Shown here piece after piece: positions 1 to 64,000 of a stretch of DNA of 64,000 bases (its first letter is position 1; each line of letters begins with the position of its first letter). Where the stretch lies: assembly GCF_022539665.2 (NCBI RefSeq), contig NC_081337.1:1170239-1234238 (forward strand), in the 5' to 3' direction. The notes below the pieces were generated by a model. The model worked only from the letters and a program-made list of their open reading frames with translations, did no database searches and was not told the origin of the DNA. Both the position numbers and the translations under genes were made by a program. Source of the DNA: Daphnia carinata. Its lineage: Eukaryota > Arthropoda > Branchiopoda > Diplostraca > Daphniidae.

Positions 1-3
1 AAC

Positions 4-75
4 GCGATGGTGGTATAGTGGTTAGCATGGTTGCCTTCCAAGCAATCGACCCGAGTTCGATTCTCGGTCATCGCA
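4..75 (+). tRNA. tRNA-Gly-TCC: tRNA-Gly(TCC), array 1 copy 1
   Basis: A 72-nt cloverleaf: acceptor GCGATGG/CCATCGC in the family, anticodon loop CTTCCAA with anticodon TCC, T-loop TTCGATT, discriminator A. The internal B box is GAGTTCGATTC. This copy has a paired change in the anticodon stem (C-G replaced by T-A on both sides), so pairing is kept. It also has C65 to T, which leaves a G-U acceptor pair. The first TTTT downstream is about 47 nt away, so termination may be distal. Confidence 0.95.
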
Positions 76-278
76 CACTAATAAATATTTAATTAGAGAA
101 ATCAGTAACAACTATAAACTGTTTTCCAAAGTTACACAAACGCATAGGAAAGCAAAGAAATGAAAAATCAAAGAGGAAAGTATAGTATTGTGCGAATTAC
201 GAACTTGCAATCATGTCGAACATTCATAGAAATACATCTATTACTTTTGATAGTATTAATTTAGAAATCTTATAGTCA

Positions 279-350
279 TTCCCATACCGGGAATTGAACC
301 CGGGCCTCCTGGGTGAGAGCCAGGTATCCTAACCACTAGACAATATGGGA
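279..350 (-). tRNA. tRNA-Glu-CTC: tRNA-Glu(CTC), array 1 copy 1
   Basis: Read on the minus strand: acceptor TCCCATA/TATGGGA, anticodon stem CCTGG/CCAGG around loop CTCTCAC (anticodon CTC), T-arm CCGGGTTCAATTCCCGG, discriminator A. All eight array copies look identical in the 72-nt body. No run of four T lies close downstream on the minus strand. The left/right flanks here are of type tatagtcat / ttagtatatc. Confidence 0.95.
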
Positions 351-650
351 TTAGTATATCTTATTGTTGCACAAATCTGCATAATTTAACAATAACGCCC
401 TTTTCCCCTAGAGGGCAATCATGGGATCTACGGAAACGGTATGTGCCCACTTCCACTACGGTGCACCAAACCCCGAAGACGAGGAAAACTCTCTCTCCAC
501 GTATTTACCTCTTACCCAGTAGATTGGCATGCCCTTTTTAATATCTATTTCTCTTTTATTGCATTGTAATGCCTTTCGCTTATTTTGACTTATTTTAAAT
601 GCACCAGCCCGAGACAAGTTTACTTACCACTGGAAAACCCCTCTAAAAAC

Positions 651-714
651 TTACCACTAGACGAAATGGAATTAAGTAATTTATTGTTGCAACGATCTGC
701 ATAACTTAACATTA
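651..714 (-). pseudogene. Decayed tRNA-Glu 5'-end relic with flank, repeated in every array-1 unit
   Basis: The plus-strand text ccactagacgaaatggaa, followed by a flank ending ctgcataacttaacattaa, resembles the functional tRNA-Glu 5' end and its flank (ccactagacaatatggga, then ctgcataatttaacaataa at 333-392). The rest of the tRNA is not recognisable. The block is present at the same place in all eight units and in the diverged copy near 53.2 kb, so the duplication predates array expansion. Confidence 0.6.
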
Positions 715-898
715 ACCCGTTTAACAGTAATTAGCCACACCTAGCCCCCTTTTTGGAATACAACGCAGTAACGAAAACAACTGCTCGATACCAACGTCGA
801 CGGATGATCCTGTGGTGCACTTCGATTCAAGGCCAGATAAGCAATACGGAACATGATTTATCGAAATTGTGTGGTTCCATGGGCATGGATAAACACAT

Positions 899-1016
899 GT
901 CAGGATGGCCGAGCGGTCTAAGGCGCCAGACTCAAGTGTACAAACTTGCTTCTCAGAGAGATGCATCAGATTTCTGGTCTTCAATGAAGGCGTGGGTTCA
1001 AATCCCACTCCTGACA
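899..1016 (+). tRNA. tRNA-Leu-CAA: tRNA-Leu(CAA) with 35-nt intron, array 1 copy 1
   Basis: 5' exon 899-936 ends CTCAAG (anticodon CAA plus the next purine). The intron is about 937-971, where tRNA introns normally lie, one base 3' of the anticodon. The 3' exon is 972-1016. The acceptor GTCAGGA/TCCTGAC is perfect, the long variable arm TCTTCAATGAAG fits a class II tRNA, and the B box is GGTTCAAATCC. A TTTT lies 3 nt downstream, a good Pol III terminator. Confidence 0.95.
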
Positions 1017-1081
1017 CAATTTTCTCTTGGGCGATGTCCTTGTAAATTTATTTATTATTCAAAACTGTTGGGTTGTCCAAC

Positions 1082-1153
1082 GCGATGGTGGTATAGTGGT
1101 TAGCATGGCTGCCTTCCAAGCAGTCGACCCGAGTTCGATTCTCGGCCATCGCA
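1082..1153 (+). tRNA. tRNA-Gly-TCC: tRNA-Gly(TCC), array 1 copy 2
   Basis: Consensus body with all stems paired. The 3' flank begins aacta rather than the commoner cacta. Confidence 0.96.
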
Positions 1154-1352
1154 AACTAATAAATATTTAATTAGAGAAATCAGTAACAACTATAAACTGT
1201 TTTCCAAAGTTACACAAACGCATAGGAAAGCAAAGAAATGAAAAATCAAAGAGGAAAGTATAGTATTGTGCGAATTACTTGCAATCATGTCGAACATTCA
1301 TAGAAATACATCTATTACTTTTGATAGTATTAATTTAGAAATCTAATGTGGA

Positions 1353-1424
1353 TTCCCATACCGGGAATTGAACCCGGGCCTCCTGGGTGAGAGCCAGGTA
1401 TCCTAACCACTAGACAATATGGGA
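1353..1424 (-). tRNA. tRNA-Glu-CTC: tRNA-Glu(CTC), array 1 copy 2
   Basis: Consensus body. The flanks are of the alternative type aatgtggat / taaattgatc, shared only with the sixth unit. Confidence 0.95.
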
Positions 1425-1972
1425 TAAATTGATCTTATTGTTGCACAAATCTGCATAATTTAACAATAACGCCCTTTTCCCCTAGAGGGCAATCATGGGA
1501 TCTACGGAAACGGTATGTGCCCACTTCCACTACGGTGCACCAAACCCCGAAGACGAGGAAAACTCTCTCTCCACGTATTTACCTCTTACCCAGTAGATTG
1601 GCATGCCCTTTTTAATATCTATTTCTCTTTTATTGCATTGTAATGCCTTTCGCTTATTTTGACTTATTTTAAATGCACCAGCCCGAGACAAGTTTACTTA
1701 CCACTGGAAAACCCCTCTAAAAACTTACCACTAGACGAAATGGAATTAAGTAATTTATTGTTGCAACGATCTGCATAACTTAACATTAACCCGTTTAACA
1801 GTAATTAGCCACACCTAGCCCCCTTTTTGGAATACAACGCAGTAACGAAAACAACTGCTCGATACCAACGTCGACGGATGATCCTGTGGTGCACTTCGAT
1901 TCAAGGCCAGATAAGCAATACGGAACATGATTTATCGAAATTGTGTGGTTCCATGGGCATGGATAAACACAT

Positions 1973-2090
1973 GTCAGGATGGCCGAGCGGTCTAAGGCGC
2001 CAGACTCAAGTGTACAAACTTGCCGTGTAGAGAGATGCATCAGATTTCTGGTCTTCAATGAAGGCGTGGGTTCAAATCCCACTCCTGACA
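1973..2090 (+). tRNA. tRNA-Leu-CAA: tRNA-Leu(CAA) with intron, array 1 copy 2
   Basis: Exons match the consensus. The intron carries a clustered change (ttgccgtgtagag instead of ttgcttctcagag). Confidence 0.94.
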
Positions 2091-2155
2091 CAATTTTCTC
2101 TTGGGCGATGTCCTTGTAAATTTATTTATTATTCAAAACTGTTGGGTTGAAATAC

Positions 2156-2227
2156 GCGATGGTGGTATAGTGTTTAGCATGGCTGCCTTCCAAGCAGTCG
2201 ACCCGAGTTCGATTCTCGGCCATCGCA
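2156..2227 (+). tRNA. tRNA-Gly-TCC: tRNA-Gly(TCC), array 1 copy 3, D-loop change
   Basis: The D-loop reads agtGTttagc instead of agtGGttagc, altering the conserved GG that contacts the T-loop. It may fold poorly. The 5' flank is of the gaaatac type. Confidence 0.9.
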
Positions 2228-2430
2228 CACTAATAAATATTTAATTAGAGAAATCAGTAACAACTATAAACTGTTTTCCAAAGTTACACAAACGCATAGG
2301 AAAGCAAAGAAATGAAAAATCAAAGAGGAAAGTATAGTATTGTGCGAATTACGAACTTGCAATCATGTCGAACATTCATAGAAATACATCTATTACTTTT
2401 GATAGTATTAATTTAGAAATCTTATAGTCA

Positions 2431-2502
2431 TTCCCATACCGGGAATTGAACCCGGGCCTCCTGGGTGAGAGCCAGGTATCCTAACCACTAGACAATATGG
2501 GA
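2431..2502 (-). tRNA. tRNA-Glu-CTC: tRNA-Glu(CTC), array 1 copy 3
   Basis: Consensus body; flanks tatagtcat / taagtatatc. Confidence 0.95.
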
Positions 2503-3050
2503 TAAGTATATCTTATTGTTGCACAAATCTGCATAATTTAACAATAACGCCCTTTTCCCCTAGAGGGCAATCATGGGATCTACGGAAACGGTATGTGCCC
2601 ACTTCCACTACGGTGCACCAAACCCCGAAGACGAGGAAAACTCTCTCTCCACGTATTTACCTCTTACCCAGTAGATTGGCATGCCCTTTTTAATATCTAT
2701 TTCTCTTTTATTGCATTGTAATGCCTTTCGCTTATTTTGACTTATTTTAAATGCACCAGCCCGAGACAAGTTTACTTACCACTGGAAAACCCCTCTAAAA
2801 ACTTACCACTAGACGAAATGGAATTAAGTAATTTATTGTTGCAACGATCTGCATAACTTAACATTAACCCGTTTAACAGTAATTAGCCACACCTAGCCCC
2901 CTTTTTGGAATACAACGCAGTAACGAAAACAACTGCTCGATACCAACGTCGACGGATGATCCTGTGGTGCACTTCGATTCAAGGCCAGATAAGCAATACG
3001 GAACATGATTTATCGAAATTGTGTGGTTCCATGGGCATGGATAAACACAT

Positions 3051-3168
3051 GTCAGGATGGCCGAGCGGTCTAAGGCGCCAGACTCAAGTGTACAAACTTG
3101 CTTCTCAGAGAGATGCATCAGATTTCTGGTCTTCAATGAAGGCGTGGGTTCAAATCCCACTCCTGACA
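3051..3168 (+). tRNA. tRNA-Leu-CAA: tRNA-Leu(CAA) with intron, array 1 copy 3
   Basis: Exons and intron match copy 1; TTTT terminator 3 nt downstream. Confidence 0.95.
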
Positions 3169-3233
3169 CAATTTTCTCTTGGGCGATGTCCTTGTAAATT
3201 TATTTATTATTCAAAACTGTTGGGTTGTCCAAC

Positions 3234-3305
3234 GCGATGGTGGTATAGTGGTTAGCATGGCTGCCTTCCAAGCAGTCGACCCGAGTTCGATTCTCGGCCA
3301 TCGCA
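3234..3305 (+). tRNA. tRNA-Gly-TCC: tRNA-Gly(TCC), array 1 copy 4
   Basis: Consensus body, 5' flank gtccaac. Confidence 0.96.
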
Positions 3306-3508
3306 CACTAATAAATATTTAATTAGAGAAATCAGTAACAACTATAAACTGTTTTCCAAAGTTACACAAACGCATAGGAAAGCAAAGAAATGAAAAATCA
3401 AAGAGGAAAGTATAGTATTGTGCGAATTACGAACTTGCAATCATGTCGAACATTCATAGAAATACATCTATTACTTTTGATAGTATTAATTTAGAAATCT
3501 TATAGTCA

Positions 3509-3580
3509 TTCCCATACCGGGAATTGAACCCGGGCCTCCTGGGTGAGAGCCAGGTATCCTAACCACTAGACAATATGGGA
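3509..3580 (-). tRNA. tRNA-Glu-CTC: tRNA-Glu(CTC), array 1 copy 4
   Basis: Consensus body; flanks as in the first unit. Confidence 0.95.
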
Positions 3581-4128
3581 TTAGTATATCTTATTGTTGC
3601 ACAAATCTGCATAATTTAACAATAACGCCCTTTTCCCCTAGAGGGCAATCATGGGATCTACGGAAACGGTATGTGCCCACTTCCACTACGGTGCACCAAA
3701 CCCCGAAGACGAGGAAAACTCTCTCTCCACGTATTTACCTCTTACCCAGTAGATTGGCATGCCCTTTTTAATATCTATTTCTCTTTTATTGCATTGTAAT
3801 GCCTTTCGCTTATTTTGACTTATTTTAAATGCACCAGCCCGAGACAAGTTTACTTACCACTGGAAAACCCCTCTAAAAACTTACCACTAGACGAAATGGA
3901 ATTAAGTAATTTATTGTTGCAACGATCTGCATAACTTAACATTAACCCGTTTAACAGTAATTAGCCACACCTAGCCCCCTTTTTGGAATACAACGCAGTA
4001 ACGAAAACAACTGCTCGATACCAACGTCGACGGATGATCCTGTGGTGCACTTCGATTCAAGGCCAGATAAGCAATACGGAACATGATTTATCGAAATTGT
4101 GTGGTTCCATGGGCATGGATAAACACGT

Positions 4129-4246
4129 GTCAGGATGGCCGAGCGGTCTAAGGCGCCAGACTCAAGTGTAAAAACTTTCTTCTCAGAGAGATGCATCAGA
4201 TTTCTGGTCTTCAATGAAGGCGTGGGTTCAAATCCCACTCCTGACA
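4129..4246 (+). tRNA. tRNA-Leu-CAA: tRNA-Leu(CAA) with intron, array 1 copy 4
   Basis: Exons are consensus. The intron differs at two positions (gtaaaaactttc), and the base pair just upstream of the gene is changed (cacgtgtc for cacatgtc). Confidence 0.94.
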
Positions 4247-4311
4247 CAATTTTCTCTTGGGCGATGTCCTTGTAAATTTATTTATTATTCAAAACTGTTG
4301 GGTTGTCCAAC

Positions 4312-4383
4312 GCGATGGTGGTATAGTGGTTAGCATGGCTGCCTTCCAAACAGTCGACCCGAGTTCGATTCTCGGCCATCGCA
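4312..4383 (+). tRNA. tRNA-Gly-TCC: tRNA-Gly(TCC), array 1 copy 5, anticodon-stem mismatch
   Basis: The base directly 3' of the anticodon loop is A instead of G (ccaaAcag), giving a C-A mismatch at the last anticodon-stem pair. No compensating change is visible, so function is doubtful. Confidence 0.88.
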
Positions 4384-4586
4384 CACTAATAAATATTTAA
4401 TTAGAGAAATCAGTAACAACTATAAACTGTTTTCCAAAGTTACACAAACGCATAGGAAAGCAAAGAAATGAAAAATCAAAGAGGAAAGTATAGTATTGTG
4501 CGAATTACGAACTTGCAATCATGTCGAACATTCATAGAAATACATCTATTACTTTTGATAGTATTAATTTAGAAATCTTATAGTCA

Positions 4587-4658
4587 TTCCCATACCGGGA
4601 ATTGAACCCGGGCCTCCTGGGTGAGAGCCAGGTATCCTAACCACTAGACAATATGGGA
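4587..4658 (-). tRNA. tRNA-Glu-CTC: tRNA-Glu(CTC), array 1 copy 5
   Basis: Consensus body. The left flank is of the common type and the right flank is gtaatacttc as in the seventh unit, a mosaic. Confidence 0.95.
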
Positions 4659-5206
4659 GTAATACTTCTTATTGTTGCACAAATCTGCATAATTTAACAA
4701 TAACGCCCTTTTCCCCTAGAGGGCAATCATGGGATCTACGGAAACGGTATGTGCCCACTTCCACTACGGTGCACCAAACCCCGAAGACGAGGAAAACTCT
4801 CTCTCCACGTATTTACCTCTTACCCAGTAGATTGGCATGCCCTTTTTAATATCTATTTCTCTTTTATTGCATTGTAATGCCTTTCGCTTATTTTGACTTA
4901 TTTTAAATGCACCAGCCCGAGACAAGTTTACTTACCACTGGAAAACCCCTCTAAAAACTTACCACTAGACGAAATGGAATTAAGTAATTTATTGTTGCAA
5001 CGATCTGCATAACTTAACATTAACCCGTTTAACAGTAATTAGCCACACCTAGCCCCCTTTTTGGAATACAACGCAGTAACGAAAACAACTGCTCGATACC
5101 AACGTCGACGGATGATCCTGTGGTGCACTTCGATTCAAGGCCAGATAAGCAATACGGAACATGATTTATCGAAATTGTGTGGTTCCATGGGCATGGATAA
5201 ACACAT

Positions 5207-5324
5207 GTCAGGATGGCCGAGCGGTCTAAGGCGCCAGACTCAAGTGTACAAACTTGCTTCTCAGAGAGATGCATCAGATTTCTGGTCTTCAATGAAGGCG
5301 TGGGTTCAAATCCCACTCCTGACA
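5207..5324 (+). tRNA. tRNA-Leu-CAA: tRNA-Leu(CAA) with intron, array 1 copy 5
   Basis: Consensus exons and intron. Confidence 0.95.
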
Positions 5325-5389
5325 CAATTTTCTCTTGGGCGATGTCCTTGTAAATTTATTTATTATTCAAAACTGTTGGGTTGTCCAAC

Positions 5390-5461
5390 GCGATGGTGGT
5401 ATAGTGGTTAGCATGGCTGCCTTCCAAGCAGTCGACCCGAGTTCGATTCTCGGCCATCGCA
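5390..5461 (+). tRNA. tRNA-Gly-TCC: tRNA-Gly(TCC), array 1 copy 6
   Basis: Consensus body. Confidence 0.96.
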
Positions 5462-5664
5462 CACTAATAAATATTTAATTAGAGAAATCAGTAACAACTA
5501 TAAACTGTTTTCCAAAGTTACACAAACGCATAGGAAAGCAAAGAAATGAAAAATCAAAGAGGAAAGTATAGTATTGTGCGAATTACGAACTTGCAATCAT
5601 GTCGAACATTCATAGAAATACATCTATTACTTTTGATAGTATTAATTTAGAAATCTAATGTGGA

Positions 5665-5736
5665 TTCCCATACCGGGAATTGAACCCGGGCCTCCTGGGT
5701 GAGAGCCAGGTATCCTAACCACTAGACAATATGGGA
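5665..5736 (-). tRNA. tRNA-Glu-CTC: tRNA-Glu(CTC), array 1 copy 6
   Basis: Consensus body; flanks aatgtggat / taaattgatc as in the second unit. Confidence 0.95.
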
Positions 5737-6284
5737 TAAATTGATCTTATTGTTGCACAAATCTGCATAATTTAACAATAACGCCCTTTTCCCCTAGAGG
5801 GCAATCATGGGATCTACGGAAACGGTATGTGCCCACTTCCACTACGGTGCACCAAACCCCGAAGACGAGGAAAACTCTCTCTCCACGTATTTACCTCTTA
5901 CCCAGTAGATTGGCATGCCCTTTTTAATATCTATTTCTCTTTTATTGCATTGTAATGCCTTTCGCTTATTTTGACTTATTTTAAATGCACCAGCCCGAGA
6001 CAAGTTTACTTACCACTGGAAAACCCCTCTAAAAACTTACCACTAGACGAAATGGAATTAAGTAATTTATTGTTGCAACGATCTGCATAACTTAACATTA
6101 ACCCGTTTAACAGTAATTAGCCACACCTAGCCCCCTTTTTGGAATACAACGCAGTAACGAAAACAACTGCTCGATACCAACGTCGACGGATGATCCTGTG
6201 GTGCACTTCGATTCAAGGCCAGATAAGCAATACGGAACATGATTTATCGAAATTGTGTGGTTCCATGGGCATGGATAAACACAT

Positions 6285-6402
6285 GTCAGGATGGCCGAGC
6301 GGTCTAAGGCGCCAGACTCAAGTGTACAAACTTGCTTCTCAGAGAGATGCATCAGATTTCTGGTCTTCAATGAAGGCGTGGGTTCAAATCCCACTCCTGA
6401 CA
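6285..6402 (+). tRNA. tRNA-Leu-CAA: tRNA-Leu(CAA) with intron, array 1 copy 6
   Basis: Consensus exons and intron. Confidence 0.95.
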
Positions 6403-6467
6403 CAATTTTCTCTTGGGCGATGTCCTTGTAAATTTATTTATTATTCAAAACTGTTGGGATGAAATAC

Positions 6468-6539
6468 GCGATGGTGGTATAGTGGTTAGCATGGCTGCCT
6501 TCCAAGCAGTCGACCCGAGTTCGATTCTCGGCCATCGCA
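6468..6539 (+). tRNA. tRNA-Gly-TCC: tRNA-Gly(TCC), array 1 copy 7
   Basis: Consensus body. Both flanks are variant: gatgaaatac upstream and attaaat downstream. Confidence 0.96.
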
Positions 6540-6742
6540 ATTAAATAAATATTTAATTAGAGAAATCAGTAACAACTATAAACTGTTTTCCAAAGTTACA
6601 CAAACGCATAGGAAAGCAAAGAAATGAAAAATCAAAGAGGAAAGTATAGTATTGTGCGAATTACGAACTTGCAATCATGTCGAACATTCATAGAAATACA
6701 TCTATTACTTTTGATAGTATTAATTTAGAAATCTAATACAAA

Positions 6743-6814
6743 TTCCCATACCGGGAATTGAACCCGGGCCTCCTGGGTGAGAGCCAGGTATCCTAACCAC
6801 TAGACAATATGGGA
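6743..6814 (-). tRNA. tRNA-Glu-CTC: tRNA-Glu(CTC), array 1 copy 7
   Basis: Consensus body; flanks aatacaaat / gtaatacttc, the former unique to this unit. Confidence 0.95.
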
Positions 6815-7362
6815 GTAATACTTCTTATTGTTGCACAAATCTGCATAATTTAACAATAACGCCCTTTTCCCCTAGAGGGCAATCATGGGATCTACGGAAA
6901 CGGTATGTGCCCACTTCCACTACGGTGCACCAAACCCCGAAGACGAGGAAAACTCTCTCTCCACGTATTTACCTCTTACCCAGTAGATTGGCATGCCCTT
7001 TTTAATATCTATTTCTCTTTTATTGCATTGTAATGCCTTTCGCTTATTTTGACTTATTTTAAATGCACCAGCCCGAGACAAGTTTACTTACCACTGGAAA
7101 ACCCCTCTAAAAACTTACCACTAGACGAAATGGAATTAAGTAATTTATTGTTGCAACGATCTGCATAACTTAACATTAACCCGTTTAACAGTAATTAGCC
7201 ACACCTAGCCCCCTTTTTGGAATACAACGCAGTAACGAAAACAACTGCTCGATACCAACGTCGACGGATGATCCTGTGGTGCACTTCGATTCAAGGCCAG
7301 ATAAGCAATACGGAACATGATTTATCGAAATTGTGTGGTTCCATGGGCATGGATAAACACAT

Positions 7363-7480
7363 GTCAGGATGGCCGAGCGGTCTAAGGCGCCAGACTCAAG
7401 TGTACAAACTTGCTTCTCAGAGAGATGCATCAGATTTCTGGTCTTCAATGAAGGCGTGGGTTCAAATCCCACTCCTGACA
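7363..7480 (+). tRNA. tRNA-Leu-CAA: tRNA-Leu(CAA) with intron, array 1 copy 7
   Basis: Consensus exons and intron; the last complete Leu gene of the array. Confidence 0.95.
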
Positions 7481-7545
7481 CAATTTTCTCTTGGGCGATG
7501 TCCTTGTAAATTTATTTATTATTCAAAACTGTTGGGTTGTCCTAC

Positions 7546-7617
7546 GCGATGGTGGTATAGTGGTTAGCATGGCTGCCTTCCAAGCAGTCGACCCGAGTTC
7601 GATTCTCGGCCATCGCA
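7546..7617 (+). tRNA. tRNA-Gly-TCC: tRNA-Gly(TCC), array 1 copy 8
   Basis: Consensus body; 5' flank gtcctac. Confidence 0.96.
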
Positions 7618-7820
7618 AACTAATAAATATTTAATTAGAGAAATCAGTAACAACTATAAACTGTTTTCCAAAGTTACACAAACGCATAGGAAAGCAAAGA
7701 AATGAAAAATCAAAGAGGAAAGTATAGTATTGTGCGAATTACGAACTTGCAATCATGTCGAACATTCATAGAAATACATCTATTACTTTTGATAGTATTA
7801 ATTTAGAAATCTTATAGTCG

Positions 7821-7892
7821 TTCCCATACCGGGAATTGAACCCGGGCCTCCTGGGTGAGAGCCAGGTATCCTAACCACTAGACAATATGGGA
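7821..7892 (-). tRNA. tRNA-Glu-CTC: tRNA-Glu(CTC), array 1 copy 8
   Basis: Consensus body; left flank tatagtcgt, one change from the common type. Confidence 0.95.
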
Positions 7893-8440
7893 TTAGTATA
7901 TCTTATTGTTGCACAAATCTGCATAATTTAACAATAACGCCCTTTTCCCCTAGAGGGCAATCATGGGATCTACGGAAACGGTATGTGCCCACTTCCACTA
8001 CGGTGCACCAAACCCCGAAGACGAGGAAAACTCTCTCTCCACGTATTTACCTCTTACCCAGTAGATTGGCATGCCCTTTTTAATATCTATTTCTCTTTTA
8101 TTGCATTGTAATGCCTTTCGCTTATTTTGACTTATTTTAAATGCACCAGCCCGAGACAAGTTTACTTACCACTGGAAAACCCCTCTAAAAACTTACCACT
8201 AGACGAAATGGAATTAAGTAATTTATTGTTGCAACGATCTGCATAACTTAACATTAACCCGTTTAACAGTAATTAGCCACACCTAGCCCCCTTTTTGGAA
8301 TACAACGCAGTAACGAAAACAACTGCTCGATACCAACGTCGACGGATGATCCTGTGGTGCACTTCGATTCAAGGCCAGATAAGCAATACGGAACATGATT
8401 TATCGAAATTGTGTGGTTCCATGGGCATGGATAAACACAT

Positions 8441-8469
8441 GTCAGGATGGCCGAGCGATCTAAGGCGCC
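8441..8469 (+). pseudogene. Truncated tRNA-Leu 5' end broken by (TTTTG)n
   Basis: Only the first 29 nt of the Leu gene remain (acceptor 5' half and D-arm, with one D-loop G to A change). The sequence then passes directly into the pentanucleotide repeat. Anticodon, intron and 3' exon are gone. Confidence 0.93.
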
Positions 8470-9951
8470 TTTGTTTTGTTTTGTTTTGTTTTGTTTTGTT
8501 TTGTTTTGTTTTGTTTTGTTTTGTTTTGTTTTGTTTTGTTTTGTTTTGTTTTGTTTTGTTTTGTTTTGTTTTGTTTTGTTTTGTTTTGTTTTGTTTTGTT
8601 TTGTTTTGTTTTGTTTTGTTTTGTTTTGTTTTGTTTTGTTTTGTTTTGTTTTGTTTTGTTTTGTTTTGTTTTGTTTTGTTTTGTTTTGTTTTGTTTTGTT
8701 TTGTTTTGTTTTGTTTTGTTTTGTTTTGTTTTGTTTTGTTTTGTTTTGTTTTGTTTTGTTTTGTTTTGTTTTGTTTTGTTTTGTTTTGTTTTGTTTTGTT
8801 TTGTTTTGTTTTGTTTTGTTTTGTTTTGTTTTGTTTTGTTTTGTTTTGTTTTGTTTTGTTTTGTTTTGTTTTGTTTTGTTTTGTTTTGTTTTGTTTTGTT
8901 TTGTTTTGTTTTGTTTTGTTTTGTTTTGTTTTGTTTTGTTTTGTTTTGTTTTGTTTTGTTTTGTTTTGTTTTGTTTTGTTTTGTTTTGTTTTGTTTTGTT
9001 TTGTTTTGTTTTGTTTTGTTTTGTTTTGTTTTGTTTTGTTTTGTTTTGTTTTGTTTTGTTTTGTTTTGTTTTGTTTTGTTTTGTTTTGTTTTGTTTTGTT
9101 TTGTTTTGTTTTGTTTTGTTTTGTTTTGTTTTGTTTTGTTTTGTTTTGTTTTGTTTTGTTTTGTTTTGTTTTGTTTTGTTTTGTTTTGTTTTGTTTTGTT
9201 TTGTTTTGTTTTGTTTTGTTTTGTTTTGTTTTGTTTTGTTTTGTTTTGTTTTGTTTTGTTTTGTTTTGTTTTGTTTTGTTTTGTTTTGTTTTGTTTTGTT
9301 TTGTTTTGTTTTGTTTTGTTTTGTTTTGTTTTGTTTTGTTTTGTTTTGTTTTGTTTTGTTTTGTTTTGTTTTGTTTTGTTTTGTTTTGTTTTGTTTTGTT
9401 TTGTTTTGTTTTGTTTTGTTTTGTTTTGTTTTGTTTTGTTTTGTTTTGTTTTGTTTTGTTTTGTTTTGTTTTGTTTTGTTTTGTTTTGTTTTGTTTTGTT
9501 TTGTTTTGTTTTGTTTTGTTTTGTTTTGTTTTGTTTTGTTTTGTTTTGTTTTGTTTTGTTTTGTTTTGTTTTGTTTTGTTTTGTTTTGTTTTGTTTTGTT
9601 TTGTTTTGTTTTGTTTTGTTTTGTTTTGTTTTGTTTTGTTTTGTTTTGTTTTGTTTTGTTTTGTTTTGTTTTGTTTTGTTTTGTTTTGTTTTGTTTTGTT
9701 TTGTTTTGTTTTGTTTTGTTTTGTTTTGTTTTGTTTTGTTTTGTTTTGTTTTGTTTTGTTTTGTTTTGTTTTGTTTTGTTTTGTTTTGTTTTGTTTTGTT
9801 TTGTTTTGTTTTGTTTTGTTTTGTTTTGTTTTGTTTTGTTTTGTTTTGTTTTGTTTTGTTTTGTTTTGTTTTGTTTTGTTTTGTTTTGTTTTGTTTTGTT
9901 TTGTTTTGTTTTGTTTTGTTTTGTTTTGTTTTGTTTTGTTTTGTTTTGTTT
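8470..9951. repeat. (TTTTG)n microsatellite, 1,482 bp
   Basis: About 296 uninterrupted copies of TTTTG (CAAAA on the minus strand); I see no interruption. It separates the broken tRNA-Leu of array 1 from a point 25 nt downstream of a lost tRNA-Asp in array 2. The long frames read through it (VLFCF or KTKQN periodic peptides) are artefacts of a period not divisible by three. True length may differ from the assembled length. Confidence 0.98.
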
Positions 9952-10754
9952 AATTGCCAACGATTTTGTTTCAGACACCTTTAAAATTAAGAGAGGGAAA
10001 CCAAGCACGCTTTTCTCCTACATGCAGTTTTAATGGTCGTGCTCTCGTGGAAACAACTATACACGATTGAGCATTGGTTTCTTAAATTTCGACAATTACA
10101 CACGTTCTTCTCGCCCACGAAACATAAGATTTTCACTCGTCGAATCTTGTATGACGCGCCACCTGCTGTTTGCTTCTTGAATCCTGCGGTGCAGATGATT
10201 GATATAGAGCCTAGCCTACGCCATCTGCTATTTGACCTATGAACCGGCTGATAGCGATATCGCTTTCAACGCCAATGATTATCGTTTGATCTCTAAGGTC
10301 GCCTTCGGCATCATAGTGTTCTGATACCTATTCTTTCTCTTGCGATAGAACGCTATGTGACCATGTCTGAGAACAAACGGAAAATATATTAAAAGCGCTT
10401 CGAAAGCACACACTACAAGTATATAAAAAAGAGCTAAAACACGACAACATTACCAAAGGGGACTATATACGTATTAAATATCAAATACCAGAAAATCACG
10501 TAATACGTTAGATAAAACCAAAACTAGAATTCGGAAATAAGAACGACATATTCACGTTCGTTTGTTGTGTTTAATCTGTAGGGTCAGTAGGGTGTTTCCT
10601 TGCCATTTCAGTCTACACGTGGATCACTGCCTATTTTGATTCGCTCCTGAATGTAGACCAACTACAGTGGTCAATGACTAGCAGTTGGTACTCGACAAGT
10701 GTTCGCTTTATGCTGCTTGGAGATAATGCGAGGGATTGGTGATAACTCATCACG

Positions 10755-10826
10755 TCCTCGGTAGTATAGTGGTCAGTATCCCCGCCTGTCACGCGGGAGA
10801 CCGGGGTTCAATTCCCCGCCGGGGAG
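10755..10826 (+). tRNA. tRNA-Asp-GTC: tRNA-Asp(GTC), copy 1
   Basis: A 72-nt gene: acceptor TCCTCGG/CCGGGGA with a T-G pair at position 4, anticodon stem CCCGC/GCGGG around loop CTGTCAC (anticodon GTC), T-arm CGGGGTTCAATTCCCCG, discriminator G. The B box is GGTTCAATTCC. The first TTTT downstream is about 36 nt away. Confidence 0.97.
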
Positions 10827-11693
10827 AGGATGGGTTGCGGTGCTCAATTGCCAACGATTTTGTTTCAGACACCTTTAAAATTAAGAGAGGGAAACCAAGC
10901 ACGCTTTTCTCCTACATGCAGTTTTAATGGTCGTGCTCTCGTGGAAACAACTATACACGATTGAGCATTGGTTTCTTAAATTTCGACAATTACACACGTT
11001 CTTCTCGCCCACGAAACATAAGATTTTCACTCGTCGAATCTTGTATGACGCGCCACCTGCTGTTTGCTTCTTGAATCCTGCGGTGCAGATGATTGATATA
11101 GAGCCTAGCCTACGCCATCTGCTATTTGTTTCGCTTACTATATAGGACATTTGACTTAAAAATTCCTTTGCCGACCTATGAACCGGCTGATAGCGATATC
11201 GCTTTCAACGCCAATGATTATCGTTTGATCTCTAAGGTCGCCTTCGGCATCATAGTGTTCTGATACCTATTCTTTCTCTTGCGATAGAACGCTATGTGAC
11301 CATGTCTGAGAACAAACGGAAAATATATTAAAAGCGCTTCGAAAGCACACACTACAAGTATATAAAAAAGAGCTAAAACACGACAACATTACCAAAGGGG
11401 ACTATATACGTATTAAATATCAAATACCAGAAAATCACGTAATACGTTAGATAAAACCAAAACTAGAATTCGGAAATAAGAACGACATATTCACGTTCGT
11501 TTGTTGTGTTTAATCTGTAGGGTCAGTAGGGTGTTTCCTTGCCATTTCAGTCTACACGTGGATCACTGCCTATTTTGATTCGCTCCTGAATGTAGACCAA
11601 CTACAGTGGTCAATGACTAGCAGTTGGTACTCGACAAGTGTTCGCTTTATGCTGCTTGGAGATAATGCGAGGGATTGGTGATAACTCATCACG

Positions 11694-11765
11694 TCCTCGG
11701 TAGTATAGTGGTCAGTATCCCCGCCTGTCACGCGGGAGACCGGGGTTCAATTCCCCGCCGGGGAG
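11694..11765 (+). tRNA. tRNA-Asp-GTC: tRNA-Asp(GTC), copy 2
   Basis: Consensus body. Confidence 0.97.
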
Positions 11766-12632
11766 AGGATGGGTTGCGGTGCTCAATTGCCAACGATTTT
11801 GTTTCAGACACCTTTAAAATTAAGAGAGGGAAACCAAGCACGCTTTTCTCCTACATGCAGTTTTAATGGTCGTGCTCTCGTGGAAACAACTATACACGAT
11901 TGAGCATTGGTTTCTTAAATTTCGACAATTACACACGTTCTTCTCGCCCACGAAACATAAGATTTTCACTCGTCGAATCTTGTATGACGCGCCACCTGCT
12001 GTTTGCTTCTTGAATCCTGCGGTGCAGATGATTGATATAGAGCCTAGCCTACGCCATCTGCTATTTGTTTCGCTTACTATATAGGACATTTGACTTAAAA
12101 ATTCCTTTGCCGACCTATGAACCGGCTGATAGCGATATCGCTTTCAACGCCAATGATTATCGTTTGATCTCTAAGGTCGCCTTCGGCATCATAGTGTTCT
12201 GATACCTATTCTTTCTCTTGCGATAGAACGCTATGTGACCATGTCTGAGAACAAACGGAAAATATATTAAAAGCGCTTCGAAAGCACACACTACAAGTAT
12301 ATAAAAAAGAGCTAAAACACGACAACATTACCAAAGGGGACTATATACGTATTAAATATCAAATACCAGAAAATCACGTAATACGTTAGATAAAACCAAA
12401 ACTAGAATTCGGAAATAAGAACGACATATTCACGTTCGTTTGTTGTGTTTAATCTGTAGGGTCAGTAGGGTGTTTCCTTGCCATTTCAGTCTACACGTGG
12501 ATCACTGCCTATTTTGATTCGCTCCTGAATGTAGACCAACTACAGTGGTCAATGACTAGCAGTTGGTACTCGACAAGTGTTCGCTTTATGCTGCTTGGAG
12601 ATAATGCGAGGGATTGGTGATAACTCATCACG

Positions 12633-12704
12633 TCCTCGGTAGTATAGTGGTCAGTATCCCCGCCTGTCACGCGGGAGACCGGGGTTCAATTCCCCGCCGG
12701 GGAG
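12633..12704 (+). tRNA. tRNA-Asp-GTC: tRNA-Asp(GTC), copy 3
   Basis: Consensus body. Confidence 0.97.
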
Positions 12705-13572
12705 AGGATGGGTTGCGGTGCTCAATTGCCAACGATTTTGTTTCAGACACCTTTAAAATTAAGAGAGGGAAACCAAGCACGCTTTTCTCCTACATGCAGT
12801 TTTAATGGTCGTGCTCTCGTGGAAACAACTATACACGATTGAGCATTGGTTTCTTAAATTTCGACAATTACACACGTTCTTCTCGCCCACGAAACATAAG
12901 ATTTTCACTCGTCGAATCTTGTATGACGCGCCACCTGCTGTTTGCTTCTTGAATCCTGCGGTGCAGATGATTGATATAGAGCCTAGCCTACGCCATCTGC
13001 TATTTGTTTCGCTTACTATATAGGACATTTGACTTAAAAATTCCTTTGCCGACCTATGAACCGGCTGATAGCGATATCGCTTTCAACGCCAATGATTATC
13101 GTTTGATCTCTAAGGTCGCCTTCGGCATCATAGTGTTCTGATACCTATTCTTTCTCTTGCGATAGAACGCTATGTGACCATGTCTGAGAACAAACGGAAA
13201 ATATATTAAAAGCGCTTCGAAAGCACACACTACAAGTATATAAAAAAGAGCTAAAACACGACAACATTACCAAAGGGGACTATATACGTATTAAATATCA
13301 AATACCAGAAAATCACGTAATACGTTAGATAAAACCAAAAACTAGAATTCGGAAATAAGAACGACATATTCACGTTCGTTTGTTGTGTTTAATCTGTAGG
13401 GTCAGTAGGGTGTTTCCTTGCCATTTCAGTCTACACGTGGATCACTGCCTATTTTGATTCGCTCCTGAATGTAGACCAACTACAGTGGTCAATGACTAGC
13501 AGTTGGTACTCGACAAGTGTTCGCTTTATGCTGCTTGGAGATAATGCGAGGGATTGGTGATAACTCATCACG

Positions 13573-13644
13573 TCCTCGGTAGTATAGTGGTCAGTATCCC
13601 CGCCTGTCACGCGGGAGACCGGGGTTCAATTCCCCGCCGGGGAG
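13573..13644 (+). tRNA. tRNA-Asp-GTC: tRNA-Asp(GTC), copy 4
   Basis: Consensus body; the preceding spacer has one extra A. Confidence 0.97.
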
Positions 13645-14511
13645 AGGATGGGTTGCGGTGCTCAATTGCCAACGATTTTGTTTCAGACACCTTTAAAATT
13701 AAGAGAGGGAAACCAAGCACGCTTTTCTCCTACATGCAGTTTTAATGGTCGTGCTCTCGTGGAAACAACTATACACGATTGAGCATTGGTTTCTTAAATT
13801 TCGACAATTACACACGTTCTTCTCGCCCACGAAACATAAGATTTTCACTCGTCGAATCTTGTATGACGCGCCACCTGCTGTTTGCTTCTTGAATCCTGCG
13901 GTGCAGATGATTGATATAGAGCCTAGCCTACGCCATCTGCTATTTGTTTCGCTTACTATATAGGACATTTGACTTAAAAATTCCTTTGCCGACCTATGAA
14001 CCGGCTGATAGCGATATCGCTTTCAACGCCAATGATTATCGTTTGATCTCTAAGGTCGCCTTCGGCATCATAGTGTTCTGATACCTATTCTTTCTCTTGC
14101 GATAGAACGCTATGTGACCATGTCTGAGAACAAACGGAAAATATATTAAAAGCGCTTCGAAAGCACACACTACAAGTATATAAAAAAGAGCTAAAACACG
14201 ACAACATTACCAAAGGGGACTATATACGTATTAAATATCAAATACCAGAAAATCACGTAATACGTTAGATAAAACCAAAACTAGAATTCGGAAATAAGAA
14301 CGACATATTCACGTTCGTTTGTTGTGTTTAATCTGTAGGGTCAGTAGGGTGTTTCCTTGCCATTTCAGTCTACACGTGGATCACTGCCTATTTTGATTCG
14401 CTCCTGAATGTAGACCAACTACAGTGGTCAATGACTAGCAGTTGGTACTCGACAAGTGTTCGCTTTATGCTGCTTGGAGATAATGCGAGGGATTGGTGAT
14501 AACTCATCACG

Positions 14512-14583
14512 TCCTCGGTAGTATAGTGGTCAGTATCCCCGCCTGTCACGCGGGAGACCGGGGTTCAATTCCCCGTCGGGGAG
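14512..14583 (+). tRNA. tRNA-Asp-GTC: tRNA-Asp(GTC), copy 5
   Basis: C65 is T (ccccgTcgggg), turning the last acceptor pair into G-U, which is tolerated. Confidence 0.96.
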
Positions 14584-15450
14584 AGGATGGGTTGCGGTGC
14601 TCAATTGCCAACGATTTTGTTTCAGACACCTTTAAAATTAAGAGAGGGAAACCAAGCACGCTTTTCTCCTACATGCAGTTTTAATGGTCGTGCTCTCGTG
14701 GAAACAACTATACACGATTGAGCATTGGTTTCTTAAATTTCGACAATTACACACGTTCTTCTCGCCCACGAAACATAAGATTTTCACTCGTCGAATCTTG
14801 TATGACGCGCCACCTGCTGTTTGCTTCTTGAATCCTGCGGTGCAGATGATTGATATAGAGCCTAGCCTACGCCATCTGCTATTTGTTTCGCTTACTATAT
14901 AGGACATTTGACTTAAAAATTCCTTTGCCGACCTATGAACCGGCTGATAGCGATATCGCTTTCAACGCCAATGATTATCGTTTGATCTCTAAGGTCGCCT
15001 TCGGCATCATAGTGTTCTGATACCTATTCTTTCTCTTGCGATAGAACGCTATGTGACCATGTCTGAGAACAAACGGAAAATATATTAAAAGCGCTTCGAA
15101 AGCACACACTACAAGTATATAAAAAAGAGCTAAAACACGACAACATTACCAAAGGGGACTATATACGTATTAAATATCAAATACCAGAAAATCACGTAAT
15201 ACGTTAGATAAAACCAAAACTAGAATTCGGAAATAAGAACGACATATTCACGTTCGTTTGTTGTGTTTAATCTGTAGGGTCAGTAGGGTGTTTCCTTGCC
15301 ATTTCAGTCTACACGTGGATCACTGCCTATTTTGATTCGCTCCTGAATGTAGACCAACTACAGTGGTCAATGACTAGCAGTTGGTACTCGACAAGTGTTC
15401 GCTTTATGCTGCTTGGAGATAATGCGAGGGATTGGTGATAACTCATCACG

Positions 15451-15522
15451 TCCTCGGTAGTATAGTGGTCAGTATCCCCGCCTGTCACGCGGGAGACCGG
15501 GGTTCAATTCCCCGCCGGGGAG
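15451..15522 (+). tRNA. tRNA-Asp-GTC: tRNA-Asp(GTC), copy 6
   Basis: Consensus body. Confidence 0.97.
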
Positions 15523-16389
15523 AGGATGGGTTGCGGTGCTCAATTGCCAACGATTTTGTTTCAGACACCTTTAAAATTAAGAGAGGGAAACCAAGCACGC
15601 TTTTCTCCTACATGCAGTTTTAATGGTCGTGCTCTCGTGGAAACAACTATACACGATTGAGCATTGGTTTCTTAAATTTCGACAATTACACACGTTCTTC
15701 TCGCCCACGAAACATAAGATTTTCACTCGTCGAATCTTGTATGACGCGCCACCTGCTGTTTGCTTCTTGAATCCTGCGGTGCAGATGATTGATATAGAGC
15801 CTAGCCTACGCCATCTGCTATTTGTTTCGCTTACTATATAGGACATTTGACTTAAAAATTCCTTTGCCGACCTATGAACCGGCTGATAGCGATATCGCTT
15901 TCAACGCCAATGATTATCGTTTGATCTCTAAGGTCGCCTTCGGCATCATAGTGTTCTGATACCTATTCTTTCTCTTGCGATAGAACGCTATGTGACCATG
16001 TCTGAGAACAAACGGAAAATATATTAAAAGCGCTTCGAAAGCACACACTACAAGTATATAAAAAAGAGCTAAAACACGACAACATTACCAAAGGGGACTA
16101 TATACGTATTAAATATCAAATACCAGAAAATCACGTAATACGTTAGATAAAACCAAAACTAGAATTCGGAAATAAGAACGACATATTCACGTTCGTTTGT
16201 TGTGTTTAATCTGTAGGGTCAGTAGGGTGTTTCCTTGCCATTTCAGTCTACACGTGGATCACTGCCTATTTTGATTCGCTCCTGAATGTAGACCAACTAC
16301 AGTGGTCAATGACTAGCAGTTGGTACTCGACAAGTGTTCGCTTTATGCTGCTTGGAGATAATGCGAGGGATTGGTGATAACTCATCACG

Positions 16390-16461
16390 TCCTCGGTAGT
16401 ATAGTGGTCAGTATCCCCGCCTGTCACGCGGGAGACCGGGGTTCAATTCCCCGCCGGGGAG
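16390..16461 (+). tRNA. tRNA-Asp-GTC: tRNA-Asp(GTC), copy 7
   Basis: Consensus body; the spacer downstream has a 2-bp insertion (ctgtgtttgc) near 16699. Confidence 0.97.
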
Positions 16462-17330
16462 AGGATGGGTTGCGGTGCTCAATTGCCAACGATTTTGTTT
16501 CAGACACCTTTAAAATTAAGAGAGGGAAACCAAGCACGCTTTTCTCCTACATGCAGTTTTAATGGTCGTGCTCTCGTGGAAACAACTATACACGATTGAG
16601 CATTGGTTTCTTAAATTTCGACAATTACACACGTTCTTCTCGCCCACGAAACATAAGATTTTCACTCGTCGAATCTTGTATGACGCGCCACCTGCTGTGT
16701 TTGCTTCTTGAATCCTGCGGTGCAGATGATTGATATAGAGCCTAGCCTACGCCATCTGCTATTTGTTTCGCTTACTATATAGGACATTTGACTTAAAAAT
16801 TCCTTTGCCGACCTATGAACCGGCTGATAGCGATATCGCTTTCAACGCCAATGATTATCGTTTGATCTCTAAGGTCGCCTTCGGCATCATAGTGTTCTGA
16901 TACCTATTCTTTCTCTTGCGATAGAACGCTATGTGACCATGTCTGAGAACAAACGGAAAATATATTAAAAGCGCTTCGAAAGCACACACTACAAGTATAT
17001 AAAAAAGAGCTAAAACACGACAACATTACCAAAGGGGACTATATACGTATTAAATATCAAATACCAGAAAATCACGTAATACGTTAGATAAAACCAAAAC
17101 TAGAATTCGGAAATAAGAACGACATATTCACGTTCGTTTGTTGTGTTTAATCTGTAGGGTCAGTAGGGTGTTTCCTTGCCATTTCAGTCTACACGTGGAT
17201 CACTGCCTATTTTGATTCGCTCCTGAATGTAGACCAACTACAGTGGTCAATGACTAGCAGTTGGTACTCGACAAGTGTTCGCTTTATGCTGCTTGGAGAT
17301 AATGCGAGGGATTGGTGATAACTCATCACG

Positions 17331-17402
17331 TCCTCGGTAGTATAGTGGTCAGTATCCCCGCCTGTCACGCGGGAGACCGGGGTTCAATTCCCCGCCGAGG
17401 AG
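17331..17402 (+). tRNA. tRNA-Asp-GTC: tRNA-Asp(GTC), copy 8
   Basis: G68 is A (ccgAgga), which converts the T-G wobble at acceptor position 4 to a T-A pair. Confidence 0.96.
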
Positions 17403-18269
17403 AGGATGGGTTGCGGTGCTCAATTGCCAACGATTTTGTTTCAGACACCTTTAAAATTAAGAGAGGGAAACCAAGCACGCTTTTCTCCTACATGCAGTTT
17501 TAATGGTCGTGCTCTCGTGGAAACAACTATACACGATTGAGCATTGGTTTCTTAAATTTCGACAATTACACACGTTCTTCTCGCCCACGAAACATAAGAT
17601 TTTCACTCGTCGAATCTTGTATGACGCGCCACCTGCTGTTTGCTTCTTGAATCCTGCGGTGCAGATGATTGATATAGAGCCTAGCCGACGCCATCTGCTA
17701 TTTGTTTCGCTTACTATATAGGACATTTGACTTAAAAATTCCTTTGCCGACCTATGAACCGGCTGATAGCGATATCGCTTTCAACGCCAATGATTATCGT
17801 TTGATCTCTAAGGTCGCCTTCGGCATCATAGTGTTCTGATACCTATTCTTTCTCTTGCGATAGAACGCTATGTGACCATGTCTGAGAACAAACGGAAAAT
17901 ATATTAAAAGCGCTTCGAAAGCACACACTACAAGTATATAAAAAAGAGCTAAAACACGACAACATTACCAAAGGGGACTATATACGTATTAAATATCAAA
18001 TACCAGAAAATCACGTAATACGTTAGATAAAACCAAAACTAGAATTCGGAAATAAGAACGACATATTCACGTTCGTTTGTTGTGTTTAATCTGTAGGGTC
18101 AGTAGGGTGTTTCCTTGCCATTTCAGTCTACACGTGGATCACTGCCTATTTTGATTCGCTCCTGAATGTAGACCAACTACAGTGGTCAATGACTAGCAGT
18201 TGGTACTCGACAAGTGTTCGCTTTATGCTGCTTGGAGATAATGCGAGGGATTGGTGATAACTCATCACG

Positions 18270-18341
18270 TCCTCGGTAGTATAGTGGTCAGTATCCCCGC
18301 CTGTCACGCGGGAGACCGGGGTTCAATTCCCCGCCGGGGAG
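18270..18341 (+). tRNA. tRNA-Asp-GTC: tRNA-Asp(GTC), copy 9
   Basis: Consensus body. Confidence 0.97.
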
Positions 18342-19209
18342 AGGATGGGTTGCGGTGCTCAATTGCCAACGATTTTGTTTCAGACACCTTTAAAATTAAG
18401 AGAGGGAAACCAAGCACGCTTTTCTCCTACATGCAGTTTTAATGGTCGTGCTCTCGTGGAAACAACTATACACGATTGAGCATTGGTTTCTTAAATTTCG
18501 ACAATTACACACGTTCTTCTCGCCCACGAAACATAAGATTTTCACTCGTCGAATCTTGTATGACGCGCCACCTGCTGTTTGCTTCTTGAATCCTGCGGTG
18601 CAGATGATTGATATAGAGCCTAGCCTACGCCATCTGCTATTTGTTTCGCTTACTATATAGGACATTTGACTTAAAAATTCCTTTGCCGACCTATGAACCG
18701 GCTGATAGCGATATCGCTTTCAACGCCAATGATTATCGTTTGATCTCTAAGGTCGCCTTCGGCATCATAGTGTTCTGATACCTATTCTTTCTCTTGCGAT
18801 AGAACGCTATGTGACCATGTCTGAGAACAAACGGAAAATTATATTAAAAGCGCTTCGAAAGCACACACTACAAGTATATAAAAAAGAGCTAAAACACGAC
18901 AACATTACCAAAGGGGACTATATACGTATTAAATATCAAATACCAGAAAATCACGTAATACGTTAGATAAAACCAAAACTAGAATTCGGAAATAAGAACG
19001 ACATATTCACGTTCGTTTGTTGTGTTTAATCTGTAGGGTCAGTAGGGTGTTTCCTTGCCATTTCAGTCTACACGTGGATCACTGCCTATTTTGATTCGCT
19101 CCTGAATGTAGACCAACTACAGTGGTCAATGACTAGCAGTTGGTACTCGACAAGTGTTCGCTTTATGCTGCTTGGAGATAATGCGAGGGATTGGTGATAA
19201 CTCATCACG

Positions 19210-19281
19210 TCCTCGGTAGTATAGTGGTCAGTATCCCCGCCTGTCACGCGGGAGACCGGGGTTCAATTCCCCGCCGGGGAG
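19210..19281 (+). tRNA. tRNA-Asp-GTC: tRNA-Asp(GTC), copy 10
   Basis: Consensus body. Confidence 0.97.
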
Positions 19282-20148
19282 AGGATGGGTTGCGGTGCTC
19301 AATTGCCAACGATTTTGTTTCAGACACCTTTAAAATTAAGAGAGGGAAACCAAGCACGCTTTTCTCCTACATGCAGTTTTAATGGTCGTGCTCTCGTGGA
19401 AACAACTATACACGATTGAGCATTGGTTTCTTAAATTTCGACAATTACACACGTTCTTCTCGCCCACGAAACATAAGATTTTCACTCGTCGAATCTTGTA
19501 TGACGCGCCACCTGCTGTTTGCTTCTTGAATCCTGCGGTGCAGATGATTGATATAGAGCCTAGCCTACGCCATCTGCTATTTGTTTCGCTTACTATATAG
19601 GACATTTGACTTAAAAATTCCTTTGCCGACCTATGAACCGGCTGATAGCGATATCGCTTTCAACGCCAATGATTATCGTTTGATCTCTAAGGTCGCCTTC
19701 GGCATCATAGTGTTCTGATACCTATTCTTTCTCTTGCGATAGAACGCTATGTGACCATGTCTGAGAACAAACGGAAAATATATTAAAAGCGCTTCGAAAG
19801 CACACACTACAAGTATATAAAAAAGAGCTAAAACACGACAACATTACCAAAGGGGACTATATACGTATTAAATATCAAATACCAGAAAATCACGTAATAC
19901 GTTAGATAAAACCAAAACTAGAATTCGGAAATAAGAACGACATATTCACGTTCGTTTGTTGTGTTTAATCTGTAGGGTCAGTAGGGTGTTTCCTTGCCAT
20001 TTCAGTCTACACGTGGATCACTGCCTATTTTGATTCGCTCCTGAATGTAGACCAACTACAGTGGTCAATGACTAGCAGTTGGTACTCGACAAGTGTTCGC
20101 TTTATGCTGCTTGGAGATAATGCGAGGGATTGGTGATAACTCATCACG

Positions 20149-20219
20149 TCCTCGGTAGTATAGTGGTCAGTATCCCCGCCTGTCACGCGGAGACCGGGGT
20201 TCAATTCCCCGCCGGGGAG
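20149..20219 (+). pseudogene. tRNA-Asp(GTC), copy 11 with 1-nt deletion
   Basis: One G is missing from the 3' side of the anticodon stem (cacgcggagacc for cacgcgggagacc). This shortens the stem or variable loop. Probably nonfunctional, though a shifted pairing cannot be excluded. Confidence 0.75.
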
Positions 20220-21086
20220 AGGATGGGTTGCGGTGCTCAATTGCCAACGATTTTGTTTCAGACACCTTTAAAATTAAGAGAGGGAAACCAAGCACGCTTT
20301 TCTCCTACATGCAGTTTTAATGGTCGTGCTCTCGTGGAAACAACTATACACGATTGAGCATTGGTTTCTTAAATTTCGACAATTACACACGTTCTTCTCG
20401 CCCACGAAACATAAGATTTTCACTCGTCGAATCTTGTATGACGCGCCACCTGCTGTTTGCTTCTTGAATCCTGCGGTGCAGATGATTGATATAGAGCCTA
20501 GCCTACGCCATCTGCTATTTGTTTCGCTTACTATATAGGACATTTGACTTAAAAATTCCTTTGCCGACCTATGAACCGGCTGATAGCGATATCGCTTTCA
20601 ACGCCAATGATTATCGTTTGATCTCTAAGGTCGCCTTCGGCATCATAGTGTTCTGATACCTATTCTTTCTCTTGCGATAGAACGCTATGTGACCATGTCT
20701 GAGAACAAACGGAAAATATATTAAAAGCGCTTCGAAAGCACACACTACAAGTATATAAAAAAGAGCTAAAACACGACAACATTACCAAAGGGGACTATAT
20801 ACGTATTAAATATCAAATACCAGAAAATCACGTAATACGTTAGATAAAACCAAAACTAGAATTCGGAAATAAGAACGACATATTCACGTTCGTTTGTTGT
20901 GTTTAATCTGTAGGGTCAGTAGGGTGTTTCCTTGCCATTTCAGTCTACACGTGGATCACTGCCTATTTTGATTCGCTCCTGAATGTAGACCAACTACAGT
21001 GGTCAATGACTAGCAGTTGGTACTCGACAAGTGTTCGCTTTATGCTGCTTGGAGATAATGCGAGGGATTGGTGATAACTCATCACG

Positions 21087-21158
21087 TCCTCGGTAGTATA
21101 GTGGTCAGTATCCCCGCCTGTCACGCGGGAGACCGGGGTTCAATTCCCCGCCGGGGAG
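21087..21158 (+). tRNA. tRNA-Asp-GTC: tRNA-Asp(GTC), copy 12
   Basis: Consensus body; the last gene before LTR element A. Confidence 0.97.
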
Positions 21159-21827
21159 AGGATGGGTTGCGGTGCTCAATTGCCAACGATTTTGTTTCAG
21201 ACACCTTTAAAATTAAGAGAGGGAAACCAAGCACGCTTTTCTCCTACATGCAGTTTTAATGGTCGTGCTCTCGTGGAAACAACTATACACGATTGAGCAT
21301 TGGTTTCTTAAATTTCGACAATTACACACGTTCTTCTCGCCCACGAAACATAAGATTTTCACTCGTCGAATCTTGTATGACGCGCCACCTGCTGTTTGCT
21401 TCTTGAATCCTGCGGTGCAGATGATTGATATAGAGCCTAGCCTACGCCATCTGCTATTTGTTTCGCTTACTATATAGGACATTTGACTTAAAAATTCCTT
21501 TGCCGACCTATGAACCGGCTGATAGCGATATCGCTTTCAACGCCAATGATTATCGTTTGATCTCTAAGGTCGCCTTCGGCATCATAGTGTTCTGATACCT
21601 ATTCTTTCTCTTGCGATAGAACGCTATGTGACCATGTCTGAGAACAAACGGAAAATATATTAAAAGCGCTTCGAAAGCACACACTACAAGTATATAAAAA
21701 AGAGCTAAAACACGACAACATTACCAAAGGGGACTATATACGTATTAAATATCAAATACCAGAAAATCACGTAATACGTTAGATAAAACCAAAACTAGAA
21801 TTCGGAAATAAGAACGACATATTCACG

Positions 21828-22181
21828 TCATAACCGTTTATTATACCCCAGTACAAGTGCACACAGTGACAGAGCAAAGGCAACTCCGTTAATGATTAAG
21901 AAACACGGGTTTATATACCAGTAAGGGGCTACAGCAGCGCACGTCATGGTGATAATTAGCATCACGCTTAGACGGCGGGAGCGTGACAAGGTCATGGCGC
22001 GATGGCTGTATACCACGCGCCATACCCAACTCCGTGTCATGGAGGCGCTGCGCTAAACATACTCAGAGCGGCTCCTATTCGATAGGTGGTGACGTAGTGT
22101 GTACACTACGCGTAACACCTACGTCAAGGATAGCATAGGCTACCGTCAAGTATACATGAAAGTGTATATTGACTCATTACA
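21828..22181 (-). repeat. Element A 3' LTR
   Basis: 354 bp matching 30991-31345. In coding orientation it begins TGTAATGAGTC directly after the polypurine tract and ends GGTTATGA. It has a canonical TG start but no clear CA end. Confidence 0.93.
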
Positions 22182-22196
22182 TTCCTCCCCCCTTTA
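22182..22196 (-). promoter_or_regulatory. Element A polypurine tract
   Basis: The minus strand reads AAAGGGGGGAGGAAT immediately before the LTR TGTAATG, the expected primer for plus-strand DNA synthesis. It fixes the LTR boundary. Confidence 0.85.
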
Positions 22197-22427
22197 TCGA
22201 TAAGAGTAGGTCCTCCAACTCCATACTACACACTAGATATTACTTATGCCCTAGGCGTGTACAAATGGAACTACACACTTCAACATTGTTTATACGAATA
22301 AGCTTTCTTGGGTTACATTTTTTCTTGAGGCTTAATCTAGGGTCCCGAACGTTCCAAGATATCTAGGATGTATTTATTTTAATATTGTACTCTGAGTTCT
22401 ACTTGGTGGGTGCGGCGATTCTTGTAG

Positions 22428-23738
22428 TTAATCTTCTTCCGATGGTGAACCGGCTCCTCTCCTCCTCTTGCAGCTCCTTTCTCGGTCGTAGTGAATTATC
22501 AGCGTTTTCTGGCCTTTTCTTCTCGGTTTTATATTTCTGTTAAGGAATACTTTAGCTATTTCTTCTCTCTCGCCGATGTAATCCGTGGCATAATTTCCAA
22601 GATAGTCTGGTTCGTCATATCTTGCGCCGTTCCTTAACAGCACTTCAACTATCTCGGGGTTCCCATATCGTACGGCTGCAATAAGGGCCGTTTCACGGCG
22701 CGTCAGAGATTTTTGGTTGACGTTTACACCGTGCATGCATGCACTGTTGACATATTCTTTCTTGCTGTTGAATCTCGCTGCATAGTGTAAGATCGTTTCT
22801 CCATCGCGACTTAACTGTTTTATCAGTGGAGTTATCCACAGAAAACCGATGCTTTCTTCGTTTTTTAATGCGATGGCCACCATTAGGGGAGTTTCCCCTA
22901 GACAGTTCCATTCGCTAAACTGACACCTGTGGAATGACAGCGTTCCGAGTATGTGTTCGTTGTTGTCTGCGGCGGCTCGGTGAGCTATTGTTTCAGACTT
23001 TTCTGTGATGTCGATGTTTGCGCCGAAAGTCAATAATAGTTCCGTGACGTCGTATCTTTTCTTATTTACACTTTCGTGGAGCATGGTTCTTCCATTTGGG
23101 AATTTCGTATCCAACAGGCTTCCCACGCTCCTTCCTGTTGCACTTCCCTCCTCTTCTTTTCCTTTCAGAAATTTTCTAAGCGTTTCTCGAGGGGCGTTGA
23201 TTATTTCGAAGACGAACTGTCCTCGTTCGGCTGCTATGGTGGCTAGCCTCTCGATGCGTTGATTGGCTGCATCGCCGGCCACTAAAGGAGGGAAGGTCTT
23301 TAGCATGCAGTTACGGCAACTGCGAGTGATGTGCTCTTTTTGGGCGTGGTTTAGTCCTCCTTCTTCGTTGCTTGCGGGTGTGTCGTAGTAATCACCTCTG
23401 TGTCCCATCTTACTCCGATCGTCGTCACTGTGAAACACACTTTCTTCGTCGTCATATTCGTACGGCCCAGCGTTTGAAGTACTTTCAAAGCTTCCGGTCG
23501 TATGATACACGTCGTCGTTGTCGCTGCTACTGTCTTCCATTGACGTGGTGTAGTGTCCATCATCGTATTCGCTACTAATGGATTCTTCACCTTCACTTGT
23601 GTTTTCTTGGGGCAGTTCACCTTTACTGTGATTGCAATTTGACTGTTTCTCGTCCCGATTGCGGTGCATGTCTGGCAGTTCTACTGTCGTTGCGTCGCTG
23701 TCCGCGATATCTCCGTCCTTCTTGATCTGCTCAATCAT
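22428..23738 (-). CDS. Ankyrin-repeat protein carried by LTR element A
   Basis: A 436-residue frame in the same orientation as gag-pol-env, between env and the 3' LTR. Residues ~44-130 are acidic and rich in Ser, Asp and Tyr and look disordered. Residues ~215-405 hold about six ankyrin repeats, shown by spaced GRTMLHESV, GETPLMVA, GETILHYAA and RETALIAAVRYGNPEIVEVLL motifs. The C-terminus is basic (RRKGQK, CKRRRG), a possible nuclear signal. The frame continues upstream across one TAG codon to an ATG at 23963, so the product may be a ~510-residue protein or start at the internal ATG. Ankyrin repeats bind other proteins. An acidic N-terminus followed by ankyrin repeats is the plan of IkB/Cactus-type inhibitors, but I see no diagnostic degron and do not assign that role. 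Such a gene is not a standard part of Gypsy elements, and capture from a host is inferred. Confidence 0.85.
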   Translation of the reverse strand: MIEQIKKDGDIADSDATTVELPDMHRNRDEKQSNCNHSKGELPQENTSEGEESISSEYDDGHYTTSMEDSSSDNDDVYHTTGSFESTSNAGPYEYDDEESVFHSDDDRSKMGHRGDYYDTPASNEEGGLNHAQKEHITRSCRNCMLKTFPPLVAGDAANQRIERLATIAAERGQFVFEIINAPRETLRKFLKGKEEEGSATGRSVGSLLDTKFPNGRTMLHESVNKKRYDVTELLLTFGANIDITEKSETIAHRAAADNNEHILGTLSFHRCQFSEWNCLGETPLMVAIALKNEESIGFLWITPLIKQLSRDGETILHYAARFNSKKEYVNSACMHGVNVNQKSLTRRETALIAAVRYGNPEIVEVLLRNGARYDEPDYLGNYATDYIGEREEIAKVFLNRNIKPRRKGQKTLIIHYDRERSCKRRRGAGSPSEED

Positions 23739-23747
23739 TTTTCTTAG

Positions 23748-23963
23748 CTAATTTGGGTCATCGTCACCACTTTCCTCTATTTCGTGTTTCGCGATTTCTA
23801 CTTCGGTGCACAATTCAGGCCCTATGTCAGACGTCGGACCTTTCTCGATTTTTATGGCTTGTTGAGTTTCATCGGTTCCTATCCAGTCGTTTACTAGATC
23901 TTCAACCCAGCACTGGCGTTCCTGTTTGATTGGATCCCGTTCGTTGTTGATTGTAGACGACAT
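23748..23963 (-). CDS. In-frame N-terminal extension of the ankyrin ORF, ended by TAG
   Basis: 71 codons from ATG 23963, acidic and without a recognised domain. It ends at a TAG followed by CTA; the downstream ankyrin frame is the same frame and begins four codons later. This is either a single nonsense mutation in a longer ORF, a readthrough site, or a short upstream ORF. The ATG directly follows AAACCAAG, a weak splice-acceptor-like sequence. Confidence 0.6.
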   Translation of the reverse strand: MSSTINNERDPIKQERQCWVEDLVNDWIGTDETQQAIKIEKGPTSDIGPELCTEVEIAKHEIEESGDDDPN

Positions 23964-24184
23964 CTTGGTTTTAGGGATAGAAAGTCAGGAGTTGTTTGAA
24001 GTGTCTGTTGACTCTTGTTAAGATTTGTTTCCAAACTGAAGTTAGTGTTAGTGTACATCATCTTTTATAGAACCCATTTGGTTTGTCGGCTTTTCATCAT
24101 TAGCTCGGCCTTTTATTTGGGTTATCTTTTAAATGGGGTATCATATTAGGTGTCTATTAGAGCAGAACTATCCTACTATAAGCT

Positions 24185-25024
24185 TTATTTATTGTTTTTG
24201 TCTATTACTGTTTGACTTGCTGTGTTTGTATTTCTTTTGTTTACTTTAAAGCTGGGTTGAGCTAGTTCTTTATTATTATTATCAGGGGTGTTAAAGAATG
24301 ATATTTCAATTTGTCTACTGGTATCTAAGAGTCTACTGGTATTTACGATTTCTGTGGTTTGGGTCAATTCTAGATATCCTATACCTTTAAGGATTATTTG
24401 GGAATTGGAAACATTACTAGATTTATCTCCCCATACTATTGTATTATGATTTTGAATGATTTGACCGTCTTGTTGGGTAGCATTTAAATATCCAAAAGGG
24501 CTTTCAATTGGGCTTTCAAGGGTTTCCTGTCTTAATGTTATCTCTTCTGCAAGGCAATTTAGGACGCGATATTCTTTAATGGCATACCACGCACCCTCTC
24601 CCGTTGGGGTTGCTGTGAAACTTAATGAGGTTGGGGTGGCCTGCATAATATTGCCTCCGCATTTCTTATCGTTAACCATTTCCCAACATTCTAACGGTGA
24701 AATCAGTTTTGTTTCTTGGGAGAAAACCGTGTCGAATGATCCAACCCAAAAGGATCCTGTAATTTTTTTTGTTTTTATCCATTGTTTACAAGTCCATCCT
24801 TTCCATGTTTTAATGGGTTTTTGTTTTGTCATTAGGGTATAACTAGTGGGGAAACGTGGGAAATGTAGCCTGGTTCCGACATTTTCTTTATCGCAATAAT
24901 AGGGTGAATTTATATCCAGTATGCCTCTTGTTTTCACATTCTTACAATCGCATACGGACACGTAAATCGTTTGGGAAGTTTCAAGGGTAGCTAACATGCA
25001 AATTACTAGTAGGATTATCTCCAT
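24185..25024 (-). CDS. Envelope-like glycoprotein of element A, no membrane anchor seen
   Basis: A 279-residue frame starting with a hydrophobic signal-peptide-like segment (residues 1-18). It has spaced cysteines (about ten in the first 180 residues) and N-glycosylation sequons (NAT, NVS, NTS). The position after pol is that of env in retroviruses and errantiviruses. I could not assign it to a known glycoprotein family. It ends in a polar Asn-rich tail with no transmembrane helix or furin-like site, so it is either truncated, secreted, or only the surface part. The ATG follows a splice-acceptor-like sequence. About 220 bp without a recognisable gene separate it from the ankyrin ORFs. Confidence 0.65.
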   Translation of the reverse strand: MEIILLVICMLATLETSQTIYVSVCDCKNVKTRGILDINSPYYCDKENVGTRLHFPRFPTSYTLMTKQKPIKTWKGWTCKQWIKTKKITGSFWVGSFDTVFSQETKLISPLECWEMVNDKKCGGNIMQATPTSLSFTATPTGEGAWYAIKEYRVLNCLAEEITLRQETLESPIESPFGYLNATQQDGQIIQNHNTIVWGDKSSNVSNSQIILKGIGYLELTQTTEIVNTSRLLDTSRQIEISFFNTPDNNNKELAQPSFKVNKRNTNTASQTVIDKNNK

Positions 25025-25045
25025 CTGTTACATAAAAAAAATAGT
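25025..25045 (-). promoter_or_regulatory. Candidate 3' splice site before the env-like ATG
   Basis: The minus strand reads TTTTTTTTATGTAACAG directly before the ATG at 25024, a pyrimidine tract plus AG. It fits a spliced subgenomic env mRNA as in retroviruses. The donor was not identified. Confidence 0.55.
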
Positions 25046-25093
25046 AATTTTATTACTACAGGTTTTTTTGTTTTTTTTTTTATTTAGTTTTGC

Positions 25094-25462
25094 TTAATTA
25101 GTTCTTTTCCTAAGATTATAGCGGGCATTTCCCGAATTGGTTGGGGTGTTTGGTTCGGCATAGGACATTCTTTGGTTTTTGATCAGGGGTACAGGATTCG
25201 TGGAGTTTTTTTCTGTTTTCAAATTTAATGAGCCAATCTCTGTTGTTACATTTTTACGTGGTCTTCCAGGGCCTCTTTTGATTTTACTTTCGATTTTCAC
25301 GTTTGGATTTAGTATTTCTGTGGTGTTTGGTACACTTTCTCGAGGGATATAGAGTTTCAGGCGATTAGAGTTAACTGTTGCTTTTTGTTTTTTGTTTTCA
25401 ATGTTTCGACCTCGTAAGTTATGTCTGAGAAGTTTCGTGTGATTCGGAACGGTCCGTTCCAT
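25094..25462 (-). CDS. Element A pol C-terminal tail with AT-hook
   Basis: A 122-residue frame continuing the integrase C-terminus after a frame change (shared ENKKQK region at an A-rich tract). It carries the usual Gypsy integrase end NSNRLKLYIP, then a classic AT-hook core GPGRPRK at residues ~64-70, and ends YNLRKR. AT-hooks bind the minor groove of AT-rich DNA, so a role in integration-site choice is possible but inferred. Confidence 0.6.
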   Translation of the reverse strand: MERTVPNHTKLLRHNLRGRNIENKKQKATVNSNRLKLYIPRESVPNTTEILNPNVKIESKIKRGPGRPRKNVTTEIGSLNLKTEKNSTNPVPLIKNQRMSYAEPNTPTNSGNARYNLRKRTN

Positions 25463-25635
25463 CTGTTAATGAATTTACCTGCTGATGGTGGAGCTTTTAG
25501 CATTACTAAGTCACCAATTTTATACGCAATTCCTTTTGCTCTTTCATCGTAGTACTTTCTGTTTAGTTTGTGCTTTGAAGAGGTGACTTCTTGCCAGGTC
25601 TTGAGCGTTTCTCCATTTTTGATAGTATAATCCAC
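25357..25635 (-). pseudogene. Element A integrase C-terminal domain (GPF module), frameshifted
   Basis: A 92-codon frame overlapping both the integrase core frame upstream and the tail frame downstream. It holds the SH3-like C-terminal domain with the motif WNGPFRI at residues ~59-65, typical of Gypsy integrases. It needs a frame change on both sides to join pol. Confidence 0.75.
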
Positions 25636-26389
25636 TACTGCCTTCGTCGTGCTCGAGGTTCCGATTTATTTTTATGTCGTTAGGTAGAATTGGTTCTCTT
25701 CCGAAAAAAAGGTAAAATGGGGTGTCCTTTAGCGTAGCTTGTTGTGATGTGTTGTACGCCAAGGTGACAAATGGTAGGTATTTGTCCCACTCTTCTGGTT
25801 CATCTACTACGTAGCAAGCTAGAATATCACACAGAGTTCTGTTGAATCTTTCTACTAGTCTGTCGGTTTGCGGATGGTAGGCGGTAGTTCTTATCTGCTT
25901 GATTTTAAAAAGTTTACACATTTCTTGAACAAGACTCGAAAGGAAATTCGTTCCTTGGTCGGTTAGCACAATCTCGGGTGCTCCATATTTCGTTATCACT
26001 TTATTTACCATAATGGATGCGATTGTTTGGGCGGTCTGGTTTTTCATTGGAAATGCAAAAACGGAATGACTGGAATAATCAGACAGAACTAGAACATATT
26101 TATATCCCTTAACACTTTCTTGAATTGGTCCTACTATATCCATTGCAATGCGTTGCCATACTCTGTCAACTGGTGGCAGAGGTTGCAATGGTGCTATCGT
26201 TGCGCCGAAGGCTTTACGCCTTGCACATCTTAAGCAACTGTTAACGTATGTCGTAACATCTGTTCTCATGTTTGGCCAAAAATATTGTCTTTGTAGTCTC
26301 GCTAAAGTCTTCGCTATTCCTAAATGTCCTGCTAACATGTGATCATGATTTTCTTTCATTATTTCTCTTATTGTATTTCCTGGTACCAC
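25544..26389 (-). CDS. Element A integrase core
   Basis: 281 residues with an HHCC zinc-binding N-terminus (His15-22 region, Cys52 and Cys55) and the DDE catalytic triad: Asp84 in MDIVGP, Asp144 in LTDQGTNF, Glu180 in VERFNRTL. The open frame starts upstream of the first listed codon and overlaps the end of RT-RNase H in another frame. The frame change lies near an A9 run at about 26474-26482. This could be programmed frameshifting, decay, or a homopolymer sequencing error. Confidence 0.88.
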   Translation of the reverse strand: MVPGNTIREIMKENHDHMLAGHLGIAKTLARLQRQYFWPNMRTDVTTYVNSCLRCARRKAFGATIAPLQPLPPVDRVWQRIAMDIVGPIQESVKGYKYVLVLSDYSSHSVFAFPMKNQTAQTIASIMVNKVITKYGAPEIVLTDQGTNFLSSLVQEMCKLFKIKQIRTTAYHPQTDRLVERFNRTLCDILACYVVDEPEEWDKYLPFVTLAYNTSQQATLKDTPFYLFFGREPILPNDIKINRNLEHDEGSSGLYYQKWRNAQDLARSHLFKAQTKQKVLR

Positions 26390-26432
26390 TAGTCTTCCAT
26401 ATTTGTCTACTAATTCACCTTTTTCGTTTATC

Positions 26433-28310
26433 TTATATCCATTTATATTCTCTTCCTTTCTGGTTCCCTGTTTCTTTTTTTTTCATTAAATTACCTATAA
26501 TTCTTCTGCAATTTATATCGTTATGCTGTAGTCGAACCCATTCGCTTTCTTCCTCTTTAATTTCGCTTTTAATCGCTCTTGCGTCTACACTAGCTATAGT
26601 TGCTACTGGGGTACGACTAAGGGTATCCGCATTTTGGTGCGATTTACCTGGTCGATATCCAATTACGATATCATATTCTTGGATTTTGAGTGCCCATCTA
26701 GCTAGTCGTCCTGCTGGTTCCGCTTTACTCATTAACCATTCTAACGGTCGGTGGTCGGTGTATACTGTAAATTTACGTCCGTATAGGTAGGTTCGAAATA
26801 CGTTGATTGCATGAACGATCGCATAAGCTTCCTTCTCTGTGGTGGACCACTTGGCTTCGCGGTCATTCAGATGTTTGGAGCTGTATGCAATGACGACTTC
26901 TGTGTCGTCTGATTCACTGAGAACTGGTTCGTTAGTCTCACCTGAATCCGCTGATTGAGGTAGAGATTGTATTTGTGCCAAGACTGCACCTATCCCGTAC
27001 CCAGAGGCATCCGTATAGATGATAAAGTCGCGCGAAAAATCCGGATAACTCAGGATAGGTCTAGTGATGAGACAGTTCTTTATACAATTAAAGGCGTCCC
27101 CTTCTGACTCTCCCCATTTCCATTCTGCTGACTTTTTCGTAAGTGCAGTTAATGGATGAGCTTTATCAGCAAAAGCTCTGATAAATTTCCTGTAGTAACT
27201 AGCCAAACCTAAGAATGAACTCAATTCTTTTGTATTTTTGGGAGCGGGGTAATCTATAATTGCTTTTAATTTTTTCAAATTTGGTGTTATCCCTTTTCTA
27301 GAAACGATGTATCCGAGATAGTCCAATTCTTCTTTAAAAAATTCACACTTCTTTCTTTTTAGCTTAAGTCCCGCAATTTCCAGAAGCTCGAAAACTTTAT
27401 CTAGGTGCGATAGATGTTCCTTAATCGATTTACTAAATATAATTATATCGTCTAAGTATACTAGGGCGAATTTGTACAGCACGTCTTTCAGAATGTTATT
27501 CATTGCTCTTTGGAACGTACTTGGTGCGTTTGTTAACCCAAATGGCATTCTGTTAAATTCGTACTGTCCAAATTCGCAAATGAAAGCTGTTTTATATTTA
27601 TCCTTTTCTTCAATCTCGATTTGCCAGTATCCGCTCAAAAGATCCAATGATGAAAAATACATAGACCCGCACAATGCATCCACAGTATCGTCAATTCTTG
27701 GTAAAGGGTATTTATCTTTAATTGTTATTTTATTTAGCGGCCTATAGTCGATGCACATACGCATCTCTCCATCCTTTTTGGGTACCATTACGATGGCTGC
27801 GGCAAACGGGCTGTGGCTCTCCCTTATTATCTTATTTTTTAGCATTACTTCAATTTTAGATTTTACGGTTTCTTTCAGTGCTTCGGGTGTTCTACGGAGT
27901 CGTTGATTAATCGGGATGTCATGTCCGGTATTTATAAAATGTTTTACTCGTGATACGAGACCAAGGTCTGATTCCTTGTCCGCAAATAATTGCTCATGTT
28001 TGTTAAGTAAGTTTTTTACTTTTGTTAAGACTTCAGTTTCAAATTCTGGGATATTGAATTGTGGTGGTTGGCTATCTAGCGCTTTCGTCTTGTCCTGTTT
28101 CGAGATATCACACTGGCTAAAAGGTCCTAAGTTACGGCGATCTTTTGTTGTTAGTTTTCCCTCTTGATTGTTAGTAAGTACTGGTATTATTGGTATGTTA
28201 ATTCCCGCATTCTCGAAGGTTAGGTTATATAACGGTATATTCTGCCTATAGCTATGTTCTACGCCTAAATGGTCATAGCATATTTCTCTATTTCTAGTAT
28301 TAATTTTCAC
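26433..28310 (-). CDS. Element A reverse transcriptase-RNase H
   Basis: 625 residues. RT palm motifs are intact: SPFAAAIVMVPKKDG near 167-181, SLDLLSGYW at 221-229 (first catalytic Asp 223), FGLTNAPSTFQR at 257-268 and YLDD at 285-288. RNase H follows with YTDAS at 432-436, a Glu near 493 and YTDH at 517-520. The order RT then RNase H then integrase assigns it to Ty3/Gypsy. It is separated from the protease frame by about 100 bp and one frame. Confidence 0.93.
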   Translation of the reverse strand: MKINTRNREICYDHLGVEHSYRQNIPLYNLTFENAGINIPIIPVLTNNQEGKLTTKDRRNLGPFSQCDISKQDKTKALDSQPPQFNIPEFETEVLTKVKNLLNKHEQLFADKESDLGLVSRVKHFINTGHDIPINQRLRRTPEALKETVKSKIEVMLKNKIIRESHSPFAAAIVMVPKKDGEMRMCIDYRPLNKITIKDKYPLPRIDDTVDALCGSMYFSSLDLLSGYWQIEIEEKDKYKTAFICEFGQYEFNRMPFGLTNAPSTFQRAMNNILKDVLYKFALVYLDDIIIFSKSIKEHLSHLDKVFELLEIAGLKLKRKKCEFFKEELDYLGYIVSRKGITPNLKKLKAIIDYPAPKNTKELSSFLGLASYYRKFIRAFADKAHPLTALTKKSAEWKWGESEGDAFNCIKNCLITRPILSYPDFSRDFIIYTDASGYGIGAVLAQIQSLPQSADSGETNEPVLSESDDTEVVIAYSSKHLNDREAKWSTTEKEAYAIVHAINVFRTYLYGRKFTVYTDHRPLEWLMSKAEPAGRLARWALKIQEYDIVIGYRPGKSHQNADTLSRTPVATIASVDARAIKSEIKEEESEWVRLQHNDINCRRIIGNLMKKKETGNQKGREYKWI

Positions 28311-28411
28311 GTTATTATTAGATAGAAAATCTAAGCCACAAGATTATTTGTTCTTTTATATAAATTTCACCCAAAAAAAAGAACTTAGCGTTTTAATTTT
28401 ATTAACTTTAC

Positions 28412-28801
28412 TTAAATGCAATCTTCGTTCAGCTTTTCTATGGCATAGAAGTAATGATTGATTAAATGATTATTATTTATGGTAATTGTTAGTTCATATT
28501 GCCCTATTGATTTTAGTGTCTGACCGGATACGGTCCTAAACGTGGGTGTATTTTTATTTTTTATTTGTTTTAGTTCTTTTTCATTTATGCTGAGTAAGGT
28601 ATCCGCGGAAACTAGACTGGCTGCTGCTCCAGTGTCTATCAAAGCTCTAAGTACTATTCCATAAATTCTAATGGGTATGCGTATTAGTTGGGGTATGTTA
28701 GAATCTAATTTATCCGATTTTATGCTACTGCGGGTTAGTGCCTTATCTATTCTATTTGTTGGTGATTCGCATAATTCATAAGTGCCATATTGGTCCAACA
28801 T
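28412..28801 (-). CDS. Element A retropepsin-like protease
   Basis: A 129-residue frame overlapping the end of gag by 55 bp in a different frame, an arrangement compatible with gag-pro frameshifting. The active-site motif ALIDTGAAASLVS holds the catalytic Asp-Thr-Gly. Length fits a retroviral-type aspartic protease that works as a dimer. Confidence 0.85.
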   Translation of the reverse strand: MLDQYGTYELCESPTNRIDKALTRSSIKSDKLDSNIPQLIRIPIRIYGIVLRALIDTGAAASLVSADTLLSINEKELKQIKNKNTPTFRTVSGQTLKSIGQYELTITINNNHLINHYFYAIEKLNEDCI

Positions 28802-30606
28802 TCTCTTGCTATGTGTCCCTTTTTGTTACACTTATGACAAATTATATCTCTGTTTACTGGGGTACGGACTCCTGTACTGCGATATTGGCGATTGCTATCG
28901 TTTTGCTGCGGGTACCTGATATCTGCGTGGTTGTTAGTCCTGAAAGGTTGTTGGTATCTTCCCGGTTGATGTGTATAGGGGTGGTTTCGTTGGTGTCGGA
29001 AGCCTGTTGTATATGTTGGCTCACGATCCCTTATTGGTGCGTTATGCCTCCAACGTTGTGTAGGTTCGTTTCTCCTAAACGGGCTCGCTTCTCTGCTTTT
29101 TGAAAAACTCGGTTCTCTACTGCGTGAATAACTTGACGCTCTGCTGCGGTCTAAGGTATCTCGGAAACGGACTCTGCCTGGGTACTGTTCTCTGGAGTAA
29201 CCTGGTCTACCTTGGCGTATGTTCGACTGCCGTCCGCTGTTGCCGTAACGGTCGGTGGCTGCAATCTGTACACTGTTTTCCTGTGATGATTCACGATCTT
29301 TATTAAAACATTCCAACTCTAATAATCTCTGGCTAAGTTGTTCTAGTTCAGTTTTTTGTTTAGACAATTCGTGATCTTGTTCTTTCTCACGGTCTGTAAT
29401 TCCAGCAATTACCGCCGTTATTTCTCTATCTTCATTATTTTCCTTTTCGTGCAATATATGTTCTGATATGAACAGTTGTTTGCAAAGCGAATCGAAGTCG
29501 TCGGATTTTTCTGGCATTCTGAGGTATAGCTCCGCTTTTACTTTGGGTAAGATCCCTTGAAGTAATATTTTTATCTTTGTCGTATCTCTCATCTTCTTTA
29601 CTTTATTAAATAGTTGATCCTCTATTATTGTTTTGTCGTGGTCGAGTTTTTCTTCCTTTCCCTCTATGGTGTCGTATAGGCTGTTTAATCTTGACACGAA
29701 AGCTCTGCAATTTTCTTCAGGTTTCTGCTTTAGCTTCATTAGTTTTTTCTTCAGCGCACGATTCTCCAGGCGGGATATTTTATTTTCTTGTTCTGCTGTC
29801 TGCTTTTTTATTTGCTGAAGTGCTCGATCAAGGTCTTTATTTTTAAGAACAGTTTCTGCTTGCGTCTTAGTTAGCGTGACTTTTTCTGCTTTTGACTTGT
29901 CTAGCTGAGTTTTTATTTCGTTTGTAGCTGCTTCTAATTCTTTTATCCTTTCAACGTTTACTGCTATCTGTTTTCTGGTACTGTTTAGTTTTTCTTGTAG
30001 TTGGATATTTTCTGCTTCGAGTTTATTAATTGTCTCTTGACCCTCTCTTTCAACGTTTTCGGTAATTTCTTCTCTCTTTTTCAGCCGGTCTTCGAAATAT
30101 TTTTCAGCTTCTTGTGATTTTTGTAAGTCACTCTCCAATTCTGCAATTCGGGTATTTGCTTTTTCAAGTGAATTTTTCAAGGACTCGTTGTTTTCTTGCA
30201 GGTGCTCTAGGGAACTGCTGAGCGTGTACTTTGAACTCTTTGCCTTTTTCTTGTTGCTCTCGATCTGTTTTCGTAGATTGGTATTTTCTGCGGTAATCTG
30301 ATCTTTTGCTTGCTGCTCTTCTACTTGCTGGTGTAGAGTTTCACTTTGAAGGACAGCTAACGTTTTGCTGAGGAATTCTTTTTCTTTGCCGTGGACTGTT
30401 TTTAACTGGTGGATAAGAGTGTCGACGAAATTATTTTCTTCGCCAGATTTCTCTAGTTGACTTTTTAAGGCTTCAGTGGTCTTGCTGATTGACTCGTGTG
30501 AGGTGGTGTCGTCTTTTGTCTCGAGATTTTGCTTTATTAGTGAGTGAGTGTATAGTTGTAGAGCGTTGTTTAGCTCTCTGTGGGAGAGTTTTCTCCTTTC
30601 TTCCAA
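28747..30606 (-). CDS. Element A Gag with long coiled coil and CCHC knuckle
   Basis: 619 codons from the listed start; the open frame extends upstream to 30834. There is no ATG in that extension and the listed start is TTG. The first in-frame ATG lies near codon 290, so the real start is lost, non-AUG, or supplied by splicing. Residues ~60-300 are an almost continuous Glu/Lys/Gln-rich coiled coil, unusually long for Gag. A basic Arg/Ser-rich stretch follows, then a CCHC knuckle (CHKCNKKGHIAREC near 590-603) for RNA binding. Confidence 0.8.
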   Translation of the reverse strand: MEERRKLSHRELNNALQLYTHSLIKQNLETKDDTTSHESISKTTEALKSQLEKSGEENNFVDTLIHQLKTVHGKEKEFLSKTLAVLQSETLHQQVEEQQAKDQITAENTNLRKQIESNKKKAKSSKYTLSSSLEHLQENNESLKNSLEKANTRIAELESDLQKSQEAEKYFEDRLKKREEITENVEREGQETINKLEAENIQLQEKLNSTRKQIAVNVERIKELEAATNEIKTQLDKSKAEKVTLTKTQAETVLKNKDLDRALQQIKKQTAEQENKISRLENRALKKKLMKLKQKPEENCRAFVSRLNSLYDTIEGKEEKLDHDKTIIEDQLFNKVKKMRDTTKIKILLQGILPKVKAELYLRMPEKSDDFDSLCKQLFISEHILHEKENNEDREITAVIAGITDREKEQDHELSKQKTELEQLSQRLLELECFNKDRESSQENSVQIAATDRYGNSGRQSNIRQGRPGYSREQYPGRVRFRDTLDRSRASSYSRSREPSFSKSREASPFRRNEPTQRWRHNAPIRDREPTYTTGFRHQRNHPYTHQPGRYQQPFRTNNHADIRYPQQNDSNRQYRSTGVRTPVNRDIICHKCNKKGHIARECWTNMALMNYANHQQIE

Positions 30607-30990
30607 TTGTTTTATATTTGTTGTTGTTGAAGTTGTTTGGTATGTTTTATTTTTCTCGAGGAGATAGTTATATTCTAGCTCTACGAGCTCTTTCCACTTT
30701 ATAGCAAAATTTTCTTTGAGGGTTTGTGTCTCAGAGTTTTGTGTTGGTAAGGTAGGATATAGTGGAGGTATGTTACGACGGGTAAGTCTGGGTAGATCGG
30801 GTTGGTTTCGAGAGTTGCCACTACTTGTATATCTTTAAAAGTGCTATACATTCGCTTACCTCGTCTACGTCAACTTCGGACTCGTATATTTTGCTCTTAC
30901 TTCATGTGGTACGCATGTACTTTTAGGGTTTATTACGGTGAACCTTTTATATATCTGAATGTCTCGTTGGGACCTCTAAATGTAAGGTTC

Positions 30991-31345
30991 TCATAACCGT
31001 TTATTATACCCCAGTACAAGTGCACACAGTGACAGAGCAAAGGCAACTCCGATTAATGATTAAGAAACACGGGTTTATATACCAGTAAGGGGCTACAGCA
31101 GCGCACGTCATGGTGATAATTAGCATCACGCTTAGACGGCGGGAGCGTGACAAGATCATGGCGCGATGGCTGTATACCACGCGCCATACCCAATTCCGTG
31201 TCATGGAGGCGCTGCGCTAAACATACTCAGAGCGGCTCCTATTCGATAGGTGGTGACGTAGTGTGTACACTACGCGTCGCACCTACGACAAGGATAGCAT
31301 AGGCTACCGTCAAGTATACATGAAAGTGTATATTGACTCATTACA
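30991..31345 (-). repeat. Element A 5' LTR
   Basis: 355 bp, paired with 21828-22181. The 384 bp between it and the listed gag start is leader. No clear tRNA primer-binding site begins at the LTR edge; the nearest tRNA-like string, AGGTCCCAACGAG, lies about 13 nt inside. Confidence 0.92.
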
Positions 31346-31513
31346 GTAGGCTGTTTCCTTGCCATTTCAGTCTACACGTGGATCACTGCCTATTTTGATT
31401 CGCTCCTGAATGTAGACCAACTACAGTGGTCAATGACTAGCAGTTGGTACTCGACAAGTGTTCGCTTTATGCTGCTTGGAGATAATGCGAGGGATTGGTT
31501 ATAACTCATCACG

Positions 31514-31585
31514 TCCTCGGTAGTATAGTGGTCAGTATCCCCGCCTGTCACGCGGGAGACCTGGGTTCAATTCCCCGCCGGGGAG
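31514..31585 (+). tRNA. tRNA-Asp-GTC: tRNA-Asp(GTC), copy 13, T-stem mismatch
   Basis: G49 is T (gaccTgggttc), giving a T-C mismatch in the T-stem within the B box region. Possibly impaired. Confidence 0.88.
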
Positions 31586-32445
31586 AGGATGGGTTGCGGT
31601 GCTCAATTGCCAACGATTTTGTTTCAGACACCTTTAAAATTAAGAGAGGGAAACCAAGCACGCTTTTCTCCTACATGCAGTTTTAATGGTCGTGCTCTCG
31701 TGGAAACAATTATACACGATTGAGCATTGGTTTCTTAAATTTCGACAATTACACACGTTCTTCTCGCCCACGAAACATAAGATTTTCACTCGTCGAATCT
31801 TGTATGACGCGCCACCTGCTGTTTGCTTCTTGAATCCTGCGGTGCAGATGATTGATATAGAGCCTAGCCTACACCATCTGCTATTTGTTTCGCTTACTAT
31901 ATAGGACATTTGACTTAAAAATTCCTTTGCCGACCTATGAACCGGCTGATAGCGATATCGCTTTCAACGCCAATGATTATCGTTTGATCTCTAAGGTCGC
32001 CTTCGGCATCATAGTGTTCTGATATTCTCTTGCGATAGAACGCTATGTGACCATGTCTGAGAACAAACGGAAAATATATTAAAAGCGCTTCGAAAGCACA
32101 CACTACAAGTATATAAAAAAGAGCTAAAACACGACAACATTACCAAAGGGGACTATATACGTATTAAATATCAAATACCAGAAAATCACGTAATACGTTA
32201 GATAAAACCAAAACTAGAATTCGGAAATAAGAACGACATATTCACGTTCGTTTGTGCGTGTTTAATCTGTAGGGTCAGTAGGGTATTTCCTTGCCATTTC
32301 AGTCTACACGTGGATCACTGCCTATTTTGATTCGCTCCTGAATGTAGACCAACCACAGTGGTCAATGACTAGCAGTTGGTACTCGACAAGTGTTCGCTTT
32401 ATGCTGCTTGGAGATAATGCGAGGGATTGGTGATAACTCATCACG

Positions 32446-32517
32446 TCCTCGGTAGTATAGTGGTCAGTATCCCCGCTTGTCACGCGGGAGACCGGGGTTC
32501 AATTCCCCGCCGGGGAG
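32446..32517 (+). tRNA. tRNA-Asp-GTC: tRNA-Asp(GTC), copy 14
   Basis: C32 of the anticodon loop is T (TTGTCAC); the stems are intact. Confidence 0.94.
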
Positions 32518-33041
32518 AGGATGGGTTGCGGTGCTCAATTGCCAACGATTTTGTTTCAGACACCTTTAAAATAAAGAGAAGGAAACCAAGCACGCTTTTC
32601 TCCTACATGCAGTTTTAATGGTCGTGCTCTCGTGGAAACAACTATACACGATTGAGCATTGGTTTCTTAAATTTCGACAATTACACACGTTCTTCTCGCC
32701 CACGAAACATAAGATTTTCACTCGTCGAATCTTGTATGACGCGCCACCTGCTGTTTGCTTCTTGAATCCTGCGGTGCAGATGATTGATATAGAGCCTAGC
32801 CTACGCCATCTGCTATTTGTTTCGCTTACTATATAGGACATTTGACTTAAAAATTCCTTTGTCGACCTATGAACCGGCTGATAGCGATATCGCTTTCAAC
32901 GCCAATGATTATCGTATGATCTCTAAGGTCGCCTTCGGCATCATAGTGTTCTGATACCTATTCTTTCTCTTGCGATAGAATGCTATGTGACCATGTCTGA
33001 GAACAAACGGAAAATATATTAAAAGCGCTTCGAAACCACAC

Positions 33042-33409
33042 TGTCACCGATTTGATCGGTGGGGTTAGAACCCGGTAGAGGGCTCCCTGTTCGCCACACT
33101 CTATTTTGTTTCCCTTCCCCTTTTTTTTGTTTTCTTGGTTGCCCGAGCGGGTCGAACCGGAGCAGTAAGTTTAAGTCTGATATACAGTCTCTACGAGTCT
33201 GTTTTCTGTCTCGTTGTCTTCCCTTTGTACCTCCTTTCAAGTCGACAATCACGTCGAAATACCCTCTTGTCCGTCGAAGTGTTCCTTGTTCAGTCAATAC
33301 AAGTATAGCAAACTTCGTCAGTTATAATTTTGGACAAGACAAGAAAGCAAAGGTAAAGAGACTGACAAAATAAAAGCTATTGCTACTCTCTAATTTGAGA
33401 TAAGCAACA
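33042..33409 (+). repeat. Element B 5' LTR
   Basis: About 368 bp from TGTCACC to AGCAACA just before the primer-binding site. AATAAA at 33369-33374 could be its polyadenylation signal. There is no partner LTR, so the 3' edge is set from the primer site. Confidence 0.75.
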
Positions 33410-33411
33410 AA

Positions 33412-33429
33412 TGGTGCCGAAACCCGGGA
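33412..33429 (+). promoter_or_regulatory. Element B primer-binding site, tRNA-Phe
   Basis: TGGTGCCGAAACCCGGGA is the complement of the 3' end of animal tRNA-Phe (acceptor TTTCGGC, A, CCA), 18 of 18 by my reading of the tRNA-Phe consensus. It primes minus-strand synthesis. Confidence 0.85.
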
Positions 33430-33584
33430 CTCTGGAAATCGAATAGTGTAAATTTCCATTTCCAGCTGTCCAACTTTGTACTTTAGCGACCTCGTGTTGT
33501 TCACGTTCCGTAACCACGCTGGTCGACCAACCGTTCGAACTGTATCCGTTGATATCGTCTACATCCTGCGTCTGTTAAGCATTT

Positions 33585-34421
33585 GTGCTACCTTACTTCA
33601 ATTGCAAGATGAGTGAGACCCAAGGAATCATCGAAGATCCTACCAAAAGGGAACCTACAACGGCCATAAAAACCGCTGAGTCGGGGCCGGTTCATGATGG
33701 AGGAAGTATAGGAGTCATCTCAAGACCCACCAAGGAAGAAGCTGAAATGGCCTTACAAATCGCCGAGGCGGGGCCCAATCACCATGGTGGAAATTTGAGT
33801 CACGACCCATCAATTCCCAATCTCACTCAATCACGAGGTCTACGGAAGAGGGAGCATACCACGCTGTCGACCAGGATCCACGAATGTATCCGCCAACATC
33901 GTCAAGGCATTCGTCTCAGCAAGGGCCAATTGAGCATCTGGCGCATCGAACTCGTCCGCCTGTTCGATAGCACCATGGAACTCCACGAGAAATACGTGGA
34001 GACAGTTACCAATCTGCCTGGTAAACGCCGAGCCGAGTGTGAACGCTGGGAAGTGCAGTTCACGACAGACCACCAAAGTGTAGTGTCAGAAATCGACCAA
34101 CACCTAGCATCGCGGTCGATTGCATCATCATCACTTGCATCGTCAGTCACTATCAATTCAACAGTGGCGAAAGCAAGTGTAAAAGAAAATTCGACTGTAT
34201 CTTTAAGGATCCAACAGCTTGAAACTCAAGCTCGCCAGACTCAAGATGTCCTAAATCGACATGGGGAGCTTTTATCAGACATTGTAAATGACATCAAGAA
34301 GTCATCTCTGCAAGCCAAACGGCAAAGTGAGGCGTTATTTGCGATCGAGCAAATTCTACAATCGATCCACGAGGTCAACGAGAAATCTTTAGTAACCGTA
34401 GAAAAGAAGATGGACATTTGA
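33585..34421 (+). pseudogene. Element B Gag, N-terminal part, ends at TGA
   Basis: 278 codons; the likely true start is the second Met at 33609 (MSETQ). Two related segments near the N-terminus (AESGPVHDGGS and AEAGPNHHGG) look like an internal duplication. Coiled-coil stretches follow. It stops at an in-frame TGA at 34419; the same frame continues in the next ORF. Confidence 0.75.
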
Positions 34422-34433
34422 CTCAAGTCTGCG

Positions 34434-35324
34434 ATGGGCCAAATGGTGGAAGAAAACGAGTCCAGTTCTAAGAAAGTTGAGGAGAAACTAGAAGCTATTC
34501 AGAAAAATAGTGAGTCGCAGTCCAAAGAACTCGAAAGGTTAAAATGCCTTGTACAACAGACGTGTGCAAAAATGTCTAGAAAATGGCCCGAGGGTGAAAA
34601 TGTCTCATCCCAAGTTCGTCTAGACACGTCGATACAAAGCATGTTGTCTCAACGCCGCGAAGCTTTAGGATGGCCGCAAGGCATTACCCCATCCTCACCG
34701 CCACAGGCAGCCAACCTATTGGAGCAATGCAGAAGAGCCGGGACAACGGGCGAGCAAATGGACAGCATAGGGGCAACTATCGACATGTCTAACGATCCAT
34801 CGTTTAGCTGCCAGCAACAGCCAAAGGGCGATCTAAAATCTGATTCTAGTCTCATCTGCAAACTTGTCAATTCTTTGACAATGTCATCACTTCCACCTCT
34901 CACCATCACCAAGTTCGACGGGAACCCTCTGAACTACCAGATGTTTAAGTCGAAGTTCATGACGCTGTATCACAACCGGTGCAGCGACAATGGAATTCGG
35001 CTAGCGCATCTGCAGGAGCTACTTTCGGCTCATGTTCTCAACTCGGTAGCTGATTGTGTTCACGACCCAAGTAAATACGAAGTGGTCTGGCATCGACTTG
35101 ATCAAGAATATGGCCACACCACTATCATGGCCCAAACCCATCTGAATAATCTCCTTCGACTTCTATCTATGCAGCCAAACGACAGCGCCAGCTTGAAAAC
35201 ATTTTCCAACAAGCTTCACGGTGCGGTCTCTGCTCTGTCAACTTCTGGACTAGCGAGCGAATTAGAGTCGCTGGGCAACCTCATGCATGTTGTCACCAAA
35301 CTGCCGAAGACCTTGAGGGAATGA
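34434..35324 (+). pseudogene. Element B Gag, C-terminal part (Pao-type)
   Basis: Same frame as the upstream part, only a TGA away. It contains ITKFDGNPLNYQMFKSKF, the core signature of Pao retrotransposon Gag-like regions, and ends at another in-frame TGA at 35322 within LRE/WGG. Confidence 0.78.
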
Positions 35325-35336
35325 TGGGGAGGAAGG

Positions 35337-37730
35337 GTGATGAAGATGCATCCCGCTGTACCTTCAATTGTCGATCTGGATGACTGGTTAACCCTCCAGT
35401 CGAAGGGTTCTGATTTTGCTAAATTAATGGCGGGGCCGTCAACACTTCTAACTATTCCACAAGTCGTGCCCAAGAGAAATGGGAAAGGATATCCAACTTC
35501 CTATGTCTCTACCATCAACCACGTCACCACCTCGACGCCTGAAACAATCTTGCCGCAATCAAAAGGAGGAGGTTTGCGGGTGAGCCCACCCAATACAACC
35601 TCGTTTAGCCAAACAAGAGGCAACTCAACGTGCTTTGTTTGCAGAGGGGCGATACACAAAATCGAGGAGTGTAACGCATTCAAGCAGATGTCTCCAATGC
35701 AAAGAGCGGAGACAGTCTTCAAAGCAGGCAGGTGTCTCCGATGCCTTACAGGAAAGCACACCAGCCGAGCTTGCAGAGTCAAATCGATTCGATGTATGGT
35801 CGAAGGATGCAAGTATCCAGGACACTCGACGTTGCTTCATGGTTCCGAGTTTTCCACAAGAAACAATGCAAGCACCTCTAGTGACTACAAGACCACACCA
35901 GAATCGAAACCACCGCGTCGATTGACTTTCGACGACAAAGTCGATGAAGCCTTCCTTGGCGCAGTATCACGCACTGGACTGGACACACCACGTCGAGTGC
36001 TTTTCAAAATCGTTCCTGTCCGTCTACACCATGGAGAAAAGGTCTTCGATACTTTTGGATTCTTAGACAGCGGAAGCGACTCCACCTTAATCCGAAGTGA
36101 CGTGGCCAAAACTCAACTAGGTTTGGCAGGGCCAACAACGAAGATCAACGTGACATCTTATGACGGGGGAGTTACTCCAGTCAATGCTCACATCGTGGAC
36201 TTCGTCATCAGTTCGCGAGACGGGTCGACTTCATTCCAAGCAAGAAGAGCGTACGCAGTAGAAAACCTACAAGTCGCTCAAAACCCGACCTTTTCGGACG
36301 TACAAGCAAAGGCATTCCCTCATCTACAAGGCCTGAATCTCCCAGAAGTCCAATCCGACCAAGTTACGAATTTAATTGGCCTGGATGTAGCAGACGCTCA
36401 CGACCATAGCGAATCACGCAAACCGATGGATGGGTCGACCGGACCGGTAGCTTTCAACACGCCATTTGGATGGTGCCTGGGAGGTAAAGTGGGCCCGCAA
36501 AGCGAACAGGAGCGACCAAGCCATTATGTAGCCCACATCACATCGGGAGAAGAGGAAAAGAACCTTTCTGAAATCGTCGAGCGGTTTTGGAGGCTGGAGT
36601 CGAAAGACTCTGTACAGCCTCCTACACTCATGTCAGCAGAAGACCGACGGGGAGAAAAGATTTTAAAGAGGACCTCCAGATACATCAGAAATCACCATCA
36701 AATTGGTCTAATGTGGAAGGTCGACAATCCGGAATTGCCGGATAACCGAAGTATGGCGCTTAGCCGCCTTTTTCAAATTGAACGTCGCTTCAAAAGAGAC
36801 CCCAGCTACGCCAGACCTTACGACGACGTCATTCAAGAGTACATCAACCTTGGCCATGCTCATCTGTTATCAACAGAAGAAGCTAAAGGGAGAACACCAA
36901 AGACAAATTACATGCCTCATCATGGTGTTCAAAGTGCGACCAGTCTGACGACAAAAACCAGAGTGGTCTTCGACGGTTCAGCAGAATGCGAAGGTACTTC
37001 CTTGAACAAAAATCTTCTTCGTGGCCCGAACTACCTCCTAAACCTACTTGGAATAATCTTGCGCTTTCGCAAACACCAAATTCCCATCAGTAGTGACATC
37101 GAGAAGATGTATCACCAGGTTTTAGTTCCAGAAGAGGACCAAGATGCCTTCCGATTTTTGTACCGGTTACCCAACTGCACGACATCCCCGCTCACCTACA
37201 GGATGACAGTCCATGTCTTTGAGGCCGTCTCGTCGCCGTCAACTTGTTTGTTTGCCTTAAACAAAACAGCTGAAGACCACAAGACGAAATTTCCAGATGC
37301 AGCTGCCAGCGTAAAAACAAGCTTCTACGTCGACAACTATCTGGATTCGTTCGAGTCGGAAGACGAGGCAATCGAACGGGCCCGCCAGCTAAAAGACTTG
37401 TTGCAGCTGGGGGGTTTTAATCTCACTAAGTGGTCGTCGTCGTCAAGAAAGGTCCTAACAGCACTCAAACCTTTAGGCTTGGCCAATCCAAAACTGGATC
37501 TAGACCTGGACAAATTGCCTATGGATCGAGCTCTAGGGATTCTTTGGGACAGTGAAATCGACGCGTTCACGTTCAAGGTGGGAGAAAAGGTCCAGTCACA
37601 CACCACACCTACGAAAAGAAATCTCGTAAGTGTGGTAGCTACAGTATACGATCCGCTAGGATTCGTTGCTCCAATGGTGTTCGCCATGAAGGTGCTAATT
37701 CAGGAAGTATGGCGAGCTAAGCTAGACTGA
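35337..37730 (+). pseudogene. Element B zinc knuckles, protease and reverse transcriptase
   Basis: 797 codons, in frame with gag. Cys-rich knuckles lie at residues ~99-160, followed by an aspartic protease with LDSGSD at 243-248, typical of Pao proteases (DSG). The RT carries SSDIEKMYHQV for the first catalytic Asp. The YVDD motif reads YVDN at residues 664-667: codon AAC at 37335 replaces the second catalytic Asp, consistent with a G to A change and loss of polymerase activity. It ends at TGA 37728, where the next residues DEELPEP suggest a former Trp codon. Confidence 0.88.
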
Positions 37731-37739
37731 GATGAAGAG

Positions 37740-38624
37740 TTGCCCGAACCTATGAAATACCCATTCCAAAAGTGGTGTCAAAGCTTGTCGAACCTAGCAA
37801 GCATCACAGTTCCGCGATGCTTAGTAAACGAAGAGCGCCCAACAACACAGCAAGTACACATCTTTGCCGACGCCAGTCAACTAGGTTTTGGAGCAGTCGC
37901 GTACGCGAGAACAACGTACGCCAGTGAAAGGATCGACGTGTCTTTTATCATAGCCAAAACGCACGTCGCACCGTTGAAACAGCTCTCGATCCCTCGGCTT
38001 GAACTCCAAGAAGCCGTCGAAGCGTTACACTTGGCCATACTGGTTTGCCATGAGATGAACCTGGATCTGAGCCAAATCACGTTTCACGTCGACTCCCAAA
38101 CCGTACTTCGATGGATCCATTCTGCAAACGTCAAATACGAAGTGTTTGTGGGCAACAGAATCGGAAAGATTCTAATGAACACCGACTGTCGGCAATGGCG
38201 TCACGTCCCAGGAGTCATGAACCCAGCAGACGTTTGCAGCAGAGGATTGGATCCCAGCAACCTCAAGGAATTGCAGCAGTTCCATCAAGGACCAGCCTTC
38301 CTGTTGTTGGAACCCCCATCATGGCGAAAGTGGAACCAGATTGATCAAGATGACCATCAAGATCCCGAAGCCATTCACGTCTACAAAGTGAAAACGGAGC
38401 CCAGTGACAATGTGATCGACCAGTGCGTGGAATATTATTCGAACAAAGTGCGCCTGGAACGAGTGCTTGCATGGTGTTTGCGGTTTATTGCAAACTGTTG
38501 TGCCAAAGTAAAAAGGGTGAAACTAACTTCAGGAGAACTGACGCCAGTCGAAACTGAAAAGGCTCTAACAGGTGCATTCAACGTGCACAAGAAGTGGCAT
38601 ACCCCGAAGATGTGTTGTTCTTAA
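37740..38624 (+). pseudogene. Element B RNase H and connection to integrase
   Basis: 294 codons in the gag-pol frame. VHIFADASQLGFGAVAY gives the first RNase H Asp; IPRLELQEAV and HVDSQTVLRWI are standard BEL/Pao RNase H motifs. A frameshift near 38594-38624 leads to integrase. Confidence 0.85.
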
Positions 38625-39460
38625 AAAAGGGGAAAGAGCTGCCAAACCGGTCAAAACTCAAGCAGTTTCGACCATTCATCGATGAACAACACCTGATGCG
38701 AGTGGGCGGGCGAATTGGACAAGCACCTATTGACTACGTCACAAGACACCCAGTGATTTTATCTCCAGAGGAACGCATCACAAGCCTGATCGTCTGGGAT
38801 GCTCACGTTCGAAATTACCACATGATGGCCGACCGCCTATTGTGCGAACTTCGAAAAATGTATTGGATAACCTCTGGACGAAGGACAATCAAGTCTATAC
38901 TCAACAAGTGCATTCCCTGCAAGCGGAGAGATGCACAACCAGTTGCACCACTCATGGCTCAGCTACCAGTCCATCGCATAACGCCGTTCTTGCCTCCATT
39001 CGCCCATACAGGAGTCGACTATTTTGGTCCACTGACTGTCAAAGTAGGAGGGAGAGGGCGACGAGACGAGAAAAGGTGGATTTGCCTTTTTACGTGTCTC
39101 ACAACCCGAGCAGTCCATCTAGAAGTGACTGCAAGCCTCAGCGCCGAGGCATTCTTAATGGCCTTTTCCCGATTCTCCAGCATGAGGGGAAAGCCAGTCG
39201 TTGTATATAGCGACAACGGCACAAATTTTGAAGCTGGAGAAAAGGAGTTGAACGAGGCAGTTGAAGAATTGAACAACAGCAAAGACTACCTGGAAGCACA
39301 GTTAACTTGTCGACACATCGAGTGGCGTTTCTCTCCGCCAAGTGGACCTCACTTCGGGGGAGTGTGGGAGAGGCTCGTGCAATCGTGCAAAAGAGCTATG
39401 AAAGTGACCCTCGGAAATAGTGTCGTCAGTGATCAAGTTTTAAATACTGTTGTGGCTTAA
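38594..39460 (+). pseudogene. Element B integrase, truncated
   Basis: 288 codons in a shifted frame. A zinc-binding N-terminus includes CIPCKRR. The DDE triad is visible: Asp in GVDYFGP, Asp in YSDNGTNF, Glu in FGGVWERLV. A stop (TAA) sits shortly before the deletion breakpoint, and the C-terminal domain is missing. Confidence 0.87.
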
Positions 39461-39721
39461 ATCGGGGCATCGCTTAATGCTCGACCAAAACTAGAATTCG
39501 GAAATAAGAACGACATATTCACGTTCGTTTGTTGTGTTTAATCTGTAGGGTCAGTAGGGTGTTTCCTTGCCATTTCAGTCTACACGTGGATCACTGCCTA
39601 TTTTGATTCGCTCCTGAATGTAGACCAACTACAGTGGTCAATGACTAGCAGTTGGTACTCGACAAGTGTTCGCTTTATGCTGCTTGGAGATAATGCGAGG
39701 GATTGGTGATAACTCATCACG

Positions 39722-39793
39722 TCCTCGGTAGTATAGTGGTCAGTATCCCCGCCTGTCACGCGGGAGACCGGGGTTCAATTCCCCGCCGGGGAG
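39722..39793 (+). tRNA. tRNA-Asp-GTC: tRNA-Asp(GTC), copy 15
   Basis: Consensus body. Confidence 0.97.
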
Positions 39794-40659
39794 AGGATGG
39801 GTTGCGGTGCTCAATTGCCAACGATTTTGTTTCAGACACCTTTAAAATTAAGAGAGGGAAACCAAGCACGCTTTTCTCCTACATGCAGTTTTAATGGTCG
39901 TGCTCTCGTGGAAACAACTATACACGATTGAGCATTGGTTTCTTAAATTTCGACAATTACACACGTTCTTCTCGCCCACGAAACATAAGATTTTCACTCG
40001 TCGAATCTTGTATGACGCGCCACCTGCTGTTTGCTTCTTGAATCCTGCGGTGCAGATGATTGATATAGAGCCTAGCCTACGCCATCTGCTATTTGTTTCG
40101 CTTACTATATAGGACATTTGACTTAAAAATTCCTTTGCCGACCTATGAACCGGCTGATAGCGATATCGCTTTCAACGCCAATGATTATCGTTTGATCTCT
40201 AAGGTCGCCTTCGGCATCATAGTGTTCTGATACCTATTCTTTCTCTTGCGATAGAACGCTGTGTGACCATGTCTGAGAACAAACGGAAAATATATTAAAA
40301 GCGCTTCGAAACCACACACTACAAGTATATAAAAAAGAGCTAAAACACGACAACATTACCAAGGGGACTATATACGTATTAAATATCAAATACCAGAAAA
40401 TCACGTAATACGTTAGATAAAACCAAAACTAGAATTCGGAAATAAGAACGACATATTCACGTTCGTTTGTTGTGTTTAATCTGTAGGGTCAGTAGGGTGT
40501 TTCCTTGCCATTTCAGTCTACACGTGGATCACTGCCTATTTTGATTCGCTCCTGAATGTAGACCAACTACAGTGGTCAATGACTAGCAGTTGGTACTTGA
40601 CAAGTGTTCGCTTTATGCTGCTTGGAGATAAAGCGAGGGATTGGTGATAACTCATCACT

Positions 40660-40731
40660 TCCTCGGTAGTATAGTGGTCAGTATCCCCGCCTGTCACGCG
40701 GGAGACCGGGGTTCAATTCCCCGCCGGGGAG
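40660..40731 (+). tRNA. tRNA-Asp-GTC: tRNA-Asp(GTC), copy 16
   Basis: Consensus body; the base just 5' is changed (cactT for cacgT). Confidence 0.96.
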
Positions 40732-41328
40732 AGGATGGGTTGCGGTGCTCAATTGCCAACGATTTTGTTTCAGACACCTTTAAAATTAAGAGAGGGAAAC
40801 CAAGCACGCTTTTCTCCTACATGCAGTTTTAATGGTCGTGCTCTCGTGGAAACAACTATACACGATTGAGCATTGGTTTCTTAAATTTCGACAATTACAC
40901 ACGTTCTTCTCGCCCACGAAACATAAGATTTTCACTCGTCGAATCTTGTATGACGCGCCACCTGCTGTTTGCTTCTTGAATCCTGCGGTGCAGATGATTG
41001 ATATAGAGCCTAGCCTACGCCATCTGCTATTTGTTTCGCTTACTATATAGGACATTTGACTTAAAAATTCCTTTGCCGACCTATGAACCGGCTGATAGCG
41101 ATATCGCTTTCAACGCCAATGATTATCGTTTGATCTCTAAGGTCGCCTTCGGCATCATAGTGTTCTGATACCTATTCTTTCTCTTGCGATAGAACGCTAT
41201 GTAACCATGTCTGAGAACAAACGGAAAATATATTAAAAGCGCTTCGAAACCACACACTACAAGTATATACAAGTATTCGCTTTATGCTGCTTGGAGATAA
41301 TGCGAGGGATTGGTGATAACTCATCACG

Positions 41329-41376
41329 TCCTCGGTAGTATAGTGGTCAGTATCCTCGCCTGTCACGCGGGAGACC
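41329..41376 (+). pseudogene. tRNA-Asp truncated at the T-arm by element C
   Basis: The first 48 nt are present (with C to T in tatcctcg), ending gagacc. Gypsy sequence follows directly, so the T-arm and 3' acceptor strand are gone. Confidence 0.92.
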
Positions 41377-41530
41377 ATCCAAACAACGGGGCTATATTCC
41401 TGTAAAACCTGATGGACTCCTGGTAGTCCCACCGAACTCGCTCGATTTCGTAAGGGGGAGGTTATCTGCGGATATCTCCGGGACAGCATATGTTAAATTT
41501 AACTGCTTCGCAAAACCCGGGAAGGAATGG

Positions 41531-43172
41531 GTGACACCCGCGAGCGCTGCCTCTGTCAATAGTCGGCTGACGGAAATTCCCCTTGTCAATTATTCCCCCG
41601 TGGAATTACGCCTGAAAAGACGGCATTTCTTTTGTGCCGTTGAGGTGGATGAAGACGCTGTGCTGTCTACAATTACAGACAGGGTATCGGAGGAATGCGC
41701 CACCGTGCATCCGGAAGAGCGAGATGTGGAACTCGCCTCGCAAGTGAGAGTTGGGGTAGGATTAGATCCTTCCCTACGGAATGCGTTGCTGAAAATGCTC
41801 GAGCGTAAGCGAGCTTGCTTCCCGCCGTCCAAAAAGGAAATTGGTCACACCACCGAGGTCTATCCAATGCCTCGGATTGAGGACGTCTTGGACAGACTCG
41901 CCGGCGCTCAATTTTTCACGTGTTTGAACTAGCCATTGGATATTGGCAGGTGCTCGTAGCCTTAGAGAACCGGGAGAGGACAGCGTTTGTCACTCCCGAT
42001 GGTCTCTACCAATTTACGCGCTTGTCGTTTGGTTTGAGCAACACTCCCGCGACGTTCCAACGCTTGATGGATCGTACTTTGACCAGCTTGAAGTGGCCCA
42101 TGTGTCTAGTTTATCTAGACGACATCTTGGCGTTTGACCGAACGTTACAGGAGCACTTGGCACGCCTAGAGCTGGAATTAACCGCCCTAGAGCGAGCAAA
42201 TTTGACCCTCAACATCGAAAAATGCGTTTTTGGAGCCCCCAAGATAAACTATTTAGGACATGTTATCGATGCGGAAGGAATTCGTCCTGAAGGAGAGAAG
42301 GTGCGCGCCGTGACGTGTATGCCCCGTTTCGAATTTAAAGTCACTACGAGGATTCCTCGGACTCGCGTTGTACTATCGGCGTTTGGTCTTAAATTTTGCG
42401 TCATTGGCTCAACCTTTGCACGCACTCATCAAAAAGAATTCTGAGTGGAGGTGGACGGAGCGTCACTAAGGCGCAAAGAACAGAAATTATTGAGCTTCTC
42501 ACGACTGCCCCTGTTCTGGCTCATTTCGATGAAACTCTGGAAGTCATCATTAAGACCGACGCAAGTCAGACTGGACTTGGAGAAGTATGGACGCAAGATG
42601 CTGGTGAAGGACACCGACCAGTGACCTTTATTAGTAGAAGGCTGTCGGATACCGAAACGCGCTATCACGCCAATGAGTTGGAGTGCTTGGCGGTGATGTG
42701 GGCGCTGAAAAAGTTGCGCACGTATGTCTATGGCAGACACTTTTTGGTCAAGACGGATAGCTCCGCCGTCAAATGGATGATGGGGAAGAAAGATTTGAAG
42801 GGGAAGTTTGCGAAGTGGGTTCTCGAACTACAGGATTTCAATTTCACGACCGAACACCTGAAAGGGACCAACAATATTGTCGCAGACACGCTGTCTAGAA
42901 GTCCGGTCGAAGTCCTGCCAGCAGCCCGTGATTCCGAGACACTCTGTGCTACCGTAAGAGAGCCCAAAGTGGGCTTTGCCTCACGTGAGCTCGCCCTCTT
43001 GCAGAACCAAGACGGCCAGCTGAGAAAAATTTTTGTAGCACTAGACACCCCAACCCCCTGTAAAATTTCCCAAGAGTTCGTTATACGCGGTAGAGTTTTA
43101 TTTAAGAGAAATAAGCGCTCTGGCAAAAAATTCCTCCTTGTCGTTCCCATCATCCTCCGTAGACAGTTTTAG
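41531..43172 (+). pseudogene. Element C RT-RNase H remnant
   Basis: Three overlapping frames (41531-41932, 41920-42444, 42396-43172). The first jumps from a GHTTEV segment straight to YPMPRIEDVLDRLAGAQFF, so about 75 residues covering the first RT motifs are deleted. The second has FGLSNTPATFQR and YLDD. The third is RNase H with IKTDASQTG, NELECLAV and VADTLSRSP. Frameshifts join them. Confidence 0.85.
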
Positions 43173-44367
43173 AAGCGTGCCATGATTCCCCCCATCTGGG
43201 CACCAGGGTATTGAAAGAACTTTAGGAAAAATTAAGAGTAGGTTTTGGTGGGCACGGCTGAGAAATAGTGTAAAAATTTTCGTGATGTCTTGTTCTTTCC
43301 GCCGAACACATAAACAGGTGATCGGTTAGTTGGTTGGCAAACTCCAACCTATCGAACCACCATCTTCGCCATTCGAGCTGATTGGAATCGACCACTTAGA
43401 CCGTTTAAGCCTACTGCTTCAGGGCATCACCACATCATGGTCGCGATCGACTATTTATCCATGTGGGTCGAAGTCGCTGCCGTTCCGGATACGTCTTCGT
43501 ATCAGCGACTAAGACGAAATTTGTCACTTCGTTCCTCGAAACGAACGTCGTTTTTCGACATGGAACACCGCGGCGCCTCATCAGTGACCAAGATCGGCCT
43601 TCACATCACAGAGGTTTGCCGAATGGATAGCCCGGTGGAACGTTAAGCACATTTTGGCCACTGCAGAACACCCGGAGACGAATGGACTGATTGAGCGAGC
43701 AAACCGCACCCTAACTCTAGCTTTTTGTGTCTTTGTCAACGCGGACCATAATGACTGGGATTCGAACCTAGCACCACCGCTCGCCAAGCCACAACCGAAA
43801 CCCCTCCGTTCGAGTTGGTGAATGGTCGCGCCCCTGTCTTAGCCATCGAAAATCTTTTTCCGTGGCCAGTGGAGCAGCAAGAGGCACACAATGTTTTTAT
43901 ATCGCGTGTCTTATATTTGAGAATGTGGGTACGGCTGTGCATATTGAAGAAGCACCGCAAGACGAAAGAACGAGTTGATCCTACCCGAAGGCCAGAACCT
44001 GAGCTTCACCGCTGCGTCCTCGTTCTCGTGCGTCGAAACCCAGAAAGAAGAATGCAACGAAGAGATTCCTCCCCATGTTCGTTGGTCTCTTCCAAATTGT
44101 ACAGAGAGTGTTCGACACAACCTATCTCGTCGAAGACCTACCAGCAAACACGACTTACGTACAGAAGCTTCAACGCGCATAGCTGCCAGTTGCGTCGCTT
44201 TCACGGTAGGGCTAATGCTGAGTGGGATGGGTCAAGCAGCGTGGAAGCCGATGAATCATCATCGCCGTCTTCCTCGAGCGACCCACCCTCTCAAACTCGG
44301 AAGAGTAGCCCAAGCCAACTACGCCCACTACCACGACAAGAGTGGGGAGAAGGAGAAAACGCCCGGG
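43173..44367 (+). pseudogene. Element C integrase remnant
   Basis: Fragments in several frames: a PFELIGIDHLD-like first catalytic region near 43370, AEHPETNGLIERANRTLT around 43665-43720 (catalytic Glu), and a C-terminal domain ending FNAHSCQLRRFHGR near 44170-44215. Many stops and frameshifts; not functional. Confidence 0.75.
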
Positions 44368-44368
44368 G

Positions 44369-44990
44369 TGGTTGAAGGACTACTACCCTTGACCATAACA
44401 CACCTTCTTTCACTGACAAATTATTTTTTGTTTGTTTTTATTTCTTTATGTGTCTGTTTGTATTTTATTAGTATGTAAGGTTAATCAGAGAGTAAGTTTA
44501 AGCTTAAGGTTGCCCACATTCCCAGTTTTCGTGTGCCTCTCCGATTTCTTTTGATACGAATTTCTTTTTTTTTTGTTTGTTTGTGTGTTTTGTCTTTTCG
44601 AAGTTTCTTCTTTTGGTATTGTTTCGCTCTGTTCTGCCCTGGCACGAGTAACTTCGAGTCAGGAAGGGCCGAGTGTTACAGTGCTGCCACCTGTCACTAT
44701 TTTTTGTCCCCATGTTGTTCCCATCCTACTCTGTAGATGGCAGGTCGATAGTAGCGGGCAAGCAGATATTTTGAGCCTAGCCGAGGCAGTCTACTTTGGC
44801 GCCCTTCTACAGGAAGACCTACAAGAAGGTGCCTTGCGTAAGCGGGCTTCCCTTCGCGCATCGTGTGTTTGTACCCTATTGTTTTCGCGTGTTAAACTGT
44901 GTGTGCGTGAGTGTGTGTAAAATATACATATTGTGATTCGAACTCGCCGCTCGGGCCGTCTTATTTTTATTGAGTGCGAGCCTCCCAACA
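44369..44990 (+). repeat. Probable element C 3' LTR
   Basis: Starts TGGTTGAAGG after a purine-rich stretch (44341-44360) and ends CCTCCCAACA, giving TG...CA ends with a partly inverted terminus. There is no second copy in the window, so the boundaries are inferred. Confidence 0.5.
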
Positions 44991-45381
44991 TACAACATTA
45001 TTGTGTAAAATATTTACGTATAAAAGATTTAGATTGTGTTTGACGTAGAACTAGGGGATATGTATGGTCAACCTGATAACGGTTTTTTAAATTAGTTTTC
45101 ATTAGTCATTAAGTTTTTAAAAGGAACTACTGTCGCTCGTGACTCAAGTTTTGTATATTAACGAGTGTTTGATGTGTTCTGCATTTTGCAACTAAAAGCG
45201 TGTGCGTTTTCTAAATTTGCATGATTGTTGATTGTGGATGGAGTTCTTTTTTTTCCGAGATGCTTAATTTGAGTTCCAATTTAGTGAAAAAAAACCTACT
45301 GGATTTTTTGGGGGGTCGTGCAAGTTCACGTTTTTTTTTTTTGTGAGCCGAACGGATTTTTCCTAACAATTCAAAGGTAAA
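44991..45381. other. Unassigned AT-rich interval
   Basis: About 390 bp with T-runs. I see no gene, tRNA or repeat match. Confidence 0.5.
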
Positions 45382-45621
45382 TGTTGCCTCTTCACGCGGA
45401 TGAAAAGAAAAAGGGGGGTAAAAAACACGAAAAGGGGTGGTCTACACGAGAGCAATACGCAAAGGCGGCAAAATCAAGCGTCTCGTGTAGGAAAAATTAA
45501 GAAATTGAAAACTGGGGCTTCGTCAGGAACACACACCGAAAACACTGGGGAAACAACACAAACTTTGTCGAGAAGACACAAGCACGAAGTTTTTGCCGCA
45601 ACACGATGAACTTGTGCGACA
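45382..45621 (-). repeat. Element E 3' LTR (diverged)
   Basis: Shares long stretches with 49418-49744 (for example acaagcacgaagttttt and gagaaacaacacaaactttgt-like segments) but lacks about 90 bp. The inner edge is uncertain; a G-rich polypurine-like run on the minus strand lies only at about 45712-45730. Confidence 0.65.
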
Positions 45622-45864
45622 TTCGATGTACGGAGGAAGAAACAGGATGAAACGGAGTTGATGTGTGTTTCACTTGCCAGCGAGGTCGAGAGTAAGATCG
45701 AGACCTTGAAGTCCCCCCCCCTTTCGTTCCCAATTCCCTAACTCCTGGTGCGGCGTTGCCAGATCGGATTTAATGGAAACCATTTTAGTGAGCTCTATCT
45801 CGCCAACATCGCTGGCCCTGTAGTTTGCCGTGCTTAGCGCACCTTCCCGTATCTGCACGGATTC

Positions 45865-46097
45865 GTTAAAATACTGGATAGGTGCCTGTTTCAATCTCAT
45901 TCTTTTTTCTGTGTGTTTATGGTTGGTGCACTCCTGTTGAACCGGGGTGCTACCACTGATGAGATGTGTCGTTTGCTCTACATTCTTTTTTTAATGAAAA
46001 CCAGCGTACTTTTCTGTGTGTACGAATTCCGAATAAAGTTACTAAAAAGAAAAAAACCAATCGACAGTTTCGTCTCGGTTTTGCATCTACTTTTAGA
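45865..46097 (+). repeat. Element D 5' LTR
   Basis: GTTAAAATACTGG through CTTTTAGA; it matches the 3' LTR but has a ~47-bp longer middle. The leading T of the usual TGTT is missing next to the target duplication. Confidence 0.82.
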
Positions 46098-46111
46098 GGT
46101 TATGGCCCCAG
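46098..46111 (+). promoter_or_regulatory. Element D primer-binding site, initiator tRNA-Met type
   Basis: GGTTATGGCCCCAG differs by one base from GGTTATGGGCCCAG, complementary to the anticodon region of initiator tRNA-Met. This is the half-tRNA primer known for copia-like elements. Confidence 0.75.
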
Positions 46112-46409
46112 ACAAAGTCTGCTAAAAATTAATCATGATCTTTTTTTTCATCAAAGGATTGTTAAGTCCCATTACTTCCAAAGAGGAAAATCCAATCGAC
46201 GTTTGCTCTTGTATCGGCTACGAAAAAGCCGCTTGAAATCTGGCACCGTAGACTTGTCAATGTCAACTCGGTCACACAATGAAAAAATGATGACTGATAA
46301 GCCGGTATGCGGTGTAAGCGTGGAAACTCTCTTTCAAGAAACCATGTACTGGGTGTGAACTGGGTAAGAACCATATAATTCCCTTTCCATAGTGTGGTCG
46401 TGAAAGAGC

Positions 46410-47345
46410 GTCAGTAATTGGTGGAATTATACATGCAGATGTATGTGGTCCGATGGATCGTCCGTCCCTAGGAGGCTGCCTCTACTACGCTCTTTTCAAA
46501 GACGATTACAGCAATTTCTGTACTTTATGAAAAGGAAACCGGAAGTTCCAGCGCACTTCAAAACTTTTCTCCATAAACTGAAAGGCGACACTGGCCAAGA
46601 TATCAAGGTATTGAGAAGTGATAACGGAGAAGAAAATTTCGATGGAAAAATTACCCTATTGAGAAGCAGTAGGGGCTCTGCTGTATGCTACAATTACGAC
46701 TCGCCCAGATATTGCTTACTTGTTTGGGCAAGTCTCGCAATTTCTCGATCCGTGGTCCCGTGAAGTGGAAGGCGGTCAAGTGGATTCTGGCTTACATCAA
46801 AGTGACCGTCGATTATGGCATTGTCTTCTAAGGAGACAACGCAGAGATTTTGGGCCTACAGCGACGCCGACTTCGCCAGGTGTGCCGACACCCGACGTTC
46901 CATTACTGGGTGCTTCCTTCAACTGAATGGACCCATGGGGTAGCGCAGTCGCCTTCAAGGAATTGTGACCACATCCACTCCAGAGGCCGAGTACACTGCT
47001 GTTTGAAACTTCAAAAGAAGCCGTTTGGATGAAGGGTTTCCTCAATGAAATCAGAATATCGCAAGAAAGGCCTACTACTCTTAATTGCGAGAACCAGTGA
47101 GCGATGAAGCTCTCTCTTTACCTTGAGTCACATAGACGAACCAGGCATTCATTTTTTTTTTTACGTAAAGCTACGTTACCTCAGCGAGAAACAACGCCGT
47201 CAAGTTATCGGTACTACGTACATCAGTACCGCCAAACAATTGGCAGATTTCTTCACCAAACCACTCCCCGTTCAAAGATTTAATATGACACGAGAAGCAA
47301 TCGGAGTGAAAAAAAAAGAAAAGAATTTTTGTCTTGTGAAGTATT
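46410..47345 (+). pseudogene. Element D copia integrase, RT and RNase H remnants
   Basis: Integrase: IIHADVCGPMDRPSLGG and, past a frameshift, LRSDNGEE. Then, across an internal deletion, the RT end TTRPDIAYLFGQVSQFL and RNase H with IVTTSTPEAEYTAV. The C-terminus QLADFFTKPLPVQRF is typical of copia. Multiple stops and frame changes. Confidence 0.82.
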
Positions 47346-47358
47346 AATTGAGGGGGAG

Positions 47359-47545
47359 TGTTAAAATATTGGATATTTGCCTGTTTCAATCTCATTCTTT
47401 TTTGTGAATGTTTATGGTTGGTTCACTCCTGTTGGACCGCTGTGGTACCACTGATCAGATCTGTTGTCTGCGAATTCCAAATAAAGTTACTACAAAGAAG
47501 TAAACCAATCGACTGTTTCACCTCGGTTTTGTAGCTACTGTAACA
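47359..47545 (+). repeat. Element D 3' LTR
   Basis: Starts TGTTAAAATATTGG after the polypurine tract TGAGGGGGAG (47349-47358) and ends TGTAACA, followed by GATTC. Confidence 0.85.
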
Positions 47546-47554
47546 GATTCGAGA

Positions 47555-48260
47555 AGGAATAACACATTACCTGGGCAGTGACGTTCAGTGCCGTTTGTTT
47601 GTAAATCATCGGAATGGACGACTCCATCGTTGCCTTGAAAGGTTTGAATAATCCTCCCAGTCGGCGTTCCTAAGTGGAATAGCTGGGTCAATGATGACGA
47701 CGATATCTCCTACCTTGAGGTTGGGCTGTTTAGGATACCATTTACCCCGTTTAGTGAGCCTCGGAAGTACCTCCTTTATCCAGCGACGCCAGAACTGGTC
47801 TTGCGACCGCTTGTGCTATGCGCCACCTCTGCTTGGCTGTTAAATAAGCCTTTGTAAAGACATCGGGTGAGAGATTCGGAGTTGCGCGACCAAGCCGTAA
47901 TTGGTTGGGGGTCAGACAATCTGTATTGTTCGGATCATTGCTTATCGGTGTAAGCTTACGGCTGTTGAGAATTTTTTCGGTTAGAGTGAGGGCGGTCAAC
48001 AAGAATTCGTCGTTGGAGCGTTGGTTTCCTAAGACAGTTCACAACGCGATCTTTGCGGCTCTTACAATTCCCTCCGAGATACCTCCGAAATGTGGGGCAG
48101 TTGGAGGATTAAACACGCATTTGGACGATTCCCGGCTTAAAAGTTGTAGCATAGCATCCTAGTTAAAATTTTAGAATATTTGCCAATTCCCGCTGCGCTC
48201 CAATGAAGTTTGTCCCATTGCCGCTATGATAGAACGCTGGGACGTATACGTATACGTATA
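47555..48260 (-). pseudogene. Element E BEL/Pao integrase remnant
   Basis: Reading from the high end: NGTNFIGAQREL near 48216-48240 (the catalytic Asp before it reads Gly), PPTAPHFGG around 48090, LTPNQLRLGRA within the frame 48002-47751, then QFWRRWIKEVLPRL, GKWYPKQPNLKVGDIVVIID and IPLRN down to ~47640. The order and motifs are those of the BEL/Pao integrase core and C-terminus. Stops and frameshifts are present. Confidence 0.85.
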
Positions 48261-48263
48261 CGT
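48242..48263. repeat. Self-complementary (ACGTAT)n tract
   Basis: A 22-bp alternating purine-pyrimidine palindrome of about 3.5 ACGTAT units, inside the integrase remnant. Confidence 0.85.
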
Positions 48264-48746
48264 GATTCATTTTTTCGTCTCCTATGTAGGAGGTCAACTC
48301 AAAACAGCCCCCCTTTAGGGGGTGGAAAAATTGATTCAAACCAATGTAACGCGTTCCGTTCCTCTTAGTGTTCCGTACCCAAACCAGTCTAGAGGGATGC
48401 GAGAGTGGCGCCGGTTCCGGTGGAGGTGCTTAGTCCTCTGAAGAAGGCCGAACCTAACTGATGACTTCATAATCGGAGAGGTTCGAGATGAAATCGTCTT
48501 CTTTGGTTTCCGGTTGAGCCGGGGTTTAGGTGGATAAATTACTGGTGGAACTGGCCACGGACCGTACAGACGAAAAAAAACTGCCTAGGTTTTGATGGCG
48601 GTACGCAGTCTACTAAACGGGGTCGGGATTCACCGTGTGAACGTTGAAGGGCTTCCGCAACCCTTCTTTTACTACGTAATAACTTATCCACCCTCTGCCT
48701 CTTAGCGGTGTTTAACTTGCCTGGAAAGTTGCTGGTTGGACGCTTA

Positions 48747-48990
48747 CTGGTCACGAAGACCAGTCTGACTGGGCAACTGGTGATGAAGGATCACATGACG
48801 GGTCGGGAACGTTGAACATACTAGACGAGCAGTGACGAATAAAGAAGAATCATCTGATGGGCCAGTAAAGGTTGGGTAGACTGAGCAGTTAGTGTAGGAA
48901 AGCTCAGCTGTCGGGCCAGTACCGCTGGACAAACTGGACAGCTGGTGTAGGGAGGCCCAGCTGATGGTCCAGTAAGGCTGGGCAGCTGGT
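48747..48990. repeat. Degenerate minisatellite, period ~53-59 bp
   Basis: The motif GGGCCAGTA...CTGG recurs with starts near 48800, 48859, 48913 and 48966, with a more decayed copy before. Four to five units inside element E. Confidence 0.65.
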
Positions 48991-49395
48991 AATGGAAGAC
49001 AAGGGATTCGTGGACGCTCTACTAAGAGCAGTCCAACGAGGTTCAACACGGGCGAACAGAAATTTGCGGCCGCTCAACTGAGAGCAGAACAACGAATCGA
49101 CATACAATACAACAATTGTTTTATATTGCACGCACTCAAATCAAAGGTAAATGTAATAATGTAAAGTAATATGAATGGGAGCACGTGTTCAGGTTGCTCG
49201 GTTGCTGGACCAGGTTTTCGGTTAGCTGCGCCCGGACGGTCTATTGCTCCCATCGGTCGTCTGCTATGCGGGACTTTTTCTACGGATGAGATTGATCAAT
49301 TTGGGATAAAAGGCCTGGTAGGTTAGCAGCGTCTTAGTAAACGTGGTTAAGAATCAATGCCGACTGCGTGGGGATTTCGCCGTGCCGGGTTTCGA

Positions 49396-49413
49396 ATTCC
49401 CGGTCGATGCACC
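49396..49413 (-). promoter_or_regulatory. Element E primer-binding site, tRNA-Gly(GCC)
   Basis: The minus strand reads TGGTGCATCGACCGGGAA, two to four bases inside the LTR edge. It matches the complement of the tRNA-Gly(GCC) 3' end (CCGATGCA-CCA) with one wobble position. Confidence 0.78.
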
Positions 49414-49417
49414 AAAT

Positions 49418-49744
49418 GTAGGCTCTTCATGCGGGGTGAAAAAGGGAAAATATAAGCGAAAAACAAATGTTAGATTAAATTATGGTGAACGGATGTATTA
49501 GGATACGTAACCGTTGGTTGTCTGCCAACGGAAACTATGGATAGGGACACATACGAAGGGGGTGTACACGAGAGTCACACGCAATCGCTGCCAAACTAAG
49601 CGTTTCATGTAGGTTAAACTAGGGAATAGAAAACAGGGGCGGCGTCACGAACACAACACCGGAAACACCAGAGAAACAGCACAAACTTTGTTGAGAAGAC
49701 ACAAGCACGAAGTTCTTGACGAAACATGATGAACTTCTGCGACA
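49418..49744 (-). repeat. Element E 5' LTR
   Basis: TGTAGGCTC to GCGACA; paired with 45382-45621. The outer edge may be cut by the satellite that follows. Confidence 0.7.
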
Positions 49745-50833
49745 TGAGCTGGTGTCGACGCATCCCCGCCGACGGCCTTAACAAGTTCATACACACAAAC
49801 AAGGTCGATTTGAGCTATGCATATCCGCCGACACGGGACTTAACGTTCCATACATATACGCAAATATAATTGGTAATATGCCTAGTCGCCGACCCTGGCC
49901 TTAATGATTCGCGATATACGCAATTTTAATTTTAATGCACATTCGTTGACATCGGCCGCAACAAATCTATGCACACACACAATATTAATTGGAAAAACGC
50001 CTATCCGCCGACACCGTCTCAACAAATCTATGCATACACATAAGGTTAAGTTGAAAAATGCCTATTCACAGACTCCCGCCTTAACAATTGATGCATACAT
50101 GCAAAACAAATTGGAAATATGCTCATACGCCGAGCCCGACTCTACCGTAATACGCCTATTTTCTGCCGACCCCAACCTTAAGAAATCATGCATATATGCT
50201 AATCGGTTTTAAAAAGAGGGGCATATCGACCCACCTCGGCCTAACGACAAAATACCTACTCGACCTGGACTTAGGATCCGACCTCTGTTGTACGATTTTT
50301 GACCTATCAGCCGACCCGGCCTTAACGATATTATGCATATATGCAAACCGCCAATAGAAATATGCATATTCGTCGACCCTGGCCTTCGGAGTTAATGCCG
50401 CTCCGCCCTCGGCCCTACGGGCTGACATCTATCTTACTCTGGCTATTAGATCGATAACTCTTTCGGTCGACCCGGGCCTCATCACATATATGCATATATG
50501 CAAATCACCACAGAAAATTTGCTTACTCGCCGATCTCGGGCCTGGTATTAAAATACAAATCCGACCCCAGAATTATAATTTAGTGCCAATCCGACCCCGG
50601 GCACAAGGTATTTCACCTATCCGCCGACCCTGGCCTTATGACTTTATGCATATATGCAAAAAACGCCATTGGAAACATGCATATCTGCCGACCCTGGCCA
50701 CACCAAGATATACCCATTAACCGACCGGGACTCAAACATCATTTTGCATATACGCATCACCAATGGGCATATGCCTTTTCGCCGACCCAATCACAATATA
50801 TAAAACCTACCAGCCGACCCCGACCTTAATATC
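49745..50833. repeat. Degenerate ~60-bp satellite
   Basis: About 17 diverged units. The recurring core is CCGCCGACCCTGGCCTTAA followed ~25 bp later by TGCATATATGCA-like palindromes; CCGAC cores near 49769, 49827, 49888, 49947 and 50006 are 58-61 bp apart. No protein gene. Confidence 0.85.
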
Positions 50834-51167
50834 AAATGGCGACCGCCTTCAAAAGAAAAAAAAATGGCGGCTGGAAGCCTTCGTTAGAACTACAATCTGA
50901 AAATACGTAACTAAACGCTCGATTTCAACAGAATCCGGGCAATGAAATGGAAAGCAAGCAAGGCTGCCACCTTGAAAAACTGTGCGAATGAAAAAATAAT
51001 TCGGAAAACTGACAACAGATATAGCCTTTATAAGACAGCAGCAGGAAAGCGTCAGCCCCTTTCCTCGTTTGACCTCCTTCGTGACCTGACCTGCTGTGCT
51101 GAACATCAAACACCGCCACCGCTGGAAATGTGAGTTGTCTTTGAAATCTTAGATTTAAGCACGAAAT
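50834..51167. other. Unassigned interval
   Basis: No gene or repeat match recognised; short frames only. Confidence 0.5.
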
Positions 51168-51552
51168 GGCTTCCCAACCGTATGGTACGACTATGCCTTG
51201 TTGAACTTGCTAGTGAAAGCAATACTCGGCTTCCACTGTCCATACGTACTAAGGCTCGTTCTTTTAGCGTAATCGACCAAAAGCTATTTTGGCTCCCCAT
51301 CCGTGTGAAACGACTATGCCTTGTTCAGTTTGTTCGCAAAAACAACACTCGGCCTCAACCGTCCGTACGTACTAAGGATTATTATGCGTAAACGAGAAAC
51401 GCTTCCTATAGGCACAGTTGCTCCCCAACCGTATAAAGCGCCCATGCTCTGTTCAATTTGTGAATAAGAACAACACTCGGCCTCCATCGCCCGTACATTC
51501 CTCGTCCGTAAGGGTCGTTTCTAAGCGTAATAGAGAAAAAATGCTTTCACCG
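51168..51552. repeat. Three diverged ~125-bp tandem repeats
   Basis: Units start near 51168, 51291 and 51419. Each contains CTCCCCAACCGT, CTATGCCTTGTT, AACACTCGGCCTCCA and a CGTACGTACTAAGG-like block. Confidence 0.82.
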
Positions 51553-51981
51553 TTTGGTATAAATACCCATACCACAATCCCGTGGCTCATGCTTAATGGT
51601 ACCAAGATAAGCTTAGACGCATCAACACCGTAGCAATTAAGCCTAGAATTAAGTCATCCATTAAACACCCATTGCTTTCTCTCTTCCACCTACCTGTAAA
51701 CATTAAAGCCAGGCTTCCCGTTCGATTATTTCTTGGGAGATTATCGGCAACCGCCGATAATAGGATAGAAAATAATCGGCGATCATTCGTCTATTGAAAA
51801 AATTTGATTTTCCATTATTTTTTTTACCGATTGTTTTTCTGTTTTTAGACGCCATCTAGCAGTAAGAAAATAACTTATCATGGCAAGCACGTTATAAACG
51901 GCATGGAATAAAAACACAATAAGGAATAAAAACAAATTAATAAGAATGGAATGCAAATACATGTTATTATAAAATGATCCG
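51553..51981. other. AT-rich interval with a hairpin
   Basis: No gene seen. TTATCGGC-AACC-GCCGATAA at 51741-51760 forms an 8-bp stem, and AATAATCGGC recurs at 51771. Possibly the end of a hAT element. Confidence 0.45.
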
Positions 51982-52470
51982 TTAACAAAATTTCTCATAC
52001 ACGAAAAGAGTAAAGTTATCCAAGAAATGCATTTCCCAACAAGAACCAGTTGTTAATAAAAAATCAGCGCTGTACCAAGTTATAAAAACGGGATTGATCA
52101 CTTCTAAAAATAATAGCATTTCAAAATGCGTACCACTTAAGCTTGGTCGTTTTGGAGTAAATAAGAGGCCCCCTTGACTAAAAAGTCTCTCTACTGAAGC
52201 AGAAGATGGAAGCGCCGCGTCAAAACGTTTAAGTGAACAATGCCAATCCAAAAAGCCGATGATAATGATATTGTTATTTCAAAACCTTTTAAGAATTAAA
52301 GACTTCTAAATTGTAAGGATCTTGGGTACTTCTGCAGCTCCCCTAAGCTTGAACAGTCTTTCAAGAACACATCAACCACTGCAAAGAAATTTTTCACAGG
52401 TTTTGTATGTTTGGCAGGACTGATATTGGACTTTGAAGACGAAGTTTCTTCGATGCTCCCATGCGATCCT
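51982..52470 (-). pseudogene. hAT transposase C-terminal remnant
   Basis: The frame 52251-51982 contains LPSSASVERLFSQGG, then FTPKRPSLSGTHFEMLLFL, the signature of the hAT dimerisation domain. Weak upstream similarity (LQKYPRSLQF) extends to ~52470 in broken frames. The N-terminus and catalytic DDE parts are missing. It lies outside the hAT element at 53526. Confidence 0.82.
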
Positions 52471-52624
52471 TAAACAAAACAAGTTAATAAAAATTATTAG
52501 AAATCATAACACAGCCGCTTCGAATTAGCAGAAAATCACAATATACTTAAACGAAAACTTACATTTCCGAATCACCGTCAACGGCGCTGAAATTAACACC
52601 GAGTTAACATAAGAGCTTTTTCTC

Positions 52625-53317
52625 GCGCATAATATTAAATATTTAATTAGCGAAATCAGTAACAACTATTAACTTTTGTCCAAAGTTACACAAACGCAGA
52701 GGAAGCAATGAAATGAAAAATCAAAGAGGAAATTAGAGTATTATGTTGTGCGTATTACGAATTTGCAATCATGTCGAAAATTCATAGAAATCCATCTATT
52801 ACTTATATAGCATTAATGAAGATATCTTATAGACGTTCCCATACCGGGAATTGAACCCGGGTCTCCTGGGTGAAAACCAGGAATCCTAACCACTCGGTAA
52901 TATGCGAATTCTATCTTATTGTGCCACAAAACTGCATAATTTAACATTTACGCGCTTTTTCCCCTAGAGGGCAATGAGGGGATCTACGGAAACGGTATTT
53001 GCCCACTTCCACTACGGTGCACCCAAACCCTAAAGACGAGGAAAACCCTCTCTCCACGTATTTACCTCTTACCCAGTAGATTGGCATGCCCTTTTAAATA
53101 TCTATTTCTCTTTTCTTGCATTGTAATGCCTTTTGATTATTTTTACTTATTTTAAAAGCACCAGCCCGAGACAAGTTTACTTTCAACTGGAAAACCCTTT
53201 TAAAAACTTACCACTAGACCAAATGGCATTAAGTAATTTATTGTTGCAACGATCTGCATAACTTAACATTAACCCGTTTAACAGTAATTAGCTACACTTA
53301 GCCCCCTTTTTGGAATA
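52625..53317 (+). repeat. Diverged copy of the array-1 unit (Gly-Glu spacer to mid unit)
   Basis: Aligns by eye with the array unit from just after tRNA-Gly to GGAATA (unit position ~759 of copy 1), with roughly 7 percent differences in the long spacer. The tRNA-Gly itself is missing; homology stops at 53317 where inserted sequence begins. Confidence 0.9.
52836..52907 (-). pseudogene. tRNA-Glu(TTC)-like, diverged copy
   Basis: The anticodon loop reads TTTTCAC, so the anticodon is TTC rather than the CTC of the array. The anticodon stem is intact. The 5' acceptor strand is TCGCATA against 3' TATGGGA, a G-G mismatch, and the D-arm has three clustered changes. Eight differences in 71 nt from the array gene. 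Probably a pseudogene. Confidence 0.8.
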
Positions 53318-53525
53318 TTATGTGTTTGAAATATTATTTTTACTTTTCAAGTGAAAATTTTATTAATTTTGATATTTTTCATCGTCTGTCATTTACATTT
53401 AGCACCCCCTAAATCCCCTCTTTAGTTTTTTCTCTCACAAATCCATTTCATTTTTTTCCATTTTCAATAGAAATAGTGAAAATAGCATTATAATTTCTCT
53501 TGTCAAGTTTTTTTTCTCTTCTGTT

Positions 53526-54909
53526 CAGGGCTGGAAGCGGTACTTTTATAAAGTAACGCACGGTAACGGTAGCGGTAAAATTTTCTTTTGCATAATACGA
53601 TCAAACTTCATGAAAATTGCTTCTGTATTGACGTGATTTTACTATAACGAACTGTTTGCCCTTAAACCAGTCATACTGCAGAGCCAATTTGCTTCATTCA
53701 GGTTTCCTTTGAGCCTTATCTTTTTCTTTCGAAGGAAACACTGATCGCACTTCTCACAGTATCGCTTTGTTTTGACTCCAAGACGAGTGCATAGCATGCA
53801 CAAGAAAAATTTAAATTTCGGTCTCGTAATGTAATTAAGACCTAAAATTCGTAGGTTGCCACTTTACGATAGTTTTGTTTGAGTTTCTTTTAATGTTGCT
53901 GCAGTTCCTTGTGTTTTCAGGAAAGAACTACTGCGTTTCACTTTGAAATTCGTTTCACTTGGTAATGTCAGTTTCTTTGCATAGAAAATTGAAATTTTCA
54001 AAATATTCTTTGTTATGTTTGATTGAAAGATGTTTTGTGATGTTGCCTCTTAAATTGTCTACTGCTGATAGTGCCTTTGGCTTTACTTTGCACTGTCCAA
54101 TAAGGCATTCATCATACGAAGTTCCCCTTCTCTTGCCTGGTCCAACTTATTTGATAAGCGTTTCAAGATAGAGAATGATACGTTTTTTGCCATCTAAAAT
54201 TGAACTTGGATTTATGATGTGAATTAATTTAATTTTTTCCCTTTTGTTTTTGAACGTGTAGAACTAGTTTTCGCCTCAGCAATGTTGGTGGATATGTCAA
54301 GAGATGGTTCAGAGACAATATCCATACTTGAATCAACTTCGGATATATAATTATCATTGGTCATCAAAAATTGATTAAACATAAGGCTAAAATAAACTAG
54401 ACCATCATAGCCTCTATCTCTCTTTAATAACTTGAAGTACACACAAAATAATAGCAACATTTCTTACAATATTCTATGGATGGCTGCAATACTTCAAAAT
54501 TTTAAATACTGCTGCAATAGCAGCCATAAAACATTCCTAGTACTAGCCTAGATAAACCTGCAAAAGTGAGAATGCAACTTGTGAAGGGTACCATAGAAGC
54601 ATTTGTCCGAAATTTAAACGTATTTGATTGATCGAGGTCCTTCAAACCCTGTGAACAACTAGGGAAATAGGAATAAAAAACGTTTTGAAATATTTACTTG
54701 AAATGCAGTCTGCTAAAAACAGGAAAAAATTAATAGTCATATCGCTAGATGGCGTAAAAGTACCGTTACCGATTTTTGGTATTTACTACTAGCGGTAACG
54801 GTAGCGGTAACCATTGGGAAAAAATATCGCGGTAGCGGTAGCGGTAGCGGTAATACCGCATTACCGCGGTACTATCGCGGTATTTTTTTATCGCGGTAAT
54901 CCAACCCTG
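53526..54909 (-). mobile_element. hAT DNA transposon, 1.38 kb, 8-bp target duplication
   Basis: The ends CAGGGCTGGA (left) and CAGGGTTGGA (right, minus strand) are inverted, and both flanks carry CTTCTGTT (53518-53525 and 54910-54917), the 8-bp duplication diagnostic of hAT. The terminal regions are rich in GCGGTAACGGTAGCGG-type repeats. Inside, minus-strand broken frames give a BED-like zinc finger (C..C, NITKHLSIKH near 54010-54100). No catalytic core, so nonautonomous. Confidence 0.9.
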
Positions 54910-55129
54910 CTTCTGTTACTACTCAGATTTTCTTGCACTTATAAAAAAATAATTCACTTTGCACAATTGTATTTTTTGTTATCCCTTACACATATTCCAA
55001 ACTTCTCCATTAAAATAGCACTTTATCTTTAATTATTACTCACCTTTTACCCTATTGTCATCTCCACATTTAATTATGTTTTCGATCAGAAAAATTGCAC
55101 AATATCATTCTACTCAAACCTGAACGAAA

Positions 55130-56304
55130 ATGGAAATAAAAAGGGAAAGGACGCTGTTTTTCAGCTTCATAGAAGTTGATTTTGTCCCACCAGAAATTGA
55201 AGTACACAGGTGGTTTAGGAAATTAGGCATTATTGATGAGCAGCTCACTGTCATAGACCTCCATTACCATACCAAAAATGTAGTAGCACAGTTTAAGTAC
55301 CAAAATCAATTTGAAAGTTTCTTTAAACGACACTTCCAAGAAATGCCTTTTGAGAAAAATGGGAAGATACATATCATTCCAATTTTCATGCCAGGAAGTA
55401 CATGGAAAAAATTCAAATTAAATACGTTCCGGGCGAAATGCATACAAATCTCTTCAAAAAGATTTTAGAACCTTATGGGAAAATTAAGAAAGTTGAGTAT
55501 GAAACGTCAGCGTTATCTTCTTAAGACAAAAAGAAAAAACTTACAATTGAAATGGTTGTAACGAAAAACATCCCTTCTTTCATTCCAATTATGGGCAACA
55601 GATTTGCTGTGTCTTACCCAAGGCAAATAAAAACCTGCACAAAATGGGATTCGAAAATTGCAAAGCCAGACAGTGCGAGCTTGGAAGAAAATCCTATAGT
55701 CAACCAGTGGGAAGTAGCCCTGCAATCACATTGGCAATTGACACTGAAAGAAATTGTAAATGAGGCTGAAACAGGAAATTTAAGTGAAACATCAGAATCA
55801 GAGGGTGAAGAAGAAGATCGACGTCAAAAGAAAAGAGAAAGGAAAGGATCAGCGGATTCAGATAAAATAAAAAAAGATGACCAATTAAAAAGATTCAAGA
55901 AGTGAACAAAACCTAACATTAATGCAGCAAGGGTTCATCATGGTAAACGGAAAAATGGGAATATGACACCAAATTCTCGACCACAAGAGGAGAAGGCGAA
56001 CTCCCCAACAGAAAACGAGATAAACAATGAATGGCCTGAAGTTCTAAATAAAGAATTATCACAGGCTGAAAATGGAGTTACTGAAATATTTCCTGACACA
56101 ATGAATTCTGAAAAGCAAAAACCCACAAAGTGGAATGACAAGAAGGATTTGATGGAGGAGGAAGAAAACCAAATTTTTTTGGAATGCTCCAAAGAAGACG
56201 CCATAGTTTGCAATAGTAAAAATAAATTTGACATACCTCCAGACGTTGAAATAGAAGAAAAAGAACCAATCAATCAAAATACATATTTTATGCCAATACT
56301 TTAA
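55130..56304 (+). pseudogene. Element F ORF1 (RRM-like plus broken CCHC knuckle)
   Basis: The first frame (55130-55468) shows an alternating beta/alpha pattern and a FFKRHFQEMPF segment compatible with an RRM-like RNA-binding fold. After a frame change, 55552-55905 spans a degraded zinc knuckle: the neighbouring frame reads CTKMGFENCKARQC, so an indel sits inside it. An acidic and charged tail continues past a TGA in the same frame (55963-56304). Nucleic-acid-binding ORF1 proteins with knuckles are usual in this LINE group. Confidence 0.6.
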
Positions 56305-56330
56305 GTTTTTTAATTCGTGGTTAATTTAAT

Positions 56331-59300
56331 ATGGTAAAAATTATAACGCTTAATATAAATGGGATTAAAGATAAAAGCAAACAAGAATTTTTAAATAAAT
56401 TCTTATACCAGTATAACCCAGATTTCTTATCCTTACAAGAAACAAACATTAACCATTTTAATAACTTCACAAGGATTACCTAGCAATAATTAATAACAAT
56501 ATTGAAAACCAAAGATCTGGGACAATAATAATATACAAAAAAGAAATAAATATAATTAAAATGGGAAAAGAAGAATCAGAAAGATTAATTAGAGCACATT
56601 TTAAAAATATGACCATTGTTAATATTTATGCCCCAACACAAAATGAAGCAGCAGCAAACAGACACTTGTTCTTTCTCCACGTCTTACCAAAATATTTAAA
56701 AGCAGAAGACGACAATACAATTATATTAGGAGATTTTAACTGCATAATAGATGCAAGAGATAGGGAAGGAACTAAGAAGAAAATTAACCTCCAGCTAAAA
56801 AAATTTGATTGACAGATTAAAATATACTGATGCTTTTAGAACACTTAACCCAGATATAAGCTCATATACTTTTATCAGTCCGAATGGGAAATCCAGGATA
56901 GATAGAATTTATATCTCTGTAAAACACTCAGGCAATATTAAAAATTGCACCAATATTAATTTCCCATTCAGCGACCATGCAGCGTTACTGTTAGAACTAG
57001 AGGGGCCTGTTTGTAGGCTAGTAAAAACAAACAAACCATGGAAACTCAATACCGGTGTCCTTGATAACCCAGATTTTGAAGAAGAATTAGAAAGTTTTAT
57101 CTTATCTGCCAAAAAAAAATTGGAAGAATATAATTCTATAATATATTGTTGGGAGTGTGAAATTAAAGGGAATTTAAAAAAAACTATGTAAAAAACATTG
57201 CAAGATGAAATCTAGAGAAATAAATGCAATGGGAAAATTTTACAACACATGCCTGGATCAATCCAAGGAAGAAATAGAAAAAGGAAAGAAAAACATGGAT
57301 GAATACTATTTTTTTAAATATGAACTAAAAAGTATTCATAAGGCAGAGGAAGAAGGAAAGCAAATTCGGGGAAAATTGTAATACTCGATAAATAACGAAC
57401 TATTCACAGTAGCGAATTTAATTAAAGAGAAAGTCAATGTCAATTTTACGAAAAATTATACACACTTAGAACCCATACTCAAGAACAAAGAGAAATAATT
57501 TTAGAAAATATCAACTCAGTCTTAAGTAAAGAAATAAACCAAGAACTTGTAAAGGACATTTCAGAAGAAGAAGTTTTTAATGCAATTAACTCACTCCAGG
57601 AAAAAAAAGTCTCCTGGTATCGATGGATTACCCATCGAATTTCATGAAAAGATATGGCCACTTTTAAAGCAGGAAATAACAAACACGTATAGATTTATTT
57701 TAAACTCGCAAAATCTTAGTAAAACCCAGTCCACCGGAATCATAACCCTTTTACGCAAGGGAGGTAGCAAAAAGATACTTCGAAACTATAGACCGATTAG
57801 TCTTTCATGTTCTGACTACAAAATCCTAGCCAAAATTTTAACCATCAGACTAAAAAATATTTTACCCAATATTATGAGAATGAGTATTATATAAGTGAAG
57901 AACAAACAGGTGGAATACAAAATAGAGATATAACCCAGAACTTAATAGCTTACAGAAACGTAATTGAACATTTCTCAACACAAGAAGAATATGAGAACAA
58001 ACGAGTGAACGAATTTTATTGGGGAAACAAAACCAGAGGAATAGCAATAGTAAGTCTTGATTTTGAAAAAGCTTATGATATGGTTGATAGGATGTTTTTA
58101 TACGAAGTCTTTGATAAACTGGGTTTAGATAAAAAATTTATCAATTATATAAAAATTTTATATGAAAATGACGGACGGAAAATGATGGTAAAAGTTTTTA
58201 AAATAATGCCTTTGGAAGAGACATCTATTTAAAAAAGAGGGGTAAGGCAAGGGTGCCCATTAGCGCTGTACTTGTACATAATTTTTATTGAACCTTTTTT
58301 TACACTAATAAAAAATCGAATCCAACCTATTACAATATTCCAAACAAATTATCACATCAGTGCCTTTGTAGACGACGTTTCAATTTTTATTGCAAATACG
58401 CAAGACATCCTAGAACTCGAACGCTGTATTGATTTACTTGAACATGCAACAAACTCAAAAGTAAATAGAGCAAAATCACAACTGTTCAAATTTGAGAGAT
58501 GGAGAGAAGAACGTCAATGTCCAGCCACTTGGATAAAATCAGCAGTATCTATAAAAGCGCTCGGAATTCATTGGCATGAAAATACTTTTAAAACCATTGA
58601 CCAGAATTGCATTAGCATAATTAACAAAATACAACAAAGCGTTCAAAACCCTTTTAACAGATTACTTACGATCCAACAAAAAGTAATTTTTTTCAACAAT
58701 TTTATTATTCCAAAATTCTCACATGTAGCAAAAATTTTATCTTTACCAGAAAAATATACAGATAGAGTTCAGCAATTAGGACACAATTTAATATGGCGAC
58801 ATCAACTAGAAAAAATAGCAAAAACTCAGCTTTATGTGCCGAAACAAGAAGGAGGATTAAATCTTATCAGTGCTCAAGTGACGTGTAACTCCTTATTTTA
58901 AAAAAATCATTTTGTATAATCTGTCAGAAACAATTAGTATCGAAGATGGTAAAGTTTTAAAGTATTGGATTGGGCTAAGGTTAAGGATAATTTTCCCGGT
59001 GAATCCAGGCCCGAATTCTGAAATAACTCCATCACTTTTATTGCAATCTATAGAATCTATAAAACATTTAAAAGGGAAGATAAAGTTAATAAAGGATATT
59101 ACAACCAAAGAAATTTATAATAGTCAAATATCTAAAGAACAATAAACTCGTAAGATTATTTTAAAATTTCCAAATACTGACTTCAAACCTAGTTTTAGAG
59201 CCATAACAAAACCATTTTTATCCCCGCAGCTAAAGGAACACATGTTTTTACAAATACATAACGTTTTACCAACAAAAGACAGATTAATAAAATGTAAACA

Positions 59301-59622
59301 AGATATAAACCCAAAATTCGACCAGTGTGATGAGCCAGAAAATATAAATCACTTATACAATTGTAATATAACAATACCTGTATTGAAAATAATTACCAGA
59401 AGAATTTCCAAACTTTACCAGAATACCTTTTCTCCCACGACAAAACAACTTTATTTATTTGATTTTCCTGCTAAACCTAAAAAATGTCAAAATCTAGCTA
59501 TGTTTTTAGCTGCAAATCTTAGTCTAATAGAAGTGAAAAAAAGGAAGAAACCAAATTTTATTCATAATTTTATCAATTCATTAAAGAAATCAAAAAATGA
59601 AATAAGAAAACATCCTAATTAA
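56331..59622 (+). pseudogene. Element F ORF2: APE endonuclease and reverse transcriptase
   Basis: The endonuclease starts MVKIITLNINGI, with FLSLQETN, then IILGDFNCI and a C-terminal FSDHAALLLE. RT pieces: SPGIDGLPIEF, LRNYRPISLSCSDYKILAKIL, IVSLDFEKAYDMVDR, RQGCPLALYLY and AFVDDV (catalytic pair intact). The C-terminus has CDEPENINHLYNC (near 59325-59363), a zinc-knuckle-like end. At least six frame changes and several stops. Motif spelling is closest to the L1/Tx1 group. Confidence 0.85.
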
Positions 59623-59669
59623 GAAAAATGGTTTGAAGAGTAAACAATAATATTTATAAGAAATTAATT

Positions 59670-59811
59670 TAGGAAGTGTCCCCTAGTGAAAAATGGAATC
59701 GTTTATAATTAAAACAAACTAAACTTAGGTAGTACAACCTTGTGAAAAACGGAATAGCTTATAATTAAAACAAACCAGATTTAAATAATGCCACCTAGCG
59801 GGGAAAAAAAC
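59670..59811 (+). repeat. Element F 3' UTR tandem repeat, period 56 bp
   Basis: Units start at 59670, 59726 and 59782 (third partial). Each has TAGGNAGTNCNNCCTNGTGAAAAA, then TATAATTAAAACAAAC. Confidence 0.85.
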
Positions 59812-59924
59812 AAAAAAGAGGTTAAGCTACGTTGGGTTCCGTTAGTCACTAGATGGTTTACCGCTTGGGAATACGATATGCTGTTGGCATCAAACTTTTA
59901 ACTTCTCCGAGACAAGCATAAGAT

Positions 59925-59969
59925 TTCTGGTCTTCAATGAAGGCGTGTGTTCAAATCGCACTTCTGGCA
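59925..59969 (+). pseudogene. tRNA-Leu(CAA) 3' exon remnant
   Basis: Matches the array Leu 3' exon (TTCTGGTCTTCAATGAAGGCGTG...), with several changes in the T-arm and acceptor (TTCTGGCA). Weak intron-like similarity lies before it (59890-59924) but no 5' exon. The spacer 59970-60034 also matches the array. Confidence 0.85.
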
Positions 59970-60034
59970 AATTTTTTTCTTGGGCGAAGTCCTTGTGAAT
60001 GGATTTATTATTCAAATCTGTTGAGTAGTACAAC

Positions 60035-60106
60035 GCGAAGGCAGTATAGTGGTTAGCATGGCTGCCTTCCAAGCAGTCGACCCGAGTTCGATTCTCGGCC
60101 ATCGCA
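60035..60106 (+). tRNA. tRNA-Gly-TCC: tRNA-Gly(TCC), dispersed copy
   Basis: Full length with intact anticodon and T-arms. Changes: the acceptor reads GCGAAGG, giving an A-A mismatch with CCATCGC, and CA replaces TG between acceptor and D-arm. It could be marginally functional. Confidence 0.82.
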
Positions 60107-60193
60107 GAATATTAAACATTTGGTTGGTGAATTTCTCTAAGGCGATGTGATTATGAAATGGATTTGTGATACAAAACTTTTGATCAATATCAG

Positions 60194-60212
60194 GCGATGG
60201 TGGTAAAGTGGT
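60194..60212 (+). pseudogene. tRNA-Gly 5' fragment cut in the D-loop by element G
   Basis: The first 19 nt of tRNA-Gly (one change, gtaAagtgg) preceded by a degraded array-type spacer (60115-60193). The match stops in the D-loop exactly where the 3' end of element G begins. Confidence 0.8.
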
Positions 60213-60465
60213 AATGACTTATTTTTGTTTTCCTTCCTAGAACAACCGTATATAGCACATGTAACATAAGAAGGGCAAAGACTGCCATAAAGAATATTGC
60301 ACATAAAACAGATATACAAGTAGATGATAGGATTACATACATGAAAACGCTATAAAATGTAAAATATAAGATGTAAAATAGAATACAATACAGTTCAGTG
60401 TACAGTTTTCAATAATATTTACAGAGCGTTAAACGGAGATAGCGTGTTATATTTCTGTGTCGGGA

Positions 60466-61726
60466 TCAATTGTGTTAGCCAGGTGTTCCTTTACCATCTC
60501 CATGGATCCTTTAATCGCCGCCAATCTGGATTTTCTCCTGAATGACGATCAGCTGCGTTGGTCAATACCTCGAAGAGATCGGATGTCGTCGTTGGCTTTC
60601 CGATTGTATGCTGCTTCGAGATTTTCAGTTAGGTCGTAGGAAACCACGACGTCAATCATCAGACGAGAACCTGAAACTTGAGGACATGAAAACCGTTCTC
60701 TGAGCTTTCACCGCAGTGGCAACCGGACTTGTGGGAAGACGACAAGGCGTACCCACGTAGAAGTAGAAGGTCAAGCCTTGCTCGATGGAGGTATCTCCAG
60801 TCGTCATGTAGTAGATTAGTCCTGCAGGAGGTGAGGCGGGCAATGTCTTTGGATGTTGTGTCCATTGCCAAGGCTTGAGCAACTCTTCCTTGATGTTTTC
60901 CACATGTAAATTTCCGGGTGTGGCGTTTTCGTACCACCTGTCGAAGTCCACGAACTGCCTTTGCAGGGAGCACAAAGACGTCGTCGGCGATAATTCTAAA
61001 GGTTCCGTCGCCGGATACATCTATCTGTGCTCTTAGGCGTTTGGCAGCGCCACGAGCGAGGGTCCACAGGTTGGTACCAGCCGGTTTATAGCGAAGTCTG
61101 TAGAGACCGTCCTCCGTAGACCCGGAAAGGTATTCCCCAATCAGGATAGTTGCTGGGGCTTCCTCTCTAAACCCTTGCAGAATGGTATCCTTAAGCTGTT
61201 CCGTGAAGATGTCCTTCACCAACTGGTCCTTGCTAGTGAGCAGGTAAAGAGCTCTTGCGAGGGTCCAGATGTCAACATCATCAGTAAGACTGAAAGTACC
61301 GAGGTCACCTATTCGCCGATCAGCGTAGAAAAACGGTGTCGTGGCAGTGTTCGGAACCATGGAAATGTGTCCAAGAAACTTGCTGCAGTCGGTGTCGAGG
61401 GAGGTGAGAGCATCCTTTAGGACTCTTTCACACGCTAAATGATGAGACAGCGATGGAACAAGATGACTCCGATATACCTCAAGTTTCTGCCATGGTGCTA
61501 GTAGTGATGTAGCGATCTTGTCGAGATTACTGGTGAGCTGATTTGGAGGGTAGTTCCAAAGTTTAGCACCGACTGTAGTGCCGAAATAGACCTCTTGATC
61601 CTCTTGACCCAAAGATATAATTGGTCTCCCCTCAACAAAAAGGTCTACTTGAAAAGCTTTCTCACTGTTGAAGTTGAGACTGTGTTGAAAACAAAGTTGA
61701 GATGCACTATTCAAACATGCATTCAT
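60466..61726 (-). pseudogene. Element G linker, CCHC and endonuclease region
   Basis: The 355-codon frame 61726-60659 holds the post-RT region (VEGRPIISLGQEDQEVYFGTTVG) and ends near a CHCG...H segment. After a frame change the minus strand gives LMIDVVVSYDLTENLEAAYNRKA, like the core of R2-type restriction-like endonucleases. The upstream PD motif was not found. Stops at about 60545. Confidence 0.7.
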
Positions 61727-61985
61727 TACATTATTATTTAGAGCTCATGAATTAATACATTATATTTAATGTCATTATATATTACCCACGCTATAACTTA
61801 CCACTTGCTGCAAAGATTATATAAAGAGAAGTGAGTGATGAGAAGCTCTTTACAATTGACTCAAGCAGACGACATAAAAGATACCGAGGCTAAACAGCGC
61901 CCCGTTGCTAATGCGCAATATTGGTAAAATAAAATAAGAAGATAAAATAATGGTTTGTCATATTTATTTAATATCAACAGACTGG
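61727..61985. mobile_element. ~255-bp AT-rich insertion in element G RT
   Basis: Interrupts the RT between KCASLLI and the VEGRPI region. AT-rich with no coding potential; a MITE or SINE is possible. Termini and target duplication are not clear. Confidence 0.45.
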
Positions 61986-62845
61986 CACACTTTTCGGCAT
62001 TGAACTTAAGCCCCAGCATTTTAGCTACCCGTGATAAGTGGTGAAGTGTCTCTTGAAGTGCTTGGGCTGTATTGGACACTACCGCTAAATCATCGGCGTA
62101 GGCTGTAGCCTTGACAATTTTTCCGAAGACTTCGATTACAGGGTTCCTCTCCGACAGAGCTGCTCTAATCAGCTGTTCGGCGGCAAGGTTGAAGGCGGTG
62201 CTGCTGAGAGAATCACTTTACCGAACTCCCGCTGAAGGTGATATAGATATAGACTCCTTTCCGACAACGAAGTTCATGATGTTTCCAGAGTATATATAGG
62301 AAAGCATGCGTTTCAGATCATTCGGCAGTGGAAGGGAGAGAAACCACTCAAACAGTACCTCATGTGGAACTAAACCAAACGCATTGCACAAATCCAGCCA
62401 AGCCATGGACGTGCACTGGCGCTTGCGCTTGGACATTGTTTCTTCCACGGCAGTCTGAAGAAGCTGTGTGTGTTCTTAGATGCCATGAACGCCTAGTAGA
62501 AATCCTTTTTGCGCCCGGGATAACCAGCCTAACTCTACTGCGATGGTGGTAATTCCATGGCTAAGGATGCCAGAGTAGATCATGTAGAGTGTAGACAGAA
62601 AGGAGATTGGCCTGAAATTAGAAGTCACTGGGGTCGCCTTTTTTGAAAATGGGAACCGTTCGAGATTTCCGCCAAGCACTTGGAATCCCAAACTGCCACA
62701 CCTTTTCATAGATAACTTCGAGTAGATGGCCTTGAGGATCGAGGGCTCTTATGTGACGATACTCGATACCGTCAGCTCCCGGGGCAGAATTGGTAGCGCG
62801 CCACAGTTTTTGTTCAATTTCCTCCCTGGATGGTGGCCGATTCAA
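61986..62845 (-). pseudogene. Element G reverse transcriptase core
   Basis: Frames in order: SAPGADGIEYRHIRALDP and WRKSRTVPIFKKGD; SNFRPISFLSTLYMIYSGIL; TSMAWLDLCNAFGLVPHE; and ATAYADDLAVVSNTAQAL with GLKFNAEKCASL. The catalytic AYADD is intact. At least three frame changes. Confidence 0.85.
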
Positions 62846-62850
62846 AAAAC

Positions 62851-63747
62851 TTAACTGATCTTCTGTCGGGCTTGACCAGTTGCAGGCGTCGAAGAGTCGT
62901 CTAGCCCTAGTGCATTCTTCTGCCGGCAGATGAGGACGGACGTATGTACGTTGAAGGTGTCGGTCCGCAGCCTCAGTGGTGCCAGTAGAGAGGGAAAACT
63001 TTTCGCCAAGTACCTGCCTAACGGCTCTCCTTGGATAGATGTTGAAGAGCCTTTGAATACGGCTTGCCTCTTCGGGTGTTGACTTTTTCCTTTGACGATC
63101 AATTGACGATCAATAATCCCGCACTTCGAGCATCTCCAAAACTTCTCAAGTCGAAGTGAATGTTTTGTCTCCAGATGGCGCGTCATCGAGTGCATGGTGT
63201 TGCAGTAGCTTGCAAGTGTTACCCAACCACACCTAGGGCACTGAGACGGCACCCCAGGGTAGAACAGGATGAGTTTGTCACCAAATATTTCCGGAATAGG
63301 AAACACTCTGCGAGTAGAACTTCGCCTATCGGAAGACATAGAAAACGCGCCCACTGACCTGAGAGTCAGATCAAGGGAGAACGATGTTGAATTGGCTTCC
63401 CCAGAGCATTTTCTTCCGTGTCTCCCGGCAGTAATGAAATTGTTAAATTCCAGGCGACATTTGGTGCAGAAGAAAACCGGAGTAAGAGCACCTTTCCCAG
63501 GATGCTGAATCTTGAGGTGGTCGAAAAGGTTTTTCTTTCGGTCTTCTCCTGTCCATGGCCCGCTCCCCCTTTTTCCTTTGCAAGAGTGATTTCCACACCG
63601 AATGGATGGAGGGAGAGGTAAAGGAACCCTGACTATGTCTTGTGTTCGTGTTATTGGTATAGGTGTGTGTTTTACAGGGGTTGTCATGCAGTTATTACAG
63701 AATCGGGGAATTAAACAATACATGTAGATGGTGTAGTAATCAATCAT
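62851..63747 (-). CDS. Element G N-terminal zinc-finger region
   Basis: 298 codons. Finger-like clusters: Cys51/Cys56 with His77/His82, Cys94/Cys97 with His110/Cys114, Cys170/Cys173 with His191/His196, and a further CSKCG at ~206-210. In R2-type elements such fingers bind the DNA target, so this region would decide site specificity. The frame ends just before the RT frames, so the ORF was probably continuous once. Confidence 0.78.
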   Translation of the reverse strand: MIDYYTIYMYCLIPRFCNNCMTTPVKHTPIPITRTQDIVRVPLPLPPSIRCGNHSCKGKRGSGPWTGEDRKKNLFDHLKIQHPGKGALTPVFFCTKCRLEFNNFITAGRHGRKCSGEANSTSFSLDLTLRSVGAFSMSSDRRSSTRRVFPIPEIFGDKLILFYPGVPSQCPRCGWVTLASYCNTMHSMTRHLETKHSLRLEKFWRCSKCGIIDRQLIVKGKSQHPKRQAVFKGSSTSIQGEPLGRYLAKSFPSLLAPLRLRTDTFNVHTSVLICRQKNALGLDDSSTPATGQARQKIS

Positions 63748-63874
63748 AAGAAATAAATAACTGAATAAGTTAAGGAAGGTATATACAAATCAAAACTCAT
63801 ATCTTGCAATAAAAAATAATATAATTGAAAATCGCGCCACCTTTTGGCAACAGATTGAACTAATTAGTTACAAA

Positions 63875-64000
63875 GTTTTTGTTTTTGTTTTTGTTTTTGT
63901 TTTTGTTTTTGTTTTTGTTTTTGTTTTTGTTTTTGTTTTTGTTTTTGTTTTTGTTTTTGTTTTTGTTTTTGTTTTTGTTTTTGTTTTTGTTTTTGTTTTT
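63875..64000. repeat. (TTTTTG)n microsatellite running off the window
   Basis: 21 perfect hexamers (CAAAAA on the minus strand) up to the last base. It starts about 130 bp beyond the element G zinc-finger ORF. Confidence 0.97.

What the first reader, a model, noticed from the sequence alone, without database searches (positions are those of the whole stretch)
22428..23963. Ankyrin-repeat accessory gene inside an env-bearing Gypsy element
Between the env-like ORF and the 3' LTR, in the same orientation, lies a 436-codon frame with about six ankyrin repeats, an acidic N-terminus and a basic tail. Gypsy elements normally carry gag, pol and sometimes env. An ankyrin protein would be an acquired accessory gene, analogous to host-derived ankyrin or IkB-like genes of some large DNA viruses. 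It is far more open than the frame-broken pol of the same copy.
Basis: partly seen in the sequence, partly recalled or inferred. Interest (0 to 1): 0.88.

Follow-up and report, generated by a model that had tools for sequence, protein, structure and literature searches.

The report
Ankyrin accessory gene in Daphnia retroelements
A group of virus-like jumping genes in a water flea carries an extra, selectively maintained gene for an ankyrin-repeat protein beside its envelope gene, an arrangement like that of complex retroviruses.

Summary
A 436-codon minus-strand ORF (22428-23738) encodes six ankyrin repeats behind an acidic N-terminus and lies between a truncated env and the 3' LTR of a Ty3/Gypsy provirus. 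It is not a one-off insertion. The same gene recurs in the same place in related families: 116 ankyrin loci, 97 with an env match upstream. D. magna and unnamed metagenome homologues exist. In six between-subfamily comparisons dN/dS is 0.16-0.37, so the protein is selectively maintained. The families examined share a pre-ankyrin CxNCxxKT motif, pointing to one old acquisition. Two corrections: the window copy is internally deleted, and its ankyrin ORF has lost its first 71 codons to an in-frame stop. In the most open relatives env has about 1,300 codons and a ricin-type lectin domain; the window's env remnant is predicted to fold like class III fusogens. I read the gene as a retrovirus-style accessory protein acting on a host factor; an IkB-like role is plausible but untested. 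My searches of the held literature listed no description of it.

The parts
22428..23738 (-). Ankyrin ORF, 436 codons: acidic disordered N-terminus, CRNCMLKT motif, six ankyrin repeats, basic tail
23739..23963 (-). 5' part of the same reading frame as in open relatives (ATG at 23963); ended here by an in-frame TAG at 23748-23750, so this copy's ORF is truncated
24185..25024 (-). env remnant (279 codons; about 261 align to the N-terminus of a ~1,300-codon env): hydrophobic leader and class III fusogen-like domain; the rest is missing
25025..25044 (-). 3' splice-site-like T-rich stretch ending in CAG directly before the env ATG; the same arrangement in 8 of 9 relatives printed (families A and B; not the family C one)
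25094..25462 (-). 122-codon ORF matching the frame downstream of integrase in open relatives (pol C-terminal piece)
25544..26389 (-). Integrase piece (Integrase_H2C2, rve)
26433..28310 (-). Reverse transcriptase and RNase H piece
28412..28801 (-). Aspartic protease piece
28747..30606 (-). gag with CCHC zinc knuckle
21828..22181 (-). 3' LTR (354 bp)
22182..22195 (-). Polypurine tract AAAGGGGGGAGGAA directly before the 3' LTR
30991..31345 (-). 5' LTR (355 bp)
10755..21158 (+). Tandem tRNA-Asp array of about 939-bp units on one side of the insertion; continues at 31514 on the other side

Best explanation
The ORF is a conserved accessory gene of a clade of env-bearing Ty3/Gypsy endogenous retrovirus-like elements in Daphnia, with the order LTR-gag-pol-env-ank-LTR.

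Shown: position, multi-copy and multi-family presence, a common architecture (acidic N-terminus, CxNCxxKT motif, ankyrin repeats, and in 5 of 8 subfamilies compared a basic tail) and purifying selection.

Inferred: it was acquired once, before families A, B and C split, and is made from a subgenomic, probably spliced mRNA. The protein works inside the cell as a binding adaptor or decoy for a host protein rather than as an envelope-like or anchored particle part, since it has no hydrophobic leader or membrane-span-like segment (hydropathy, 5 sequences) and its N-terminus is acidic and predicted disordered. The likeliest target class is a host regulator of defence or transcription. IkB-like interception of a Rel/NF-kB factor is the leading named candidate (about 25%).
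For: Position: of 41 LTR hits, 20 hits at 19 places have an ankyrin match upstream, ending 240-272 bp before the LTR (one place has a second LTR hit at 440 bp); 16 are 5' LTRs with env 4.2-6.7 kb downstream, 13 of them followed by ankyrin; 5 have no partner, and no env match lies within 15 kb upstream of those, so they look like solo LTRs. Since 3' LTRs were recognised by what lies upstream, the 5'-LTR count and the env counts are the independent tests.

Across families, 70 of 91 env C-terminal loci have an ankyrin locus within 5 kb downstream on the same strand, against 0 upstream. 82 of 124 env N-terminal loci have one within 12 kb downstream, against 3 upstream. 97 of 116 ankyrin loci have an env match upstream.

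Selection: omega 0.30 summed over 10 pairs of five family-A copies; 0.16-0.37 in six chosen between-subfamily pairs, every bootstrap upper bound at or below 0.50; 0.15-0.52 over the 33 of 91 pairs with dS under 1.2.

Common descent: CxNCxxKT in 9 of 9 sequences scanned and a shared alignment of 14 family members. D. magna relatives at 38-48%.

Architecture.
Confidence: 0.75

Rival explanations
1. Passenger host gene: one copy of the element transduced a host ankyrin exon by chance and the ORF is neutral.
For: LTR elements do transduce host genes (PMC7264820, passages seen). Ankyrin matches are common in this genome (172, a lower bound), though many of them are this gene itself.
Against: Present in 13 of 16 5'-LTR copies and at 19 LTR places, in several diverged families, and under purifying selection.
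Confidence: 0.03
2. Transcriptional or RNA regulator of the element itself, like the regulatory genes between env and 3' LTR of complex retroviruses (comparison recalled): acidic N-terminus as activation region, basic tail as nuclear signal, ankyrin repeats docking on a host DNA-binding factor.
For: Position between env and 3' LTR. Acidic N-terminus (net -4 to -38 over 9 sequences) and basic tail in A, A', B2, B4 and C. An ankyrin domain that acts in a transcription complex (Notch-CSL, 2f8x) is among the fold matches, though not ahead of others.
Against: Basic tail missing in B1 and B1b and near neutral in B3. Fold matches do not discriminate. LTR response not testable here.
Confidence: 0.3
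3. Immune antagonist of the IkB/vankyrin type: the repeats bind Rel/NF-kB dimers and block Toll or Imd signalling.
For: Polydnavirus Ank proteins bind NF-kB homodimers and inhibit Relish processing (PMC3359993, title and passages). An env-bearing element that infects cells would gain from it (inference).
Against: [quoted passage not shown] No preferential match to IkB folds in the rows listed. The named relatives below E 1e-20 are all Daphnia proteins.
Confidence: 0.25
4. Adaptor for a ubiquitin ligase or trafficking factor (as ankyrin proteins of poxviruses or FEM1) that removes a restriction factor or targets the particle.
For: FEM1C and FEM1B ankyrin domains are among the closest fold matches, tied with others. 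The conserved CxNCxxKT segment could be a second binding site.
Against: No F-box, PRANC or SOCS-box family among Pfam hits up to E 0.1 or 1.
Confidence: 0.15

Closest known systems
Additional ORFs (aORFs) of LTR retrotransposons between pol/env and the 3' LTR, e.g. bdelloid rotifer ORF3s (GDSL esterase, DEDDy exonuclease; PMC5408684, abstract and discussion section seen) and plant sense aORFs (PMC7264820, passages)
   Same: Extra sense ORF near the 3' LTR, shared between element families, function untested
   Different: Here it is an ankyrin protein, in addition to a full-size env rather than instead of it, and with omega well below 1. The rotifer authors report no significant departure from neutrality for theirs
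Env-bearing Ty3/Gypsy elements (errantiviruses such as Drosophila gypsy)
   Same: gag, PR-RT-RH-IN pol, env downstream, LTRs; env ATG directly after a splice-acceptor-like site in families A and B
   Different: Errantivirus env is baculovirus F-like (recalled). Here the env N-terminus is predicted to have a class III gB/rhabdovirus G-like fold, relatives' env has a ricin-type lectin domain, and there is a fourth gene
Complex retroviruses (foamy viruses, lentiviruses, deltaretroviruses; recalled)
   Same: Accessory gene between env and the 3' LTR of an env-bearing retroelement
   Different: None of their accessory proteins that I recall is an ankyrin protein; no sequence relationship is claimed
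Polydnavirus Ank proteins (vankyrins)
   Same: Virus-associated ankyrin proteins in arthropods
   Different: Vankyrins are IkB-like and lack regulatory sequences (PMC3359993, passages; PMC3757122, start of abstract in the listing); this protein has a long acidic N-terminus, a CxNC motif and variable tails

Membership tests
Ty3/Gypsy LTR retroelement | LTRs flanking gag and pol with order PR-RT-RNaseH-integrase (order recalled as the Ty3/Gypsy one) | tested here: met
   LTRs; domain order
Ty3/Gypsy LTR retroelement | Short target-site duplication at the insertion | tested here: inconclusive
   In this copy no short duplication is seen and about 27 bp of the array unit are missing between the flanks; a later deletion could have removed it. 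Other copies not tested
Env-bearing retroelement | Downstream ORF with hydrophobic leader, fusion domain and membrane anchor | tested here: met
   In relatives L031 and L037: hydrophobic N-terminus and 19-residue hydrophobic segment at 1192 or 1218; class III-like domain predicted from the window remnant. The window copy itself is truncated
Errantivirus | Baculovirus F-type env | tested here: inconclusive
   No Baculo_F hit in full env of L031 and L037; sub-threshold hit E=0.001 in a family C env piece
Additional-ORF (aORF) LTR elements | Sense ORF between pol/env and 3' LTR, in most copies, conserved | tested here: met
Vankyrin / viral IkB | IkB-like ankyrin domain that binds Rel proteins | tested here: inconclusive
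   Ankyrin domain present; fold matches not specific; binding not testable here
Vankyrin / viral IkB | Ankyrin domain only, without regulatory extensions | tested here: not met
   105-215 residues precede the motif in 9 sequences, and variable tails follow
Poxvirus ankyrin-PRANC / F-box proteins | C-terminal PRANC or F-box domain | tested here: not met
   No such Pfam family at E up to 0.1 for the window protein or up to 1 for three relatives

The most novel reading that the evidence does not exclude
Daphnia hosts a lineage of complex endogenous retroviruses: Gypsy elements built like infectious viruses, with a chimeric env (class III fusogen plus ricin-type lectin domain) and a dedicated ankyrin accessory protein that disarms host defence or drives LTR transcription. 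This would be an invertebrate counterpart, arisen independently, of complex retroviruses.
Probability: 0.4. Interest if true: 0.88.

Novelty: new variant of a known kind. Interest (0 to 1): 0.74.

Why it matters
Accessory genes are a hallmark of complex vertebrate retroviruses (recalled). For extra ORFs in rotifer LTR elements the authors saw no clear benefit to the element. Here one such gene is kept under selection across several families in a tractable model genus, so its effect on host defence or element expression can be tested directly. The neighbouring lectin-bearing env suggests a modular, virus-like lineage in crustaceans.

Tried and rejected
Viral-contig scan with the ankyrin alignment A1: 26 pattern matches, none confirmed. 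Fold searches of the ankyrin model: generic ankyrin matches, no functional pointer; I see no IkB row among the rows listed, which excludes nothing. NCBIfam gave ankyrin hits far below the curated cut-offs and PHROGs two unnamed families. Search of solved structures: generic ankyrins in the 60 of 271 shown.

Idea that element copies without the ankyrin gene exist: 42 of 124 env N-terminal loci lack a detected ankyrin. Three were read. L051 follows the family for about 120 bp and then holds another element's integrase; L052 holds an integrase zinc-binding piece and L053 a retrotransposon gag piece at the expected place, both without similarity to this family. So none of the three shows a clean absence, but 39 of 42 were not looked at. 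Five LTR hits had no ankyrin or env partner and no env match within 15 kb upstream; I treat them as solo LTRs, though gag or pol remnants beside them were not tested.

Idea of a conserved splice acceptor at the ankyrin ATG: not supported, although it is clear at env in 8 of 9 relatives.

Literature: searches (ankyrin or extra genes in LTR elements, Daphnia; ricin lectin with envelope and Daphnia) listed no description of this gene. These are listings; searches matched 43 and 77 papers of which 20 each were shown, and most were not opened. Rho et al. 2010 (PMC2996953, passages) does not contain 'ankyrin'. PMC13389597 (passages) removes ankyrin repeats and transposable elements as confounders. 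PMC10084718 (passages) does not contain 'Daphnia' or 'lectin' and reports no clear capture of Jingchuvirales glycoproteins by Gypsy elements. The limits are the held library and the words used.

Full report
What is there. On the minus strand of the window lies a Ty3/Gypsy provirus with LTRs at 30991-31345 (5') and 21828-22181 (3'), 98.3% identical, inserted in a tandem array of ~939-bp tRNA-Asp units. Its genes are gag (zinc knuckle), protease, RT-RNaseH and integrase pieces, an env remnant of 279 codons, and the 436-codon ankyrin ORF 22428-23738, which ends about 250 bp before the 3' LTR. Pfam finds ankyrin repeats at E 1.5e-26. The AlphaFold2 model has six helix pairs, with residues about 160-400 mostly above pLDDT 90, and a disordered stretch 9-153. 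In open family-A relatives the protein has 511 codons, and here an in-frame stop at 23748-23750 removes the first 71. The element is internally deleted: 9.2 kb between LTRs here, against 12.5-13.2 kb in six of ten other pairs (two are shorter, two longer), and env has 279 codons against about 1,300 in the two most open family-A relatives, L031 and L032.

Whose genome. G000 has 108 Mb in 106 contigs. A named D. carinata protein sits on a contig of 9,432,699 bases, the length of G000 contig C4, so the host is most likely Daphnia carinata (inference; taxonomy).

It is a gene of the element. The LTR search gave 41 hits. 20 hits, at 19 places, have an ankyrin match upstream, ending 240-272 bp before the LTR (one place has a second LTR hit at 440 bp). 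16 are 5' LTRs with env 4.2-6.7 kb downstream, and 5 have neither. One of the 19, C2:7529235, also has an env 4.8 kb downstream that shows no ankyrin match; it was not examined. Of the 16 5'-LTR copies 13 carry the ankyrin match; of the rest, one has another element's gag at the expected place and two could not be fetched. Beyond family A, the ankyrin ORF recurs as multi-copy open frames of 418-509 codons. I merged hits into 116 ankyrin loci; 97 have an env match upstream. In the other direction, 70 of 91 env C-terminal loci and 82 of 124 env N-terminal loci have ankyrin downstream, against 0 and 3 in the reverse order. The searches score only the best candidates, so misses are expected; but 39 of the 42 env N-terminal loci without ankyrin were not read.

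Selection and descent. NG86 omega is 0.30 summed over 10 pairs of five family-A copies for the ankyrin ORF (env N-terminus 0.44, integrase 0.13). In six between-subfamily pairs the ankyrin omega is 0.20 [0.15-0.28] (A/A'), 0.16 [0.10-0.24] (B1/B1b), 0.22 [0.15-0.29] (B1/B3), 0.22 [0.16-0.30] (B2/C), 0.22 [0.16-0.30] (B2/B4) and 0.37 [0.27-0.50] (B3/B4). All 33 pairs with dS under 1.2, of 91, gave 0.15-0.52, the highest among the closest copies. dS is high in some, so values are approximate. The families share a pre-ankyrin motif CxNCxxKT (9 of 9 scanned), visible in several D. magna proteins but not in some metagenome relatives. This is more consistent with one acquisition than with several. 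The ankyrin gene is more divergent than its neighbours: A versus B about 36% identity, while env N-terminus is 68%, integrase 69% and a 105-aa RT stretch 88%. In family C (L041) the env N-terminal part is only 24-26% like A and B while the rest of env is 79-89% like B and the ankyrin gene 57-65% like B1 and B2, so env heads can apparently be exchanged while the ankyrin gene stays.

How it probably works. Shown: conserved position, structure class and selection. Inferred: an intracellular accessory protein using its repeats to bind a host factor. It has no hydrophobic leader or membrane-span-like segment. The acidic N-terminus and, in 5 of 8 subfamilies, a basic tail fit a regulatory adaptor. 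Fold comparison cannot name the partner because ankyrin matches tie. I rate transcription/RNA regulation of the element and IkB-like interference about equally, with a ligase/trafficking adaptor lower. Expression is unproven; no acceptor is conserved at the ankyrin ATG. D. magna database models that join the env tail to the ankyrin frame (alignment) may reflect splicing or gene-prediction chaining.

Comparison. Extra ORFs at this place are known in rotifer and plant LTR elements, so the kind is known. My searches of the held library listed no ankyrin member (listings, most papers not opened). It works, at most, like a retroviral accessory or a vankyrin gene; it is not filed as a vankyrin, since the ankyrin-only form is not met. 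In one search the named homologues below E 1e-20 are all Daphnia; the other strong ones are unnamed metagenome proteins, and weaker ones are generic ankyrin proteins, bacterial and snail among them.

Noticed in passing
window 4-7892 and 10755-40732: Large tandem tRNA arrays: about 1,078-bp units with a Gly(TCC)/Glu(CTC) pair, and about 939-bp units with tRNA-Asp(GTC); the provirus splits one Asp unit.
   Followed up: partly
window 21828 and 31344: The insertion shows no short target-site duplication; about 27 bp of the array unit are missing between the flanks.
   Followed up: partly
window 8263-10033: Long pentanucleotide repeat that gives spurious ORFs of over 500 codons on both strands.
   Followed up: no
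L031:1564-5454, L037:192-4307: Env of about 1,300-1,370 codons with a ricin-type lectin domain, a class III fusogen-like N-terminal domain (predicted from the window copy), a second hydrophobic segment near residue 1000-1030 and a membrane-span-like segment near 1192-1218.
   Followed up: partly
L041: Family C env has a different N-terminal part (24-26% identity, weak rhabdovirus fusion-domain hit E=0.0056) on a shared C-terminal part: apparent env head exchange.
   Followed up: partly
L037 versus L038/L039: The last ~60 residues of the L037 ankyrin protein look identical to those of another subfamily in the alignment, suggesting recombination between elements.
   Followed up: no
P0004, P0005, P0007-P0009, P0018, P0025 (D. 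magna): Database gene models hold env C-terminal sequence and the ankyrin frame in one protein; this could be real splicing or gene-prediction chaining.
   Followed up: no
P0011, P0013, P0017, P0021, P0024: Metagenome ankyrin relatives without the CxNC motif (P0024 lacks that region altogether); P0011, P0013 and P0024 carry an extra C-terminal region.
   Followed up: no
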